From the IMG/VR virus record IMGVR_UViG_3300035199_000659, positions 1 through 64,000 of that record: a stretch of 64,000 nucleotides of DNA. One strand, written 5' to 3'. The position numbers and the translations under genes were made by a program. Shown in pieces: positions 1 through 64,000 of this stretch. Source of the DNA: a virus. The first letter of the stretch is position 1. The number at the start of each line of letters is the position of its first letter. The notes below the pieces were generated by a model, which ran no database searches, was not told where the DNA came from, and saw nothing but the letters and a program-made list of their open reading frames with translations.

Positions 1-141
1 ATCCTCTACCATGCCGAAGTCTTCAGCGTCTACTGATTCGTGGTAGCTGTCTTTTTCCTGCGCGAACGCGGGAGGTGGTTCTGCGGGAGGCAGAAAATCA
101 AATTCGTTTTTATCTTCGTTGTTATCGTTTTCGTCTGACAT
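1..141 (-). CDS. Acidic phage protein, N-terminal part only
   Basis: The first 47 residues are visible before the window edge. The ATG at 141 is preceded by AGGAATAA. The sequence is strongly acidic and Pro-rich (SDENDNNEDKNEFDFLPPAE, then PPPAFAQEKD). Too little is seen to assign a family; it may be an intrinsically disordered region of a longer protein. The 40 bases between it and the preceding gene hold only the ribosome site. Confidence 0.6.
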   Translation of the reverse strand, partial: MSDENDNNEDKNEFDFLPPAEPPPAFAQEKDSYHESVDAEDFGMVED

Positions 142-181
142 TGTTTATTCCTATTGTTTTGGTATCTTGTAGCATGCGGAG

Positions 182-637
182 CTATCCTGATGCCTTTTCC
201 ATATAAACGCCTTGATGGGTTTCGCCTTGTTCGTCGGGGATGGTATCGGCGTATTTGAGCACTTCCCATTCTGATGTTGCCGTATCATCTCCAGTGGGTC
301 GTGGGATCACTGGAGGACGGCTGGCGCCTGCGCCGCGTATATACTCGGTGCGCTGATCCATCGCAGCTTTAATTCCCTTATCATCTAACCCAAATTCCTT
401 AAGGTATCTTACTACTGCGGAATTGTTCCCACTACCAATAAGACCTTCTAATGACATTGCGCGCTCGGCGGTGAAGGCGCGATGGTCTACCAATACCTTA
501 TATATTGCTTTTGCTAAATACTTCTTAGCTTGCTGCGGGTTGAGGAAGCGCGGCGGAGCAGCGCCGTATTGCTCGTCAAGAGCTTTCTCAAGCTCTTCCT
601 TGATAATGTTCTTAAGTTGCCTCTTGGTTACTTTCAC
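182..637 (-). CDS. Probable virion-internal protein with N-terminal targeting-like tag
   Basis: 151 residues from a GTG with TAGGAG upstream. The first 15 residues (MKVTKRQLKNIIKEE) resemble the N-terminus of the 329-residue protein. The remainder (NPQQAKKYLAKAIYKVLVDH, then AERAMSLEGLIG and FGLDDKGIKAAMDQRTEYIR) is helical; the C-terminus is loop-rich (PPVIPRPTGDD, YMEKASG). No family is recognised. It may be a small internal head protein or a capsid assembly factor. It sits between the recombination nuclease and an acidic protein at the window edge. Confidence 0.5.
   Translation of the reverse strand: MKVTKRQLKNIIKEELEKALDEQYGAAPPRFLNPQQAKKYLAKAIYKVLVDHRAFTAERAMSLEGLIGSGNNSAVVRYLKEFGLDDKGIKAAMDQRTEYIRGAGASRPPVIPRPTGDDTATSEWEVLKYADTIPDEQGETHQGVYMEKASG
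596..637 (-). other. Candidate capsid-targeting/propeptide sequence, copy 2
   Basis: Codes for MKVTKRQLKNIIKE, partner of the tag at 4873-4914. Ends with I-K-E, a possible (I/L)-x-E cleavage site. Confidence 0.5.
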
Positions 638-648
638 TTTGCAATCTC

Positions 649-3600
649 CTATTGATTTACTCTCGCGTATCCTGCTTTTTTCTCAATTACAATTTGCATG
701 TCAACGCAGTCTTTGAGCGAATCAAGGTGCGAGATCAACAAAACGTTCTTAAAATACACTTTAATTAGTTCCAAGATCCTAATAAACCCCTCCATATTTT
801 CCTCATCTAACGCTGTGCCGGGTTCGTCAAGAATGAACAAGTCTGCCTTTGGCAGCGAAGACACACTCAAAAGCGCTAAACGAATAGCCATGGCCGCCAT
901 CGTCTTTTCTGCTCCGGAGGCCATTTCAATCGGACGCTCATCATGTAATGGATGTTTAATAAAGATATCAAACTTGTTTCCGTTACTTTCAAAAAAGATT
1001 TCAAAGTCAACAATGTTCGCAAGAATCTTTGCAATCTCTTGATTGATGACCGGAATCTTCTTTTTAATCACATCGTAGGCAATTCCATTTGCGTGCATAC
1101 ACCTCATGAAGAGATCGTAGGCCGCAAACTCTCGTCGTAGTCTAAGATGAGAAGCGCGCTCGTTTCTGAGGGACTGTAGTTTTTGTTCCTCGGAGCCAAT
1201 TTGCTTGTATAAATCGAGCGTCTTCTTTTCGCAGCGCGTGATCTTGGCTTGCGATCGTTCGATTTCTTTTTCGTGGGCGGTCTTTTCCTTTAGCAGTCTT
1301 TCTAAGTTTTCAATAACATCCTTGTTCTCATTATATTCTCCTATCTTAGAGTCGATTTCTTTTAACTCAAACTCAAGATTGGTTTTTGTGTTTCTGTTTC
1401 TCTCGCGTTTAAGCTCCATAGCTGAGATTTGTTTTTCTAAGGCTTCCGCCAAAGTTGCTATCGTCTCAAACTGTGCTATCTTTCTCCTTATGTCGATAGC
1501 CCCCACTTCAGAAAGAGCGGCCACAGCGGTCGATAAGTCATGCTCAGTAACCTCTTGGGTGGCAACTGCAACGTGAGCGTCTTTAATAAATCGACACGTA
1601 GGGAACGAGTCGCCACAGGGAATGCTATTGAGCAGCTCTTGCTTCTTATCTATCTCGGACATTTCCTTTTGTAGTCTCTCAATCTTCGTCTCCAAGTCGC
1701 ATGCGATAACTTGCTTTTCTCTTAACTGTTCAATATTAATCGACGCAACAAATTCATAAGACTTGTCGTACTTCATCTGTTTCTTGTCAATTGCCAATTC
1801 TTGTTGTGCCATGGCTTCAATTAATAAAGCCAAATCTCTTTCTTTATTGCGGTGGTTTTTTGTTGCTATCGTAATGTCAATAAATTCTGCTGGAATTGAA
1901 TTTATCTGAACATTCAGAGATTCAAGTTCTGCGTTTGCAGAGTCTATCGCACTCGCCAATCGGGAACATATTGACTGATTTTCTTTTGACTTAGTCCTCG
2001 CCTCGGATAAATCAGCCACAACCTCTTCAATTTCAGAGTCGAAGCTTCGATCATCGTTCTTCTTTAAGAGCACTTTTGTCTCGACAGAATCTTCCTTAGC
2101 GAGTTTGAATTTCTTATCAAACATCTCTAAATCCAAAAACTTGGCAATAATCTCTTTACGACGAGTTGACCCCTCATCGACAAACGAGAAGGCGCCGTGC
2201 TGAGAGGCCAGAGAAGACACGGAAAAATCTTCCACAGTTCCGAAATGCTTGCGAATATTTGCATCCGTCTGATTGCGCGTGGTGCCATTCAGTGAAGTCG
2301 TTTCGCCGGTCACCTCATCATAAACCTCAAAGTTCAAATCAGTCTTGGCCTCGAGGGTTTCCTCCCCCTTAAGGCGCTTGACATATTTCTCTGAAGCCCT
2401 AGAAATGGTATATCTCCTTGCGCCGACTTGGATTTCTAATTCGCCGCGGCCAAACTCTCTATTTTGGTTGATGACGTTGAGATTCTTTCGCTCGTTTTTC
2501 GACGTGGTATTAAAGAGAGTGTACAGGGCGGCATCGATAATAGAACTCTTCCCAGAAAAATTCTTTCCAAAGATGCCAATAATCCCCGCCATACTATGAA
2601 AATCAATAGTGTTGTCTTCTCCGTAATTAAACAGATTATCCCATTTAAAATTCTTAATTTTCCAGTTAACATTTCTAGAAATTTCTTCGCTGTCTTCAAC
2701 AATTTTATTATATTTGCGATTCAGCTCATATACTGTTTCTAATGTTTCCGAATCTACCTGAAAATCCTTCAAATATTCGTCAATCAACTCTTCTTGAATG
2801 TTGAGATCTCGCAGGTTTTCTGTCTGCAACGTGTCTGTGATGTCTTCAACATTGCCTCGTTCTCCGGCGGCGCGGTTCAAGAACGAAATGCTTTCCGGCT
2901 TAAAACGGTGCTTAGCGATATCCATCGCACGGCGCATAGAATCAAGCGGCAAGTTGTTGGTGCTTACAAGACGTAAGCGTGCATTCGAGGGCACATCAAT
3001 GTTGCGAGGCATTCTCCCAGTCAGTGTCAACGGAATCGTGAAGAACGGGCGCGGGTTTTTAAGAACGACCGGCTCAATCTCCCAATCATCCTTGGACTTG
3101 ATATCCCAAATTAGAATGCCCTTGTCATTGGTTTCTCCGTGATTTTGCTGTACAGTAGAGCCGGCGTACCATACGCGGCCATCGTCATCCAAAAACTGAC
3201 GGCGATGAATATCGCCGAGCATAGAAAAGTCAAAGTCATCAAAGATGTTGAGTTCGTCCTCTCCGTGTGTCATGGTCCAATTGGTGTCTGTCTTACAGCG
3301 ACTGATAGAGCCATGATACAGGGCAATGTTGATTTTATCTGTATCAGTTGGTTTTACCCACCGATCTCGATCAAACACAGAAAGCACATTTAAGCAAAAG
3401 TCATCGTTAATGTGGGTTTCACCCGAATCTTTCAACAGGTGCAGATCGTCGACAGCTAGCGCATCAACAATCGGAGTCAAGGCATCTTGACGGCTACTGT
3501 TTTTTAGGTTTCCATCGTGATTGCCCAAGATAATATACGTCGGCGCAATCATCGCCAGATTCCTGAAAAACTCAGAACACATCTCAACGAACTCCGGTGA

Positions 3601-3756
3601 GATCTGTGTTTTTGTGTGGGCTATGTCTCCACAGTGGACAATATAGTCCACCTCTTCTTCTCGCAGTGTCTTGTACAACTGCTCGAAAATAATATTATAT
3701 TCATAGTGATACTTCAAATTTTTAATATGAGTATCTGCTATATGTGCGAACTTCAC
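649..3756 (-). CDS. Fused SbcD-SbcC (Mre11-Rad50-like, T4 gp47-gp46-like) recombination nuclease
   Basis: 1035 residues from a GTG. Residues 1-260 are an Mre11/SbcD calcineurin-like nuclease: D8-x-H10, GD at 43-44, GNHD at 78-81, H148 in LYHGS and GDIH at 181-184. After a linker, residues 360-1035 are an SbcC/Rad50-type ABC ATPase: Walker A GKNFSGKS (397-404), two long coiled coils, a hook with C714 and C721, signature SGAEK (947-951), Walker B FILDEPGTALD (D977, E978) and H1010. In T4 the two are separate gp47 and gp46. The enzyme resects DNA ends for recombination-dependent replication. The hook spacing C-x6-C differs from the usual CxxC, but the chain looks intact. Confidence 0.92.
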   Translation of the reverse strand: MKFAHIADTHIKNLKYHYEYNIIFEQLYKTLREEEVDYIVHCGDIAHTKTQISPEFVEMCSEFFRNLAMIAPTYIILGNHDGNLKNSSRQDALTPIVDALAVDDLHLLKDSGETHINDDFCLNVLSVFDRDRWVKPTDTDKINIALYHGSISRCKTDTNWTMTHGEDELNIFDDFDFSMLGDIHRRQFLDDDGRVWYAGSTVQQNHGETNDKGILIWDIKSKDDWEIEPVVLKNPRPFFTIPLTLTGRMPRNIDVPSNARLRLVSTNNLPLDSMRRAMDIAKHRFKPESISFLNRAAGERGNVEDITDTLQTENLRDLNIQEELIDEYLKDFQVDSETLETVYELNRKYNKIVEDSEEISRNVNWKIKNFKWDNLFNYGEDNTIDFHSMAGIIGIFGKNFSGKSSIIDAALYTLFNTTSKNERKNLNVINQNREFGRGELEIQVGARRYTISRASEKYVKRLKGEETLEAKTDLNFEVYDEVTGETTSLNGTTRNQTDANIRKHFGTVEDFSVSSLASQHGAFSFVDEGSTRRKEIIAKFLDLEMFDKKFKLAKEDSVETKVLLKKNDDRSFDSEIEEVVADLSEARTKSKENQSICSRLASAIDSANAELESLNVQINSIPAEFIDITIATKNHRNKERDLALLIEAMAQQELAIDKKQMKYDKSYEFVASINIEQLREKQVIACDLETKIERLQKEMSEIDKKQELLNSIPCGDSFPTCRFIKDAHVAVATQEVTEHDLSTAVAALSEVGAIDIRRKIAQFETIATLAEALEKQISAMELKRERNRNTKTNLEFELKEIDSKIGEYNENKDVIENLERLLKEKTAHEKEIERSQAKITRCEKKTLDLYKQIGSEEQKLQSLRNERASHLRLRREFAAYDLFMRCMHANGIAYDVIKKKIPVINQEIAKILANIVDFEIFFESNGNKFDIFIKHPLHDERPIEMASGAEKTMAAMAIRLALLSVSSLPKADLFILDEPGTALDEENMEGFIRILELIKVYFKNVLLISHLDSLKDCVDMQIVIEKKAGYARVNQ

Positions 3757-3924
3757 GCATCCTCCGGTTAATTAATATAGGGCGCTCCAAAACATGAGTG
3801 TAGCATTATCGGCAAGATAAACATGCCTAAACACACACCAATCTCAAAACATACAACTTTTACAAGCGTATCTACAATACAATACATTTCGCCCTCATGT
3901 ATTAATATACCACATTGCTGTTGA
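3757..3924 (-). promoter_or_regulatory. Largest intergenic gap; leader and possible promoter of the SbcD-SbcC gene
   Basis: 168 bases, AT-rich, between the 329-residue protein stop and the SbcD-SbcC GTG. It is the only gap over 100 bases in the window. In the minus orientation it holds CTATATTAATTAACC 10 bases before the GGAGG ribosome site, with the 8-base palindrome TTAATTAA at 3768-3775, plus several TTG... runs that could be weak -35 elements. No convincing intrinsic terminator hairpin or small open reading frame was seen. A promoter here is plausible but not proven. Confidence 0.4.
3761..3765 (-). promoter_or_regulatory. Ribosome binding site for the SbcD-SbcC GTG start
   Basis: GGAGG on the minus strand, 4 bases before the GTG at 3756. 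It decides the GTG start over a nearby out-of-frame ATG. Confidence 0.8.
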
Positions 3925-4914
3925 CTATGCAAGCACTTTCTTTCGATTTTTATAGTTTTTCCAAGTGATCTTGCTTTCTTTCATTCTTCGTTTTTGATCT
4001 TGTTGGACTCTTTTGTTGGTGGCGTCGATGATTCCCTGATCCAACATCTCTTTATCGTCATCATCGGGAGTGACTATCATTTCTTCATCGGGCTGCTCAA
4101 GGGCCTTTATCTCGCCCGAGCCCATGAAGCCTCCATATTGAGATTTATAAAAATCTTCTGCAGTCATTCCTAATTCTGGCAGAACATAGTCTCCGCTAAT
4201 CTTGTCTGGGTCGACCATTTCTATTCTGCTTTCGAGGCCATGGCCCGGTACGCTGACCAACTCGTCATGGGCGGCCACAACATCAAGCGCATTAACAAAG
4301 TTCCCTTCATATGTCTTAAAGAAATTATCGATGTTCTGTTCAAAGTCGCCTTCGTAGCCGCGTTCATTATCTCTGAGATTATCCAAATCAATTTCCCCAT
4401 AGCGCTCAAATGGGCGCAGGCCCTGCTCCATTCTTTCGGCATTTATTTTTTTATCTTGGAGTGCCTGCACGGCTATACTATAACTGGCCGGCAAGACCGT
4501 GGTTTTTCCTTTCGAGCCGGGCTTAAACACCACAGCATCCTCTCCCTTCCCCCATCGAAATGCATATTGGTTGTTCAACTGATCCGAAAACTTATCGAGT
4601 TGAGCCTCATCGCTGGCCGCCTTCTCCATGTTTTGTGTTATTTCGGCATCGATATTTGCGCCCTTAATGTCGGCATGTTGGTCGGTAGCGTATTTAAGCC
4701 CTCCAAAACCAATACCTAAAAATAAGGCTAATGCTGCGGGTATCTTTTTCCCTTGACGAGATAGCCTTCTGTATTCCTCTCTGGCTTTCTGTACTTCTGG
4801 ATCCTCTGAGTCTTCAAAGAGTATTTCAATTTCCTTTTCGACATAATATTCTATAAGGCGCATTTCGACCTCTTCTTTGATAATCTTTCTAAGTTGTGAC
4901 TTTGCGATTTTCAT
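3925..4914 (-). CDS. Probable internal/virion protein with N-terminal targeting-like tag
   Basis: 329 residues with AGGAGC before the ATG. The first 14-15 residues (MKIAKSQLRKIIKEE) closely match the first residues of the 151-residue protein at 182-637, although the rest of the two proteins is unrelated. The tag contains I-x-E, the cleavage signature of T4-type prohead proteases. A hydrophobic segment lies at about 56-72 (KIPAALALFLGIGFGG). The remaining protein is acidic and helical with a basic end (MKESKITWKNYKNRKKVLA). It may be packaged inside the head. Homology to any family was not recognised. Confidence 0.55.
   Translation of the reverse strand: MKIAKSQLRKIIKEEVEMRLIEYYVEKEIEILFEDSEDPEVQKAREEYRRLSRQGKKIPAALALFLGIGFGGLKYATDQHADIKGANIDAEITQNMEKAASDEAQLDKFSDQLNNQYAFRWGKGEDAVVFKPGSKGKTTVLPASYSIAVQALQDKKINAERMEQGLRPFERYGEIDLDNLRDNERGYEGDFEQNIDNFFKTYEGNFVNALDVVAAHDELVSVPGHGLESRIEMVDPDKISGDYVLPELGMTAEDFYKSQYGGFMGSGEIKALEQPDEEMIVTPDDDDKEMLDQGIIDATNKRVQQDQKRRMKESKITWKNYKNRKKVLA
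4873..4914 (-). other. Candidate capsid-targeting/propeptide sequence, copy 1
   Basis: Codes for the first 14 residues MKIAKSQLRKIIKE. Compared with copy 2 at 596-637 (MKVTKRQLKNIIKE), M, K, K, Q, L, I, I, K and E are identical and the rest mostly conservative. The closing I-K-E fits the (I/L)-x-E prohead protease cleavage rule of T4. Confidence 0.5.
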
Positions 4915-4923
4915 TTTTGCTCC

Positions 4924-5862
4924 TTATACTGCTGATAGTAAATTCAACAATAAATAGTTATCGGCATCGATAAAGGCTGCTTTATTCTTTCGCTCTTCAA
5001 ATACTGACTTGGGCATAGAACCAACATCCTCATAACCGCCAACATCGATCTTATGAAGCTCAATATCATACTGTTGCAGCATCTTAATAATTCGACGCTC
5101 TTTAGAGGCAGCGTCGGGATCTAGGGCTAAATAAACGGGCGTATCATTATATACTATTTTCCGGACCAAACTGGAATCTCGACGCAGAGTCGAGCCCAGA
5201 ATAGGCACAGCGTTGCCAGCCACAATTGCGTCAAAGGCGCCTTCGACCAATATCAAGTCAGAGTTCCAGTCTGTAAACAGCTCGTTGAACACGACGTTCT
5301 TCGATGCTCTTGGGTTCTTGTATTTGTATGAGTCCCCGTTATATGAACGGGCAATGAAATAGTTTACGTCCCCTCGCTCATCAAACGATGGAATCACAAT
5401 GCGATTGCGATATTCGCCCTCAAAGCAATATCCAATCTTCCATCGAAGGATATCTTCGTCAGTCACGCCACGGTTTTGTAAGTATCGATAGGCAAACTTT
5501 GCTGTCGCTGGCAGCCTCTTCGCCGATAGGCTTATGAACTGTTCCGGGAATTCCACTCGCTCGTAGATTTCTTCAGTGATCGGTTCCATAAAAAGATCAG
5601 CGAATCTTTCAAGATCGACCCGGTTTGTAATTTGGTCCCATTTCTGTAGTTGTGAAATCGTACCAAAACGTCTAACAAGACGCCTAATATTACGACCGCG
5701 ATAATCACAAACCCAACATTTAAAAGCATTTTTGTCCAAGTTAATAGAGAGTTTGCGCTTGTGGTGATTGCATGACGGACACTTGAAAAGAAGTTCCGAG
5801 CCGGAGTCTCTGTTGTATCCAATAACTTCATTCAATATCCTCTTAGCTTCGGCTCTATCCAT
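4924..5862 (-). CDS. DNA primase (zinc finger and TOPRIM)
   Basis: 312 residues. Zinc finger: C28/C31 in KCPSCNHH and C49/C52 in KCWVCDY. TOPRIM core: ILVEGAFDAI with catalytic E207 and D211, followed by LALDPDA (D248, D250). The intermediate region (NRIVIPSFDERGDVNYFIAR) is the RNA polymerase basic-strand domain. It is shorter than bacterial DnaG (about 580) and close to T4 gp61 (342), with no helicase domain visible. It would synthesise RNA primers for lagging-strand synthesis. GAGGGTAAT precedes the ATG. Confidence 0.9.
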   Translation of the reverse strand: MDRAEAKRILNEVIGYNRDSGSELLFKCPSCNHHKRKLSINLDKNAFKCWVCDYRGRNIRRLVRRFGTISQLQKWDQITNRVDLERFADLFMEPITEEIYERVEFPEQFISLSAKRLPATAKFAYRYLQNRGVTDEDILRWKIGYCFEGEYRNRIVIPSFDERGDVNYFIARSYNGDSYKYKNPRASKNVVFNELFTDWNSDLILVEGAFDAIVAGNAVPILGSTLRRDSSLVRKIVYNDTPVYLALDPDAASKERRIIKMLQQYDIELHKIDVGGYEDVGSMPKSVFEERKNKAAFIDADNYLLLNLLSAV

Positions 5863-5889
5863 ATTACCCTCAGCTTAAATGTAACACAT

Positions 5890-6459
5890 CTACTCCCCAG
5901 AGTCAAGTGAATCTTGAATAATTTTATGGCCGGCATGGGCAACAATAATGGCGTCGGCACGATCAAACGATTCTGGCTTTGGATTTCCGAATCGTGTATA
6001 CTCTACACTAAATGCCTTTTCAGTATCCAGCAAATGCTGCAACACTACTTGTTTTGCCTTCTGTCCTCTGGGAACTTTTATTCCGCAAAGCTTGCGCGCT
6101 TGGGTGGCGCCGACATATTGAGGCTTGATCTCAAATAATTCGTAAACCATCCACGATACAATCCCATTAAATTTTTGTAATGTGGCCATGGTTTTAGCTG
6201 ACGAGCCTCCAGAGTTGAAAAACGTGAATGGTTGCTCGATAAAAATGTGCTCAATGGGAAACTTGGAGGAGCCGATAAATGACTCATTGTCACACTGGTA
6301 CATCTCAAAAAGATCCATAATCTTCTCTTTCATTTCTATGGCTTTTGCAAATACGTCTTTGTGCTTTCGCAAATCAATCGAGTCATAATACAACAGCTGC
6401 TCATCTGCCACTATAGCAACGCCAGTAATACTTGTCGAGATATCTAATCCTAATATCAT
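5890..6459 (-). CDS. RuvC-like Holliday junction resolvase/endonuclease
   Basis: 189 residues, close to RuvC length. ILGLDISTSITGVAI (2-16) carries the first acidic residue D6; IEHIFIEQPFTFFNSG carries E75 in the second strand; and SFDRADAIIVAHAG has D166 and D169 for the third site, giving the RNase H-fold DDED-type metal site. A phage resolvase of this type would cut branched recombination intermediates before packaging. It is separated by only 1 base from the HExxH gene and by 27 from the primase gene, and so is likely expressed in a replication/repair operon. Confidence 0.85.
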   Translation of the reverse strand: MILGLDISTSITGVAIVADEQLLYYDSIDLRKHKDVFAKAIEMKEKIMDLFEMYQCDNESFIGSSKFPIEHIFIEQPFTFFNSGGSSAKTMATLQKFNGIVSWMVYELFEIKPQYVGATQARKLCGIKVPRGQKAKQVVLQHLLDTEKAFSVEYTRFGNPKPESFDRADAIIVAHAGHKIIQDSLDSGE

Positions 6460-6460
6460 T

Positions 6461-6802
6461 TTAAACCTTGTATTTTCGCCAGCTATATGGTTTTCTATTG
6501 TCTAAATAATTCTTGTTTAGCATTTGGGCATATGCTTCTTGCTCGAAACGTATTTTATAATATGCCAGCTCTTTATCTCGGAACTTTATTATTCCTTTTA
6601 GATAATCCCAGCCATATAGTATATAAAAGAATAACACAAGCAGCTCTTTTTGTTGAGCAATATGTATGCTTTCATGACATAAAACATCTTCTGACATTTC
6701 TTCTCTTGAGATAATAAAAGGATATAAAGTAATTGCAGTAATATCCACTACCACAGAAAGTGTTCTCAATAGTTTAGGGGCTATTATCGTTATTGGTTTC
6801 AT
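6461..6802 (-). CDS. Small HExxH metalloprotease-like protein
   Basis: 113 residues. DVLCHESIHIAQQKELL (39-55) contains the zinc-binding HExxH (H43, E44, H47), and RFEQEAYAQ (85-93) could provide the third ligand (E87 or E89). Hydrophobic helices occur at about 12-31 and 53-64, so it may be membrane-associated. Short phage and bacterial proteins with this H-E-S-I-H-x-x-Q-Q pattern are annotated as putative peptidases, with no known substrate. It links the structural block to the replication genes through TAATG and near-contact junctions. Confidence 0.65.
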   Translation of the reverse strand: MKPITIIAPKLLRTLSVVVDITAITLYPFIISREEMSEDVLCHESIHIAQQKELLVLFFYILYGWDYLKGIIKFRDKELAYYKIRFEQEAYAQMLNKNYLDNRKPYSWRKYKV

Positions 6803-8025
6803 TAGATATCGAGCTTTATTTTAAATGAGATGTCTTGATCTTCTTTTTTCAAAATTGGGTTTGCAAGTGTTGCTATGCCAATTAAGTTTTTATTTTCATC
6901 ATATACAGCGACTCTAGAAATATATACTTGCCGCTTGAACGGGGCATTATAATCGGGATAGCTAGAACTGACTGTGTTATATATCGTCCTTGTCGCACTT
7001 TCTTCGTAGATAGCCGAACTGGTTTGTTTTAATTGGCTTTGGCCGTAGGTCAAATAAGTGGGGTTGTTAGAGTAATTTGCTTCCCCTTTGCGGGCATGCG
7101 CGAACATTGTCACTACTTGTACATCGTTCACTCCTTGAAACGAAAAGTCAAATGAGGCCGAGACATACCCAACGGCGGTGGTGGCGCGTGTTACGTTATC
7201 TTGAGCGCCGGCGCCCCAATAAATCCACGATGGGGCAACACCGGCGCCGCTTCCGGAAACAAGCGGCAAAGATTCCCCATTTAAAGCCCATGATCCTGTC
7301 AAAAGCACAAAACCTTCACTGTATAAGACCACGCCGGCGACAGAGCCTGTGCTCGAGCCGGATACCTCTATCAGTTCGCCGTTGCGCTTAATGTCCTGTA
7401 ATTCGCCGGCCAATGAGCCTGTGACATACCACTTAAGCGAGATGCTCCCGGGCTTGATACTCTCTCCGTAAAAAATAGAAGGAATCGAGATAAGGTTGAT
7501 GGTCTGGTTATCTTTATTGCCATACGAAGACGTGACTTTATAGTGCTGACTTCTGGTGCCGTAATAATTCAGCTTGTTTTTGAGGGCGTAATAGTGGCGA
7601 TAGACCGGTGCCGCGAGAAACGTTTCGCCCGTGGCGTCATTGACGCCCAGAGTCCGGCGGCCTGCAGTCACCATCAACTCTCTAGTGATCGAAGCAGACA
7701 TCGGATAGCTTGACGTCATCACATCGCCATAAGCAAATTCAGTTGAGTAAGTTGTCGAACTTACAGTTCTCCAATTCGTTCCGGAGCTTTGCTTTGTGAC
7801 AAATGGATAGATGAGCGGATTCGTGCCGGAATCTCGATCGATGTTTACTTCATATAGGCTAACAAAACCAGAGGGCGTGTTCTTTACGTTTGAACTAAAG
7901 GCGCCGGATTGGGCTGGCTGGTTGTTGTAGTAGATGTTCCCATCATACACAAAGAACTGGCAACGCGGGTTGGTAACCATCGTGTTGACAATAACATCAC
8001 TCTCGCCAAATTCCTTAAGCGACAT
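6802..8025 (-). CDS. Structural protein, paralogue pair member 2
   Basis: 407 residues. N-terminus SLKEFGESDVIVNTMVTNPR; middle with repeated Ser/Gly/Tyr strands (VSGSSTGSVAGVVLYSEGFV, then LLTGSWAL, paralleled by IVFYESGIVLLSGSAF in the upstream neighbour). The C-terminus ends RVAVYDENKNLIGIATLANP and KIKLDI, related to the end of the upstream gene, so the pair arose by duplication. Probably a structural tail protein. The start is weakly supported by a Shine-Dalgarno (GGATTATTAG). The stop overlaps the next start as TAATG. Confidence 0.6.
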   Translation of the reverse strand: MSLKEFGESDVIVNTMVTNPRCQFFVYDGNIYYNNQPAQSGAFSSNVKNTPSGFVSLYEVNIDRDSGTNPLIYPFVTKQSSGTNWRTVSSTTYSTEFAYGDVMTSSYPMSASITRELMVTAGRRTLGVNDATGETFLAAPVYRHYYALKNKLNYYGTRSQHYKVTSSYGNKDNQTINLISIPSIFYGESIKPGSISLKWYVTGSLAGELQDIKRNGELIEVSGSSTGSVAGVVLYSEGFVLLTGSWALNGESLPLVSGSGAGVAPSWIYWGAGAQDNVTRATTAVGYVSASFDFSFQGVNDVQVVTMFAHARKGEANYSNNPTYLTYGQSQLKQTSSAIYEESATRTIYNTVSSSYPDYNAPFKRQVYISRVAVYDENKNLIGIATLANPILKKEDQDISFKIKLDI

Positions 8026-8027
8026 GT

Positions 8028-9134
8028 CTAATAATCCAGTCTAACTCTCAATGTAAGCTCGTTAGTCGGGTCCTTTCTGAGGGGCTCTGATAACTTAGCT
8101 AATGCCAGCAATTGGCCAGTCTCCTCTCCATACAGTCCAATGGTGGTGATATATGCGAGAGGCTGATCGGAGGCATCGTTTTTAACTCGAATTGTGCTCG
8201 CCGACAGATATGTCGGATTGCCACTGTGGTTATACTTGTTAGATGGGACCCGGCAAAAGTAAATCGTAGAGTTAATCTCGGTCGAGTTGTTGAAAGCGAC
8301 GTTGCGAATTCGGTGTCTAACAGCGTCGCAAGCGCCGCTAATAGAAGAAGACTGCATTGCTTGAACATATGTCTGAGATCCCAAGGTGGGGTGGACGTAG
8401 AAGCCCGCTGATGAAGAAGCTATGTCAGTCTTAAATGCTGAGCCGCTAAGGAGCACAATACCGGACTCATAAAATACGATTCCACGGGGCGCAGATGAGG
8501 TGTCATAAAGCACACCATAATCGCCACCAAGAGTCTCGGCCGAGCCACTGCTCGTTGTAGTCTGACTGTCAGTCAAAACTCGCTGGCCGGAGGCGCCGAA
8601 AGGGGTTGCCCACGGACCATAACCGACTGTGATGCTAAACGATCCCATCTTAATCTGATCTTTCGTAATCAGCCGAGAGAAATTCAGGAATACGCCGTCT
8701 GTGCAGACGGTGCCGCGGCTTCCGCCCCACGATCCGGTGTTGTCTAGGTTAAGATCTAACTCGAACTTTCGAACTGTGTTGTTTGAGCCAGTATAGCCAA
8801 GCAGAACTTGAGAGAACTGGTTGTACATGTTGATCTTCTTCTTCTGCTGACCGGAACCCGTTGGGCCGGCGCCGGCAGATGCACTTAAGACCGAAGACTC
8901 GTCATATCCAACCGTAATATCAAGGATGTGGTTGGCTGATGAACTCAGGTAGGGGTAATCGTAGACACTCTGGAACATCCCGTGGGAGTAGTTCTTGATG
9001 TTTCCGCCGGCAGTAAGCGTGCCATAGGTGCCACTCAGGATAGAGCCCGTAAGTGGGATCGACTCGTGTAATAACGTTCTCGTTGTTGTAATGTCAGTAT
9101 CTGGGTCAAAAATTTCGAAAGCAGTAATAGTCAT
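8028..9134 (-). CDS. Structural protein, paralogue pair member 1
   Basis: 368 residues, beta-rich. Its C-terminal third shares a recognisable motif with the next gene: GNPTYLS, then YITTIGLYGEETGQLLALAK and LSEPLRKDP ending with TLRVRLDY, against NNPTYLT, AVYDENKNLIGIATLANPIL and SFKIKLDI in the neighbour. The likely fold is a jelly-roll-like or Ig-like tail module. GGAG precedes the start. A tail fibre or baseplate location is inferred from the surrounding genes; no enzymatic residues are visible. Confidence 0.6.
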   Translation of the reverse strand: MTITAFEIFDPDTDITTTRTLLHESIPLTGSILSGTYGTLTAGGNIKNYSHGMFQSVYDYPYLSSSANHILDITVGYDESSVLSASAGAGPTGSGQQKKKINMYNQFSQVLLGYTGSNNTVRKFELDLNLDNTGSWGGSRGTVCTDGVFLNFSRLITKDQIKMGSFSITVGYGPWATPFGASGQRVLTDSQTTTSSGSAETLGGDYGVLYDTSSAPRGIVFYESGIVLLSGSAFKTDIASSSAGFYVHPTLGSQTYVQAMQSSSISGACDAVRHRIRNVAFNNSTEINSTIYFCRVPSNKYNHSGNPTYLSASTIRVKNDASDQPLAYITTIGLYGEETGQLLALAKLSEPLRKDPTNELTLRVRLDY

Positions 9135-9151
9135 TTAATATCTCCGTTGAT

Positions 9152-10144
9152 TTATGCGCGCCTAATGATTCGAATAGGAATTTGTAGGGTACCCGGCGTA
9201 GAGTAGCCCTGCACATATATAGTGGTATCGATGAAGCGCGTGAGCGTGCCCCCGACTTGGTGGTTAAGCGTCCCATAACGCGCATATTCGGCGTCTAGGC
9301 CGGGCTTGATGACAGGCGAAATAGCAAAGGCATTTGCTCGGGGCCCCGAAATGACCGACCAAGTTTGCTCAGTGTTCGGGTTAGATGAGCGAACGGTGCC
9401 GTTCGGGATTGCGGCGACTGATGTGGCGCTATAATTATCCATGCCTGTATCTAAGTTTGTGGTCATCGAAGATGCTGCCAAGTTGAACTTCATCTCTACA
9501 TCACTACCATTGGACTGGAAGGCGCACTGGTTGGGATCGAAGCCCATCACGCTGTCAATAAAGCGATTATCGTAAAGAACGGCTATTCCACTGTCGGTCA
9601 ATCCGTTGGCAGTAAGATACGTTGTTCGGTTGGCGGCGGATCCGACTGGGACGGCATCCCATCCGGTCGATAAGCCCGATTCCATTAGCACCATCTTTGT
9701 GGCCGAGATGGTACCCTGCATGTACTGAATTCCGGCCGAGGTTAATACCCCTCCAATTGTCGACGTCGTGGTATCATTAGAGTCATCTGTCACGTAATAC
9801 ACGCCGTTTGTTCCCGCAATCGCGCCGTTGTCCTGCTGGGCTGCCAGTTCATTAACATGAAAAGTTGGCATGTACAGCAAATCTGTTGCCGTTGTCGGCA
9901 ACAGGCCGTAATTAATTCCAGCATGCGTTTGTGTTGTTGCTTCAAAAATAGGGGTCTGTAGAATCTCTAGGTCGTAATAAGCGGAGCCGGACGGGTGATT
10001 TTTGTTATAGAGACTGTAGTCAATCTCGTCATCGCCAAGTGCAAATTTTTGAATCCTAAATGAACCATTGGCCATTTTACGTCGGCCGACGTCGGTTAGT
10101 ACAGCGTCTAAAATGATGTCGCCGGAGTTATCTAAAAATGCCAT
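9152..10144 (-). CDS. Conserved structural protein of large phages
   Basis: 330 residues. The N-terminus DNSGDIILDAVLTDVGRRKM, followed by ANGSFRIQKFALGDDEIDYS, is a recurrent pattern in large tailed phages, always in the structural region and without a proven role. The rest is Ser/Thr/Gly-rich beta structure ending in LQIPIRIIRRA. The ATG follows GAGAGGAAAATAA. A TATTTATA sequence sits 18 bases upstream. It is probably a tail or neck protein; I cannot assign a T4 equivalent. Confidence 0.6.
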   Translation of the reverse strand: MAFLDNSGDIILDAVLTDVGRRKMANGSFRIQKFALGDDEIDYSLYNKNHPSGSAYYDLEILQTPIFEATTQTHAGINYGLLPTTATDLLYMPTFHVNELAAQQDNGAIAGTNGVYYVTDDSNDTTTSTIGGVLTSAGIQYMQGTISATKMVLMESGLSTGWDAVPVGSAANRTTYLTANGLTDSGIAVLYDNRFIDSVMGFDPNQCAFQSNGSDVEMKFNLAASSMTTNLDTGMDNYSATSVAAIPNGTVRSSNPNTEQTWSVISGPRANAFAISPVIKPGLDAEYARYGTLNHQVGGTLTRFIDTTIYVQGYSTPGTLQIPIRIIRRA

Positions 10145-10161
10145 TTATTTTCCTCTCTTTG

Positions 10162-10169
10162 TATAAATA
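10162..10169 (-). promoter_or_regulatory. TATTTATA element upstream of a structural gene
   Basis: In the minus orientation TATTTATA lies 18 bases before the ATG at 10144, in the 38-base gap after the 897-residue gene. An identical 8-mer lies at 32866-32873, 20 bases before gp25. Possibly a late-promoter-like or leader element; low confidence because the T4 late box is TATAAATA in the direction of transcription, not its complement. Confidence 0.3.
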
Positions 10170-10182
10170 GTTGTGCTTTTGC

Positions 10183-12876
10183 TTATTCGCTTCTCAAATT
10201 ATAAGTAATATTAAAATCGATTTTTTTGCCAGTCTTTTTGGAAGTCAAGCGAATCTTAAAGGTTTTATCCCAGATTAAATCGGATGCGCCGCCGATACTA
10301 ATGTTGCTCATTTCAGAAGCTGCGCTATTTGAAAAGTCAGCATCTTCTGTGTTTATTTGGATTTGACTTAAGTTCGGTTGTAATTGTATCAGGTTCTTAA
10401 AACGTTTTGTAGGGTTGGTGTAAACTTTCTCTTCAAGCTCGGACTCCATGATTGTGTTAAAAATGGCATAAGAATAGCCGCCATCGTTTACCATACGAGC
10501 CTCATAAACTGGTGATAAATGTGATTGTGTGTCGTGCTCGTTAAGACTCTTAAATAAGTAGTAGTACTTTTTGTTAGGTACAACTTTATCATAATATGTC
10601 GTTGCGTTATAGGTGGCATATTTTTCTTGTGAAATGCGCATATCAATAGTATCGTGGAGGGCATACTGCATATCTGATATCTTTTTCGGACGCGTCGTAC
10701 TGCGATATACTAATACCTGCACGGGGTTTGTGACCGAACCATTCGGCAAGGTCATCGAATCCGTCAGATCATTGGCGTTCAAATATTCTTCTTTGTATGA
10801 CGCGTCGGCGTCAGTGACTGGTGTTGGGTATGCTCTCGATGCATAGGTACCGCCAAGGATAGTGAACCCAAACTTATTCTGTGTGCCGACGGTGCCGAAA
10901 GGAGATATCATTGCCTCGCTAACGGGGTTGTCCAGAATCTGAAGTTGTTTCTTGTAAATTGGAATCTCAATGATCTTCACTTGGGGCTCATAATTCAAGT
11001 TAAAATCGGCAACGAAAGGATAGCTGGAGAATACAGTTGCATCCGTCAGAAACGTTCCGGACAACTGAGAAAACCCATCAGTATAGGTGCTAGTGTCGTC
11101 CAATAAAAGTCGATTTGCCCGTTCATCTGTTTTGGGGTTATAAAACTCCAAGCCAATTTTATCTCCAGCGTCATTCTCGCAGCCGATCTGCTTCGACAGC
11201 AACAAGTCTGAAAAATTGTAGCGAATACCGACTGTCAAAACATATGCATATACTTTATAAGTGTAGGTTTCCCCATACTTAACTTGCGAATCCGCGAAAT
11301 TAAACGGCATAGGATCCCGGGGTGGTAAAGAGGTGTCTGGTGATGGGCGACTGTTAATAAACCAGAAATTCTGCAATGCAGATTGTGTGTTAGAATCGCC
11401 CATTGCCGGGCCACCAATTTTCTCGATCCTATATGCTACAGTTTCCGTGTGCCTTGTAGTATTAGAATATAGATCTGCCCACTGGGTCACCGCTGTCTTA
11501 TCCACATTGGTGTGGATATATGACATAAGGGAGTTCAACGTTGAAAGAACCGGCTGTGTTTTGACATATCTGTATGCTTTTGAATCCGTCTCGGCCGCTT
11601 CACGTTGGATGTTGGAAGGGCCGACAAATAGATAATCCTCATCAGTGTCAGTGTATGTATTGTGAGAATTAAGAAGCATTTGTAAGTAATCGATCTCTCG
11701 ATAATGAGCTGTTTCAAGTTTCTCCACGTGGTGTACGGCATCTCCCGATATGGAAGCGGAGTAATAACTCGAAGCTTTATTGTAGTCTTTGCCGGCAGGC
11801 AGGAGGTTCTCTGACTTATTAGAAAAAATCTGGTATATTGATTTAATGAACTCAGAGTCGTAGCCGTTCTCAACTATTGCTTCAGTAAATGTATCCGGCA
11901 AATCGGTCGTAAAATCGATTTTAATATTATATGGCAGCTTATGATGGAGGGGCGGGAAATAATCTTCGGTGGCGCGGATTCTTTCTACGGCGGATGCATC
12001 AAAAAGCATATTTTTCATTTTAGTGGTGGCCCAGCGTGAAGCACTAGCAGACAGTGAATGCTGTACATACGAAGATGATAGATACTCAATAGCCAGATTG
12101 TTATTTTTAACAGCAAGATGACTCAGCTCTGGCAACGACCAATCTGGCACTGTGGAAAGTTTATCTGGATTGTTGTTAAAAAACTGATTTAAATAAAAGG
12201 ATATGTTATCGTTTCTTGTGAGATAATCCCTCATGTCGATGGGATATAATTCTGTAAGTTGTCCTAGGCCGGATGCCCCGCCAGCGAATCCGGTGGGGGT
12301 CTGCTCGGCCTCGTCCCATCGCGCCAAGTCAGCCATTAAATAGAAGTTGGGTAACAGCAATTCTGATATGTCCATCTGATTTTTTTGATAATCTTCATAT
12401 TCTTTCAAATAATTTCTATAATCATAGGATATTTGAATAGCACTGGGATCATAAGCAGTTGTCAGCAGTGTTGCCGATAATTGAGAGTATGGCTTTTCAT
12501 AATAAAAATTTATAAATTCGAATTGTTCTTCTGTGTAGATTGGGGCATAGGAACTTTGACCATAGGCGCCTCCGAGCCACAGGGCTTTCCATTCTTCGTC
12601 TGTCTTTATTGGGCCAGATTCAGAACTAGCCACTCGCACAGGCACCTTGTGGTTGGGCATGATGGCGTTTTTATCGATAATTTCTTGGTTATCAGACATA
12701 AAAATTCTATTGAAATATGGAGAATCAGGCATTATCTCTGTGGTTGTTTGAAATGACACCGCTGTGCCATCATCTCCGTCTACCTCATACCAATAGCCGC
12801 CGTTGGCGGTCCGAAAAACATCAGAAGAGCCAGAAAATAATTTTGAATCTATTATCTTACATTCTATACCGGGCAT
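10183..12876 (-). CDS. Large virion protein with fibronectin-III-like segments (897 residues)
   Basis: 897 residues. Two stretches look like Fn3 domains: KYGETYTYKVYAYVLTVG near 535 and VVPNKKYYYLFKSLNEHDTQ near 768, followed by SHLSPVYEARMVND. Their spacing is consistent with Fn3-like folds in a mostly beta protein; the first 450 residues are helical with many Tyr/Asn (NYLKEYEDYQKNQMDISELL). Fn3 domains in tail proteins usually bind cell-surface carbohydrate or brace other tail proteins. GGAG precedes the ATG by about 11 bases. It is probably part of the tail fibre or baseplate; the exact role is unknown. Confidence 0.6.
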   Translation of the reverse strand: MPGIECKIIDSKLFSGSSDVFRTANGGYWYEVDGDDGTAVSFQTTTEIMPDSPYFNRIFMSDNQEIIDKNAIMPNHKVPVRVASSESGPIKTDEEWKALWLGGAYGQSSYAPIYTEEQFEFINFYYEKPYSQLSATLLTTAYDPSAIQISYDYRNYLKEYEDYQKNQMDISELLLPNFYLMADLARWDEAEQTPTGFAGGASGLGQLTELYPIDMRDYLTRNDNISFYLNQFFNNNPDKLSTVPDWSLPELSHLAVKNNNLAIEYLSSSYVQHSLSASASRWATTKMKNMLFDASAVERIRATEDYFPPLHHKLPYNIKIDFTTDLPDTFTEAIVENGYDSEFIKSIYQIFSNKSENLLPAGKDYNKASSYYSASISGDAVHHVEKLETAHYREIDYLQMLLNSHNTYTDTDEDYLFVGPSNIQREAAETDSKAYRYVKTQPVLSTLNSLMSYIHTNVDKTAVTQWADLYSNTTRHTETVAYRIEKIGGPAMGDSNTQSALQNFWFINSRPSPDTSLPPRDPMPFNFADSQVKYGETYTYKVYAYVLTVGIRYNFSDLLLSKQIGCENDAGDKIGLEFYNPKTDERANRLLLDDTSTYTDGFSQLSGTFLTDATVFSSYPFVADFNLNYEPQVKIIEIPIYKKQLQILDNPVSEAMISPFGTVGTQNKFGFTILGGTYASRAYPTPVTDADASYKEEYLNANDLTDSMTLPNGSVTNPVQVLVYRSTTRPKKISDMQYALHDTIDMRISQEKYATYNATTYYDKVVPNKKYYYLFKSLNEHDTQSHLSPVYEARMVNDGGYSYAIFNTIMESELEEKVYTNPTKRFKNLIQLQPNLSQIQINTEDADFSNSAASEMSNISIGGASDLIWDKTFKIRLTSKKTGKKIDFNITYNLRSE

Positions 12877-12881
12877 TTATA

Positions 12882-13616
12882 CTAATATTCTCCTGTCGTT
12901 AATGTGGTGGTAATCGCCGATGTGGCGACCGTGGCGCCAGTTTGTTCAAATTTGTCGAGTTCAAATGTGGATGTCTCTTTGAGGGACGGGGTGCGTTTCG
13001 AAGATTGTTTATATGTGGCGCTTGTTTCTCGGAGATCTCCCGTGACTTTGGTAATCTCTGCAACATGTGCATCTATCAGGTTGAGATATCCTGCTTTGAA
13101 GGATGTCCCAGAGGAAGAGGATCTGTCGAACATTTTGATCAAAAGCTTCTCCGAATCGGAGTCTTGGAGCGCTCCGGAGCCGACTTTGTAATCTCTTTTA
13201 TTATCATTGATAATGACCATTTGACCAAACCAAGCGCGAGGAACCGAGCCAATCTCATATGCCACCGAGAAGCCGGCTGTGGCGGTGGTGGACGATGGCG
13301 ATCCGGGCGATTCTGTACGTATTCTAAACGGAGTAACTCCTTCACCAGACTCATCGATGTCCGTGAATGCGTCAGTGATCTCGGAGTAACTTGTGAGGCC
13401 GGAGCTGCCCTCGCGGGTAAGCATTTCATTGTACTCGTCGGGTCGGAGTCGAGGGCCGGACTCGATGGCACCTTCATACATGTCGTATAGATCATCATCC
13501 GCTGCGAAGACGGCTATATTCTCCCAGTGGAATTTTATCGAGTCTATTAGATCGTGTTCGTCACTAGACACGAGCAAGGGGATACAAATATCCCAATATT
13601 CATGTTCCGTTGTCAT
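12882..13616 (-). CDS. Phage structural protein of unknown function
   Basis: 244 residues with GGAG 8 bases before the ATG. The N-terminus EHEYWDICIPLLVSSDEHDL is acidic; the centre (FRIRTESPGSPSSTTATAGF) and C-terminus (Ser/Thr-rich, LTTGEY) look like beta-structured virion material. It has no cysteine pairs, transmembrane helices or catalytic motifs. Its position between two large structural genes supports a tail location. Nothing more specific can be said. Confidence 0.55.
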   Translation of the reverse strand: MTTEHEYWDICIPLLVSSDEHDLIDSIKFHWENIAVFAADDDLYDMYEGAIESGPRLRPDEYNEMLTREGSSGLTSYSEITDAFTDIDESGEGVTPFRIRTESPGSPSSTTATAGFSVAYEIGSVPRAWFGQMVIINDNKRDYKVGSGALQDSDSEKLLIKMFDRSSSSGTSFKAGYLNLIDAHVAEITKVTGDLRETSATYKQSSKRTPSLKETSTFELDKFEQTGATVATSAITTTLTTGEY

Positions 13617-13628
13617 CGTGTTCTCCTA

Positions 13629-14366
13629 TTACCTTCGCCCTTTTCGGGACTTGCTCACACCTGCACCAACACTGCGACGTCGGGATGGCGACGGTCGTGT
13701 TGGGCGCCTTTCAACGGGCTCGGGAGCTTCCATAACAGATGTTTTGTCCCGGCGCTTATAAGTAGACTCCTTCGGGGATGTCTCAGGGCTTTTAAAATAT
13801 TTTGTAGTGCTGTTATAAGAAGGATCAAGATTGATGAGGCATAAGTCGGATACCAACTTGCTGCACCTCTTCCCCGTCGCTAACCTTGCGGTTGCGGTGG
13901 CTGCTACAGCAGATGCTCGAAGAATTGTGGTGTCTGGTTGTCGGATAGGATCGTCCGAATCTGGAAAGCTCTTGTCAATGCTTTTGAGGATATCGGTGGA
14001 TCCCGGGGCAAAGACAATCGGTCTATCAAGTATGTTTGGGTTTGCTATCAACTCGGGTTGTGTTATTTCTGAAAGAAGCTCATAATTAGCATCCTTTGCC
14101 GGTGCAGTCGATATCCCAATCGCAGACATTGTGCTCAATGAGGATGCCTCTACGCCAAGAACGGCTGGGAAGGCCGTGACCCCTCGCGAGGATAGTTGTT
14201 GGAGGCCCCTAAGTGTACGAATCTGTCGCATACTCGTTTTTTTATCCAAAACTTGGCCGTTAATCCGAACTTTTGTAGTGCCGACTGCACGAAGTGATGA
14301 CGTGTCAGTCTTACCTCCGGCCGGTGAACGAATTCCCAACGATTTTGTATTTACTGATAATCCCAT
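13629..14366 (-). CDS. Virion-associated protein with basic arginine-rich C-terminus
   Basis: 245 residues with AAGGATAAAAAG before the ATG. It is Ala/Ser/Thr-rich, low in aromatic residues, with a repetitive N-terminal half (LRAVGTTKVRINGQVLDKKT) and a short helix-rich centre (LRASAVAATATARLATGKRC). The last 30 residues are strongly basic (ERRPTRPSPSRRRSVGAG, then SKSRKGRR), suggesting binding to DNA or to an acidic partner. No family is recognised. It sits in the tail block after the 1054-residue protein. Confidence 0.55.
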   Translation of the reverse strand: MGLSVNTKSLGIRSPAGGKTDTSSLRAVGTTKVRINGQVLDKKTSMRQIRTLRGLQQLSSRGVTAFPAVLGVEASSLSTMSAIGISTAPAKDANYELLSEITQPELIANPNILDRPIVFAPGSTDILKSIDKSFPDSDDPIRQPDTTILRASAVAATATARLATGKRCSKLVSDLCLINLDPSYNSTTKYFKSPETSPKESTYKRRDKTSVMEAPEPVERRPTRPSPSRRRSVGAGVSKSRKGRR

Positions 14367-14384
14367 CTTTTTATCCTTGTTTAG

Positions 14385-14395
14385 TAATTAGTGTT
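14385..14395 (-). promoter_or_regulatory. AACACTAATTA element before the basic virion protein
   Basis: The 11-mer AACACTAATTA (minus strand) lies in the 38-base gap after the 1054-residue gene. The same 11-mer is found at 18567-18577, again in a gap after a large structural gene. Confidence 0.3.
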
Positions 14396-14404
14396 ATAAT
14401 TGGA

Positions 14405-17400
14405 TTAGACCTTCTTCCACAGCGGTATGCCGTCGGCATCCGTCATTTCAGGGCTATCCCAACTGCCGGGGGCCCAATCAAAGGGTTTGTCGTATTCAAT
14501 CGCTTTGGCCGAAGTAGAGCCGGGGGCTGCCTCGGTGCCGGGTGTCTCGGTCGACGGATCCGGCTCGAGGTATTCAGACCACTCCTCGCGGCCCTCGAGG
14601 GTGGCGACACCCGTTTCCATCGTTTCGTACGACTCTGGCATGTCATAACTGGTTCTGAATATTTTAGTGTTTGCGACCTCGGCAAAACCAAGGGTGCCGG
14701 AACCGAATTCAGTACCTTCGACTGCGTCGGACCCAGCAACAGTCGCGGACATGTCGACGAGGGCGCTCCAGACAACACCTCCATGCTCATATATGGCTTC
14801 GGACAACGCTGTCATGTCACTATGGAACATCTCTACACCGTTGAGTGTTCCGCTAGCGGGATTTATTCTCTGGCTAATGTTAATTGCCGCTTCTTTAATT
14901 TTTTCCATATCGCCTTGAAAAGTATTATAATAAAGATCGCGATGTAGGCAATATATAAAGGGTAGACGGTACCATGGGGTTTTCTCTATATCCTCGTCAT
15001 AATAAGTCACAATATTTTCTTTAAAGAAGTCATTGAAAGATTGTGTATCTGAATTATAAGAGCACTGCTCTATACAGAGATTATAATATTCTGTTAACTC
15101 GGATAGTGCTTCTTTATATAGGGCCATTAATTGTACTGGTATCTCTGAGGTCTTGTCTGTTATGGCAACTCTAAAATCATAAGTATCAGCGTACGAATTA
15201 ACCTGATAGTCTAGTAAATCGAAGCACATGAGGCGATAATTGTCGATAGTTGGGGACAGGTCGGCCCCCAAATTGGTAAAAGGGCGCAGGGTCGTGCTTG
15301 TGAGATATCCATCAGCCATTGTCCCACCAAAGTACTCCCAATAATCGTCGGTGGTGGTTGAGGTCTCGCCGGCTACCATAACCGTCCACGTGGATCCGTA
15401 TATAGTGTCGTAGTGCATCCTGTTGAAGTCGGTCGTTACAAACCACGCACCCTCCCAATAATCGTGGGGCCAGCCGGGGGGTACGGTCGTTGCGCCATCA
15501 CCATCGACTTGCGCAAGCGCTTCGGTGAATGAGTGGCCAGCGATGGCATTTGCGCGCTCGTACTCCGACTCGATGTTGGTCCTGAAGCCGCGTATCTCCT
15601 CGTGCGCTGCTTCGAGTGCGACGTCTGTGCCGTAGACGGCTGAGCCCGGGCCGTCACCCGGGTCAGGAACCGTGTGGTATTCTATTTTGCTGACTGCGAG
15701 ACCATAGGTTGTAGTTCCTTCGATAAGCTCGGTCTGCAGAGCTGATTCCTCTGGGTAGTAGGGGGTGCCCATGAGAGCATTCACATAATCATCATCTTCA
15801 TCATACTTGACTGTTCTTCTTACTTTTTTTCTTAAACCAAGGTCGGAGACTCTTACCCACTTAGTGCTCGGGTATTGTTCGACGCCAAGAGTTGTGCCGG
15901 CATGGGTGTTGCCCGGAGGTCCTGAGCCGGCCATATACGATATAATGCGGACGTCCTCTTCTAAGCTGCCGCCACTCGACGCCTGTTGGCGGATAAACCT
16001 AACATTTGTAACATAAAATTGTGAATATAAAATGGGCATGCCCCATGACTCAAGCTTTTGTACGTTTAGAACTCTGGATGCATCACATGTATATGTAAGG
16101 GCTTTCTCATAATCAAAAAATGCCATTCCATAGACAACATCTTTTCGATTGAGTTCGGTCGCATCGTAGTAGATGTTCATTTTGGTGGCCAGAAAATTCG
16201 CGTTGTAGATGTAGTGGCCAATATTGCTCTCCCAATCCGATTTGTATAATGGGGCATAAACTTCTTCAGTTCCCCATGGGCGCTCATCGATAACTTTCGC
16301 ACTGTACCTAATGCGCGGATAGAGACGCTCAGCTTGTTTTATTGTTTTATTGATCGCAAAAATGTTCTTTCTAAAGTCTTTGTATAATTTTCCTACAGGC
16401 TTTGCTGGCAATTTGTGGGGCCAAGCTCTTTGGAATGTGGCGAGGCGCGGGAGTAAATAAGGATCGTTGGCCTGAGTGGCAATAATGGTGGAAATGCCAT
16501 TATACATGTTTTTTAGGTTATCATATCCCCTGTCCTTGTCATAATATACCCGATAACGATCAAGAACCTTTTGAATTTTATCAACAATTTGAGCATGTGT
16601 GATCCTGTTTACTTTGTATATTGCGGAGTCTATTGCCACCAAGGGTATCTGCGGATAAGGCGAACTGTCAGAATCAAAATATTCGACGTTGGCCTTATCT
16701 GCTATGACGCCATCCTCAATAACTTTTTCATATGCAATTGCGCTTGTTTCTAAGCTCAATAGAGGTCTTGTCGCGACAGTTCCTGCGGTAGTCGAGCCGA
16801 TGGCAGTGTCGTTAAAGTCCTCTATGATCCCGGAGGCGTTGATCAAGTCGATGCTGTACCCGCCAAGATCTGTACTGTCATCGGTCGCCCAAGCTTGTGG
16901 GGGTCTGTATCTCTCTCCATATATTTCCAAAGAATCAACTGATGCTCTATAGTCAATTGTGCTGCTGAATGCATACACATTCATGTTAGATATGGCAGCC
17001 CATTCATCGAAGCCCTCTTTGCCACCGTTAAAAATCCATGGTCCGAGATCATACGGCTTGTGCATGTCGATCTCTTTTACGACGGTATACTTCCATATTT
17101 CGTCGCCGTCTTCAGAATAAACTTGGGTGGGAGCGACACCTGTGAAGTCAACTTCAAACAAAAGCATGGGGGCATTTGATTCTTTCCCGTTGGTGCGCCA
17201 GCCTGCCGCGGCCCGCACTGCGGAGCGTTCAAAAAACCCTGCAGCCACCATCAACGGGTTTGCGTCTGGGTTTCCTTTCACCACTTCTTCGTGAAAGGCC
17301 TCCCAAAGTGGTTTGTCTGCGGCGGGGAATGTAGAGAGTGCTATATAATATTTCAGTGCCGATATATATGGCCGGAATGCGCGGTCTTGAGACGATAAGG

Positions 17401-17569
17401 TGGCGCCATATGCAAAATATTTTGCCTCATTGTGGGGCACGTGAATAGACAAATGAATATCCATTTGTGCGGCCGCGTCAATGCCTTTCATAACAATGCG
17501 ATCGATGTATGGCGTTGGGAGATGCTCTCCCAGCAATTGTGTTGTGTCGCCTTTTATAGTTACTGACAT
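14405..17569 (-). CDS. Large virion protein of unknown function (1054 residues)
   Basis: 1054 residues, acidic and tyrosine-rich. N-terminal part: TQLLGEHLPTPYIDRIVMKG, then long helical/beta segments (IVDKIQKVLDRYRVYYDKDR near 320-345 suggests a helical arm). The middle has WVRVSDLGLRKKVRRTVKY and several Trp/Tyr-rich strands. The C-terminus is Pro/Glu/Trp-rich (PFDWAPGSWDSPEM). No signal peptide or catalytic motif was found. It lies in an unbroken structural block between two other structural genes. The role is unknown; tail fibre, baseplate periphery and head decoration are all possible, with the tail favoured by position. Confidence 0.6.
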   Translation of the reverse strand: MSVTIKGDTTQLLGEHLPTPYIDRIVMKGIDAAAQMDIHLSIHVPHNEAKYFAYGATLSSQDRAFRPYISALKYYIALSTFPAADKPLWEAFHEEVVKGNPDANPLMVAAGFFERSAVRAAAGWRTNGKESNAPMLLFEVDFTGVAPTQVYSEDGDEIWKYTVVKEIDMHKPYDLGPWIFNGGKEGFDEWAAISNMNVYAFSSTIDYRASVDSLEIYGERYRPPQAWATDDSTDLGGYSIDLINASGIIEDFNDTAIGSTTAGTVATRPLLSLETSAIAYEKVIEDGVIADKANVEYFDSDSSPYPQIPLVAIDSAIYKVNRITHAQIVDKIQKVLDRYRVYYDKDRGYDNLKNMYNGISTIIATQANDPYLLPRLATFQRAWPHKLPAKPVGKLYKDFRKNIFAINKTIKQAERLYPRIRYSAKVIDERPWGTEEVYAPLYKSDWESNIGHYIYNANFLATKMNIYYDATELNRKDVVYGMAFFDYEKALTYTCDASRVLNVQKLESWGMPILYSQFYVTNVRFIRQQASSGGSLEEDVRIISYMAGSGPPGNTHAGTTLGVEQYPSTKWVRVSDLGLRKKVRRTVKYDEDDDYVNALMGTPYYPEESALQTELIEGTTTYGLAVSKIEYHTVPDPGDGPGSAVYGTDVALEAAHEEIRGFRTNIESEYERANAIAGHSFTEALAQVDGDGATTVPPGWPHDYWEGAWFVTTDFNRMHYDTIYGSTWTVMVAGETSTTTDDYWEYFGGTMADGYLTSTTLRPFTNLGADLSPTIDNYRLMCFDLLDYQVNSYADTYDFRVAITDKTSEIPVQLMALYKEALSELTEYYNLCIEQCSYNSDTQSFNDFFKENIVTYYDEDIEKTPWYRLPFIYCLHRDLYYNTFQGDMEKIKEAAINISQRINPASGTLNGVEMFHSDMTALSEAIYEHGGVVWSALVDMSATVAGSDAVEGTEFGSGTLGFAEVANTKIFRTSYDMPESYETMETGVATLEGREEWSEYLEPDPSTETPGTEAAPGSTSAKAIEYDKPFDWAPGSWDSPEMTDADGIPLWKKV

Positions 17570-18561
17570 ATTTCTGGTTCCGTTGCTGCGCCATAAATAT
17601 CAAAAAATTCTTCTGAAATAGGCTCTTGGTTACAGTCGAATCCTAAATCGATATAGTATGACTGTTTGTCAAACTGTTCTTTGCCGCGGCAAGCAAGATT
17701 TCTTTGTATTTGTGTGTCTGTCAAAACATCGAAATAATATTCAATACTGCCAGTTGTAAGCTCTGCTGTGGCTCGGGTTTTTGGGACATCCGACATGAGA
17801 TATCCATTTTGAATTTGTGGTATGTCTTTGCGAAAAAACTTCCTTTTCAAAATATCCGTGGTGCCGGCGACTGAAGATGTAAGGATTTCGAACACCTCTA
17901 TATCATAATTATGGACTAAAGATTGGGTATTTAGCTCTTCAATATATAAGACTGGATCATTACTATGTAGCGAAACAACCTTATTATCTATAAAAGCAAG
18001 AGTTTTGCTATCCATTTCTCTAAGGTCGAGAGGATCATAGTCGTAGTTATTGTCGATAACTCGCTTAGTGTAGTTGGCCTCTATGTTAATTTGTGGTATG
18101 TTTTCATTCGTTATGTTGTCTTTTGTTGCAGAAGAGCTGATTCTTGACTGCAGTGTTAATATGCGCCAAGCGGCGGACCGGTTTGCCTCTCCACTCAAAT
18201 AAGCATCCCCAATGGGCATATCATATTTGAACGTGTCTTTCGCAGGTTCAGACTTGCGAGAGAGGATTTGGGTTTGATTATACCAATCGGGTCCGGTACC
18301 GTCATTCTGATTTAGAGTTTTTTCGGTATCTCTGAATAATACCAAACTCTCGATATATGCTGTGTTTTCAGTGATCCTTCGGTCTACATCATTTTGATTT
18401 TCAGCAGCACTGGAACAAGCATATCTTCGATCATATACTACGTTGTCATCGTAAAAGGCGTAATACTTCGGCTTAAACGACCCTATGGACATAAGATAGT
18501 GCCCATATGAAGTTAACTTGAAGTCTATAACTTGTTCTTTTTTGTTTATAAATTTTGCCAT
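17560..18561 (-). CDS. Conserved phage structural protein
   Basis: 333 residues. The N-terminus FINKKEQVIDFKLTSYGHYL, then MSIGSFKPKYYAFYDDNVVY, is a pattern I recognise from uncharacterised structural proteins of large phages, in which a tail-like block states line/length rather than chemistry. The middle has the ribosome-independent beta-rich segments LVLFRDTEKTLNQNDG and IEVFEILTSSVAGTTDIL. No enzyme motif is seen. The start lacks a strong Shine-Dalgarno sequence (AAAG only). It overlaps the next gene by 10 bases. A virion role is inferred from context. Confidence 0.6.
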   Translation of the reverse strand: MAKFINKKEQVIDFKLTSYGHYLMSIGSFKPKYYAFYDDNVVYDRRYACSSAAENQNDVDRRITENTAYIESLVLFRDTEKTLNQNDGTGPDWYNQTQILSRKSEPAKDTFKYDMPIGDAYLSGEANRSAAWRILTLQSRISSSATKDNITNENIPQINIEANYTKRVIDNNYDYDPLDLREMDSKTLAFIDNKVVSLHSNDPVLYIEELNTQSLVHNYDIEVFEILTSSVAGTTDILKRKFFRKDIPQIQNGYLMSDVPKTRATAELTTGSIEYYFDVLTDTQIQRNLACRGKEQFDKQSYYIDLGFDCNQEPISEEFFDIYGAATEPEICQ

Positions 18562-18566
18562 ATCTT

Positions 18567-18577
18567 TAATTAGTGTT
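18567..18577 (-). promoter_or_regulatory. AACACTAATTA element after the giant LamG gene
   Basis: Identical 11-mer to 14385-14395, lying between the giant LamG gene stop (18578) and the ATG at 18561. Possibly part of a leader or promoter for the structural genes that follow. Confidence 0.3.
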
Positions 18578-21500
18578 CTAATATTTCTTTTTGGTTGTCT
18601 TTATGACGGCGCCGGTTGACCTTTTGGCTGTCTTTGTAATACCGCCGGGTAGTTTTTTGGTCACAGCGCCAGTAATGCCATCGGGTAGTTTTTTGGTTAC
18701 AGCGCCCTCAAGGGCGCCGGGGGTCACCTCTTTTAAGTCTAAGAGCATTTCGTCAGTGCCGATTGGCCCCGCGGAAACAAGCTTATTAAATAAGTCCGCA
18801 GAGACACCCGGGGCTGCAGCTGCCTGCACCACAGTTGCTTCTGGAAGGCCTGTGGCAACGGCTGCAGAGGATACCTCGGCGGCGTGGACTGCAGATGTGT
18901 CCAGCGGTGAAACGCCTGTAGACATTATCGGAGGTGTGGGTGGGGTGTATTGTACACTAGCGCCAAATTTAATACTCTCTACAAAAGAGACATAATCGTA
19001 AGGCCAATTATACTGTAGCGGATAGCTTTCATCTTCTGTTTTAGCTAAGAGGTCAAGTGACAAGACCTTCGGTATTTTGACAGTGGCGCCGCGGGAAGCC
19101 TGATCTGTTCTAAGTTCTTCATAGGTCTTTTGGGACCTTTGTTTGACTTTAAACACCATCCACCTGACATTATCTCGGAGAACATCTTCCGGACTTAACA
19201 ACTCGTTTTGTGCCAGCGCATGTCCTGTCGAGCTTACCTCAATCGACATTTTCTTATAATCGCGGGGGGCAAGATTTTGCCAAATATAACTTAAGTCATC
19301 TTTATCAAAAGAATATGCAAATTCAAAGAAATACATAACCATGGGAGTCAACGAAGGATTGTTTATGAAATCAAACTGTGGCGGTAAGATATAGTCTTGC
19401 ATCTTTTGGACCATCTTGCGGACGGACTCACCGGCATAGTCCAAAGAGTCGCCAGTGGCTGTGCCATAAGCCGACGGGGACGAAAGGTTCACCATCTCTT
19501 GGTTTACTTCAAAAAATTCTTTTGCGGGAATATGGCCAACGTTGGTGGCGGGGCTTTGAACATATGGCACAGCTACAATCGCCTCTTTGATCGTTCTATT
19601 TGACGCCAATTCTCCCAAGCGAGCGCTGGAGCCCTGATCTGGGAAATTAGCAAGATCGGTTAGCGATTGCATCTTCTGATACATGGACTCGCCATTGAGA
19701 TTGGCGCTGTTCTTGTTATAAACAGAATTTGTAGTTCTTACATCATAGTGATATCTGAGCCACTCTTTAGGGATATCATCGATTTCCATAAAGACGCCTT
19801 TAGAGCCCGATGGCTCGAGGATGCCGAACTGGTGCCACATTCCGCGGGGGACCGAACCTGATCCATATGATGGTATTGATAACGTACCGTAGGCTTCCGA
19901 GATTGGGTGAGCGCCGAGATCATTGAAATTGAAATGTGGTGTTTCCATTTTGGGCTGAATGACCCATTTTTTACCTAGAATTTCATTGGTTTCCACCGTA
20001 GGGTTGCCTTGACTGTCTAACTCCATTTTGAAGATCGGCTCTACGCCGAACATAGCGAGGCTGGCGCTAAGCTGCATAGAGTTTCCATTGACATTCTTGC
20101 CGTCGTAAATCATGTCTCCATCGGTACCAAAATTACCACTAAACGTTGGAAGTAGCGCCGTTCCGCCATATGCGACGGGGCCGGTGCCCACGGAGGCGGA
20201 AACGCCCGGATCAACGCGCCAATATACAGCTTCAATTTCGGATAAAATCTTATCCAGATCATAAGCTGAGTCAGCGTCTGGTTTGAAGATAAGATCTGCC
20301 CATGCTTCACCGTGGTAATAAGGCGGGGTGTATGCCCAGTTAAAGCCGGCTACTGCATCTGCTGGAGATGTTCTAAGGGCGGCGCTACTATAGGCGGCGA
20401 GGAGGTCAGGTCGAGCGGCGACGGGGGGGCCGAAAGCTGATGGGCGGCTGTACATCGTAAAGTTTTCTTGCAGGTGTTTCGCAGCAATGCCGGTCGGGGT
20501 TTGTCTGATTTGTCTTGGATCCTGTGGGATCGGATATGACGTGCCAGTGACGAACTTACTGCCGTCATAATATTTGGCTCCGAATTTTGAGTATGCCGCA
20601 TTATCTCCCGAGGAACCCGACTCAAGAGTATAGAATCTAGAACCACTGAGAGATCTCCTAAGCTTGACGCGGGCGCCGTAAATGCTCCCCGACGCGAATC
20701 TCAGATCATCGCGTATCACACCAGATTCCAGTTTTGTATACCCAGAGTCTTTAAGGAAGAAATTGCCGATTTCGCCAAAAAAGTTAGATGCCATTTTGGT
20801 ATAAAGAGGATCTTGAGTTGGGGTACCCAAGGACGCTGTCGCGTCTACTGAGCATGAAGGGTGGGGCTCCATATCACAAATTTGAATATTGTTGAGATAT
20901 TTTGGAGGGTTAAGAATAGCCTCGAACGGCAGCCTGTTGTCAAAAAACACCCCTCCTGTTAAATAGGTCTCGGGCTTGCCGGCTGGCCAGCCTGATGCCG
21001 TGACCGCTGTTATCATCCACTGATTTCGGCCGCGGGCTGGGGTACTGCCACCAAAGAAGGCTTTATCAACCTTGGCGCCATTACTGACTGTTGGATAATC
21101 CACCGCAATTCCAGCCTTAATCGTGTTGTATAGAATACCCGGGGCGAACAAAGCAGATGATATTGGCCGGGCGAAGCCTTGTTTGGCGCCCACGCTATCA
21201 TAATCTTTTGCGGCGCCGCCGGCTTCGCCCAAGATATCGCCCCCATAAGACTCCGCAAACCTCTTTACAAGGTCTACAGTTCTCTGGGCAGGATAAAAAC
21301 CTTTATATGGATTTAGTCTGATTGAGGCCGTGCAGGAAAGAAGGATCTGCTTGGGTCCGAGCAAAGACATGTCTTTAATGTCGGCGAACGAACTCATGAA
21401 ATCGCTATTTGAATAGTCTTTATAAAAGGAAGTATCTGAGCTATTATTGTTGGTGCCCACGATTTCGAAAGTATCATATTTCTTCGGGGAATCAATTCCG

Positions 21501-24500
21501 TATTTTTCATATTCTTCCATATGCTCGCTAATTCTATATTCTGGGACAATCGCAAATCCCTTGGAAATTCTGCCCAATTCATCCTCATAATCGGCGTAAT
21601 TGTTGAACCATGGCTCAGACGAGGCGGATTGAAACGCCGGGGTGGTCTTGGTAGAGTTTTCTACTCTTTGTGGATAAACAGTTCCTGCCTGAGAACTAGC
21701 TTCCCAGAGAGCAGAGCCAGCATAAAGTTGTACTCCGCCGCCCCAATATGGAAAAAGTCCTAGGGCGCTTTTATTATTTACAGCGCCCGTTTGTGGAATG
21801 TGCATGCCTGACGGTGCTACAACCGAAGGTGGGCTTGTCAACATGTGCTTCCGCGAATAAAGCGCGCTCATCCTCATGGAGTTAAGAAATCGCACCATAC
21901 TAACAGCTTTGCCTCCCACGATTGGGCCGGCTTGAAAATACTCGTTCTGTAGCTCACCGGCTGAATTTGAGTTAGCAAATTGATCAGCGTCACCGCCGAA
22001 GGGAGCCGTCACTGGCCACATCGGTACACTGCTGCGGGTCAAGAATCCAAGCGGGGCATCAAGGGGCCAGACGCTCTGACTAACAACAGAGCCGTACGAG
22101 TTAGAGAGGAGCGCAGTAGTATTAAGCCTGTATCTCTCTATCTGTGAGTTTCTCCAGTAAAGGTTGTCATAGCCTATTCTAGTGCTTGAACTCGATAAAA
22201 ATTGGTTTTTAGCCGATGGGAAGAGGGTCTCTCTGTAAATGATCCAGTTTAAATCGTAAGAGTCAGAACTGAGTGCCAAAGCTATTGTTTGTCCAGCGCT
22301 GGTCACAGTTCGGCCGGCCATATCTGAACAAAGCTTCTGATCTAAGTCCTCATCCCCAAAGTAAAGATGTGCTAAATTGTAGGATTCCCGCAGAGTTTCG
22401 TTTTCGCCGTTAATGTTAATATTGATTAGCATGGGTTGGCTTCGGTTAGATACCGGGAGCACTGAATATTGTTGAACGCCGGTGGTCTCGTCAAACACAA
22501 AACTATATGTGTTTTGGCGGCGGTGGCGGCGCAGGACTGCCGGGGCCGTGGGGCCAGTCTGTGGGTTTCCACGATATCCGAACGTATTCTTACGTTTGGT
22601 CATTATCAGGTTAAAGTATTCGGCTTCGTCAAGGCCTAATGCCGGGGAACCCGTCCTTGTTATGCTGATGCAATTTTTGTTCAAGAATGTGTCATTTGCA
22701 TATGCGCTGACGATATTGTCAGAAGTCGGAAATCCAAGCGTATTGTCATTGGATGCGTCTACGGAGTCTATTACATAGAGATTCAAGTCCAAGGCCGGCT
22801 GGTAAGTGGTCGTGAACTTCCCATGGAGGCAAGCGCCGCCGGCCATTTGGCGGGGCCGCACCGAACTAGCGCTAACAAAATCAAAGTAGCTAACAAACCC
22901 CGTGGCTGAGCTAGAATACATGCCTTCGCTCACACCACGCGTGGGGGCGTACCCCCAATATCTCAAGCCCCCATGAAGAGATTCATAGCCTAGCGAGTTG
23001 GTGATCCACGAATATTGGCGATCAGAGCGCGGTATTTGATGTTGCACCCAGAAATTATCATATTGAGAGGCTGTGTAGTACACGCCTTCATCTGTTTGCT
23101 TGATCACTCTAAGGGGGTTGCGGTTGTCTTTAACCAGAGAAGCCTGCTGGTCGTATGATGCGCCGGGATTGGTGACGAGCAGGGAGTTGCGTCCGAACCG
23201 GCCGGCGTGTTGCGTAAGATTCATATATAAGCCAAAATCTTGGCCGTTAATATCAACAACACGGATACCGGGTGTGCCAGTGCCCGTTGCTTCTGATACA
23301 GTGCCAGACATATTCTGGAACGGCCTCAGAAGCGTTAGGTTCTTGTAATTACATGTGTTATATACGCTATATTCATCGGACCTAATATCGCCGTAACCCT
23401 GACCGATAGTTTCAATGCCGCCGGGGGAGGAGAATCTTTGCCTAATGACTGATTTGTTGGCGCTTGAAGTATCATGGAAGTAGGGGACTGCGTATGCCGG
23501 GGTGAACTCAAAGTGGTTCTCATCGGCGCGGCGGATACTAAGAATTGTACGGCCCTGTGTGGCGGCCGGTGTTTGTACGACCTCTGTAGGTAGTACAGGT
23601 GGATTTTCAACGAAGGCGCGAGGATTGGCGTAAGCGCCAACTGTTGATACAATCTGGTAATTGTGCTGGTAATTCCCAAGGATTGTTGAGCCGGTACGCA
23701 TCAAGATGTTCTTGAACACATAAGGAGTCTTAGCAGTGAAGTCTCGATAATAAACTGCGCGCTCAGATCCGGTCACCGGATACGGCCGCGGGCCAACAAG
23801 ACGAGTGGTGTATACGCGGTCATCACAACCAGTTAAGATTCTATCGGTGGAGATCGATAGGTTCGTATTTGTACCAGCCTTCGCTGTGGGCAAGAAGGAG
23901 GCAGAACTAATCAGATCATAAATAACGTTCGCTCCGGAAATAGCATCGGGGGCGGTGGCGCCGGTGTTGATGGCGTCACCAGATGCATCACCGAGGCGCC
24001 ACCACCCAGCAAGAGAAGCTGATTGGGGGGAACTGCTCGACGTTAGCACACATGGAGAGCCACTGTTATATACTTGGGCAACTTCTAAGTCGGTAAGCTT
24101 GCGGTTCCATATGGCGACTTCGTCCATTGAGCCTTGATATTCCTTATTGGTTGCCGCTCCGATATTACCGCCGATCATCACTGTGCCGTAAAGATCTAAA
24201 ACAGCGTGGGAACGAACATTTGATTTTAAATTCCGGGCGTTGGGCAGATGATCATAAGGTGTAGCAGACGGCGATGTGGCGCCGTCCCAAGATTGACTAA
24301 CTCCGTTGACGTAGAGAGTTGGCAGGGCTGTTGTGGAAAGGCTGCCTACCGTGCCGGTGAGAGAAACTGCTATGTGTTGCCAAGAGCCATTGGTAATTGC
24401 GTTATTCGCCGTTTCCCATTCGACCACGCGCACATTACCGGCGCCGGCGTTGAGAGAGGATCTGAAAGTGTATTGTAACTCCTCGTGCATGCCTACCCCT

Positions 24501-27500
24501 ATCGTATGGATTGGGTCCCCGCTGCCATTGGCGGCACCTGCTTCCCAAATTGTTCGAACTGCGTTAGATGCGCTTGGATTAATCCACGCCGAAAAGGTCC
24601 AAGTTGGGAATGTCCCCGAGCCAGTCATGTTGTTGTCGAACAAAAGATCGTAGGCGGCAGGCTGGTATATCGAACCTGAAGTTGATGGAATTACCAAGCA
24701 TTGACCGTTGTTGCCGGCGGGGGCGGGCGCCTCTGGCCAGTGTATACCCTTGGTATTGTTGAGATAATCTCCGGTCACATCAGTAACTGTAGTCTGCTTT
24801 GTATTAGACTCGGGCCAAGGGTAATCTGGGCCTGTCATGCCGATGCCGCCGTCGACGCCGTTAACTGCGGTGCAAGTATCAAGAAGAATTTTCCACGCTT
24901 CTGGGCGATTTAGATAGGTGTCAGTACCCTTGTTAATCGCCACATGTCGAGATTGGTGGCCGCCCACAGCATAACTGGAGAATGGGCCCTGCAGGGGGAC
25001 TTCCATGTCCTCGCCGTATACATCATTGTGAACGTTTGTAATTTCAATATTGCCGCTAACCTTGTCTACAACTTGTTTGTTGTAACCGGACACGACCGAT
25101 GAGCTAAGAATATTAAAGGGGAAGGCATAGGACGACTTAACGTTAGAATACCCAAAACCGTCTTGGTAATCTCGGCCGTGTTGCACTCCAAAGTATTTGC
25201 GTGTTTTCGTCTTCAGTTCAAGATTATCTATTGAGTCTGGCTCTTTGACTAAATCATCAGTAAATGCTACCATAACATTGAGCGGAACGAACACTCCGCC
25301 TTCTGTATTGACGGGGCCGTCAGGGCGCAGTGCGTTATAAGTAAAAGCTATGTTCTTGTTATCTTGGAAGTTTACACCACCCTTTAATACTTGGCTACGG
25401 GTAACCGCATATTTGTAAGGGCGAGCGAGAGTGCGTAAAACATCGACGCTGCCCTGATACGTTACTTTTGCCGCGGTTACAAGTGCTGAAGATGTCTGGG
25501 CGTTAACGCTGTGTGCGGTCTCGCGAATGACCTCTCTCTGGCGATCAACATCGGTGTCGCCAGATGTAATTTGCTTGTTAAGCAGGCGATCTGCTCGCAG
25601 TAGCCACCAATTGGCCGCTTCATTTTGCTTATTAGAAGCCGGCGCGTGTTCGACCCGCCAATTATACAGCATCTCGTTGATGCCCATAATCGGAAATTCA
25701 GGCTCAGGTGACACGAATTCTATGGTTGGAAATTGCGCTCGGTATTTATTACGCTCCAGCACATGGCTTTCTACTATATTGTATGCGTCATCAATAAACC
25801 CTGCGGATGCCGGCATCAACTGTGACACAATAATCGCGATGGCATCATCAAGCCACCTATAATACTCAATAAACTTTTCTACTTTGGACGTCTCAGTAAC
25901 TTTGCGGAAGAAAACTTCTCGTAGTTTCTCTAGGGCCTTATACCTGCCGCGGTATCTATTGACCGGCTCGCCAATGACATTGTTAAAGTCAATAACGCCG
26001 GCGAAGAATGTCAACATCTCCTCGGAGATTGCTTGATACATGCTTTTTTCAACCACATGATAATACTTGGGAGGAGATTGTGCTATCCCATAAAGAACCT
26101 CTTCTTCTCCAACGATGCTAATCATTTCGGAAGAAACTGAGGCCTCTGGATCAATAAACTTAAGGGTATTATAAGGCTCAGTTTTAACAACATCAGAACT
26201 ATTAGTTTTAAACCCATATCCATATCCGGTGTGTTGATATCCGCCGATGGCACCGATCCATCCATAATTGTCGCGCAACTCTGATGACCCCGAACTCATA
26301 TCAGAAACATAGTAGAAATTGCCAGAAGAATCTGAGCCTGTAACATTGTCGAACGTCCAATGGAGCCCAAGTGTGTTGGCGCCCACTGCATCTACTTGTC
26401 TCAGTAGTGGATCAAGTGGCGATAATGACTTGTAAGAGCCAGAAATGCCCGCATTGTTTATATCATATAGGTGTTGATCTAAGTTGTTGTCATTTAGGTA
26501 AGATGACCAATACTTCAAGTTGGTAATATTGGCGTCGCTACGGTTGACAAGCGCCCCAGTAACATTGGTTCGTTGGGCGCCCGCATACATGCGCTTGGCG
26601 GATTTAAGAAAGTTGGCGCCAGTGGCCTGATCTACAGAAGCTGTGAGCTTAAAGGTGTTTTGTATAGTCTCGTTGACCGCATTAACACCACGAAATTCCA
26701 GCATATAATTGAAAGTATCGGAGCCAGTTACCATATCAGTAATTGGATAGTTTGATGGCTTCAATCGGACAGAAAAATGCCATTGATTGTTGTCGTAAAC
26801 ATCAAAATAGGTACTACTTGTCAACTCGGGAAAGGGGAAAGGAGAGTTAGAAGATGACAGTCGGAAATAAGCGTTCTTAGACCAAACTCGATCTCTGACC
26901 GCGTGGATTTGGAAGTTTGCATTATCTGTTGATAAAAAGGCAGTATTGTCAGCAGAAGAAGTGTTGGCCTCACACATGCCGAACAATGAAGAGCTTATAT
27001 AATTTCTATCTACGATTTCATCGCTAGCGGCAAACCATGGGAATATTATATTAGCCTCGGCAGTAAATCCGTATCTGTCTTCGCGATTATCTAAATATGT
27101 CCCTGAAATATAGCCTAGAGAGTTAGCATTAGAAGAATCTGCTTTTTGAAAGACTACGCCGGCTAAGTTCTGATTATTGTTCAGGTTTACATACGAATTG
27201 TTTGCCACTGTTAGTTCTAGATTGTTTCTAAGACTGAACATTTGGCCGTCGGTATAAGTCTTTAGCTTGATAATGCGATCATCTATATTAAAACATCTTA
27301 AGACATTCCTAACTGCTTTTTCGGTTCCCTTAGCCTTATAAATTCCAGCAAGACTATTGTAAAGATTCAAATAAATTAAGTTCTTTACTTCTGCTACATC
27401 ATTCTGAAAAAGTTTATCTTGTGATCGATTAAGAAACTTTTCCATGACTTCTGATTCTACAAAAATCTCTGGACTATATAGGCCTAATGACTGTGGCATA

Positions 27501-29113
27501 TGTTGTGCAAAGGGGAGCGCTTCATGAGATGCACTAGTATACGTTGTGTGCTTAAACTTGGGAATGGCCTCAATCTGCAACGAAAGTTTGTCAAAGTAAG
27601 TCGCGACAATGTGAGAAATCATTCTAACATCAGAATCGGCATTTTCCGCGTCTTCTAAAATCCACGATGGCATCAAATTAATGAACGTGCTATTGTTGTT
27701 GGCGTCGTACCATGTGCCCTTAGCTTCTAGAGTGCTTTGAAGGGAAACCACTTGAGGATTTTGAGAGTATACGATTGGATCCAAATATTCGCTGCTGGCG
27801 GCGCCGGCGAGAACAATCATAGAGCCAGTATTTCTTGACGTAGTAGAATACCCAGTCCAAGAGCCATTACTAAGGCGCCCAGAGTAGTCAAGAACAGTGC
27901 TGTCAATGCTTGAGGTGCTCGTTATGCCCTCGTTAAATTTAAAGTAGACCCCTAGAGTGGTATTGGAAATATCCGTGTTTGTGCCGCCTCTGACTTGCGA
28001 TCTATAATATCGAGCAATTTGGCTAGAATCTCTTGTATCTTTCCAGAACCTAAACTCATCCATCGATGCGCTTAGTTTTCCGGCGTACGCTGGGGCGCTT
28101 GTACCGGAGGGGCTCGTGATAAGTGCACCGATTGTAGCCTGTAGTCCCTTGGGGTTAAGTGTGTTTATGTTGCTGGCGTGAGTGTGAGTGTCGTTAAGCG
28201 CACCATCAACATATAACTTGCTAATGAAATCTGTACCGTTGTTGTAGAACGAAAGTGAATAGAACCCGTAAGAAGATAAGGAGGCTGTTGTAAGCGATTG
28301 TCCGATGGACTGCTGGTAAACTCCCGACGTTCCAGACATTACCGTAACCAAGAAAGGCGAGCCGGTGGCGGCGCCAGTTAATTCAACTCGGAGGCGGCCA
28401 TAGTGTATAGAACTAGATGCGTTATTGTTCCACATGTCAAAGACGACTTCTTTTTCTGTTTTCGCTGTGTCAAATCCATCCTTCTTCAGCCAAAATTCTA
28501 CGGTCACGCCGTTATTAAAGTTGCTTTGAAGGTTTGATATCCGTGAACCGGTGGCATAATTAGAAGGAAGGCCGCCGGTCAAATATACGTTTTCTTCATA
28601 CAGGTTAGATGACTGGAACCTGCTGTCTGATGGGTTATTAAACGCGTCTGCGAGTTTTGTATAAGAAGATGTGTGGGGGCCGCCAGACAGCCTAATGTAT
28701 TCTGCAGTCGTGGGCATGCCATAACCAGAATCAATGGCGCCGGTCCGAGTGCCCCAGCCGTTAGCAGACAGGTTGATATATCCGTTGGTTTTAGGATAGA
28801 GGTTATTGTAAATATATTTTTCGATACCGAGAAGATTATTATAATACTCGTTAATCTCGGCGGCGGCGCCATCGTATGGGTAATAACCATAAATGTGTTC
28901 TATGGCTGATTTATAATATAAATAGGCTGAACCATATTTGACAAAATTTGCCGGGTCAGAAAAATCTATTTGCGGTGTTAGGTGATCTTGCTTTTTCGTA
29001 ACTGCGCGGACGTTTCTAGAGGATTCTACTTCTGAGAAAGCGTCCTTAGAGTCTGTATCGGAGAGATAATTTCTGTTTTTGTTTGTTGAATCAAAAAGTT
29101 TTTTAATACTCAT
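18578..29113 (-). CDS. Giant LamG-containing virion protein (3511 residues)
   Basis: 3511 residues, uninterrupted over 10.5 kb. Two clear LamG/concanavalin A-like jelly rolls are visible: about 196-375 (VTVEFWLKKDG, ...LYVDGALND, ...MDEFRFWKD) and about 1500-1690 (WTFSAWINPSASNAVRTIWE, ...LYVNGVSQSWDG, ...MDEVAIWNRKLTDLEV). A third WHFSVRLKPSN segment near 780 may be another. The remainder is Ser/Gly/Tyr-rich beta structure. The C-terminus is basic, with a duplicated GAVTKKLP[DG]GIT unit. LamG domains bind glycans or proteins; here they probably contact host surface or cross-brace the tail. It is among the largest phage virion proteins I would expect. Confidence 0.8.
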   Translation of the reverse strand: MSIKKLFDSTNKNRNYLSDTDSKDAFSEVESSRNVRAVTKKQDHLTPQIDFSDPANFVKYGSAYLYYKSAIEHIYGYYPYDGAAAEINEYYNNLLGIEKYIYNNLYPKTNGYINLSANGWGTRTGAIDSGYGMPTTAEYIRLSGGPHTSSYTKLADAFNNPSDSRFQSSNLYEENVYLTGGLPSNYATGSRISNLQSNFNNGVTVEFWLKKDGFDTAKTEKEVVFDMWNNNASSSIHYGRLRVELTGAATGSPFLVTVMSGTSGVYQQSIGQSLTTASLSSYGFYSLSFYNNGTDFISKLYVDGALNDTHTHASNINTLNPKGLQATIGALITSPSGTSAPAYAGKLSASMDEFRFWKDTRDSSQIARYYRSQVRGGTNTDISNTTLGVYFKFNEGITSTSSIDSTVLDYSGRLSNGSWTGYSTTSRNTGSMIVLAGAASSEYLDPIVYSQNPQVVSLQSTLEAKGTWYDANNNSTFINLMPSWILEDAENADSDVRMISHIVATYFDKLSLQIEAIPKFKHTTYTSASHEALPFAQHMPQSLGLYSPEIFVESEVMEKFLNRSQDKLFQNDVAEVKNLIYLNLYNSLAGIYKAKGTEKAVRNVLRCFNIDDRIIKLKTYTDGQMFSLRNNLELTVANNSYVNLNNNQNLAGVVFQKADSSNANSLGYISGTYLDNREDRYGFTAEANIIFPWFAASDEIVDRNYISSSLFGMCEANTSSADNTAFLSTDNANFQIHAVRDRVWSKNAYFRLSSSNSPFPFPELTSSTYFDVYDNNQWHFSVRLKPSNYPITDMVTGSDTFNYMLEFRGVNAVNETIQNTFKLTASVDQATGANFLKSAKRMYAGAQRTNVTGALVNRSDANITNLKYWSSYLNDNNLDQHLYDINNAGISGSYKSLSPLDPLLRQVDAVGANTLGLHWTFDNVTGSDSSGNFYYVSDMSSGSSELRDNYGWIGAIGGYQHTGYGYGFKTNSSDVVKTEPYNTLKFIDPEASVSSEMISIVGEEEVLYGIAQSPPKYYHVVEKSMYQAISEEMLTFFAGVIDFNNVIGEPVNRYRGRYKALEKLREVFFRKVTETSKVEKFIEYYRWLDDAIAIIVSQLMPASAGFIDDAYNIVESHVLERNKYRAQFPTIEFVSPEPEFPIMGINEMLYNWRVEHAPASNKQNEAANWWLLRADRLLNKQITSGDTDVDRQREVIRETAHSVNAQTSSALVTAAKVTYQGSVDVLRTLARPYKYAVTRSQVLKGGVNFQDNKNIAFTYNALRPDGPVNTEGGVFVPLNVMVAFTDDLVKEPDSIDNLELKTKTRKYFGVQHGRDYQDGFGYSNVKSSYAFPFNILSSSVVSGYNKQVVDKVSGNIEITNVHNDVYGEDMEVPLQGPFSSYAVGGHQSRHVAINKGTDTYLNRPEAWKILLDTCTAVNGVDGGIGMTGPDYPWPESNTKQTTVTDVTGDYLNNTKGIHWPEAPAPAGNNGQCLVIPSTSGSIYQPAAYDLLFDNNMTGSGTFPTWTFSAWINPSASNAVRTIWEAGAANGSGDPIHTIGVGMHEELQYTFRSSLNAGAGNVRVVEWETANNAITNGSWQHIAVSLTGTVGSLSTTALPTLYVNGVSQSWDGATSPSATPYDHLPNARNLKSNVRSHAVLDLYGTVMIGGNIGAATNKEYQGSMDEVAIWNRKLTDLEVAQVYNSGSPCVLTSSSSPQSASLAGWWRLGDASGDAINTGATAPDAISGANVIYDLISSASFLPTAKAGTNTNLSISTDRILTGCDDRVYTTRLVGPRPYPVTGSERAVYYRDFTAKTPYVFKNILMRTGSTILGNYQHNYQIVSTVGAYANPRAFVENPPVLPTEVVQTPAATQGRTILSIRRADENHFEFTPAYAVPYFHDTSSANKSVIRQRFSSPGGIETIGQGYGDIRSDEYSVYNTCNYKNLTLLRPFQNMSGTVSEATGTGTPGIRVVDINGQDFGLYMNLTQHAGRFGRNSLLVTNPGASYDQQASLVKDNRNPLRVIKQTDEGVYYTASQYDNFWVQHQIPRSDRQYSWITNSLGYESLHGGLRYWGYAPTRGVSEGMYSSSATGFVSYFDFVSASSVRPRQMAGGACLHGKFTTTYQPALDLNLYVIDSVDASNDNTLGFPTSDNIVSAYANDTFLNKNCISITRTGSPALGLDEAEYFNLIMTKRKNTFGYRGNPQTGPTAPAVLRRHRRQNTYSFVFDETTGVQQYSVLPVSNRSQPMLINININGENETLRESYNLAHLYFGDEDLDQKLCSDMAGRTVTSAGQTIALALSSDSYDLNWIIYRETLFPSAKNQFLSSSSTRIGYDNLYWRNSQIERYRLNTTALLSNSYGSVVSQSVWPLDAPLGFLTRSSVPMWPVTAPFGGDADQFANSNSAGELQNEYFQAGPIVGGKAVSMVRFLNSMRMSALYSRKHMLTSPPSVVAPSGMHIPQTGAVNNKSALGLFPYWGGGVQLYAGSALWEASSQAGTVYPQRVENSTKTTPAFQSASSEPWFNNYADYEDELGRISKGFAIVPEYRISEHMEEYEKYGIDSPKKYDTFEIVGTNNNSSDTSFYKDYSNSDFMSSFADIKDMSLLGPKQILLSCTASIRLNPYKGFYPAQRTVDLVKRFAESYGGDILGEAGGAAKDYDSVGAKQGFARPISSALFAPGILYNTIKAGIAVDYPTVSNGAKVDKAFFGGSTPARGRNQWMITAVTASGWPAGKPETYLTGGVFFDNRLPFEAILNPPKYLNNIQICDMEPHPSCSVDATASLGTPTQDPLYTKMASNFFGEIGNFFLKDSGYTKLESGVIRDDLRFASGSIYGARVKLRRSLSGSRFYTLESGSSGDNAAYSKFGAKYYDGSKFVTGTSYPIPQDPRQIRQTPTGIAAKHLQENFTMYSRPSAFGPPVAARPDLLAAYSSAALRTSPADAVAGFNWAYTPPYYHGEAWADLIFKPDADSAYDLDKILSEIEAVYWRVDPGVSASVGTGPVAYGGTALLPTFSGNFGTDGDMIYDGKNVNGNSMQLSASLAMFGVEPIFKMELDSQGNPTVETNEILGKKWVIQPKMETPHFNFNDLGAHPISEAYGTLSIPSYGSGSVPRGMWHQFGILEPSGSKGVFMEIDDIPKEWLRYHYDVRTTNSVYNKNSANLNGESMYQKMQSLTDLANFPDQGSSARLGELASNRTIKEAIVAVPYVQSPATNVGHIPAKEFFEVNQEMVNLSSPSAYGTATGDSLDYAGESVRKMVQKMQDYILPPQFDFINNPSLTPMVMYFFEFAYSFDKDDLSYIWQNLAPRDYKKMSIEVSSTGHALAQNELLSPEDVLRDNVRWMVFKVKQRSQKTYEELRTDQASRGATVKIPKVLSLDLLAKTEDESYPLQYNWPYDYVSFVESIKFGASVQYTPPTPPIMSTGVSPLDTSAVHAAEVSSAAVATGLPEATVVQAAAAPGVSADLFNKLVSAGPIGTDEMLLDLKEVTPGALEGAVTKKLPDGITGAVTKKLPGGITKTAKRSTGAVIKTTKKKY
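18636..18707 (-). repeat. Two tandem 36-base copies at the 3' end of the giant LamG gene
   Basis: Copies at 18636-18671 and 18672-18707 differ at 5 of 36 positions by eye, and encode the 12-residue unit GAVTKKLP[DG]GIT twice, with a degenerate third trace (GAVIKTTKK) after it. The unit is lysine-rich. Confidence 0.85.
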
Positions 29114-30665
29114 AATCTTCTACTCGGAACTTGAATACTTCTGACTGCTCGGACCATGATGCCAGTGCTGGATCATAGAAGGAGAATTTAAATGCGTACT
29201 GATACCCGGGTTGCAAAATAGACATATCAAAGTCAAAATAGTTTCCGGATACATCATGAGAGAGTGAGGTACACATGTCAGAGCCTGTTCCATATGGGAT
29301 TGCTTCATATGCATCTAGAATTCGAAAGACCCGATATGAGGCGCTAGCAATCGTAAGCACCTCTGGGTCGTTATTGGCAACCGTATAAATGGTCGGATCC
29401 CAGTTCTTGTTTCTAACATATAAATTGAATCTAGCGGTCTCGTTGCTTCTATAATTTTGCTTGAGATTCGTAATGTTCATAAAATATACCGGTTTTGCTA
29501 CGGTCTGGGCGGCGCTTAACACATTCGGCTTGATCGCGCCTGTAAAGTATTGTATACTGCCAGAATACCATACATCAAACAGGGGATTGACTACGGTCGT
29601 CGTGCCATCGCTCAAGGAGATCGACGTTGCAGCCAAGCACACAGAACAAGTATAGATGCCCTTGGATACCCATCCTCCGGTAGCCGGCGTGTACAAAATC
29701 TGTGACTGTGCGGAGCCTGATGGGACTGAGTTGTTTAGTGAGCCCGAGTATATGTTGACAAATATGGGATCGCCATTGTCGACGTTCGGGATATTTCTCA
29801 ATTCTCCTCGCACGTAGTTGTATAGATACAAGGTATTCATATTTTCTGCTGCAGTGGCCAAGGAGCTACTGTAGTAGAAATCTCCTCGATCATCATTTCG
29901 CACACTGTTCCAGCGCGCCTCTATAGCGGGGCGTTTGAAGTAGTATTGTGAGCCTCTTGCAAAGAATCGTTTAGTATAGTAAGATTTTGTAGCGCCTAAG
30001 CGGTTGTTCTGCACGCTCTGATCGGTGCCGACAGAGGCTGTGGCTCGAGCTTCATAGCTCGAAGATAATTTTACCCCCACACCATAGTTTGCAATGCCGC
30101 CGCCGCCGGCGCCTTTGATCCATCTTTCGACCAAGGGGGTTATATTGATCTCTAGATCTTCTAGACCGGTTTCAAATGTTTGTTCATACCGATAGTCAGC
30201 CGAACTTGACAACCAATCTCCGCCACCAGAAACCGAATTCCATCCGGCAGTGTTTGAGGCACTCATCCAATTGGCGCCCGTATTTCCCTTCGTTTCATCC
30301 TTATATGTATCCAGATCCAAGCCAACACCTTCTTGCCAATCTGTAAAGATGGGGTTCACAACCATCTTGAAATCGCGAGGTACAGTACGAGACGTTTTAG
30401 CCCCATAGAGCCTCAAGTAAAAGCTTACACTTCCACTGCCCGGGATTGTGCCGGCTGTTCTATCTGAAGAAATAGTTGCGGTGGGAAACTTCACCAAAGC
30501 ACGAGAAAGCTCCTGCGAGCCGGATGTAGCCCTTCCGTAAATCGAAAATACTTCCATGATATCCGCCATGCCCATATTGGAGCCTGTGCCACGTGTTTGT
30601 AAATTTGGTTTAAATGCGTTGACAATAGTGGTGTCTGCAGTGGCTTTATATCTCTTAATGGCCAT
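29103..30665 (-). CDS. Virion protein with DNRLRE-like N-terminal domain
   Basis: 520 residues. RYKATADTTIVNAFKPNLQT then LSRALVKF (about 5-65) resembles the DNRLRE/disaggregatase-related beta-sandwich used in surface proteins; ERWIKGAGGGGIANYGVGVK matches its later conserved part. The C-terminal portion is beta-rich with an Ig-like finish (YQYAFKFSFYDPALASW). It directly follows gp6 and overlaps the giant LamG protein by 11 bases. A role as a baseplate-outer or fibre-attachment protein is likely; exact function unknown. Confidence 0.65.
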   Translation of the reverse strand: MAIKRYKATADTTIVNAFKPNLQTRGTGSNMGMADIMEVFSIYGRATSGSQELSRALVKFPTATISSDRTAGTIPGSGSVSFYLRLYGAKTSRTVPRDFKMVVNPIFTDWQEGVGLDLDTYKDETKGNTGANWMSASNTAGWNSVSGGGDWLSSSADYRYEQTFETGLEDLEINITPLVERWIKGAGGGGIANYGVGVKLSSSYEARATASVGTDQSVQNNRLGATKSYYTKRFFARGSQYYFKRPAIEARWNSVRNDDRGDFYYSSSLATAAENMNTLYLYNYVRGELRNIPNVDNGDPIFVNIYSGSLNNSVPSGSAQSQILYTPATGGWVSKGIYTCSVCLAATSISLSDGTTTVVNPLFDVWYSGSIQYFTGAIKPNVLSAAQTVAKPVYFMNITNLKQNYRSNETARFNLYVRNKNWDPTIYTVANNDPEVLTIASASYRVFRILDAYEAIPYGTGSDMCTSLSHDVSGNYFDFDMSILQPGYQYAFKFSFYDPALASWSEQSEVFKFRVEDYEY

Positions 30666-32461
30666 TATTTAACCTTTCCTATAATGTCGGTAGTCGGATA
30701 TTTTAATTCCACGACAGCGTTCTTCGGCACAATAACATATGTGCCGTCTGGGGACGTGTTATCATTAATATTAAAGCTAACTGCTGAGTAGTTGGCGCCG
30801 GCTTTGTTTATAATTGCCACTTGAGATACTTCTAAGACCCCAGAGACTTTGTTTAATTCGGCATAAAGCTCTACTACACTAAGGTGTTCGCCAATATAGG
30901 CATGTGTTTGAAACTTCTTGCGAAGAGCTGCATTACAGGACTCCAATAGATCATATTTGTCAACTCCGGTTTTCGGGCGCACAATGTATTGAATCCCAAA
31001 GTTGATGATATAAGCATCTAGAATATCAATTGTATCATTGATCATCCTGTGCTGATTAAGCCAAGTTTTTAAGTTCTTTTTAATGGTATTATTGCACAGG
31101 GTAAGGTGCCCGACCGCATCAATGGAAATAACATACATATTCAAGTTGCGTTTACGTTCATCAGGGTCGCGCTGGACTGAACATCTTTTTACAGCGCCGT
31201 ACTTCTCTGGCATCCGATACGAAAGATTTTCATAATCCGCCTGTGTCACAGCCCTGTTTTGAGTTGGAAAAGTATCAAAAATCTTTCTTTTAATCTCATC
31301 AGATGTTAATTCAGCAACATTGCCAACTATCGGCTCTTCATTGCTGACCTCAAGCGATTGCCTGACTTCGTCCATAAGGCCCGAATCAAGATCTTGTGGG
31401 TTGCTAAATTCAAAAATGCTGTTTCCAACTTCGTTCAAAGTGGCCACTGCGGCATTCGAGTTTGCTGGGTTCGTGATCCGATAAACCACATTCAACGTTG
31501 TGTTGGATGGCACAACACCATAGCTTTCATTTTGGCTCAATCGCGTGGGATCAAACGTGGTGTCCGTAATATAATCTTTCCCAAAAATATCCATAGCCAC
31601 CGCTCCCGGGTCAGCTATAATATTAGTTCCGGCGGCCTGACCACTTCCAAATTGAATAACGGTGTTGGAGCGGCCGCGCTCGACGACAAACTTTCTTGAC
31701 ACCAGATATGGCTTCAAAATTGATGGAACATTATCGTTCCTGAAATTCATGTTTGGCACTTCTCTAAAAATCATATCTTGTGAAAGGTAGTCTACTTCAT
31801 AGTATTCATTCCCCTCTGAGTCAGTAATAGAAATGATCTCGCTCATATTAGGGTTGGAAATACCCACCTTTTTAAATCTCTCATAAGCTCCAACTTTAAT
31901 CTGCTCGCGAGTAAAATAGCCCGATACAACGTTGCCATACGCTTTAATTGCATAGTATGTTGGGGCGCCAGTAATTGTGTTGGTTCTGGCAGCAACAATG
32001 GCGTTTTGTGGATTGGTGAAATCGACATTAGCAGTCAAAACAAAGTTTAAACCACCTGTGGTGCTAAATCGTGTTCCCCGCTTGAGAATGGGGGTGTACC
32101 TGAGATCTGGACCAATACCAGTCGCACTAGCAGGCACTAGAACATACATCGAAACTGTTCCGAAGGTCGATGGGCGGCCGCGGTTTTTATATCCCAGTGC
32201 GCGGCCGTGGCGGACAATATTATCATACTGGTATGCGGTGTCCAGAAACGCCTCATTGACATTGTAGTCTAAGTAAAAGTTTAGCTGGTCAGCCACATAT
32301 GCGACAGCATCAACCATCATGGCCCCAAACGAACCTTCGCTAAAATCTCTGAAGGAATCTGGATAAAGCCTTTCCGCTACTTGTACAAGATCACTACGGA
32401 TTGATTGGAACTCTCTATGTGTGTAGTCGATAGGGACTATCTTTTTTTGGTCATCTGACAT
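30665..32461 (-). CDS. 6: Baseplate wedge protein, T4 gp6/gpJ-like
   Basis: 598 residues (T4 gp6 is 660). The N-terminus YTHREFQSIRSDLVQVAERL, then the DFSEGSFGAMMVDAVAYVAD segment and LDYNVNEAFLDTAYQYDNIV are typical of gp6/baseplate J-like proteins; the C-terminal third has IKRKIFDTFPTQNRAVTQAD with the YE.L before a ferredoxin-like region. gp6 forms the wedge ring that opens from hexagon to star. It immediately follows gp25 and overlaps the next gene as TAATG. Confidence 0.9.
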   Translation of the reverse strand: MSDDQKKIVPIDYTHREFQSIRSDLVQVAERLYPDSFRDFSEGSFGAMMVDAVAYVADQLNFYLDYNVNEAFLDTAYQYDNIVRHGRALGYKNRGRPSTFGTVSMYVLVPASATGIGPDLRYTPILKRGTRFSTTGGLNFVLTANVDFTNPQNAIVAARTNTITGAPTYYAIKAYGNVVSGYFTREQIKVGAYERFKKVGISNPNMSEIISITDSEGNEYYEVDYLSQDMIFREVPNMNFRNDNVPSILKPYLVSRKFVVERGRSNTVIQFGSGQAAGTNIIADPGAVAMDIFGKDYITDTTFDPTRLSQNESYGVVPSNTTLNVVYRITNPANSNAAVATLNEVGNSIFEFSNPQDLDSGLMDEVRQSLEVSNEEPIVGNVAELTSDEIKRKIFDTFPTQNRAVTQADYENLSYRMPEKYGAVKRCSVQRDPDERKRNLNMYVISIDAVGHLTLCNNTIKKNLKTWLNQHRMINDTIDILDAYIINFGIQYIVRPKTGVDKYDLLESCNAALRKKFQTHAYIGEHLSVVELYAELNKVSGVLEVSQVAIINKAGANYSAVSFNINDNTSPDGTYVIVPKNAVVELKYPTTDIIGKVK

Positions 32462-32477
32462 AAAAAACCCTCATTTT

Positions 32478-32846
32478 TTAAATAGTTATTTCTAATAAAT
32501 CTGTCGAGCCTATTCGTGGAATCGAATACTTCACCGCAACATTCAAAATGTTAGAATCTTGATCGGCAGCACTAAACATTATATCCCCAATAGTAATATA
32601 GGGCATATACATTGTTACCTGAGCCCTGATGGCATCATCCATTTGGCTATATGTATTTCCATTAAACGCCTCAAACAAAAAAGTTTTTAATCCAACGCCG
32701 TATTCGGGTTCCATGACCCTTTCTCCCGGGATAGTCAATAGGAGCATCTTTAAATTTTGTTTCACTAAGGCCGAAAAGTCGCGGATGACTGTGAATCCGT
32801 CTGATGAGTCCCGAGTTATCGGCAGTGCTGGGGCATAACTTGACAT
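32478..32846 (-). CDS. 25: Baseplate wedge protein, T4 gp25-like
   Basis: 122 residues (T4 gp25 is 132). The hallmark PGERVMEPEYGVGLKTFLFE (about 40-59) with the EPR/EPEYG-type motif of the gp25/W family is clear, followed by the helix DDAIRAQVTMYMPYITIGDI and a final strand. gp25 sits at the inner baseplate where sheath contraction is triggered. It is followed 16 bases later by a gp6-like gene, an order common in contractile tails. The ATG is preceded by AAAGGA. Confidence 0.9.
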   Translation of the reverse strand: MSSYAPALPITRDSSDGFTVIRDFSALVKQNLKMLLLTIPGERVMEPEYGVGLKTFLFEAFNGNTYSQMDDAIRAQVTMYMPYITIGDIMFSAADQDSNILNVAVKYSIPRIGSTDLLEITI

Positions 32847-32865
32847 TATATTTTGATTCCTTTAC

Positions 32866-32873
32866 TATAAATA
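32866..32873 (-). promoter_or_regulatory. TATTTATA element upstream of gp25
   Basis: Second copy of the element at 10162-10169, in the 27-base gap after the giant 2205-residue gene. Minus orientation; 20 bases before the gp25 ATG. Confidence 0.3.
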
Positions 32874-35800
32874 TCACACATCTTTCTTTTCGCACAACTC
32901 ATCTTTAGCATTAAACGGGTTGCTCTTGAGTCTCTTGCGCTGCCACCATGGTATAAGCTGTCTGCCCGGGGCAGGTCGAAGGGCATCAAGAAGCTTCTTA
33001 AAGGCGATAGCGGCTGGTCCTCCCTCGGTTGATTTACCAATCTGGTCAGGATCAAAGTCCCGGGAATAATAATAAGCTTTAAAGATCTTTTTAATTCGCG
33101 AATTAGAGTTGGTGAGTAATTCTCGATCCCAATTGTCCCACTCCATGACACCTATGCCGCCTAAGAAATTGGGCGTACGATCTTTCTTGGAAGCCCACGC
33201 GCCGTCGGTATTACTGTCTCCAAGCGGGTTGTCCACTTCATCGGAGAACAGGGAGACACTCGTAACTTTGCCGTCTTCTTCTTTAGTCTCTTTCCACATG
33301 CCCGGCTTTGTGGAAGAGTCATAATCTAGGTTTCCTTTGAACGATGTTTCACCATTGGCTACAGTGACCTCACCAATAGAGGGCAGCATCCCCATATCGT
33401 TGTATATCGCCGCAACTGATAACAAGTGCGCGGAACCAAAGATGTATCGTGTAAGTAACTGGAACTCATCGCTTTCTTTCATTGTGTTGATGAGACACAA
33501 GAGGTTCTTGCTGTTTCCTGTTAGGGTTCGGAAGTCTCTAACCTTAAGATCTAGCGCGTCGATTTCTGTTTTAATCATGGTGTAGGCGGATCCGTCGATA
33601 TCTAATCGTAGTCGCAAGCCGTAGCGGACCCCCAACTTGCCCTCGATCCCAACAGCTTCACCGTCATCGTTCTCCACTACGCTCATGGTACCGGGGTAAA
33701 TCTCTGACAACAGAGTATCGGGATCGTTCGCAGCAATTAATTCGGCGGCGATGTCCGGTGCATATTTGGAGCCATCAACGGAGATGTATTTTTCAAGGAT
33801 TAAAGGTTGCGCTGTGCTCCCCATGGCCACTGTGGTGCCATAGTCGCCAACGGTTCCGATCGGCACTGTAATCATGTTAGCTAGCGGCTTCAGAACGTCG
33901 TGTGCTTCTTCGGAGTGATATTCACCGGCCATATAAACTTTGGCGTAATCTTCGTCAATATGCACATGATAGTAGCCGATATATTCTTGACCAACTTGAT
34001 ATCCAGAATCGTCATTGTCTTCTTCAACAACAAGTTCACCACCATAAGTATAGTATGGTTCAGACGCGTCTTCATTGTCTTCATAAGGCACTTCAGGTAG
34101 ACCTCCGTAAGTAGCCTTAAACGTGCCATCGGGATTTATTGCCGAGTTAAGAGTAAGTTCGCTGCCGCGGACCATATTCTCTAAAATATAGTAGCCCATA
34201 TCAACAACGTCGGGTGCCAAATTTAGCCTAGCGAAATTCTCTTCAAGCTTCGTGGACATAAAATCAAGCTGCTGTTTCACCAATTCTTTCATAACAAGTT
34301 TGGCGTCTTCCTCTGTAGCTCGAATGGCTTCCAAGTTTTTATCCGTACGATAGCTTTCTAAAGTCTGAAACGTGCCGGCGTCGTCGGTCGCCTTGGCCAC
34401 TTTCAAATCTTCTTTGTTGGGATAGAGGAAATCCTCTTGCAAATCATTGAGCCTAAAGAGGGCTTCAAGAACATCCGGCGATGGGTTTACGAGGCCTGCA
34501 TCAATTTGCATGTTATACATTTGGACACACGTCTCTAAAAACGCATACCAAAACTCAGTATCTTTGAACGTGTTAAACACTTCCCAGAAGGCCGGCTGGG
34601 CGTCCAAGAAGCCCGCTTCCATGTTCTCTACAATGTAAGATGCATATGCGGATCCAAACAGATCTGGGAATTTGGGAGAGAACTTAGTAAACGTCGGCAG
34701 CGTTTTAATCATGTGAACACTCACGTGAATGCGAATTGCTGCTATAACCAAGCCGTACAGGCCTGCTTTTGCCGAGCGATCTAATATCCTATTATATGGC
34801 ACTTCTAAAATGCAATCGGGATCGCTTTTAAGGCGCTCATCTTCAGACAGAGAGGGATATATTCTGCTCATCTCATCTTGAATCTGCCCAAAGTCAATCA
34901 TGTCAGTAGTCTGAGGTTTACAAGGGCTGAGTTCTGGGAAAAAAGCATCCACAACGCCCATCCAGCCAATTGGTTTTATGGGCTTAATATAAATCGGAGG
35001 GTTCATATAGTTGCCACCAAATTTTGCAGGATCGAGGTAATATACGCGTGTAAGTTCTGGGGTGCCGGCTTGCTCCATCTCATATTGATTCCTACTCATT
35101 CCCAGTACCATGTCTGTATTGGAATAATCTGTGTCGCTGTAAAGGGTGAATCCGCCCTCCTTCACGCCATATTCGATGTCTTCTTCTGTTAAGCCATCAA
35201 TTTGGGCTCCGTAGGACCAAGCCGTTTCGTTTGTTGCCACATCTGGATCTGCAATAGTGTACATAATGTTGGCTAAGAAATCCTTCATAACGTCGGATCT
35301 TAACGACTTAACTGTCGAATTGGGGATATCGTGGCCATTGTTTTCTAGCATCTCGGCTAACAAAATTGTTTGGGGCGTGAAATTAGTTTTTGACTGAAAC
35401 GAAGCCAAGAAGCTTGGGTAGTTCTCTAAAGTTTGTGCAATCGTGTCGCTAATTCCTGTTAGGGTGTCATCAACAGCTAAGAACTCAAAGACTGTTGATT
35501 TAATAACGGCGTCTTCTCCAATATCTTGTGTCACTTCTTCATTGTCGTAGCCGGCGGCGGTCTCGGGTGGGTCGCCGCCTAGGCTGCCAAAACTGAGGCC
35601 CTCATTTGGATCTCCGACTGCGCCGGCATCAAGTGACATATTGGTTCGGGCGCCCATATTGTATCGATCTACAATCTTGATTCTCATGTTATCGCTTTTT
35701 CTGTTAGTTATTTGGCCTTCTTCGTTCTCATATAAGTCCGAGAAATAAGCCTTGATGTCAAATCCATAACCATATACTGATTGATTGCCGTTGGGCCCAG

Positions 35801-38800
35801 AAGCCATCCCGGCAGCATTATCGCTGAAAGATACTGATATATCTGCATCGGCTTTTCGGCCTTCGGCAGTAAATGCAATCCCCGACATGTCGCCGTCGCT
35901 GTCAACCATTGCTTTCATTGTTATGTCGTAGCCCATATCCGGCAAGTTAACCAAATCTAGGTTATTGCCGAACAAGCTGTCCATATCTAAATCTGCTAAT
36001 GATTTAGTCCAAGAAGAAGCCTCTTTCCACTCGTTATTAGGATCGACAGAGATTGAACCTGCGACATCGGTCATGACATCTTGTAGCCATGCGCCCACCT
36101 TTGTGGGAAATGCACCCTTTTGGAATAAGACTGTCCACGGCAACAGGGCTAAAGCGACCGGTGCAGCAAATATAGCAATAGGGGCATATTCTTCAAGCTT
36201 GGGGTTCCAACCGCCATTATAATCGGTATACATGGGATTGAATGAAGCTTTACGCATATGTGCGGTTAGAGGGTTACCCATCGTATCTGAAAGCATCATG
36301 TTGACTAATCCCCAGTTGCCTTGGCCGGGGCCGTTGCCCAACATATCAGTGCCGTAATCGACCTTTAACTGCTCTAAAACATTCCCAAGGCCAGCGGTAA
36401 CTGTGGCAGTCGTAACTGCGGGTTCATATGGAAGAAGGCCATTGTCGCATCCCGGATCGGAATAAGTTGGGGGCATTTGTTCGCCGAGGTATTGTTCAAG
36501 GGCTTCTGGAGATGAGATAGCCTGAAGGACTGTACTAAGGTCCCCTAAGTCATCCAGCATCTGCTCTTTCACGCTACTGTGCATCTTCTCACACTGCGCT
36601 GGGGAAGCGCGGCCTTCGAGGTAGGCGCACTGAAGCTCTTGGAATTCTGCCAGTTTGGCTGGGTCTGCACAGATTGAAGGATGTGCCGGCATATCATCAG
36701 GCATTGATTCTAATTGGTCTCGTAATGAAGCCCTAAAAGACGCCGGAAACAAGACACCCATATTACTCATAAAGCTGCCAATTGCCTCTTTGTTTGGAAG
36801 CGCTTCGCGAAAGGCTGGTGAGGTCTCATATTCTATATAACTATCAATGATTGTGAGTGTGTCACTAGTGGCTTCACCGAGCAGAGCTTGTGTAAGCTCA
36901 GCATTGGTAAGGGACATTGATATTCCTTGGGCGAATTGGAGTGAGGCCTCTCTGTCGGCGAGGGCGGCGCCGCCCACTCCAAGCTGTGCAACCATTTCTG
37001 CGATCGTGTCATCAACCTGATCTTGGTCTGCGTCTGGGCCACAAATTGAGTCTTTGATAACGTTGCTCAAGTTGTCGCGGCCAGACAACAAGTCCGGTAA
37101 CGAGGCGGCGATATCGCCAACAGTACCCAGTGCATTACAAATCGCATTTCCGAGCAATTCACACAGTTTTACTATGAGACGAACCAAAATCTTAATAATC
37201 ACCATCTGAATGGCATACATAAGTGCTTGGTATAGCATCCAAAGCAAGTCTTTAATCTTTGGGTACCACGCGCTAATATTGACCAGCTTGGGCCAGTTAA
37301 TCTCGTTAACATTCTTGCATATTGGAAGCTCAATGTCATTCATCCAGTCCATAAGGCCGGGCTGGAAAAGAGGAGGGCGGGGGCAATCCATAAGTGCGAT
37401 GATGGTCGCGATCAGCTGGGCGCCCGGGAAGCGGTTTAGCTCATCGGCGAGTGATAATAGGTCATTACCATAAACTTCCAGAACTGCTTTAATATAGGCT
37501 TCTAAAATTGCTGAATCCCAGCCGGGGCCCAGAGCGCCATCAGCATTAACGCTCAAGGTTCCAGTTCCAGTGCCAGAGTCATAATTGACTGCCAGTGTTC
37601 TACGACCGTCTGCGACTGGGGCTCCCACATTGGTGGATGCATCAGGCTTGTTTTTATCAGCCTCTTTTTGGGCCATTCGGCTAGTCCAATCGGCTAAGGA
37701 GGGTAGTTGTATATCGCCGGCGATGCCATCAGATAAGTTTTGGGCAAGAGAGCCTTCCGGGAATACATCCCCGTCTTGAATCTTCTTCTTCGCCAATTCT
37801 CCAATTTCTTGTTGCTTTTCATATGGAAGCCCAACGAACAAGTCGCCCAAGTTGTTAATAGACATAGCTCTAAGGCCAGATTCAAGCACTTTCGCCAGAA
37901 CCTCCTCAAGACTGAGTCCCGAAAACAAACATGTGATAGCTTCCATTAAAATATCGAAAAGGCCGCAGATTTTAATATCATTAAACCCATTCTTCCACAA
38001 CATATCCAACTGCTTCTCTGCAGAAAGAGGGCCAGCGGCGCCGGCAACTCCAGATGCCACGGGGCCGGGTGGCAGCATCGATGATGCAACATGGGCGCAC
38101 AAGGAGACAAACGGGCTTTCAGATGCGTTTAATTCTTTGAAGGCTTGCTCAGTGGCAAATGCGGAGATGTTCTTTTCGTTTTCGCGTTGAGGTGTGAGCG
38201 GATTGTCTGACATTGACCGGTCGACCACAACACCAAGCCTAACATCTTCATCTAATTTCTCACCTAAAGAAGCCTTGCATATTTGTTCGTGAAATTTAAA
38301 CGCAATAGCATCGCCAATACTAAACACGTCGTCTAAGATATCTTCGCCCAATTGTTTGGCTTCCTCTTGAAGGGCCTCTTGAACACACCCAAGCGCATCT
38401 TGCTCAAGACTTTCTTCATCCTGTGTTGCGTATATCTCAGGATGGGTATATTCTGTTAAAAATTCGATCCATGGTTGCGGAGTTCTGGCTGTAAGGGCGG
38501 CCTCCATCTCTCTAAGTTTGGTGAAATATGCCATGGCTGTTCGGTCTTTCCAAGCCGATTTTGAAAGCAGCTCTTTGGCTTTGCTGTTGAATGTTTGCTT
38601 ATCCTCTCCGCAGCCTTCCGTATAAAACTCAATCTTTTTGATTTTATATTTATAATCAAAGGTGAATGTAATCTCTGTGACGGCATTGTTGCCATTAAAA
38701 ACTTCTGAAAAGTATCCACCTACGTTAGGGATATTGTAGCCATATTTATTAAGGACACCATCAAGCTCTGGTAATATTTTAGACATGACTGCTTTATCGC

Positions 38801-39491
38801 CGCCCCATCCGATGTCTCCATAATTCTCTAAATTGAAAATCTTGTTCCCATCGGAGAATTTTAAGTTTCCTTTCTCGATGGCACGATAGACTTTTAGATA
38901 TCTGTTGTATAGATTCAGGCCCTTTCGCACCTTCAACATCATAGGATCTATTTCATGGGCGGAAAAGCTGACGACGATATCACTTGTATCTTCCTCTTCG
39001 TCGTCCTCATCTGAATCTCGGGCGGGCAACTCTTCCAAAGCGTCGTACGGAACAGAATACAATAATTTTAGGCGTGTTTTGTGTCTGGCCTTGAGCCAGT
39101 AATCAGTATACTCTATGACCTCTCTTATCACCTCAACACTCGCAGCGCTGTTGTCTTTATCGTGAGTCTCTAGAAGTGTCTCGATAGCTTCGTCTTCATA
39201 CTCCTTAAATATTTCATCAAGAGCAGCCTGTTCCTCATCTTCTGTGGCGCCGGGGAAGGTACCCGTGGTCATATGTTTTGCGGCAGTGATTGTAATCTGA
39301 TACTTACAATTCTTTTCGTTCAAGAACGATTCAAACTTGTCCTTTTCTCGCCAGTTGGGCACCAAAGCATTAGAATTGGGTTCACACCCCGGGCAATATT
39401 TTGGCTCTGTGGCAGCAAATTTTTCTGGGCAGTCATCATTTTGACCGTCGCCGTTAGCGTCCTGAAATGGCAGGAACTTTGATTCTGACAT
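32874..39491 (-). CDS. Giant virion structural protein (2205 residues)
   Basis: 2205 residues, uninterrupted. The N-terminus has a calcium-loop-like DANGDGQNDDCP (11-22) and a cysteine cluster (C21, C33, C36) before VPNWREKDKFESFL. A strongly hydrophobic helical stretch lies at about 748-790 (LLWMLYQALMYAIQMVIIKI followed by LVRLIVKLCELL), which could be membrane-inserting. The middle and C-terminal parts are acidic, with paired helices (EDAKLVMKELVKQQLDFMST). No enzymatic motif is visible. Its place between the tail-tip gene and gp25 suggests a baseplate or tail-tip scaffold, possibly entering the host membrane on injection. Function is unproven. Confidence 0.7.
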   Translation of the reverse strand: MSESKFLPFQDANGDGQNDDCPEKFAATEPKYCPGCEPNSNALVPNWREKDKFESFLNEKNCKYQITITAAKHMTTGTFPGATEDEEQAALDEIFKEYEDEAIETLLETHDKDNSAASVEVIREVIEYTDYWLKARHKTRLKLLYSVPYDALEELPARDSDEDDEEEDTSDIVVSFSAHEIDPMMLKVRKGLNLYNRYLKVYRAIEKGNLKFSDGNKIFNLENYGDIGWGGDKAVMSKILPELDGVLNKYGYNIPNVGGYFSEVFNGNNAVTEITFTFDYKYKIKKIEFYTEGCGEDKQTFNSKAKELLSKSAWKDRTAMAYFTKLREMEAALTARTPQPWIEFLTEYTHPEIYATQDEESLEQDALGCVQEALQEEAKQLGEDILDDVFSIGDAIAFKFHEQICKASLGEKLDEDVRLGVVVDRSMSDNPLTPQRENEKNISAFATEQAFKELNASESPFVSLCAHVASSMLPPGPVASGVAGAAGPLSAEKQLDMLWKNGFNDIKICGLFDILMEAITCLFSGLSLEEVLAKVLESGLRAMSINNLGDLFVGLPYEKQQEIGELAKKKIQDGDVFPEGSLAQNLSDGIAGDIQLPSLADWTSRMAQKEADKNKPDASTNVGAPVADGRRTLAVNYDSGTGTGTLSVNADGALGPGWDSAILEAYIKAVLEVYGNDLLSLADELNRFPGAQLIATIIALMDCPRPPLFQPGLMDWMNDIELPICKNVNEINWPKLVNISAWYPKIKDLLWMLYQALMYAIQMVIIKILVRLIVKLCELLGNAICNALGTVGDIAASLPDLLSGRDNLSNVIKDSICGPDADQDQVDDTIAEMVAQLGVGGAALADREASLQFAQGISMSLTNAELTQALLGEATSDTLTIIDSYIEYETSPAFREALPNKEAIGSFMSNMGVLFPASFRASLRDQLESMPDDMPAHPSICADPAKLAEFQELQCAYLEGRASPAQCEKMHSSVKEQMLDDLGDLSTVLQAISSPEALEQYLGEQMPPTYSDPGCDNGLLPYEPAVTTATVTAGLGNVLEQLKVDYGTDMLGNGPGQGNWGLVNMMLSDTMGNPLTAHMRKASFNPMYTDYNGGWNPKLEEYAPIAIFAAPVALALLPWTVLFQKGAFPTKVGAWLQDVMTDVAGSISVDPNNEWKEASSWTKSLADLDMDSLFGNNLDLVNLPDMGYDITMKAMVDSDGDMSGIAFTAEGRKADADISVSFSDNAAGMASGPNGNQSVYGYGFDIKAYFSDLYENEEGQITNRKSDNMRIKIVDRYNMGARTNMSLDAGAVGDPNEGLSFGSLGGDPPETAAGYDNEEVTQDIGEDAVIKSTVFEFLAVDDTLTGISDTIAQTLENYPSFLASFQSKTNFTPQTILLAEMLENNGHDIPNSTVKSLRSDVMKDFLANIMYTIADPDVATNETAWSYGAQIDGLTEEDIEYGVKEGGFTLYSDTDYSNTDMVLGMSRNQYEMEQAGTPELTRVYYLDPAKFGGNYMNPPIYIKPIKPIGWMGVVDAFFPELSPCKPQTTDMIDFGQIQDEMSRIYPSLSEDERLKSDPDCILEVPYNRILDRSAKAGLYGLVIAAIRIHVSVHMIKTLPTFTKFSPKFPDLFGSAYASYIVENMEAGFLDAQPAFWEVFNTFKDTEFWYAFLETCVQMYNMQIDAGLVNPSPDVLEALFRLNDLQEDFLYPNKEDLKVAKATDDAGTFQTLESYRTDKNLEAIRATEEDAKLVMKELVKQQLDFMSTKLEENFARLNLAPDVVDMGYYILENMVRGSELTLNSAINPDGTFKATYGGLPEVPYEDNEDASEPYYTYGGELVVEEDNDDSGYQVGQEYIGYYHVHIDEDYAKVYMAGEYHSEEAHDVLKPLANMITVPIGTVGDYGTTVAMGSTAQPLILEKYISVDGSKYAPDIAAELIAANDPDTLLSEIYPGTMSVVENDDGEAVGIEGKLGVRYGLRLRLDIDGSAYTMIKTEIDALDLKVRDFRTLTGNSKNLLCLINTMKESDEFQLLTRYIFGSAHLLSVAAIYNDMGMLPSIGEVTVANGETSFKGNLDYDSSTKPGMWKETKEEDGKVTSVSLFSDEVDNPLGDSNTDGAWASKKDRTPNFLGGIGVMEWDNWDRELLTNSNSRIKKIFKAYYYSRDFDPDQIGKSTEGGPAAIAFKKLLDALRPAPGRQLIPWWQRKRLKSNPFNAKDELCEKKDV

Positions 39492-39504
39492 GTCTTACCT
39501 TTTA

Positions 39505-40452
39505 TTAATTAGTTAATACATTTCTACTTACAATATACTTTTTCTCAGGAGATTGTAAGTAGTTAAAATTCCAAAACTGAAGAGTCGTTCTAGTCTGGTA
39601 GAGGGATGCAAGGACGCCGGTAAACTTTTGTTGCATAGATACTGGCATAGCAGATGCATGCCACGGGATCGGTGTAACCCCGAGTACCCCTTCTAAGCCG
39701 GCTTGGGTGATCCCCAAATTGAAGCATGCGCTCCAAATCTCTCCAATTATCTCGGTTAACTCTCTTAAACACTCTACAGTGTTCTCTCCGCGGGCTACGC
39801 CTTGAACATTACTCATATCGTTGCCGGCAACCAATTGGATGGGTGCGGAATTGCTAATCTTGCCACCTAATGAGTTTGTTTCTCCTGAAAGGCCAAACTT
39901 GGCGTTGCGCATCTTGCCGGTGACGATCTTTACACCTTCTCTCCCGACAATTCTAACTCCATCTGCTTTAATCCCAACGCCCGACCTTGCGATGGCGCCG
40001 CGGCCCATGTTTTGGCTCCATATGCCGGAATCAAGTCCGAGGGCAAGATCAATATCACACAAGCGGCTAATATAGATTCTTGCAGCATCCGTAGCGAAGT
40101 TGTTATCTATGGCAGACTTGGCTTTTGGGCCTTTTCCTCTGTGAGAAGATGAGTGTCTTCCAACTACCAAGTCGATAGAGTCTGCGGGTATGCCGCGGGC
40201 GCCATAGTTTCCCGCGATGCCGGCGGCTGGAACTTGCCCGAATACAATATAAGCGCCCTGATTAGACAGAACAGATGCACCTCTGGGCTTGTTATAGGTA
40301 AACGGGACACGACAAACCGGGGTGTTGAACAAGCCCGAATTTGGCGGGGCTGCTCTCACATCGACGCCGCGGTCTATCATCTCTTGTACGGTTTCGCACT
40401 CGGTATCCTTATTCCCCTTAAGGAAATCTCCAAATTTAATCTTCCTTGCCAT
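39505..40452 (-). CDS. Phage virion protein, baseplate/tail-associated
   Basis: 315 residues with AGGATATTAAT before the ATG. The centre is beta-rich and repetitive (ATDAARIYISRLCDIDLALG, then IARSGVGIKADGVRIVGREG and VKIVTG), as in beta-helix needle or sheath-plug structures, with a C-terminal helical segment ECLRELTEIIGEIW. I know of this type only as an uncharacterised structural protein of large phages. It sits between the wall-enzyme paralogues and the giant 2205-residue protein, so a tail-tip or hub location is likely. Confidence 0.6.
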   Translation of the reverse strand: MARKIKFGDFLKGNKDTECETVQEMIDRGVDVRAAPPNSGLFNTPVCRVPFTYNKPRGASVLSNQGAYIVFGQVPAAGIAGNYGARGIPADSIDLVVGRHSSSHRGKGPKAKSAIDNNFATDAARIYISRLCDIDLALGLDSGIWSQNMGRGAIARSGVGIKADGVRIVGREGVKIVTGKMRNAKFGLSGETNSLGGKISNSAPIQLVAGNDMSNVQGVARGENTVECLRELTEIIGEIWSACFNLGITQAGLEGVLGVTPIPWHASAMPVSMQQKFTGVLASLYQTRTTLQFWNFNYLQSPEKKYIVSRNVLTN

Positions 40453-40475
40453 ATTAATATCCTATCTTATATGTC

Positions 40476-41786
40476 TTAACTTGTGTAGCCCCAATCTACA
40501 CCCTCGACGCCATATGTGGGATCGGTCTCGGGCGGATCGCCGGCGGCTACCCAACTATCTCGATTCTCTGTGTCCCATGGACGCTCTGCTGAAACGACAG
40601 CGTTGCTGGTGCCGGTTAAATCTGACCACAACAATAGTGTGTATGTAACTCGCGTTTGACCGGTGGACTTCCAGATACCCCACGCTTTTTCAAAGTCAGA
40701 ATTTTTCTGGAAAACTTGGCAGCCGGCGGACCAAGTACTGACTTGCTGGCTGTTTTTGCCTGATCTGTGAATATTGATGCCGAAGCGCTTACCGGTATCC
40801 TCTCCTCCACCGGATGATTCCCAATCTAAAACTGCATCAGCGTTGTTGTCACGATAAACTGTCACTTCACCAACTTGCTGCAGGCCGGGCTTTCCCGAAT
40901 GCTTGCCAAAAATATACGCATCCACATATTGGCCCTCTTTAAGCTGGGCGGCTCCTTTTGCATTAAGATACTCTTTAGCAGCAGTTCGATTAATAATCGA
41001 CAATCCGGGATCGGTCGTAATTTGAAAGCCTATATCGTTCCACATGCCGTCCTTAAACCATATAAGATGCATAACATCATCAAAGGAGTCTGGCACTCTA
41101 TTCGATGAGCGAACCCCGATAGAGTTAATCGTCCCATCTTCATATACTTTATATCCCTTGTTTCGCAATATGGTGATCAGCTTAGGCTCTTCAGCCGTTT
41201 GTGCAAGCTTGTCTGATGCAGTTAGGGGGAGGCCGGCCACGTTGCCTATAAAGCCGGGGGCTCCGCCTCCTCCAAAAAGGTTGCCCAATTTGGCGCAGGC
41301 GCCGGCTTTACTAATTTGCTGGTTCTGGAAAATATCTTTTACGCCGGTCATATCGCAAAACTGTAAGTCGTAAAGGTTTGTTAGGCCTCCGGCAAGCATC
41401 TCGCTCTCAATAATATCGCCGGGCTGGAACTGGGGCATTTCGCCCGCTTTACTAAATCGCACTTTTGTATGCAGCGCATATAATCTAGAGCCAGCGCCGG
41501 CATCGGGCGATACTGATTCGTTACACGGGTCTTCTAAGAATTTTTGATGTGGCATGCCGGGGTTAAGTATTCTTCCTGTAAATAAATATTTAGAGTCTAT
41601 GTTGGTTTGGTTTAGCAATTCGGGATCTTGATTGGCGGTGGCTGGGCCTGAGTATGGCGCAGGGCTTGACATTACTTTGAACCTAAACGAATTGTCGTTT
41701 TGGAAAACACTAGAGTCTTTCTCGTCAACTTCTTCATTTTGCGTAGCAATTAACGTTTGCAATGCTTCTCTGTTTGTCAATGACAT
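40476..41786 (-). CDS. Baseplate/tail-tip protein, paralogue 3, with L,D-transpeptidase-like domain
   Basis: 436 residues, preceded by GGTGGAG. The shared N-terminal domain (about 34-155) repeats YSGPATANQDPELLNQTNID, YLFTGRI, ALHTKVRFSKAGEMPQFQPG and LYDLQFCDMTGVKDIF. The C-terminal domain (about 203-385) ends in FGINIHRSG then WSAGCQVF: H340 and C356 are 16 residues apart with S-x-G-C, the catalytic His/Cys arrangement of YkuD-type L,D-transpeptidases. In a phage tail tip this could act as a hydrolase or a peptidoglycan-binding relic. RDNNADAVLDWE looks like a small calcium-binding loop. Enzymatic activity is inferred from the motif only. Confidence 0.75.
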   Translation of the reverse strand: MSLTNREALQTLIATQNEEVDEKDSSVFQNDNSFRFKVMSSPAPYSGPATANQDPELLNQTNIDSKYLFTGRILNPGMPHQKFLEDPCNESVSPDAGAGSRLYALHTKVRFSKAGEMPQFQPGDIIESEMLAGGLTNLYDLQFCDMTGVKDIFQNQQISKAGACAKLGNLFGGGGAPGFIGNVAGLPLTASDKLAQTAEEPKLITILRNKGYKVYEDGTINSIGVRSSNRVPDSFDDVMHLIWFKDGMWNDIGFQITTDPGLSIINRTAAKEYLNAKGAAQLKEGQYVDAYIFGKHSGKPGLQQVGEVTVYRDNNADAVLDWESSGGGEDTGKRFGINIHRSGKNSQQVSTWSAGCQVFQKNSDFEKAWGIWKSTGQTRVTYTLLLWSDLTGTSNAVVSAERPWDTENRDSWVAAGDPPETDPTYGVEGVDWGYTS

Positions 41787-41835
41787 ACGTTTTCTCCACC
41801 TTATAATTATATCAATAGCAAAATTTTACCAGCAG

Positions 41836-43080
41836 TTATGTTGTCTCTGTTTCTGGCTCTGTGGCGCCATCTCCAGCTTCTGGTGGCGGATCTTGCGGAG
41901 TAGACGCGGCAGCAGCAGCGACTGCTTCCGCGTGGGCTGCGGCGCCTTTACGAAGAAGTGAACTGATGCGTGTAGATTCCCAGTGCCATACCTCAATGTT
42001 TGAGCCGCACTTCTTTTTAGGTGGGGCGACACAAGGACGACCAAGCTCAGCGCTAACGCTGGGCTTTTGGGCCCAGTATGGATGCTCCCAATTATATGTG
42101 GATGCATTATCAAAAAGCCATTTATAAGCTTCCCCGCTAAAAGAAAGGGACTTCTTTTTACCATTTCCATCATAATAGTGGGTATCAACAGCAGCGCCCC
42201 AGCCGTGATTTGAATAGCCGGGCTTCGAAGCTTTTCCGCAAGATCCTTTGGCGCACCATGATGCCCTAAGCTTAACTTGTGTTTGATAAGTTCTATCGCC
42301 ACTACCGGCCAACTTCCACCCTTTATCGGAAAAATGAGCAGCAAAGGCTGCTGCCATTGAATCCCATTCTGGCGCTATGTCTGTCAAGACGCGGGGGTGA
42401 CCTGTCAAATATCCTTGGGTTGCGGCAGTAATGAGGCCAGCATCAGACAATTTTCCATTAGTAACGGGAGTGTTGTTCCCTCCTCCAATATAGACAGCCT
42501 TTTGGCCCGGGCCATTGCCGGCTGCGGCGCCGACTGTGGTAGCACCCATCATGGAGCCTATTTCACCAAAGTTTGCTGCTATTTTACCGTTAGCGACAGT
42601 TTTAACATCCGCACAAGTGATATCGGTACCAGCTTTACTTGGTTCTGTAAATATCTCAATCACTCTTTCGAAATCAACAGCTTGAAGATCATATTGAGCT
42701 ACATCGCTGGCCGCGGCGTCACAAGATATTTCTACGATATCGCCCGCCGTGAAGGCTGGCATTGCGCCGGCCTTAGAAACAGTCACGATTGAGTGAAGGC
42801 AGGTTAGGCCAGTTGATTTATCAGAGGTACTGCTATCGCATACGTTTTCCAAAAAAACTTCATGTGGCATTTTCTTATCTAAGATTCGGCCCATGAACTG
42901 CCACTTTGAATCTATGCCAGCTTTATTAAGGGTCTCTGGATCATCAGTAGTGGTGGCAGGGCCTGAAATCGCAATTGGTTTGTCGATCACCTGAACTTTG
43001 AATGAATTCTCATTTTGTTTGTTGTCTTGTGCATTGGAAAATTTTGCCCATGCCTCAAAATTGGAACGGTTGGTGGACAT
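41836..43080 (-). CDS. Baseplate/tail-tip protein, paralogue 2, with M15 (VanY-type) peptidase domain
   Basis: 414 residues from the ATG at 43080. The shared N-terminal domain (about 27-150) repeats ISGPATTTDDPETLNKAGID, QFMGRI, CLHSIVTVSKAGAMPAFTAG, and DLQAVDFERVIEIF. A Gly-rich linker leads to a clear M15B D-Ala-D-Ala carboxypeptidase/L-Ala-D-Glu peptidase domain (about 220-372): GDRTYQTQ, then SNHGWGAAVD (zinc ligands H292 and D299) and EVWHWE (catalytic E363, ligand H366). It would cut peptidoglycan stem peptides. The C-terminus is Ala-, Pro- and Glu-rich and disordered. Together with its neighbours it suggests a tip cassette with more than one wall specificity. Confidence 0.85.
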   Translation of the reverse strand: MSTNRSNFEAWAKFSNAQDNKQNENSFKVQVIDKPIAISGPATTTDDPETLNKAGIDSKWQFMGRILDKKMPHEVFLENVCDSSTSDKSTGLTCLHSIVTVSKAGAMPAFTAGDIVEISCDAAASDVAQYDLQAVDFERVIEIFTEPSKAGTDITCADVKTVANGKIAANFGEIGSMMGATTVGAAAGNGPGQKAVYIGGGNNTPVTNGKLSDAGLITAATQGYLTGHPRVLTDIAPEWDSMAAAFAAHFSDKGWKLAGSGDRTYQTQVKLRASWCAKGSCGKASKPGYSNHGWGAAVDTHYYDGNGKKKSLSFSGEAYKWLFDNASTYNWEHPYWAQKPSVSAELGRPCVAPPKKKCGSNIEVWHWESTRISSLLRKGAAAHAEAVAAAAASTPQDPPPEAGDGATEPETETT

Positions 43081-43088
43081 ATTCTGTC

Positions 43089-44471
43089 TCAAACTCCTTC
43101 CGTGGCGCTAGGTGTGGTGCCGGTTGCTGAACCAGTGGCAGCTGTCGCGACGGCTGGGGTTGATGATACTACGTTCTTGCATGGCCAAGTAGAATTGATA
43201 ACGTTTGCTCGTCGCTGCCAGTGCTTCTTCATTGCAGGGAACTTGCGCGATGCTTGGGTCTCCTTGGGCATGCTGATGCCCTTCACATATCCAAGCAATG
43301 TTTTTTCTGCATCCCAGCCGGCCATTCCAGCTAGCTTTGTGAAACCCTCAACGCCCAAACTGTTGCTAATTCCGGCGGCGATTGCAAATTGTCGGCCGGT
43401 TACCCAGCCGTGAGCCTTGGCTTTTTCAGATCCGGGGCCGGCCTTGGAACTCATCCACGTTGCTGTTTGGATACGCTTGGACTCTGGGCTTGCTGTGAAT
43501 TTCTGCATTCCGCTTTTCCACCAGCCGGTTGAATAACAGCCGGTGCCATTATCATTTTCGCCCATTGGCGTCGTACCTTTACAGTTATTTTTCTGCTTTG
43601 TGAAGCTTCTTAACTGCGACACACTTCTGCCAAAATACTTCTGAGACACAGTATCACCCATGGCTTTATATAGTGAGTGAAGTCCTGAGTCTGCCCAATG
43701 GGCGATGCCTATGGAGCCGCCATCAATAGCGATAACATCAGTATACTTTTTAGATTTTCCTTTCTTTGAAATAACATGATAGAGTGTGGTCTCAGCCCAA
43801 TCCGCAGGTGCGGGTTCTGTGTCGCCGCAAGATTGGGCGGAAGTGAGCATTGGGGCGCCCCCGCCGCCGGCGGTGCCACCAAAAGCTGAGCCGATCGCAT
43901 GGGCGCCTGCTGGGATCATGCGACCCAAGGAGCCAAAATTTGTACTCGCGAACATCTTTGATATGTTTTCGCATGTTTCAGATACACTTTTCTTATCCTC
44001 AAACGAGTCTTTAATTCTCACAAAATCTGCATTTTGTAGATCATACATCGTTCCGTTATCTCCAGCGCGGAACTTGCAAATAATAACGTCTCCCGCCTTA
44101 AAAGACGGCAGGGCGCCGGCTTTTGTTAACGTTATTTTGGTATGCAGGCACACAACACCGTTATTGGCGCCGGGTGATGGGGCTGTACTTTCGTCGCACG
44201 GGTCTTCGCACAGTTGGTTGTGCGTCATTTTTAGCTCCGTAATACGACCCATAAATACATATTTGGAATCTATGCCGCTATTTTGCAGATCTTCTGGGTC
44301 ATCGGCAGCAGTTGCGGGGCCTGAGTATGCTACTGGATCTGACAAAAGCTTGACGGCAAATTTCTTCTTTTTCTTAAAAATGTTTTTGCCACTTTTCATA
44401 TGAAAAGAGCCTTCTGCATACTCTTTGGGTCCGTATAGATCTTTGCCTCTTAGGGCTGTTTTACTGCCCAT
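43089..44471 (-). CDS. Baseplate/tail-tip protein, paralogue 1, with lysozyme-superfamily-like C-terminus
   Basis: 460 residues. Residues about 37-160 form a domain shared with the next two genes (VAYSGPATAADDPEDL, SKYVFMGRI, CLHTKITLTKAGALPSFKAG, MYDLQNADFVRIKDSF), possibly an OB-like virion domain comparable to gp5-type hub proteins. Then comes a Gly/Ala-rich linker (175-220) and a C-terminal domain (225-432) with IAIDGGSIGIAHWADSGLHS, a W-rich middle, GRQFAIAAGISNSLG and a final HWQRRANVI. The helix pattern and closing RR-x2-I are like chitosanase/lysozyme-superfamily glycosidases, but the catalytic Glu is not certain. Ends with a Thr/Ala/Ser-rich tail. A muralytic role in injection is inferred. 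Confidence 0.65.
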   Translation of the reverse strand: MGSKTALRGKDLYGPKEYAEGSFHMKSGKNIFKKKKKFAVKLLSDPVAYSGPATAADDPEDLQNSGIDSKYVFMGRITELKMTHNQLCEDPCDESTAPSPGANNGVVCLHTKITLTKAGALPSFKAGDVIICKFRAGDNGTMYDLQNADFVRIKDSFEDKKSVSETCENISKMFASTNFGSLGRMIPAGAHAIGSAFGGTAGGGGAPMLTSAQSCGDTEPAPADWAETTLYHVISKKGKSKKYTDVIAIDGGSIGIAHWADSGLHSLYKAMGDTVSQKYFGRSVSQLRSFTKQKNNCKGTTPMGENDNGTGCYSTGWWKSGMQKFTASPESKRIQTATWMSSKAGPGSEKAKAHGWVTGRQFAIAAGISNSLGVEGFTKLAGMAGWDAEKTLLGYVKGISMPKETQASRKFPAMKKHWQRRANVINSTWPCKNVVSSTPAVATAATGSATGTTPSATEGV

Positions 44472-44763
44472 CGTCCGCTGTTCCCTGAATCATATCAAAT
44501 ATGCTGTCTTTGTCGCCATCTGATAGTTCCGACGTCTCAACACGGCGCTTCTGGCGCAGGCCGATGAGCTTTACAAGCTGTTCGTTCGACCGTTGCATTG
44601 TTTCAATATGCTTGGCAGCTACGGGACTAAGGTACTTATTTTGTTCAGAATCAGCTGCTATCTGGTTCGCAATCTCGTTTAAAAATTCACGAGCCAATTT
44701 CCTATCATCTCGGATATTATCCAAGGCTTCGGTCATCAAATTATCCATTTCTTTTGTTTTCAT
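44461..44763 (-). CDS. Small helical phage protein
   Basis: 100 residues from the ATG at 44763, which overlaps the sigma-factor stop as ATGA. It is predicted all-helical: LMTEALDNIRDDRKLAREFL, then LSPVAAKHIETMQRSNEQLV, with an acidic C-terminus. The pattern is somewhat reminiscent of small terminase or DNA-packaging accessory proteins but no specific motif settles this. It overlaps the first wall-enzyme paralogue by 11 bases. Confidence 0.6.
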   Translation of the reverse strand: MKTKEMDNLMTEALDNIRDDRKLAREFLNEIANQIAADSEQNKYLSPVAAKHIETMQRSNEQLVKLIGLRQKRRVETSELSDGDKDSIFDMIQGTADDGQ

Positions 44764-45470
44764 AGCGAGCCGTTTTCCCAATCCTGCCTAAAATTAGAAT
44801 ATTTCTTGCGAAATTTCTTAAGAGAGTTAACAATCTGTTTGGTATTGAGATCAGTAATCTCGCGCAGGTATAAATAAATAGCTTTTTTGTTGAAAATTTC
44901 TATATCTTCTTTGGACTCAAACAAGATCATGATCGCTTTATATACTTTAAGATCGTTATCTTTCATTTGTGATTCGTCCCACGAACGAATCTCTTGATAA
45001 AACGAATCCCAAAATTCTTGTTCCACTCTATTGGAGAGATAAGACTCGGTAGTTGCTAAATATTCTTCTTCATATTTCTTAGAAATGTTTCCCAAATCTA
45101 CTTCGCGTCGATTGCGTTTCTGCTGTTGTTTTACTTTATGAATAAACCAATTTTTAGTTATGACTGAGAAATATGAAAAGGCTTTCGAGCCCTTGTTTGG
45201 ATCATACTTGTCCAAGATGGTAACGAGCCAAATTTTACACTCATCCCTAAGCGAATCGCAGTTTGGAAGTGTCGTAAATTTATAAGTAAAAACAATTTTA
45301 TCCACCATTTGATCAAAGGCCGGCTGAATATAATCAACATATAGCTGTGTTCTCGTTTTTATACATCTAATGCGTGCATATTGAACGATAGCGTCTTCGT
45401 GCACTTGTGTAAAATAATAGTTTTTGGTCTTGCTTCTACGCCTGCGGCGCTTGATCTTCTTCTGCGTCAT
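44760..45470 (-). CDS. 55: Late-transcription sigma factor, T4 gp55-like
   Basis: 236 residues from the ATG at 45470. After a basic N-terminus (KKIKRRRRRSKTK), the segment KYDPNKGSKAFSYFSVITKN and the following WFIHKVKQQQKRNRR match the region 2-like core of gp55-type phage sigma factors, which melt and bind short late promoters. The rest is helical, with a C-terminal helical segment (YLREITDLNTKQIVNSLKK) that looks like a region 4-type helix-turn-helix. In T4, gp55 with gp33 and the gp45 clamp turns on late genes; partners lie outside the window. Its position just upstream of the structural block fits that role. Confidence 0.82.
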   Translation of the reverse strand: MTQKKIKRRRRRSKTKNYYFTQVHEDAIVQYARIRCIKTRTQLYVDYIQPAFDQMVDKIVFTYKFTTLPNCDSLRDECKIWLVTILDKYDPNKGSKAFSYFSVITKNWFIHKVKQQQKRNRREVDLGNISKKYEEEYLATTESYLSNRVEQEFWDSFYQEIRSWDESQMKDNDLKVYKAIMILFESKEDIEIFNKKAIYLYLREITDLNTKQIVNSLKKFRKKYSNFRQDWENGSL

Positions 45471-45798
45471 CAAATAATTCCTTCTGTTCTTCTTCAGACA
45501 TTTCTATAGGTTCTTCCTCTGTGAGCGAGTAAACATATTCAAACGTCTCTAACTGCTCATTGAGAGAAACTGCGTGATTTAAGAGATGCTCTAATGTGGT
45601 GTCACCATAAAACATTTCTAATTCATAAACTGATTTTGTGTGTTTTGCAAAAGCATCCACCATTGTTTGCAGGTCTCCCAGTTCCCCAGAAACCATTAAC
45701 AGACGCCGGATTGCTGCTCGGGCATATACAAAAATCCCGACATTAAAGATGACTGAAAAAAATAGTACTGCGGACAATATTACTTCAAGTTTACTCAT
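45436..45798 (-). CDS. Single-pass membrane protein with acidic tail
   Basis: 120 residues. One strong hydrophobic helix at residues 5-25 (EVILSAVLFFSVIFNVGIFV), then a basic stretch AAIRRLL, a helical middle, and a very acidic C-terminus (EEEPIEMSEEEQKE, DDAEEDQ). The topology would be N-out/C-in with the acidic domain in the cytoplasm by the positive-inside rule. It is not clearly a holin or spanin. It overlaps the sigma-factor gene by 35 bases. Confidence 0.65.
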   Translation of the reverse strand: MSKLEVILSAVLFFSVIFNVGIFVYARAAIRRLLMVSGELGDLQTMVDAFAKHTKSVYELEMFYGDTTLEHLLNHAVSLNEQLETFEYVYSLTEEEPIEMSEEEQKELFDDAEEDQAPQA

Positions 45799-46051
45799 AT
45801 GTTTCTTCCTTTGCTTTACGCTTCTCTTCTTCTAAAATTTCTCTATTCTTCTCGATATACTCTTCGGTGACAGCTCCTACTTTTGTTTGCTGTTCTGCCG
45901 CAGGTATCAAATATGTTGGTGATGTGAGGGCTCTTTGTAGTGCGGCTGGTGTGTTGCAGGTATGACAACTCAAATCAACCGCTTCTTCAAATAAATGAAA
46001 AATGATCTTCTCGTCCTCACACATGCAACACACATAACGATAGCGCGGCAT
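45791..46051 (-). CDS. FmdB-like zinc-ribbon protein
   Basis: 86 residues. Two CxxC pairs (C8/C11 in VCCMC and C29/C32 in SCHTC) spaced 17 residues apart form a zinc ribbon like the FmdB putative regulatory proteins, followed by PAALQRALTSPTYL and a charged coiled C-terminus (EKNREILEEEKRKAKEE). It may bind nucleic acid or a protein partner. The start overlaps the previous stop as TAATG; it overlaps the following gene by 8 bases. Confidence 0.7.
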   Translation of the reverse strand: MPRYRYVCCMCEDEKIIFHLFEEAVDLSCHTCNTPAALQRALTSPTYLIPAAEQQTKVGAVTEEYIEKNREILEEEKRKAKEETYE

Positions 46052-46275
46052 TACTTTACCATATTTTCTAAATCATTATTAGAAATTTCACTCTCATCCG
46101 AGAATCTGACTGACGGTGGATTCTTCACCATCAGGCCGTCTTCCGTACTCACCAGTTCAAAGCCCTTGAGAATAGGGACGATGTCTATCTGATTAAGCAA
46201 GGACTCTTGCAGGGCCATCATAATGGCCCCCAGAGCTTGGTTGGATAATCTCAAATCTTCAGTAGTGTTTTCCAT
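46051..46275 (-). CDS. Small phage protein of unknown function
   Basis: 74 residues from the ATG at 46275, placed by GGAGG 5 bases upstream. The protein is acidic, with a helical N-terminal half (LSNQALGAIMMALQESLLNQ) and a short C-terminal segment PPSVRFSDESEISNN. No family is recognised. It opens a run of four small, tightly coupled genes leading to the sigma factor, so a regulatory or accessory role is possible but unproven. Confidence 0.65.
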   Translation of the reverse strand: MENTTEDLRLSNQALGAIMMALQESLLNQIDIVPILKGFELVSTEDGLMVKNPPSVRFSDESEISNNDLENMVK

Positions 46276-46276
46276 G

Positions 46277-47122
46277 TTAACCTCCAAAACAACTTTCTAG
46301 TCCATTTTTAATATCAATTTGGGCAGACCACCCCAATTCTTTTAGCGCTTCCACTTTGGCACAAGAAAATTTAATATCCCCTTCTCTCTCGGGTTCTTCT
46401 GACCATAGTGCGCGGACATGCTGGTTGATATGCTGTCTAACATAGTCGATACTTGTCTCTACGCCAGTACCAACGTCGTAATTAGCGCCATTAAAATTCT
46501 CATCGTGTTCCATGCAAAAAATATTTGCTGCTATTATATCATCGACGTGAATAAAATCTCTAGTTTGTAGTCCGTCGCCATCAATCCTTAGTTGGCGGCC
46601 AGCGCGAAGAGCATCCATCCAAGCAGAAATGACTGTAGAATAGGGGCCGCCGTACTTTTGATCTGCAGAATATACATTAAAATACCGAAGGCACACAGTG
46701 TCTACATCATACAATTTAGAATACAGTTTGCATTCATCTTCGGTCATCATCTTATGTAATCCATAGGGGCTTGAAGCCCCATAGACGGCCGCAGAGCTAG
46801 CAAAAATTACGCGGCGGGCATTGACTGCCTTAGCAAATTCTAACACCCTTGAAGAGCCCAGCACATTGTGTGACAGTGATTCAGAAGGGTTTTCCACGCT
46901 CCAAGAAACACTCGGCTTAGCTGCCAGATGAAAAATATACTCCGGCTTACATTTTGGCCATGGTCGGCCGTTGAAAAACATATGCCGGCGGATGTCTAAA
47001 CCTTCAATCGGGTCCAGTGATGCCATATCGATACCATGGACCTCGTGGCCCGACTCTATAAGCTTATTATAAAGTTTAGCACCTATATATCCCTTATGTC
47101 CGGTAACGAGGCATCTAGCCAT
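46277..47122 (-). CDS. NAD-dependent sugar epimerase/dehydratase (GalE-like)
   Basis: 281 residues. VTGHKGYIGAKLYNKL (6-21) is the NAD-binding GxxGxxG motif; IFHLAAKPSVSWSVENP is the family core; ASSAAVYG gives the serine and Y120-x3-K124 in SPYGLHK the catalytic pair; TRDFIHVDDI is the extended-SDR C-terminal signature. It would epimerise or dehydrate an NDP-sugar and may act after Gmd or the nucleotidyltransferase. It is the last gene of the glycan island and ends one base before the next start. Confidence 0.9.
   Translation of the reverse strand: MARCLVTGHKGYIGAKLYNKLIESGHEVHGIDMASLDPIEGLDIRRHMFFNGRPWPKCKPEYIFHLAAKPSVSWSVENPSESLSHNVLGSSRVLEFAKAVNARRVIFASSAAVYGASSPYGLHKMMTEDECKLYSKLYDVDTVCLRYFNVYSADQKYGGPYSTVISAWMDALRAGRQLRIDGDGLQTRDFIHVDDIIAANIFCMEHDENFNGANYDVGTGVETSIDYVRQHINQHVRALWSEEPEREGDIKFSCAKVEALKELGWSAQIDIKNGLESCFGG
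46281..46285 (-). promoter_or_regulatory. Ribosome binding site fixing the start at 46275
   Basis: GGAGG on the minus strand, 5 bases before the ATG at 46275, inside the last codons of the epimerase gene. It rules out the in-frame TTG at 46287. Confidence 0.8.
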
Positions 47123-48089
47123 CTATCTCACCTATCTTATCAAATGCTGATTTCCAATCCGTAAATCGAATAGCTTTATCATCGATATAGTATCTGGCGC
47201 GAGGCTTCTCAGCGGTCACTTTGCTGACGAATTGTGCCATATTATGCTTCTTGAGCCACTCCCAAATAAGCGCTGTTCCGGTTTTTCCGTTAATCAGGCC
47301 TCTATCCGGCTTTGCTTTGCAACTATAAATGATTATAGTATGCTCCTGTGACAGCTTCTTGAGCGCATCATATGAACCTTCAATGGGCTCATCATAAATT
47401 GTCCCATCATAATAGCCCCTAGAGTTCTTGTGGATAACGCCGTCAAAATCAATGCCAATATTAATCTGTTCATCCGGGTAACTGTGTTCTCTAATTTTAC
47501 CACCCTTCCAATTCAGCTTCTTAAGGGCCTCCGGGCTGTTTTCGCCAATGGGCGGGCAAACATTCCCAGAACCATGAGTTAGTTGGTATGTTAGAAGTAG
47601 CGTGAGCACCTCCGCAGTGTGGTAGTAGTCGGCGCCAAGGATAACTTTGGTAAGCTTATCAATCTCCAGAGGGATATCCTTTGAGGTAATCATTGCAATT
47701 TGCATCCCATTTGAAGAGGCCCACTGCAGTGCCTTGAGAATGTCCACGGAGGTGCCAGAAGACGAGACTCCCAAAACCAAGGACTTCTTCATTTGCGACT
47801 TGGTGCGAGTTGCGGTTCGACAAGACAGCCAATTAACCATCCACTGCTCAAAGCTCGTATCATTAATGAAGGATGTGGCCACTACTCCGCTAGCGGGGCA
47901 CATAGCATTCTTGGTGCCATTAGATAAACGCGTCATATCAACGGCAGCATGATCGGCTACAGCCATATTGCCGCCATGGCCTAGAACATATATATCGTCA
48001 CACTCATTATACTGGGCTTGTAACGCTTCCCATTCTGGAGTGTGTACGATTTGTACGAACTTTTCTCCAATATTTTCAAAATTAAGCAC
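47115..48089 (-). CDS. SIS sugar isomerase-HAD phosphatase fusion
   Basis: 324 residues starting at a GTG 9 bases after AAGGAG. Residues 1-175 are a SIS phosphosugar isomerase domain (LGHGGNMAVADHAAVDM at about 36-52 and LGVSSSGTSVDILKAL at 106-121), resembling GmhA sedoheptulose-7-phosphate isomerases in the HGGN.A.A.H pattern. Residues 208-324 are a HAD-type hydrolase (IGIDFDGVI with D214 and D216; YIDDKAI near 301). The combination fits isomerisation of a sugar phosphate followed by dephosphorylation, as in heptose synthesis, but the kinase step (HddA/HldE) is not in the window. Confidence 0.85.
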   Translation of the reverse strand: MLNFENIGEKFVQIVHTPEWEALQAQYNECDDIYVLGHGGNMAVADHAAVDMTRLSNGTKNAMCPASGVVATSFINDTSFEQWMVNWLSCRTATRTKSQMKKSLVLGVSSSGTSVDILKALQWASSNGMQIAMITSKDIPLEIDKLTKVILGADYYHTAEVLTLLLTYQLTHGSGNVCPPIGENSPEALKKLNWKGGKIREHSYPDEQINIGIDFDGVIHKNSRGYYDGTIYDEPIEGSYDALKKLSQEHTIIIYSCKAKPDRGLINGKTGTALIWEWLKKHNMAQFVSKVTAEKPRARYYIDDKAIRFTDWKSAFDKIGEIDG

Positions 48090-48767
48090 TTAAGTTATCT
48101 CCTTGTAAAACTCTAGTAATCCTGTTGTATCCATTCCTACTGCTATAATACCATATCCTTGGTATTTTTTAAGCTGATTCTTCACGTCAGTGGGAATGTG
48201 AACAGCCATCTGGTGTATCGGAACAACTTTTTTTACCGCATGCAGAGCATCTAAGTATTCCTTATTGTCAAAATTGCCGGGGTCTCCCAGACTTGCGCTT
48301 AGATCATACGGCCCAATCATATAATAATCAAAATCATATGAGAATATCTTTTTGATATTATCAATGCCGGCTTTAGTCTCTACCTGTGCGATAATGCGCG
48401 GTGGGTATGTGATTAGGGGGGCAATGCCCCATCTATTTTGCCTCACGAGGCCCAAGCCTCGCTTGCCCCCGTAATGAGGGAACTTGCAAATTTCATTAAT
48501 CTTTTGACATTGCTCTTCAGTTTCAACAGTTGAAAAAATGATCCCGTCGGCGCCGGCATCAAGGCAGGCGCGGGCGAGAGTTTTGCTTGGTTCGGTTAAG
48601 CGCACATAGCACAATTTACCGCAACCTTCTATAACTTGTATACACGAATATAAAGTTTCATTATTAAAAAAGCCATGTTCGGTATCTATTACAATCCCAG
48701 CGGCAGAGGTGTTGCAAAGTAACTCTGATACTACTGGGGAAGGGATTTGCTGCCATGCGAATTTCAT
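48090..48767 (-). CDS. HpcH/HpaI-family aldolase
   Basis: 225 residues. VIDTEHG (26-32), ARACLDAGADGIIFSTVET, QVETKAG (metal ligand E130) and IGPYDLSASLG (metal ligand D155) follow the HpcH/HpaI class II pyruvate aldolase pattern. Such enzymes reversibly split or join pyruvate or oxaloacetate-type donors with an aldehyde. In a glycan cluster with a NeuA-like enzyme, a pyruvate aldolase could in principle make or break a 2-keto-3-deoxy sugar acid, but this is inference. The start overlaps the GDPD-like stop as ATGA. Confidence 0.85.
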   Translation of the reverse strand: MKFAWQQIPSPVVSELLCNTSAAGIVIDTEHGFFNNETLYSCIQVIEGCGKLCYVRLTEPSKTLARACLDAGADGIIFSTVETEEQCQKINEICKFPHYGGKRGLGLVRQNRWGIAPLITYPPRIIAQVETKAGIDNIKKIFSYDFDYYMIGPYDLSASLGDPGNFDNKEYLDALHAVKKVVPIHQMAVHIPTDVKNQLKKYQGYGIIAVGMDTTGLLEFYKEIT

Positions 48768-49219
48768 TTATGGTTGCTCACGTAATCAGAACATATCCCT
48801 GCACAAAGCTGTAGATCATGTTCTGTGTATTTAATATGACTAATTTCAGGCATAACGCAAATTGACCGCGGTGTCAAGATACTGCCCGGATAGGACCAAA
48901 TAAACCCGGCTGTTGTAAGGGTGTAATAATCTGTTTGGTGCCAAAAGGCGTTGCATGCTGTGGTTTGCTGGGAAAAGGTATAGAAGGATTGGATATCTTT
49001 GGTGTGCATCCATAAATATTGAGAGCGCTCAAAAATCCAATCTGGTGAAACCTCGTACCGTGCTTCGTCATGGCCAAGATATAATCCATCTGCAAAGGTG
49101 CCTCTTATATCCACCTCTACATTATAACCACTATCAATAGCTTTGTCAACATATTCTGGATTATTTTCCATTTCTATGTTGGGTCCGTTGATATTTCCTC
49201 TGTGTGCTATTAAAATCAC
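48764..49219 (-). CDS. Short glycerophosphodiester phosphodiesterase-like protein
   Basis: 151 residues, against about 240 for normal GDPD. The catalytic residues of the GDPD TIM barrel are present: H6-R7 in LIAHRGN, E17/N19/P21 in IEMENNPEY, E35 and D37 in VEVDIRG, and H50 in YLGHDE. The second half of the barrel appears compressed, with WMHTKDIQSF and TAGFIWSYPGS as further strands. The start is a GTG overlapping the previous stop (GTGA). Small GDPD-like proteins occur in glycan clusters with nucleotidyltransferases and may hydrolyse phosphodiester-linked groups on polysaccharide or lipids. Substrate unknown. Confidence 0.7.
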   Translation of the reverse strand: MILIAHRGNINGPNIEMENNPEYVDKAIDSGYNVEVDIRGTFADGLYLGHDEARYEVSPDWIFERSQYLWMHTKDIQSFYTFSQQTTACNAFWHQTDYYTLTTAGFIWSYPGSILTPRSICVMPEISHIKYTEHDLQLCAGICSDYVSNHK

Positions 49220-49911
49220 TTCTTCACCACGTATGCTGTCGGACAGATATAATTCAAAGTCTTGATTTCTACGTCTTTATCGGCAAAAAAACGGTCAGCG
49301 CCGGCTGATTCCGACCATTTGTGAAAGGCATATTCATCAAACACAACAATGCCACCCTTTACAACTCGAGCCCACATCGCTTTAAGTGCCTCATAGGTGG
49401 GAATGTCTACGTCTAAATCGACATAAAGCATCGAAATTCTAAATCCGGGGCGTTCAGCAACATATTTTGCAGCTGTTTCGGTGATATCGCCGGGCACAAG
49501 GTCAAATTCGTGCTCTTCAAAGCCACACTGCTTAACAAAATTGCCAAACAACTCGGCATGATTGTCTGAATGCTTGTAATTTCGTTGGTTAAACAGGGTA
49601 TTCATCGCCTCTTTGTCGATTCCAGAGAGGCTTTCTACAAGCTTTTCAGAGTCAAAAAAGTCAAATCCAACCACCTTTTTGCCGCTATTTGGGCATAAAA
49701 ACCGCTTAAGCTTGAGAAAAGTAAGCATTCCAGTGCCTTTGAAGACTCCGCACTCAACAATGTCGCCCGGGAGGTCTTTTACCTGTTGGGCCAACAAAGT
49801 TCTGGCTAAAAGCTTGCCAAACACCTTTGTATCGGGACTCAAGATAAACCCATTAAAGCAATCGTATAGGTTCTGTGATGTATCGATGATTTCTAGTTCT
49901 TTAAGATCCAT
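49216..49911 (-). CDS. TylF/MycF-type O-methyltransferase
   Basis: 231 residues. DIVECGVFKGTGMLTFL (50-66) is the SAM-binding motif I of macrocin O-methyltransferase (TylF) family enzymes; VVGFDFFDSE is motif II, and SMLYVDLDVDIPTYEAL (about 160-176) carries the Asp residues that bind Mg2+ in this family; GGIVVFDEYAFHKW follows. TylF-like proteins methylate sugar hydroxyls and are frequent in O-antigen and phage glycan clusters. It starts directly after the fusion gene's TAG. Confidence 0.88.
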   Translation of the reverse strand: MDLKELEIIDTSQNLYDCFNGFILSPDTKVFGKLLARTLLAQQVKDLPGDIVECGVFKGTGMLTFLKLKRFLCPNSGKKVVGFDFFDSEKLVESLSGIDKEAMNTLFNQRNYKHSDNHAELFGNFVKQCGFEEHEFDLVPGDITETAAKYVAERPGFRISMLYVDLDVDIPTYEALKAMWARVVKGGIVVFDEYAFHKWSESAGADRFFADKDVEIKTLNYICPTAYVVKK

Positions 49912-51282
49912 CTACTTCTCATGAAATTTGTTAAAGTAATCCAAGTCTTCGGGTGTTCCGATGCCCCACATACCATCAAAGTGGAAAGTTTTGATCTTCT
50001 TGCCATCATTCACAGCCTCGTTGAAAACGGGGCACACATAAAACTCATTGTTAACTCTATTGTTGTTGGCTATCATCTGCTCGGCATACTTTACATAATC
50101 AGAACCATGTTTCCAGTAGTAAATGCCCGTTGTAGCAATATCACTAATAGGCTTCTTCTCAGCCACCTCTGTGACGAACCCTTCGGAACCAAGCTTTGCA
50201 AAACTCCACTTGGGGTGAGTCGCTGTAAACGTGAGCATGCCTCCGTCAACTTCGTCAGCTTCCATCGCATACATGAATTCGTTGCTGTCCCAGTCTAAAA
50301 ACTGATCTGAATTCGCATACAGCAAGGGTTCGTCGTTGTCAATAAACTCTTTGGCAAGAAGCGTGGTACACGCAGCGCCCTCGGTCATACCGTCGACCTG
50401 TATAATCTCACAACCGGGGGAAATGAGGCCCAACAGGTGCTTTAGGTTATATTCTTCATAGTGTGATTTTTGAACCACGAAGATGTGTCGTGCATCAATA
50501 TTTAAATTTTCAACGACAACTTGAATCATTGGCTTTCCGTTCACCTCGATAAGGGGTTTGGGAAAGGTATATCCGGCTTTTTGAAAGCGTGAGCCGGCGC
50601 CAGCCATGGGGATTAAAACGTTCATACCACCTCCTTGCCATTTGGGTCTTGTGTTTTCTTGTCCGTCTGCTTTTTTAATTGTACTCTTGATCTTCTCATA
50701 TGTAACATCACTGCTGTTTTTCACCCCGCACAAATGTGCGCCGCTGCGAAGGGCAGCCTTGCGGCCGTGGTGGGAATCTTCCACAATTAAAGTCTCGTCG
50801 GGCTCTACTCCGACTCGCAACATACAGCGCATGTATATTTCAGCGCTTGGTTTTGGTTTGCTTACATCTTGGTTAGAATACATAAAGTCAAGATGTTCAA
50901 AAAAGCCGCGCCGAATTAGCTGCAGTTTCGCTGTTTCTCTAATTGAGTTTGTGGCGCATGCCAGTGTATACCCCTCCGACTTTAGTTTCTTCAGCAGTTG
51001 AACGATTCTGCGATCAATTGTAAAATTATCAATTATCTCAGTTGTCTTTTTTTGTTTTAGTTTCCACACTGCATTGTGAAGGTCTTTTGGCAGGTGTCTA
51101 GTTTTTGTTAACATTTGAAGCTTTTTCGTAGTTGATAGCCCATCAAATGTAGAAAGGTGCTCCTCTCTTCCAATTACATACTTTTCGTCGACATCACCCA
51201 AAGCCTCGTTCAAAGCCTCGTAATGCAACTCGCGTGCGTCGACTAACACGCCATCTAAATCAAATACAACTAATTTAATCAT
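49912..51282 (-). CDS. HAD phosphatase-nucleotidyltransferase fusion
   Basis: 456 residues from the ATG at 51282, chosen because MIKLVVFDLDGVLVD is the natural HAD start and GGAG lies upstream. Residues 1-205 are a beta-phosphoglucomutase-type HAD phosphatase (D8-x-D10 in FDLDGVLVD; KPKPS lysine region; VEDSHHG). Residues 220-456 are a sugar-phosphate nucleotidyltransferase (NVLIPMAGAGSRFQKAGY, FPKPLIEVNGKPM, and the GIGTPEDL end). A phosphatase and a nucleotidyltransferase in one chain suggest successive steps, such as hydrolysing one phosphate of a bisphosphate and then making an NDP-sugar or CDP-polyol, as in heptose (GmhB/HddC) or capsule polyol pathways. A strong internal ribosome site would also permit a free nucleotidyltransferase from 50625. 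Confidence 0.85.
   Translation of the reverse strand: MIKLVVFDLDGVLVDARELHYEALNEALGDVDEKYVIGREEHLSTFDGLSTTKKLQMLTKTRHLPKDLHNAVWKLKQKKTTEIIDNFTIDRRIVQLLKKLKSEGYTLACATNSIRETAKLQLIRRGFFEHLDFMYSNQDVSKPKPSAEIYMRCMLRVGVEPDETLIVEDSHHGRKAALRSGAHLCGVKNSSDVTYEKIKSTIKKADGQENTRPKWQGGGMNVLIPMAGAGSRFQKAGYTFPKPLIEVNGKPMIQVVVENLNIDARHIFVVQKSHYEEYNLKHLLGLISPGCEIIQVDGMTEGAACTTLLAKEFIDNDEPLLYANSDQFLDWDSNEFMYAMEADEVDGGMLTFTATHPKWSFAKLGSEGFVTEVAEKKPISDIATTGIYYWKHGSDYVKYAEQMIANNNRVNNEFYVCPVFNEAVNDGKKIKTFHFDGMWGIGTPEDLDYFNKFHEK
50625..50636 (-). promoter_or_regulatory. Internal ribosome binding site and ATG for the nucleotidyltransferase domain
   Basis: AAGGAGG (minus strand of 50630-50636), then 4 bases and the ATG at 50625, in frame inside the HAD-nucleotidyltransferase gene and exactly at the first residue of the nucleotidyltransferase domain (MNVLIPMAGAG). 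The site is stronger than most true start sites in this window. Confidence 0.7.
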
Positions 51283-52204
51283 TTCTAAATTTTTCTCCAC
51301 TCTTAAACGGGTGAACATCGATATCAGAACACTTGTTGGCATCAAGCCAATAGTCGCCCGGGCGCCAGCCTACATAATTCTTGTCCTTCAATTCGATATC
51401 CTTTTCAAAATAATAATACTGCACAAAGCTTGGCACGTGTGGTGGACTGGGCGGGTTATCTACAAAATCTTTTGACCAGCGAGTAAGCCAACCATAATAA
51501 CTTGGCTGCTCCTTCCACGTGTCTTTCCATTTCCAATAAAATATCTGGGATGTGTGATACCAACCTTCCTTAGCATTATCGTTACTCTTCATCTCTCGCC
51601 ACGTGGCCTCTCCACCTTGATATTCAGAGGTATCTAACTCCAAAGCATCCTTCTCATTTAATAGTCTACCATGAACCCTGTCATTTATTAAGGACTTATC
51701 TTTATTGTGAATGAGTGCTCTGATGTAGTAATCTGCTTCTTTGTTGGCCGGCGTAACAAAACGTTCGTCCCACATACCAATCTTCTTGACTGCTTCGGGT
51801 CGATAACTTACTATATTGTCTCCTAGCTGGCCGGTGATGAATGTATATTTCTTGTGCATTTTCAACAAGTTGGTAGCCCAGTTAGAACTAAGAACTATGT
51901 CATTTTGCATTGTAGCAACAATTTTAGTATCAGGATTGTTTAAGTCTTTAAAACCATGTAAAAGGGCTTCGTTCCAGTTTCTCGCCAGATTGCCAGTGTC
52001 CCAGTCGGGTCGAGTGCTGTTATGTATTACATTGACTTTATCGACAAATTGCTCATCTAAGTGAAATTCAGAATGGTTATTGATAACGTTTACTTCGGTA
52101 TCAGGAATATTTGCAAAATCTGTTTTGTTAAATAATGTATCTAAAGTTTTGTTTAATATATCAGTGCGTCTATATGTGACGATAAAGACTTTCATATTTT
52201 TCAT
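51275..52204 (-). CDS. GT2-like glycosyltransferase
   Basis: 309 residues. KVFIVTYRRTDILNKTLDTL is the usual GT2 first strand and helix, VNVINNHSE the second strand, and VATMQNDIVLSSNW (about 109-122) contains an NDI in place of the more usual DDD/DxD metal site. The C-terminal half is tryptophan- and tyrosine-rich and unusual for the family. An inverting GT-A enzyme using a UDP-, GDP- or CMP-sugar is the likeliest reading. The ATG follows the previous TAA directly. Confidence 0.75.
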   Translation of the reverse strand: MKNMKVFIVTYRRTDILNKTLDTLFNKTDFANIPDTEVNVINNHSEFHLDEQFVDKVNVIHNSTRPDWDTGNLARNWNEALLHGFKDLNNPDTKIVATMQNDIVLSSNWATNLLKMHKKYTFITGQLGDNIVSYRPEAVKKIGMWDERFVTPANKEADYYIRALIHNKDKSLINDRVHGRLLNEKDALELDTSEYQGGEATWREMKSNDNAKEGWYHTSQIFYWKWKDTWKEQPSYYGWLTRWSKDFVDNPPSPPHVPSFVQYYYFEKDIELKDKNYVGWRPGDYWLDANKCSDIDVHPFKSGEKFRND

Positions 52205-53023
52205 TTATTGTCCTCGCTCGATTTTTCGCGGTATAAAGACGTGATATTCGATGAGACCGTCGAAAGCCTTAATCAGTCTCGGATCATAATCTACATTATA
52301 TTTTGAAACTATATCCCACACGTCTTTAAATGTTACACCACCAAATGATTTATCAACATGAACTTCTAAGAAGATAGTAGGCTTAAATTTTTCTAAAAAC
52401 TTTTGGGCGCCGCGCATCACCGCAGCCTCAGCGCCCTCAACGTCAATCTTTACCACATCTACTTTTGCATAATCTTTTATATAATCATCTAAAGTAGTAG
52501 AGGCATAAGAAATATCCACTGCATGGCGATTTGGAAGTTCAATACCACCGCATCGGCTGCTACCGGCTCCGCCTTGGGTATCTGGACACATGTAATGTCG
52601 CAGATCAATTTTCTGCCCTGTTGTATCTGATAAAACTGATTCATAAATATCAATGTTTATCTTATCTTTATCTCTCTGAAAGTGTTCAATATAAAAGTCT
52701 GCGTTCTGTTTGAATCTTTCATTTCGGGGGCGGTCGGGCTCGAAGGCCACGATGGTAGCCTTATGGCAAAACTCTATAACTGAACAAGAATAACAGCCTT
52801 CGGCGGCGCCCACATCAAAAAATACTAACTCATCCAGAATCATTGACATGCCCTTGATTTGTTTTCGAAAGGTTTGGTACATTTCTTCAGGATGATTGGC
52901 GGCATCCCAGCGCCACTCTTTTGATGTGTCTAAGCACTCTTGCGTCTTAACGCGAATCTGCTCTGGCGTAAAATACTTCTCATATTGTTTGGGTCGCAGC
53001 ATGTGTGTGGTTTTTTTAATCAT
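52205..53023 (-). CDS. FkbM-family methyltransferase
   Basis: 272 residues. LVFFDVGAAEGCYS (from about residue 66) is the FkbM SAM-binding motif I; VAFEPDRPRNERFKQNA is the typical motif II continuation; and VVKIDVEGAEAAVMRGA (about 188-204) is the hallmark FkbM motif. Members O-methylate sugars or other metabolites. The start overlaps the NeuA-like stop as ATGA; a second Met at residue 8 is a possible alternative. In the cluster it most likely caps or decorates glycan residues. Confidence 0.88.
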   Translation of the reverse strand: MIKKTTHMLRPKQYEKYFTPEQIRVKTQECLDTSKEWRWDAANHPEEMYQTFRKQIKGMSMILDELVFFDVGAAEGCYSCSVIEFCHKATIVAFEPDRPRNERFKQNADFYIEHFQRDKDKINIDIYESVLSDTTGQKIDLRHYMCPDTQGGAGSSRCGGIELPNRHAVDISYASTTLDDYIKDYAKVDVVKIDVEGAEAAVMRGAQKFLEKFKPTIFLEVHVDKSFGGVTFKDVWDIVSKYNVDYDPRLIKAFDGLIEYHVFIPRKIERGQ

Positions 53024-53688
53024 TCTTTCCTCATTTTCTCGTATAAAAATTCTGCCAGCATAAACTCATATTCGGTATCAACGTCGATGGCTTCGACTTC
53101 ATCCAACATATACGCATAAAAGTTGTCACCTAAGATGTTCTTGTTTTTGATCATCAACTCTCGTGGTAAGATGTTTACTGCAAAGTTAAGTGCATAAATG
53201 TTCGGCAAGTCTTGTGAGCGGGGATGATTCTTGGGGTCGTAATTGATGGCTTTGTTGTCGAGCCACATATATTCTTTAATAAGGTTAGTGGTGACAACTG
53301 AGTCGTGGTCGCCTCTGTGCTTATAAACATTTATGCAGTCTTGCATAGTCTGATCGGTGACCAGTGGGCTTGTTACCGGCGTCCACATTACATCTTGACA
53401 GTCTAATGACGATGCAAGGTGAACATATACATCCCCCATGGGCACTGTGTCAGTCGCATAATATGGCTCTCTATCCATTGGTGTGGCACCTAAACGATAT
53501 GCTGTCTCCAGCATGTCTTCGTCATCCGACGTTACTACCACGCCCGTGACATCCTCAAGCCTCATCGCTTGTTGTACTTTCAGTTCCAACATAGAAGAGC
53601 CACAGAAGGGCCTCACATTCTTACGAGGAACGCGCTTAGAGCCGCCTCTGACGGCTATTAAAATATTAATGTCTATATCACGGCTCAT
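53020..53688 (-). CDS. neuA: Acylneuraminate cytidylyltransferase (CMP-nonulosonate synthetase-like)
   Basis: 222 residues, full length for the catalytic domain. IAVRGGSKRVPRKNVRPF (residues 11-28) is the CTP-binding signature R-x-GSK-x3-KN of NeuA/KdsB; VTSPLVTD in the middle and DVDTEYEFMLAE at the end match the NeuA pattern for substrate and metal binding. It would couple CMP to a nonulosonic acid (sialic, legionaminic or pseudaminic-type) or a related keto-sugar acid in the cytoplasm. No NeuB-type synthase is visible in the window, so the free acid would come from the host or from elsewhere in the phage. GGAGGA precedes the TAATG-coupled start. Confidence 0.85.
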   Translation of the reverse strand: MSRDIDINILIAVRGGSKRVPRKNVRPFCGSSMLELKVQQAMRLEDVTGVVVTSDDEDMLETAYRLGATPMDREPYYATDTVPMGDVYVHLASSLDCQDVMWTPVTSPLVTDQTMQDCINVYKHRGDHDSVVTTNLIKEYMWLDNKAINYDPKNHPRSQDLPNIYALNFAVNILPRELMIKNKNILGDNFYAYMLDEVEAIDVDTEYEFMLAEFLYEKMRKE

Positions 53689-54410
53689 TAGAATTGTCCT
53701 CCGTTCACATCGAGCGCAGTGCCAGTTATGTATGACGCCCCATCAGAACATAAAAACAAAATAGGAAGTGCCTGCTCGGTAGTCGAAGCAATTCGGCGGA
53801 TTGGTATCTTTTCTGCTAAATCGTATAATTGCTCTTCAGTCATAGATTCAGCCAACATTTCCGTCAAAGTTTGACTTGGGCACACACAATTTACCAAGAT
53901 ATTGTGCTGTGAGACTTCGTTTGCCAGCTGTTTTGTCAGTCCAATGATTCCGTATTTGCTGGATGTGTAATGAACGCCGCTCACGATGCTCTTTGAGCGG
54001 CCGGCGATGGAAGACACATTGACGATCCTGCCGCCGGTGGTCTTCATTTGCTCAACTGCTCTTTTGCAAATCATAAAAAACGATCTCAAGTTTGTATTCA
54101 TCAGGCGATCCCATTCCCATAAATCAATATTTTCAATTGGTTCACACAAATTTGTTCCGGCGACGTTTATAACAAAATCCACTTTTTCCACTGTATTGAA
54201 TACTTTGTGGATATCGCATGGGAAGGAAATGTCACAGCATATGTGCTCTACGCCTTCCAGTTCCGGGGCAGTCCGAGAAGCACAATATACCTTGGCGCCG
54301 GAAGCTTGGAACTGGCGACATGTCTCTCTGCCAATTCCGCGGCTTCCGCCGAACACTACAACTGTTTTGTCGCTGAAATCATATTTAAGGTTACTCGTCT
54401 TCATAGACAT
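53688..54410 (-). CDS. Short-chain dehydrogenase/reductase next to NeuA-like gene
   Basis: 240 residues, classical SDR length. VVVFGGSRGIGRETC (from about residue 17) is the NAD(P)-binding TGxxxGIG-type motif, NVAG (residues 82-85) the structural NxxAG-type motif, NVSS the serine site and Y148-x3-K152 in HYTSSKYG the catalytic pair; the end shows the ITGTALDVNGG signature. It oxidises or reduces an unknown sugar or acyl substrate. It directly precedes the cytidylyltransferase (TAATG overlap), an SDR-NeuA pairing also seen in flagellin legionaminic acid loci (ptmA-ptmB), where PtmA acts in the GDP-sugar branch. That parallel is suggestive only. Confidence 0.88.
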   Translation of the reverse strand: MSMKTSNLKYDFSDKTVVVFGGSRGIGRETCRQFQASGAKVYCASRTAPELEGVEHICCDISFPCDIHKVFNTVEKVDFVINVAGTNLCEPIENIDLWEWDRLMNTNLRSFFMICKRAVEQMKTTGGRIVNVSSIAGRSKSIVSGVHYTSSKYGIIGLTKQLANEVSQHNILVNCVCPSQTLTEMLAESMTEEQLYDLAEKIPIRRIASTTEQALPILFLCSDGASYITGTALDVNGGQF

Positions 54411-54822
54411 GGTCCACGTCCGGCCTTGTTATGGCATAGCGTACGCCCGGCGAATCACCAACACAAGTAATTTTGTGCCAAACACCCTTTGGCACAACTA
54501 CGATGTCATTCGTTCTAACTGTTCTTGTTCCAACGCCTTCGATCCACCACTCCCACTCTCCATCAAGAATAACCCAGTTCTCATCGGCGTCATGATGAAA
54601 GTGTTTTCGATTTCCTTCCCCGGGGTGTTGCTGGATAACCACACCGCCAAAAAGTTCATTGTAGGCAATGCGGACAGCCCACGACCCCATTCCAAGGTCT
54701 GCGCGCAACTCTTCTAAATTGACAGTAGAGCAGTTTTCATACTTTTCAAGCTCAGATACCGGAACGCCGTCCTTCTCTAAAACGCTTATAAGATCGCTGT
54801 CTGATTTTGTTTTTATTCCCAC
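54391..54822 (-). CDS. Cupin-2 domain protein
   Basis: 143 residues starting at a GTG that shares its G with the upstream stop (TAGTG). The core HPGEGNRKHFHHDADENWVI gives the His-x-His and Glu ligands of cupin motif 1, and IVVVPKGVWHKITCVGD is cupin motif 2 with its single His. Such proteins in nucleotide-sugar clusters can be ketoisomerases, epimerases or metal-dependent accessory enzymes. It overlaps the SDR gene downstream by 20 bases. It shares the fold, but little sequence, with the cupin at 59066-59482. Confidence 0.75.
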   Translation of the reverse strand: MGIKTKSDSDLISVLEKDGVPVSELEKYENCSTVNLEELRADLGMGSWAVRIAYNELFGGVVIQQHPGEGNRKHFHHDADENWVILDGEWEWWIEGVGTRTVRTNDIVVVPKGVWHKITCVGDSPGVRYAITRPDVDHVYEDE

Positions 54823-56720
54823 TATCTTGTCTCGTTCTTAAATTTTGGCAATTTCATAAATTTTTGCAATCTTTCTTCCATTTGATTTGAATATAACATG
54901 TTCATAACCGTACTGTCAAGTTTAAAACGCTCATCTTTCAATAAAACATTAATGCAATGCATCATTTGTGATAATTGGTCATGCAAGATCTTGTCAGGGC
55001 CGTTAGGGGTGCCTGATTTGCCATAGGTGTCAGTATATGACTTGTCATACTTTTGTTCATCAGTTTGGGGAATACCGGTGTTATAGAAATCAACACCGAA
55101 AACAGCCAATTCTTTAATTGGATATCGCATTAAATAGTTCAGTGCGCCATAGCCAGAATTAAAATTTGCTGTATATTGAGTGTAATTTTTATGGTTAAAA
55201 TTCTCGATGTGCTGCTTGGGGTATACTTGCCAATATAACGCCCAGCGATCCCATGTATCGTCTTCATTTTTTAAATGGGCAAAGGGAATATTTAATTCTT
55301 CGAAAGTTTGTGCGTATATTTCGTCAACAAAAGCCCACGTTCCATCTTGCTTAAGCTGGCTAGCCGTATCATTACAAATAATAAATCTAGGGCGCTCTTC
55401 GGGCGGAGTCGACATCAAATGTTTGACTAGGGGGGGTCCGTAATTAGAATTCAAACAGCTTTGAACTATGTCGGTTCTACTGCCATAATCTGCTTCGTTG
55501 GGGATCCCATGTTGAATTCTAACCACCACATCGTAGGAATCAATTTTGGGGCCCATGCCAGAACCACCAAGGTACGGGGCGGGGCCCACAAACGCAACTT
55601 TGGCTCCATCTAAGTACTCAGCAAGTGATGCGTCGGTATTGCACGCATTGTGGAAATACGAAGGATGTGGGCCCATCTGTTGATATACTTCTACACATTC
55701 GTTAGCCTCAAGTTGGCGTTCGTTGGTTATCTTTTCGTTAATTTGGCCAGCAATGTCGAGCCATGGGTTTGTTTGTTTCTTAAAATCATTGAATGTCAGT
55801 GTTTTGAGGTGTTCCTCGGCCATAGCACGCGAAGCAGGGCTAATTGGGGACATTTGGCTTTCGGGACTCAAATCTATATTATTAAACCTTTCATGACTTA
55901 AGTCAAAAAATCGCGCTAATGCTTCAGTGTCCATATAGTTTTCGCGCTTTTCGGACGAAGATGGGCCCAAGCCGCTTCCTAATATTAAATTTATAAAGGC
56001 ATTTTTGACCAGCAAAGAATCTCTTAAGTTCGGGGCTTGTGCGGAAGTGGCTACAACCCCCATTTTTTTAAAGGCCGGCAGGATCCAAGTCCACATCTCG
56101 TCCATTCTATATTTATTCCATGCGCCATTTTGATTATGCGGCGCTTCTTCATCTGTATTCCCGTTGTCATAAACCATTTGGTGGCTACATACCACGTTTT
56201 TTAGGAATGGAATCTCTAGAATGTTAAACAGGTGGCATGCTTCTACTCCGCCGCCAAAGCGCGTTACCATCGGAAAAAACCAACTCATCAAGCTATGATG
56301 TACCACTTTCATCCCACAATGACTGAACGGGAGAATAGATGCGCTCTTGCTGTCGCGATATTCAATATTTTGGGCAAATGGTGTTATCATCCCATTGCCG
56401 GGATAATATGTCAACACGGCCGGCTCATAGGTCTGCAAGTCTTGTAATATTTGTTCTCTTGGGTTTAGTTCTCCAAGCGGTCTAAAATTGTAGTCATAAT
56501 CCACAAACGCATAGTATTCATAATGTTTTGGGACCTGTGCTGCAAGGATATTGCGTGTATCAGTCCATGTTGTGTTCGGGCAGAATTTAAGAGCGTCTTT
56601 GTTGGGTCCATCGTGCGTAACAAAGAAAAAGTCGCAATCTTCCTGTTTAGCAAACAACTCGACATGCTCCGGGTTGGGTGCAATAGGTGTCACCTGCAAT
56701 ACGCAAAATCTTTTAGTCAT
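54822..56720 (-). CDS. Two-domain glycosyltransferase with C-terminal GT29 sialyltransferase-like domain
   Basis: 632 residues. The N-terminal domain (about 1-240) contains AFVDYDYNFR, a DxD-like site in a GT-A-type fold. The C-terminal domain (about 374-600) matches the GT29 sialylmotif pattern: VAFVGPAPYLGGSGMGPKID then VVVRIQHG and DYGSRTDIVQSC (L-motif, 375-422); FNSGYGALNYLMRYPIKELA then VFGVDFY (S-motif, 520-546); and a following ILHDQL that could supply the VS-motif histidine (H580). GT29 enzymes are best known from animals and transfer sialic acid from CMP-sialate; bacterial and viral relatives are less studied. A NeuA-like CMP-sugar synthetase lies about 1.1 kb downstream, consistent with a CMP-nonulosonate donor. 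Motif recognition is by eye; specificity is inferred. Confidence 0.7.
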   Translation of the reverse strand: MTKRFCVLQVTPIAPNPEHVELFAKQEDCDFFFVTHDGPNKDALKFCPNTTWTDTRNILAAQVPKHYEYYAFVDYDYNFRPLGELNPREQILQDLQTYEPAVLTYYPGNGMITPFAQNIEYRDSKSASILPFSHCGMKVVHHSLMSWFFPMVTRFGGGVEACHLFNILEIPFLKNVVCSHQMVYDNGNTDEEAPHNQNGAWNKYRMDEMWTWILPAFKKMGVVATSAQAPNLRDSLLVKNAFINLILGSGLGPSSSEKRENYMDTEALARFFDLSHERFNNIDLSPESQMSPISPASRAMAEEHLKTLTFNDFKKQTNPWLDIAGQINEKITNERQLEANECVEVYQQMGPHPSYFHNACNTDASLAEYLDGAKVAFVGPAPYLGGSGMGPKIDSYDVVVRIQHGIPNEADYGSRTDIVQSCLNSNYGPPLVKHLMSTPPEERPRFIICNDTASQLKQDGTWAFVDEIYAQTFEELNIPFAHLKNEDDTWDRWALYWQVYPKQHIENFNHKNYTQYTANFNSGYGALNYLMRYPIKELAVFGVDFYNTGIPQTDEQKYDKSYTDTYGKSGTPNGPDKILHDQLSQMMHCINVLLKDERFKLDSTVMNMLYSNQMEERLQKFMKLPKFKNETR

Positions 56721-56988
56721 CTGTAGGCTCCCATAATTTTATCTGTACTGGGTGAGTGGCGCGAGTAAAAGGCTCTAATTCTACTTCTTCAAATATCATC
56801 GTGTCGCTGTGTTTTGTACGATAAACTGTGTAGTTAGCATACGGGCGGCCCATCCAAGCTAAGTTGAAATCCCTTTTCTCAACCACGACACCGTCGCCCA
56901 CATCTCTCAGCATAAACCCATCTGCGTATCGTTCATGCCAGCGAACTAAGTCGCCGGGCTTATATTTAATTACAGTTCTCTCTGCCAT
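56713..56988 (-). CDS. Small protein of unknown function, SH3-barrel-like
   Basis: 91 residues. IKYKPGDLVRWHERYADGFML and GDGVVVEKRD look like the first strands of a small SH3-like or KOW-like beta barrel, followed by several aromatic-rich strands. No catalytic motif is visible. It overlaps the end of gmd by 19 bases and the next gene by 8, so it is expressed with the glycan island. It may be a general phage protein rather than a glycan enzyme. Confidence 0.6.
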   Translation of the reverse strand: MAERTVIKYKPGDLVRWHERYADGFMLRDVGDGVVVEKRDFNLAWMGRPYANYTVYRTKHSDTMIFEEVELEPFTRATHPVQIKLWEPTDD

Positions 56989-57944
56989 CTCTCAATCATT
57001 TCCTCTAGCATAGATTCAAAAGTATATTCAGGCTTCCAGCCTAATACCTCGTGCGACTTGGAAGGGTCTCCCTTGAGGTATTTTAACTCTTCTGGTCGCA
57101 TATACTTTGGATTCTGGACAATATAGTCCTCATAATTCATATTAAGCTTGTTGAAAACTGTCTCACACAAATCTCGCACAGAGTGAGTTTCACCGGTGGC
57201 CACAATGAACTCATCTGCCTCATCGTGGTTCACGATCATGTGCATTGCGCGAACATAATCTTTCGAATGTCCCCAATCTCTATAAGAGTCCATGTTTCCT
57301 AATTCAAGCTTGTCTTGTAGCCCTTTCTGAATTGCGACGGCGCCTTTCACGACTTTGTTAGTGACAAAGTTGGAGCCTCGTCGGGGAGACTCATGGTTGA
57401 ACAGGATTCCATTACATGCATGTAGTTTATATGCATGTCGGTAATGCCGAACGAGGTTATATCCCATCACTTTGGCGCAGCCATAAGGACTAACCGGGTT
57501 CATCGGTGTAGTTAAGCGCTGGCTGCCATCATCATCAACCGAATTTCCAAACATCTCTGAGGAACTAGCTTGATAAAATTTAGCATCTGGTGTAGACGTG
57601 CGATATACTTCGAGCATGTTCAATACGCCCAACGCATTCGTTTGAATGGTGAAGGAGGGCATGTCATAGCTAATCCGGACGTGACTCATGGCGCCTAAAT
57701 TATAAATTTCATCGGGGTTGACTTCGTTGACAATTCGCATGAGAGAGGGATAATCCAACAAATCCCCGTAATAAGTGTGAACATTTTCGTTCAAATTTAA
57801 CTTGTGTAATCTGTGGTTCTGGTTTTCTGCTACAGAGTGACGGCGAATAATGCCGTGGACCTCATATCCCAAGGATAAAAGGTATTCGGTTAAATAGCTG
57901 CCGTCTTGACCGGCGATACCGGTAATCAAAGCTTTCTTGGTCAT
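56970..57944 (-). CDS. gmd: GDP-mannose 4,6-dehydratase
   Basis: 324 residues, slightly short for the family (about 345-370). The short-chain dehydrogenase Rossmann motif GIAGQDGSYL (residues 9-18) binds NADP; IIRRHS is the typical Gmd cofactor loop. The catalytic set is visible as S128/E130 in ASSSEMFG and Y154-x3-K158 in SPYGCAK; LFNHESPRRGSNFVT is the Gmd signature region. It would convert GDP-D-mannose to GDP-4-keto-6-deoxymannose, the branch point to GDP-fucose, rhamnose, perosamine or, with a GDP-heptose substrate, 6-deoxyheptoses. No dedicated GDP-fucose synthase is seen in the window, but an epimerase lies at 46277-47122. It starts by ATGA overlap with GGAG upstream. Confidence 0.93.
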   Translation of the reverse strand: MTKKALITGIAGQDGSYLTEYLLSLGYEVHGIIRRHSVAENQNHRLHKLNLNENVHTYYGDLLDYPSLMRIVNEVNPDEIYNLGAMSHVRISYDMPSFTIQTNALGVLNMLEVYRTSTPDAKFYQASSSEMFGNSVDDDGSQRLTTPMNPVSPYGCAKVMGYNLVRHYRHAYKLHACNGILFNHESPRRGSNFVTNKVVKGAVAIQKGLQDKLELGNMDSYRDWGHSKDYVRAMHMIVNHDEADEFIVATGETHSVRDLCETVFNKLNMNYEDYIVQNPKYMRPEELKYLKGDPSKSHEVLGWKPEYTFESMLEEMIERWQREL

Positions 57945-58531
57945 TTAAAAATCTCCATCTGTGTTAAATCTGGCCAATCCGAAACAACCCACTGCTTCGG
58001 TTCTGTTTTGATTGCATCGGGGAGCTTCTTTGTTCCCAATTCAGCAATCTCTGGTGTCATGTAATAATGGTAGCCCATTGTTTCAATATTCTGTTCTCGC
58101 CATGGCGCGATCGGGTCTCTGCCGTCGTAGGCCATTTTTCTCAGTCGGGTGGCCGCTTTGCTGCTGTCGGTGAGGATCATGCCGCCGCGGCCTAGGCTAA
58201 GATGTTTTCTAAATTGAAAACTCAAGCACATAAATGTATCAGGCAAATACGAGTCTTTCTTCCATAATACCGCGGCATCGACAATATTTGTACCCCCAAG
58301 ATAATAAAAGTCAGCCCAGTCTTCATCGCGCCAGTCAAAATCAATATTTAATTTCTTAGCAAGAAACGGTACCGATATATATGTTCGCTTTGGGGTGCTA
58401 TACCATTGTGTATTTTGGTCTCGCAAACACAACTCAATTGCGTGGGTACAGCAATCTGTGGCTACTGCGTGTGGGGCGCCAAAGAAGGTCGCTACTTGCC
58501 TTTCAAAGTTTTCTACTGCCTGAAAGCTCAT
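57941..58531 (-). CDS. Half-length DegT/DnrJ/EryC1-type PLP aminotransferase-like protein
   Basis: 196 residues from the ATG at 58531, which overlaps the upstream stop as ATGA (a GTG at 58546 is possible). The protein follows the DegT family: FERQVATFFGAPHAVATDC at the N-terminus, IVDAAVLW (Asp85, pyridine-nitrogen position) and FQFRKHLSLGRGGMI (Lys109, Schiff-base lysine), followed by the LRKMAYDGRD segment. Family members are about 370 residues; here the small C-terminal domain is almost entirely absent although there is no frameshift and both flanking genes are intact. It may be a minimal sugar aminotransferase, a PLP-binding non-aminotransferase, or a decayed relic. The PLP site itself looks preserved. 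Confidence 0.7.
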   Translation of the reverse strand: MSFQAVENFERQVATFFGAPHAVATDCCTHAIELCLRDQNTQWYSTPKRTYISVPFLAKKLNIDFDWRDEDWADFYYLGGTNIVDAAVLWKKDSYLPDTFMCLSFQFRKHLSLGRGGMILTDSSKAATRLRKMAYDGRDPIAPWREQNIETMGYHYYMTPEIAELGTKKLPDAIKTEPKQWVVSDWPDLTQMEIFK

Positions 58532-59073
58532 GATATCTTTTGACACTCCACGTTAAGGCTTATGAGCACTCCGTTCTCTTTGTCCATATGGGGGAAATAC
58601 GCCTGTGAATGGTCATCAAACTGGGCATGTTCTGTGAGGCGCCAGTCATATCTCTTGGTGCCATAAAATCCGTTTTGCATCAAAAATATACTCAAATTCT
58701 CAAGATCGTAAGTTGTCTTGTGATATATTGTTTCTTCGCTCATTTGCATTGCACCATACAGGGGTCCTAAAACGTTTTCAAGTCTAATTTCTTTTTCTTG
58801 ATAAAGCCGGCTCAATTCAGCAAAGTCTGGTACCGCTATACGTAAAAGACCATTTGGTTTAAGGGTCCGGCGCCACTCTCCCAATAACATACATGCCTCT
58901 TGTCGATTAAAATATTCCAACACGTGAGAGGCGTAAATAAGATCTACAGTGTTGTCAGCAAATTCCAAATCTGTAATTGATTTATAATCTAAGTGTTTGT
59001 AGTTGCCGCCATCAATGTGGAACCAGTCAGGCCCAAAGTTGCGCCAGCCGCAGCCCATATTGATTTTAACCAT
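58528..59073 (-). CDS. SAM-dependent methyltransferase (class I, type 11-like)
   Basis: 181 residues. NMGCGWRNFG (residues 5-14) is the glycine-rich SAM-binding motif I; HIDGG supplies the acidic end of strand 2; DLIYASHVLEYFNRQEA (from about residue 44) is motif post-II; and LLGEWRRTLKPNGLLRIAVP is the typical motif III region. Enzymes of this type in such clusters methylate sugars or act as predicted SAM-dependent modifiers. The substrate is unknown. The gene sits between a cupin and a short aminotransferase-like gene and is translationally coupled with both. Confidence 0.8.
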   Translation of the reverse strand: MVKINMGCGWRNFGPDWFHIDGGNYKHLDYKSITDLEFADNTVDLIYASHVLEYFNRQEACMLLGEWRRTLKPNGLLRIAVPDFAELSRLYQEKEIRLENVLGPLYGAMQMSEETIYHKTTYDLENLSIFLMQNGFYGTKRYDWRLTEHAQFDDHSQAYFPHMDKENGVLISLNVECQKIS

Positions 59074-59482
59074 CTAAAAATACCTTGTCTTCAGCTTGGC
59101 CGTAATAGGGGCCGGTCTTATATTCTAATACGCGGGTGCCTTCTTCGACGATCTCGTAATTATGGCCACCGAATAACGTGATCGACACATCGCCGGCCTC
59201 TAAATCTTCTATGGCTATGATTTCATCATTCAAGTCATAAAGATATGCCCTCACTTTGCCGCTCATGACTACCCACGATTCTTGGGCTATAGTTTGTTTG
59301 GGTACATTCTTAAAAATATGCTTGTGAGCATTAAAAGTTTTACCTTTCTCATAATTCAAAATTGCTAACTGCAAATATTGCTCTTCTGGAATAATATCTT
59401 CGCGTGGGCCCTCATCCTCAGACGGCCTGCAAATAATATGTAGCAGCTTATCGGGCTCGATCCTAGAATAGTGCTTAATCAT
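59066..59482 (-). CDS. Cupin-fold protein, WbuC/FdtA-like
   Basis: 138 residues forming a single cupin barrel. AHKHIFKNV (about residues 52-60) carries metal-ligand histidines, and ESWVVMSGKVRAYLYDL matches the second barrel strand pair; FGGHNYEIVEEGTRVLEYKT near residue 105 gives the later His. Small cupins in surface polysaccharide clusters act as sugar isomerases/epimerases or as metal-binding accessory proteins (WbuC, FdtA families). Which of these applies here cannot be told. It starts with an ATGA overlap with the glycosyltransferase upstream and overlaps the methyltransferase downstream by 8 bases. Confidence 0.65.
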   Translation of the reverse strand: MIKHYSRIEPDKLLHIICRPSEDEGPREDIIPEEQYLQLAILNYEKGKTFNAHKHIFKNVPKQTIAQESWVVMSGKVRAYLYDLNDEIIAIEDLEAGDVSITLFGGHNYEIVEEGTRVLEYKTGPYYGQAEDKVFLDG

Positions 59483-60177
59483 CTTGACGTCTCTATGGCT
59501 TTTTCAATGGACATTCTTTTAAAGCACCTCAAAGTCGTAGTAGGGCTACAGTTAATAACTTCCACCTTGGCGTGGGCGGCACGGTATGCAAACATGTTCC
59601 ACGTTGGCAGGTGAAAATCGTTGCCGCGGGGAATATTGTATTTATCGCCGGCCTGTTGGTAATCATCAAACCAATAATTGGGATTAGTGTCTGGTGTCTC
59701 CTCAATAACAAGGCCCGGGCCGTCTTCTTTACTGCCCTCAACAAATTCTACGTAATTGCAGTCGACTCCCACCAAAATAATCTTCTTATAGCCCATACAA
59801 ACGGCGGCCGAACATGCATTGGCTCCAGAATTGCCATTGTCGTGAAAATGGGCATAATCCTCTATCGTGTGGTTCCACTTGTTTGTTGTACCATACTCCT
59901 GCATATTGATATGTTGCAACTTTGTATTTTGGCTGATATCCATAATATAGAACATTCGCTCGATGGGGCTATTGTCAATTAAGTTAATAAATTTGTCTTT
60001 GTGGCACTCAGTTACCCGGTAATCAAAACAACCATGATAAGTTGGCCACCAATCCATTCGCTCATAAGCGCGGTATGCAGAATTTAAACCGAAGGTGTCA
60101 AAACCCTCTAACATATCAAAATCTAAATCCTTAAGTGACGGGCCATTGCCCATCAAAACCAATGTTTTATCCTGCAT
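59479..60177 (-). CDS. DUF115/GT42-like glycosyltransferase (sialyltransferase-like fold)
   Basis: 232 residues from the ATG at 60177, chosen because GGGG lies just upstream and the conserved first strand LVLMGNGPSLKDLDF begins at once; an ORF reading further upstream only adds residues encoded inside the previous gene. The GNGPSLK loop, the SGANACSAAVCMGYKKIIL helix-strand (about residues 117-135) and the following VGVDCNY are the pattern seen in the DUF115/MAF flagellin glycosylation proteins and in GT42 sialyltransferases such as Campylobacter CstI. These use CMP-linked nonulosonic acids or related donors. A NeuA-like cytidylyltransferase is encoded about 6 kb downstream, which fits. The donor remains inferred; a pterin pyrophosphokinase-like fold (MptE) is an alternative. 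Confidence 0.7.
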   Translation of the reverse strand: MQDKTLVLMGNGPSLKDLDFDMLEGFDTFGLNSAYRAYERMDWWPTYHGCFDYRVTECHKDKFINLIDNSPIERMFYIMDISQNTKLQHINMQEYGTTNKWNHTIEDYAHFHDNGNSGANACSAAVCMGYKKIILVGVDCNYVEFVEGSKEDGPGLVIEETPDTNPNYWFDDYQQAGDKYNIPRGNDFHLPTWNMFAYRAAHAKVEVINCSPTTTLRCFKRMSIEKAIETSR

Positions 60178-61021
60178 AATAACCCCAAAATATATCTGAC
60201 CGCGTACGCAAATAATCAAAGGCTTTTTCTTGACTTTGAAACCACTCTTCGTCTTTGTGTTGAACATATTCATTCAAAATCACATCGCACCCCAAAAGCT
60301 TAGCTTCGATTACAATACGCGGGCACGTATCAGAACCAAGAGGGCGGAAAATCAACCCCTTAGAAGTAGACATCTTTATCAGCAATTCGTGATATGGTAG
60401 ACCACTCACAATCTCATATGCAAGTTCATTATCTTTAGCATATTCCACACAATCTTCGGTGCCCTTAATCCAAGAATTAGAGCCCAAGATCAGATACTTA
60501 TCATCTTTCTCGTTATCTTTGATGGAGTCCATAAACTGCATATCGCCGGCAGAGAAGATCGAGCTTAACACTTCCGTATTTTCCTCTTTTAATACAGGTA
60601 TTTGCTTAAGAAATATAGCACGCTGTGCGGCACTCATAAACCACACCTTTTTAGCATACCCATAAAAGGCGCTATTAATCTTGCCAGTAATCTGCTGGAC
60701 ACAATCGCACTCCGAGCCTGTGGCAACAAAATGTTTTTCCATCGAGCGATATTCGCAAAATTTGTAATCATACTCAACAATCGAATAATCGGCATTTTTA
60801 CACATATATAATTTAACCTTCTCGTCGAGGCCGGCAAAATTACACACAATGTAATGAGCGTCTGGATTTTGTGTGATCATGTCTGCAGTTAAGGAGCCAG
60901 AATGAACTTTTGCTATCTGACTATCTTTTTTAGCCGCGTACATAATGGCAGCCGTGGTTAGCTCGGCGCCACCGCGGTAATTTTCGACAAACATGTCAGA
61001 AATAAAAACATATTTTTTCAT
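60167..61021 (-). CDS. GT-B glycosyltransferase-like protein
   Basis: 284 residues, shorter than a standard GT4 enzyme. The N-terminus KKYVFISDMFVENYRGGAEL matches the first strand and the GGAE acceptor loop of GT-B enzymes. The C-terminal half starts with YLILGSNSWIKGTEDCVEYA (about residue 176), as in a GT4 donor domain, and FRPLGSDTCPRIVIEAKLLG (about 225-244) sits where the EX7E motif belongs, with only the second Glu (E239) clear. The first Glu position is occupied by Gly/Ser-Asp, so donor chemistry may differ. The start overlaps the previous stop as ATGA. Membership in the glycan island is clear; catalytic activity is inferred. Confidence 0.75.
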   Translation of the reverse strand: MKKYVFISDMFVENYRGGAELTTAAIMYAAKKDSQIAKVHSGSLTADMITQNPDAHYIVCNFAGLDEKVKLYMCKNADYSIVEYDYKFCEYRSMEKHFVATGSECDCVQQITGKINSAFYGYAKKVWFMSAAQRAIFLKQIPVLKEENTEVLSSIFSAGDMQFMDSIKDNEKDDKYLILGSNSWIKGTEDCVEYAKDNELAYEIVSGLPYHELLIKMSTSKGLIFRPLGSDTCPRIVIEAKLLGCDVILNEYVQHKDEEWFQSQEKAFDYLRTRSDIFWGYYAG

Positions 61022-62277
61022 ATCAGGTCACTCAAAAGATCATCAATTTGAGACTCTAACTCTTTAAGCTCTTCGGCTGGTATAATACAGTTTACAAATT
61101 GTGCATATAGGCTTTCAGTGGAGAATCTTTCCTTCAATTCAGCTGCATAATCACAACTTTGAGATGCAAAAGAGTCTTCTGTATTGTTGGTGATATCTTC
61201 GTAGCACATACGCATTTTCTGTTTAGCAGATTGCTCACGTGGATAAGCCCACATCGATTCTTTAATCAAAACATTTTCCCAAACAACATTGTCTGCGATA
61301 GGTTGCAGGTCAAAGGCGACGTTATAAAATCTTTCTTTTGAGTTTTCGTCAACTAAAAAATCAAGTTGCCCTGACCAACCCGTAGCCACTACTGGAAGGC
61401 CACTATATGCTGCCTCAAAAATGGGCAGGCCGAAGCCCTCACCATGTGGCAGAGCTAACAGGGCTGAAAGTTTAGGGTGTCGGTACAGCGAGTGAATCTC
61501 TCGATCGGTCATATCGCCATGAAGTATATACACTTTGCACTTGTGTTCTGGCAGCGACGACATAAAGTTCTTCATATCTATTTTCAGCGTCTCTCTATCC
61601 AACAAACAATTTTTAGCAATATTGGTTTTTACCACTAGCCCAACTTCCTCATCTTGAAACTCTTCAACGAACCACTTAATTGTATTAGGGAGGTTCTTTC
61701 GTGGACCGAACTGGGCGACGGCCAAAAAGTTAAAGTCAAAATCTAAATTAAGCTCCAACTCTTCAAGGTTATCATATTCTTTAACAGGATAATTGACAGC
61801 ATAAATCGGCGTCTGAAGCCGGTAATCAATTTCTTGGCCTGTGTCGTTATCAACTGCAACGACTGCTGTGTTTTCGTATACATTCTTAGAATGATTTGAT
61901 ACTACAATGACCTTGTCGACTTTTTCATTTGCAGCTTGGATCCATACCGGTGCTACCTTCGTGGTTTCAATACCGGCAGTATAGCCGATATTAACCGGGG
62001 CGATCTTTTCCCACTCATTGGGGATTGTAACCTGTACTGACATATCGAACTGGCCTCCGGCCTGCATATGTCCAATAGTCTTTTCAATTGTCTGATCGAT
62101 AAACACCCTCTCCGCGTCAGTGGTGGTTAACCACGAGGTGTTCCCCCATTGAAGGGGCTGAATATATAGTTCGAATAAATCTGGTCGGCTCTGGAGGGAT
62201 CTTAGGGCAAATCTAGTTTGCTCCCCATACCCAGATCGGGTGAGGACCGGGCCTTTCAATAATACCTTTTTGCGCAT
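61018..62277 (-). CDS. GT4-family glycosyltransferase
   Basis: 419 residues from the ATG at 62277. This start is chosen because GGAGG lies 7 bases upstream and the codon overlaps the previous stop as TAATG; an upstream in-frame codon would lengthen the overlap without a better ribosome site. The protein has the GT-B architecture: VLLKGPVLTRSGYGEQTRF at the N-terminus, a FGPRKN segment near residue 190 at the start of the donor domain, and the EX7E motif E280...E288 in HGEGFGLPIFEAAYSG. It resembles the preceding gene in fold, but the two diverge widely, so they are likely to make different linkages. The C-terminal tail (residues 400-419) is a short acidic helix. Confidence 0.9.
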   Translation of the reverse strand: MRKKVLLKGPVLTRSGYGEQTRFALRSLQSRPDLFELYIQPLQWGNTSWLTTTDAERVFIDQTIEKTIGHMQAGGQFDMSVQVTIPNEWEKIAPVNIGYTAGIETTKVAPVWIQAANEKVDKVIVVSNHSKNVYENTAVVAVDNDTGQEIDYRLQTPIYAVNYPVKEYDNLEELELNLDFDFNFLAVAQFGPRKNLPNTIKWFVEEFQDEEVGLVVKTNIAKNCLLDRETLKIDMKNFMSSLPEHKCKVYILHGDMTDREIHSLYRHPKLSALLALPHGEGFGLPIFEAAYSGLPVVATGWSGQLDFLVDENSKERFYNVAFDLQPIADNVVWENVLIKESMWAYPREQSAKQKMRMCYEDITNNTEDSFASQSCDYAAELKERFSTESLYAQFVNCIIPAEELKELESQIDDLLSDLI

Positions 62278-63563
62278 TATGCCACCTCCAACAGGTGCCA
62301 AGTTTTATATCCCTTGCGAGTTTCCCAAGAGCCGTGCTTCTCAATTATTTCATCCATCAATTTAATCCATCCATTTTCATAATTTTCAAAATTGTAATTC
62401 TTAACTACATGCCCCTTGCCTTGGGCTGCCCACTTCTTGTAAGTTTTGCTCGAGGCTTTAAGGGCAGTAGTAAGTGCCTTATCAAAGCTCTCTTGTGAGA
62501 TTCTGTCTTCATAAATATAAGGAACTGATAGAGAGCCGATTATTGTTTTCGACGCCGGTTCGATGGCGAGGCCAAACCAATCCGTACCATTTGTGATTTG
62601 CTCCTTAAGGCCGCCTGTCATATTGACTATGATTGGGGTACCGCACGATAGCGATTCCAAAGTGGATAGGCCGAAACCCTCTGCATCGGAAATGTTGATG
62701 GTGTAATCAGCAACATTATACATATTTGCCAATTCTTCTGGGGCTACTTTGTTGGTTGATAGCATCACTTGTCCGTCAGCCACTCCTACATGATCAATAA
62801 GATGTGGTAAGTCTTGACCATGTTGATCTCGGGCATCGGTGTGCATTAATAGGCATGCCTTATCGTGACCCACCTTGTCTAGCCACTCTTTAAACCACCA
62901 AATAATAGTCCCACTCTGCTTACGGCGTGCATTGCGATTATTCCAAAAGAATATCTTCTTATTCATATTCTTATGGCTGTTTGTTGACTCAATACAAATC
63001 CTCTTTCTAAGAGTCTTTAGGAAGTCTTTCTGCTCCCGAGTCTTCTGCTTATAAAATATATTTGAATTAACCGCATGTGGAAGGTAGCACGAACTTACCT
63101 CTGGGGCGACTTGCTTAAGAATCTCATGTGTGACCTTGGATATACAAACCACTTCGTCGGTTGAACGATAGAAATTGGCGTTATAATGGGGTGCTGGGAA
63201 GTTGTCCCATACATGGTAATAAACCATCGGCACATTCGGCCTAATTTCGTTCTCAATCTCCCACAGCCATCCGTAGAAACGGGGATCCGTCATAAACCAC
63301 AGTACATCAGGCTTCTCTTTTTGCAAGATGGAGCGAATGATCTCATGGTTACCATAGCCGTCAACTGGAAACACTCTCCAGTCTTCGCCCCATGGGTCAA
63401 CAGTCTGTGGCTGATAACTGTGGTGCTTCATGGCACCTCCCAAGCATACTACTTGATAGCGCCCAGTTTTTAAAAGTGCCTCAATCATATATTTGGTTTG
63501 GGTACCGACGCCAGATGGCGACAGCGGATGGTCAGAAAGGACCAAAATCTTCTTTTTCTTCAT
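62277..63563 (-). CDS. GT4-family glycosyltransferase
   Basis: 428 residues with a GT-B fold. The N-terminus (KILVLSDHPLSPSGVGTQT) is the usual first Rossmann strand and acceptor loop of group 1 glycosyltransferases. The C-terminal domain has the donor-binding EX7E motif (E295...E303 in DAEGFGLSTLESLSCGTPII). It would transfer a sugar from a nucleotide donor in the cytoplasm to a growing glycan; donor and acceptor cannot be read from sequence. It is the first gene of the glycan island. The ATG is preceded by GAGGAATAA. Its stop overlaps the next glycosyltransferase start (TAATG), so the two are probably translated together. Confidence 0.9.
   Translation of the reverse strand: MKKKKILVLSDHPLSPSGVGTQTKYMIEALLKTGRYQVVCLGGAMKHHSYQPQTVDPWGEDWRVFPVDGYGNHEIIRSILQKEKPDVLWFMTDPRFYGWLWEIENEIRPNVPMVYYHVWDNFPAPHYNANFYRSTDEVVCISKVTHEILKQVAPEVSSCYLPHAVNSNIFYKQKTREQKDFLKTLRKRICIESTNSHKNMNKKIFFWNNRNARRKQSGTIIWWFKEWLDKVGHDKACLLMHTDARDQHGQDLPHLIDHVGVADGQVMLSTNKVAPEELANMYNVADYTINISDAEGFGLSTLESLSCGTPIIVNMTGGLKEQITNGTDWFGLAIEPASKTIIGSLSVPYIYEDRISQESFDKALTTALKASSKTYKKWAAQGKGHVVKNYNFENYENGWIKLMDEIIEKHGSWETRKGYKTWHLLEVA
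62285..62289 (-). promoter_or_regulatory. Ribosome binding site fixing the second glycosyltransferase start
   Basis: GGAGG on the minus strand, ending 7 bases before the ATG at 62277. It lies inside the last codons of the upstream glycosyltransferase and supports the TAATG-coupled start. Confidence 0.8.
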
Positions 63564-63570
63564 TTATTCC

Positions 63571-64000
63571 TCATGGGCAGTGTTCTGTCCCGTAAAATTT
63601 ACAACCAAATCCCGACGTGCAGGATAATTTATTCTTAATATAGCGCTTTTTCTTAATATTGTATAGTGCTGTATTTAAGGTTTTTAGAGCGTTCTTAGTT
63701 TTCTGCGGGCCACTCGTCACCCGAAAGAATTCAACGCGATTCTTTTTTGCAGTTCTCTTAAGTAGTGCAAAATGCGTTTCTATGTGTTTTGGATCTACAT
63801 CCATTTTCTGCGCAAAAAAGTGTTTATAAAGTGTTAACTGGTATGTTGTCATTTTATCCGAGCGGCGGCGGGCGTCCCAACCCCAAGAGCATGTTTTCCA
63901 GTCAAAAATGTGGATTTTATCATCCGGGGTTTTAACCACGGCATCAATATACCCCTTAAAGACATGTTCATCGTGCCCCTCAATCGGCTCATAAAGCGGC
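63571..64000 (-). CDS. PD-(D/E)XK nuclease, RecB/Cas4-like (5' end outside window)
   Basis: About 142 residues are visible; the gene begins beyond the window edge. Reading in from the edge, GYID (Asp near visible residue 19) is followed by IFDWKT (Asp33, Lys35), the D...DxK metal-binding core of the RecB-like PD-(D/E)XK family. The C-terminus has three cysteines spaced C-x5-C-x7-C (CTSGFGC, then C before the final P). By analogy with Cas4/AddB nucleases these could hold an iron-sulfur cluster, but the fourth ligand would have to lie upstream of the window. Likely role: DNA end processing or exonuclease in phage recombination. The stop codon is 7 bases from the next gene, whose ribosome site GAGGAATAA follows directly. 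An internal GTG at 63939 is not the start, because nuclease motif residues lie upstream of it. The fold is fairly sure; the exact role is not. Confidence 0.75.
   Translation of the reverse strand, partial: PLYEPIEGHDEHVFKGYIDAVVKTPDDKIHIFDWKTCSWGWDARRRSDKMTTYQLTLYKHFFAQKMDVDPKHIETHFALLKRTAKKNRVEFFRVTSGPQKTKNALKTLNTALYNIKKKRYIKNKLSCTSGFGCKFYGTEHCP

Follow-up and report, generated by a model that had tools for sequence, protein, structure and literature searches.

The window analysed here is a stretch of 64,000 nucleotides from a 96-kb IMG/VR record of an uncultured, T4-like virus with a bacterial host. Three neighbouring genes on its minus strand encode proteins referred to as A, B and C (Table 1). 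The three reading frames are unbroken and run between the coordinates reported in the initial annotation; B starts with ATG, but translation could also begin at a TTG 12 nt further upstream. A and B are separated by 8 nt, B and C by 49 nt, and C and the downstream gene of a putative spike by 23 nt. Shine-Dalgarno-like stretches were found ahead of B and C. No direct repeats were detected across the cassette in the window, and the inverted repeats at the cassette were two weak, imperfect ones of 18-20 nt only. A switching system was therefore rejected for the window.

Table 1. Genes and domains of the locus, with positions in the window.
Feature	Position	Strand	Assignment or basis
Protein A, 460 aa	43089..44471	-	OB-like N-domain and C-domain without family assignment
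A, shared N-domain, residues 38-153	44013..44360	-	Profile match; AF2; OB-like by fold search
A, C-domain, residues 226-435	43167..43796	-	Three predicted strands, then helices (AF2)
Protein B, 414 aa	41836..43080	-	N-domain and predicted M15 (VanY) peptidase
B, shared N-domain, residues 27-140	42661..43002	-	BLASTP, profile match, shuffle test
B, predicted M15 peptidase domain (H292, D299, E363, H366)	41965..42393	-	Pfam PF02557
Protein C, 436 aa	40476..41786	-	N-domain and His/Cys domain
C, shared N-domain, residues 34-149	41340..41687	-	BLASTP, profile match, model, shuffle test
C, L,D-transpeptidase-like His/Cys domain (H340, C356)	40617..41210	-	phrog_3000, phrog_33083, fold match 4lpq
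Putative spike/needle protein, 315 aa	39505..40452	-	Motif KADxVRIxGREG; family profile E 1e-93; directly downstream of C
106-aa gene, 5' marker of the slot	44461..44781	-	Family profile E 1e-45
2205-aa gene between spike and gp25	32874..39491	-	Size class in relatives ~2180-2460 aa
gp25-like baseplate wedge gene	32478..32846	-	Similarity match
gp6-like baseplate wedge gene	30665..32461	-	Similarity match
T4 gp55-like late sigma factor	44760..45473	-	Weak match, E 7e-4

To compare A, B and C, their sequences were aligned pairwise. The N-terminal ~120-175 residues share 41-49% identity (E 1e-29 to 3e-36 in BLASTP; phmmer gave similar results), and the identity within the ~120-residue N-domain itself is 47-51%. 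Shuffle tests returned z-scores of 46-63 for the N-domain pairs; for the C-terminal halves the values were 2.1, 0.1 and -0.1. Thus, one N-domain of about 120 residues is common to the three proteins and their C-terminal domains differ, as the initial annotation had read them. None of the other open reading frames of the window is similar to the N-terminal region of A, B or C (BLASTP), and in the whole 96-kb source record the N-domain is present exactly three times.

The AF2 model of the N-domain of A (pLDDT ~76-94) was searched against the PDB with Foldseek. The top matches were mostly OB-fold proteins (uS12, uS17, SSB, RPA), with a best probability of 0.94 and no E value below 0.08; the fold is accordingly predicted to be OB-like. 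A PDB sequence search with the N-domain profile gave no match. The Pfam profile Gp5_OB (PF06714) produced no above-cut-off match in the window's record, with T4, phi-Grn1 and Mendera as positive controls, and profile-profile comparison of the N-domain with the gp5 OB domain (hhalign) gave a probability of 0.2%. By these comparisons the N-domain is not detectably a member of Gp5_OB. Although the family is very divergent, the N-domain keeps one Cys and one His almost without exception (C92 and H110 of A, in 29/30 and 27/30); the two may be a metal site or a structural pair.

The N-domain profile also gave a marginal match (E 0.013; domain-level E 0.007) in a YqbQ/gp27-like hub protein of the cultured cyanophage S-T4 (MH412654, 28938-30200, minus strand), in which Pfam YQBQ is weak at 318-410. 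The match lies in the C-terminal part of the hub protein, from which the anchor domain may have evolved. If the N-domain came from the C-terminal barrel of a hub protein of the gp27/YqbQ type, A, B and C would be hub subunits and not spike adapters. The match is short and marginal, however, and the Foldseek matches are mostly generic OB-fold proteins. This origin of A, B and C is considered very unlikely.

The C-domains were examined one by one. That of B matches VanY (PF02557) with E 2.8e-7 and 30.8 bits, above the cut-off of 25, and weakly matches PDB sequences of LdcB/DacB carboxypeptidases (E ~0.002). The four residues of the M15 site proposed earlier are correctly numbered and are kept in 22 of 24 relatives. 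The C-domain of B would thus be an M15 peptidase, with predicted activity. The domain of C matches phrog_3000 (9.8e-26) and phrog_33083 (endolysin; 5.9e-9), and domains of this type were found in 24 cultured-phage records and confirmed in at least 586 IMG/VR stretches. Its active-site motif comprises His340 and SAGC at 353-356, so that S-x-G-C is present. H340 and N338 are invariant in 37/37 relatives; the WSAGCQ run that includes C356 belonged to the retrieval pattern, and the invariance of C356 is therefore less telling. The model of the domain (pLDDT mostly >90) has the L,D-transpeptidase 4lpq as its best PDB fold match, at a weak E of 0.035 and a probability of 0.75. The YkuD-like reading of C given earlier is retained in part: the His and Cys residues were correctly numbered and, together with the weak top fold match, liken the domain to the YkuD/phrog_3000 phage domain with its conserved His ... 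S-A-G-C, but no YkuD profile of Pfam or NCBIfam matches C. The domain would likely be a hydrolytic variant.

The C-domain of A, whose model is partly of low confidence, gave no match in Pfam, NCBIfam or PDB sequences, a non-significant match in PHROG and no fold match. The lysozyme/chitosanase-like helix pattern ascribed to it, and with it the label of glycosidase, found no backing in any profile or fold search, and the label is unwarranted. A search of BFVD with A returned weak matches, the third of which is a cyanophage 'baseplate hub + tail lysozyme' (E 0.017, probability 0.38). Among relatives, the same type of C-domain lies behind the N-domain in L104 and forms a stand-alone phage protein of 281 aa in L191; none was confirmed in bacterial genomes. 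In the best explanation offered below, the domain is labelled endolysin-like.

The genomic context of the cassette was compared with that of relatives. The order in relatives is a late-sigma-like gene, a ~104-aa gene, the N-domain gene or genes, the spike candidate, a ~2200-aa gene, and the gp25-like and gp6-like genes. With iterated profiles, the N-domain gene was placed directly upstream of the spike candidate, usually with a gap of <=40 nt, and a gene of the 106-aa family is the immediate upstream neighbour in 71 loci. The 315-aa protein of the window would be the spike. The Gp5_C profile of Pfam is absent from A, B, C and the 315-aa protein, and the 2205-aa gene is without Pfam or PHROG match. 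This gene order and the OB-like fold suggest that the N-domain is a virion domain. A long run of sugar-nucleotide, aminotransferase, methyltransferase and glycosyltransferase genes (epimerase, sialyltransferase-like) occupies 46277-63563 of the window.

Relatives were reached through DNA patterns. Direct scans with the three window N-domains gave no match, and neither did a scan with the spike protein. A pattern for the spike motif KADxVRIxGREG retrieved 119 IMG/VR stretches and opened up the family; a second, independent pattern inside the N-domain retrieved 48 stretches, of which 35 were new loci, most of them with the same downstream spike-family gene. In cultured phages A and B had no match (blastn, tblastn), and C matched through its C-domain only. 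The spike family (the window protein and L020:3905-4906) is frequent in IMG/VR, and tblastn against 50,697 records of cultured phages gave no match to it; the lineage that carries it appears to be uncultured. In L122 the slot is occupied by a GDS-motif protein without the N-domain (7036-8265, plus strand). The second gene of L122 was considered as a hidden paralogue and rejected, having no similarity to its neighbour. A hub-lysin C-domain in L164 (12556-13809, minus strand) is weakly SGNH/GDSL-hydrolase-like (E 0.0013, below the cut-off). The L164 and L122 proteins are possibly esterases for acetylated wall or polysaccharide.

Copies of the N-domain were counted by whole-record search. Among 74 records including the window, 60 have one copy, seven have two, seven have three and none has four or more; many records are fragments, and the counts of one or two are therefore lower bounds. 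Multi-copy loci were somewhat likelier to be picked up by the second DNA pattern. The lineages with three copies, which underlie this maximum, number about three that are independent of each other. When only complete slots were considered (n=69), 65 had one copy, two had two and two had three. The cassette on one scaffold noted in the window thus belongs to a wide family of IMG/VR viruses, in which one copy is the norm and two or three recur.

The search of related contigs for the N-domain, suggested in the initial annotation, showed it joined to at least six wall enzymes recognised by Pfam: VanY (M15), M15_4, M23, Amidase_2, Phage_lysozyme (T4-type, GH24) and the PF11860 muramidase. Other clusters of C-domains on the N-domain have no family assigned. 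Copies within one array carry unlike C-domains in nearly all cases. Complete three-gene arrays of this kind are present in L287 and L289 (each phosphatase-like, c2 (endolysin-like) and M15-like), in L288 (M15-like, M23 and one unassigned) and in the near-identical L175 and L186. The contig of L183, which stops short of the spike, has three copies, and the C-domains of two of them are related to each other (46% identity over 300 aa); this pair clusters with Amidase_2 members by BLAST and has no Pfam match where tested. Complementarity of the enzymes within arrays is therefore not strict. The family to which A, B and C belong is one of modular tail lysins in which arrays of two or three genes recur, and it is broader than could be seen from the window.

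A phosphatase-like C-domain was observed on the first or upstream hub lysin of L287 (4568-5869), L289 (4501-5835), L175 (5179-6648) and L176 (10606-12129), all on the minus strand. The protein-tyrosine-phosphatase-like P-loop HC[TA]HGVDRTGAI was read directly in L287 and L289, and L176 gave weak Pfam phosphatase matches. A phosphatase at a tail tip would be odd. Two further proteins consist of little more than the N-domain, one of 222 aa in L059 (148-816, plus strand), which adjoins an enzyme-bearing copy, and one of 173 aa in L043 (13679-14200, minus strand). They look like enzyme-free anchor subunits.

The history of the arrays was read from a tree of the N-domains. Each of L183, L164 and L173 has its copies in a starred clade, and the copies of L059 fall together without full support. 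Multi-copy arrays thus arose repeatedly. The three copies of the window form a weakly supported group (65/59) next to L095 and L050; their identity is 47-51% to each other and ~44-46% to single-copy relatives. Being about as diverged from one another as from single-copy relatives, they point to an old and maintained array. One copy is present in most relatives, and the extra copies could be transient duplicates captured by recombination and heading for loss. The window copies, however, are diverged yet intact with their active sites kept, and paralogues of the classes c2 and M15-like have been kept across L157, L175 and L179. Such a transient state is most improbable.

Between the two N-regions of L185, identity is 80-100% at the protein level and, for most of the length, ~76-84% at the DNA level. 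The excess of protein over DNA identity indicates purifying selection on the protein. In L183, the identity between copies collapses past residue ~200, at the domain boundary. This pattern agrees with an anchor that is conserved and enzyme ends that can be replaced. It also bears on the possibility that one paralogue sits on the hub and that the rest act at other sites of the virion (baseplate periphery, tail tube) or in host lysis. The A-type domain stands alone in L191, the C-type domain is very widespread in phages, and the short L059 and L043 proteins do exist. All copies nevertheless keep the same N-domain and the same operon slot, and the N-regions of L185 are under selection as protein. 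A single paralogue on the hub is therefore considered unlikely.

We infer that A, B and C are located in the virion, dock on the hub, are active as enzymes and co-assemble as a hetero-trimer. In the proposed mechanism, the OB-like N-domain of each paralogue would attach to the three-fold hub at a level above the spike, itself the product of another gene, and a flexible linker would present a different wall-acting domain on each: M15 on B, an L,D-transpeptidase-like Cys enzyme on C and an endolysin-like domain on A. The separate spike would remove the covalent link that enforces identical enzyme-bearing chains, which would make a mixed trimer possible. The three OB positions would then be filled by the three paralogues, most likely by one of each, and after contraction the tip would attack several wall bonds at one spot. 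That A, B and C are paralogous hub lysins filling three hub positions in this manner, as a three-enzyme tip, has in our judgement an even chance of being right. The wider proposal, of an uncultured T4-like family with an asymmetric hetero-trimeric tip, a split-off spike and a ceiling of three genes set by three hub positions, is plausible, with the balance tipped slightly against it.

Each paralogue could instead form its own homotrimer, and one burst would then yield mixed virions as a hedge against differing hosts or wall chemistries. In T4, gp5 is homotrimeric (PMC3004832), VgrG1 and VgrG2 of the Serratia T6SS do not mix into heterotrimers (PMC4924876), and the C-domains vary freely between viruses. 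Alternative tips of this kind are at odds with a single unidirectional operon without switching repeats, however, and give no clear reason for the three-copy ceiling. The N-domains of an array are close and its C-domains unrelated, as if the proteins shared partners, but homotrimers on one hub would need that too. Such alternative tips are rather unlikely in our estimate. Co-assembly of the three enzymes is favoured over them as the more probable mode, because the genes are intact, form one operon without switching repeats and never exceed three copies. Since only about three lineages have three copies, the ceiling is suggestive of three positions.

If the three proteins share one tip, they would constitute a natural multi-enzyme cutting head. 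Judged by the literature searched, this would be the first case of a heterotrimer made of paralogues in a phage hub, and whether asymmetry is possible in a three-fold hub could be tested directly. Should the proteins not co-assemble, the family still represents a modular system of tail lysins, apparently undescribed, in which many interchangeable wall enzymes are joined to a single anchor. It spans dozens of IMG/VR viruses and none of the cultured phages by tblastn, and thus provides a catalogue of enzyme domains; the N-domain family is a sequence handle for tail lysins in dark viral genomes.

Among known systems, the Herelleviridae tail lysins (Deep-Blue Gp189, Vp4 Gp110) are likewise bacteriolytic baseplate hub proteins (PMC11406892), but there is one hub lysin per phage and it is fused to a gp27-like hub domain. 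The specialised ('evolved') VgrGs have a gp5-like core, varied C-terminal effectors and several paralogues per cell, and heterotrimers of them are a published T6SS model (PMC10433429). They differ in being secretion-system spikes with gp27 fused, and a tandem triplet of paralogues in a single slot is not usual among them. No description of gp5-type paralogue arrays was found in the literature searched. In T4 gp5 itself, the OB domain, lysozyme and beta-helix are parts of one chain (Gp5_OB PF06714, Phage_lysozyme PF00959 and Gp5_C PF06715 in Pfam), and the intertwined beta-helix forces a homotrimer. Three copies of gp5 are present per tail, the OB domain is the adapter between gp27 and the beta-helix, and gp5C trimerises (PMC3004832). 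A, B and C resemble it in having an N-domain, predicted to be OB-like, followed by a predicted wall hydrolase, in a baseplate cluster near gp25 and gp6. In the T4-like phage phi-Grn1, gp5 precedes gp25 and gp6, and the slot of A, B and C corresponds; the relative L167 carries a T4-type lysozyme domain. The differences are that the N-domain is undetected by Gp5_OB or hhalign, that the putative spike is a separate gene, with no Gp5_C (beta-helix) match in the A, B or C chain, and that the enzyme domain is freely swapped, with up to three paralogues. Modular hub lysins analogous to T4 gp5 are the best reading of the family.
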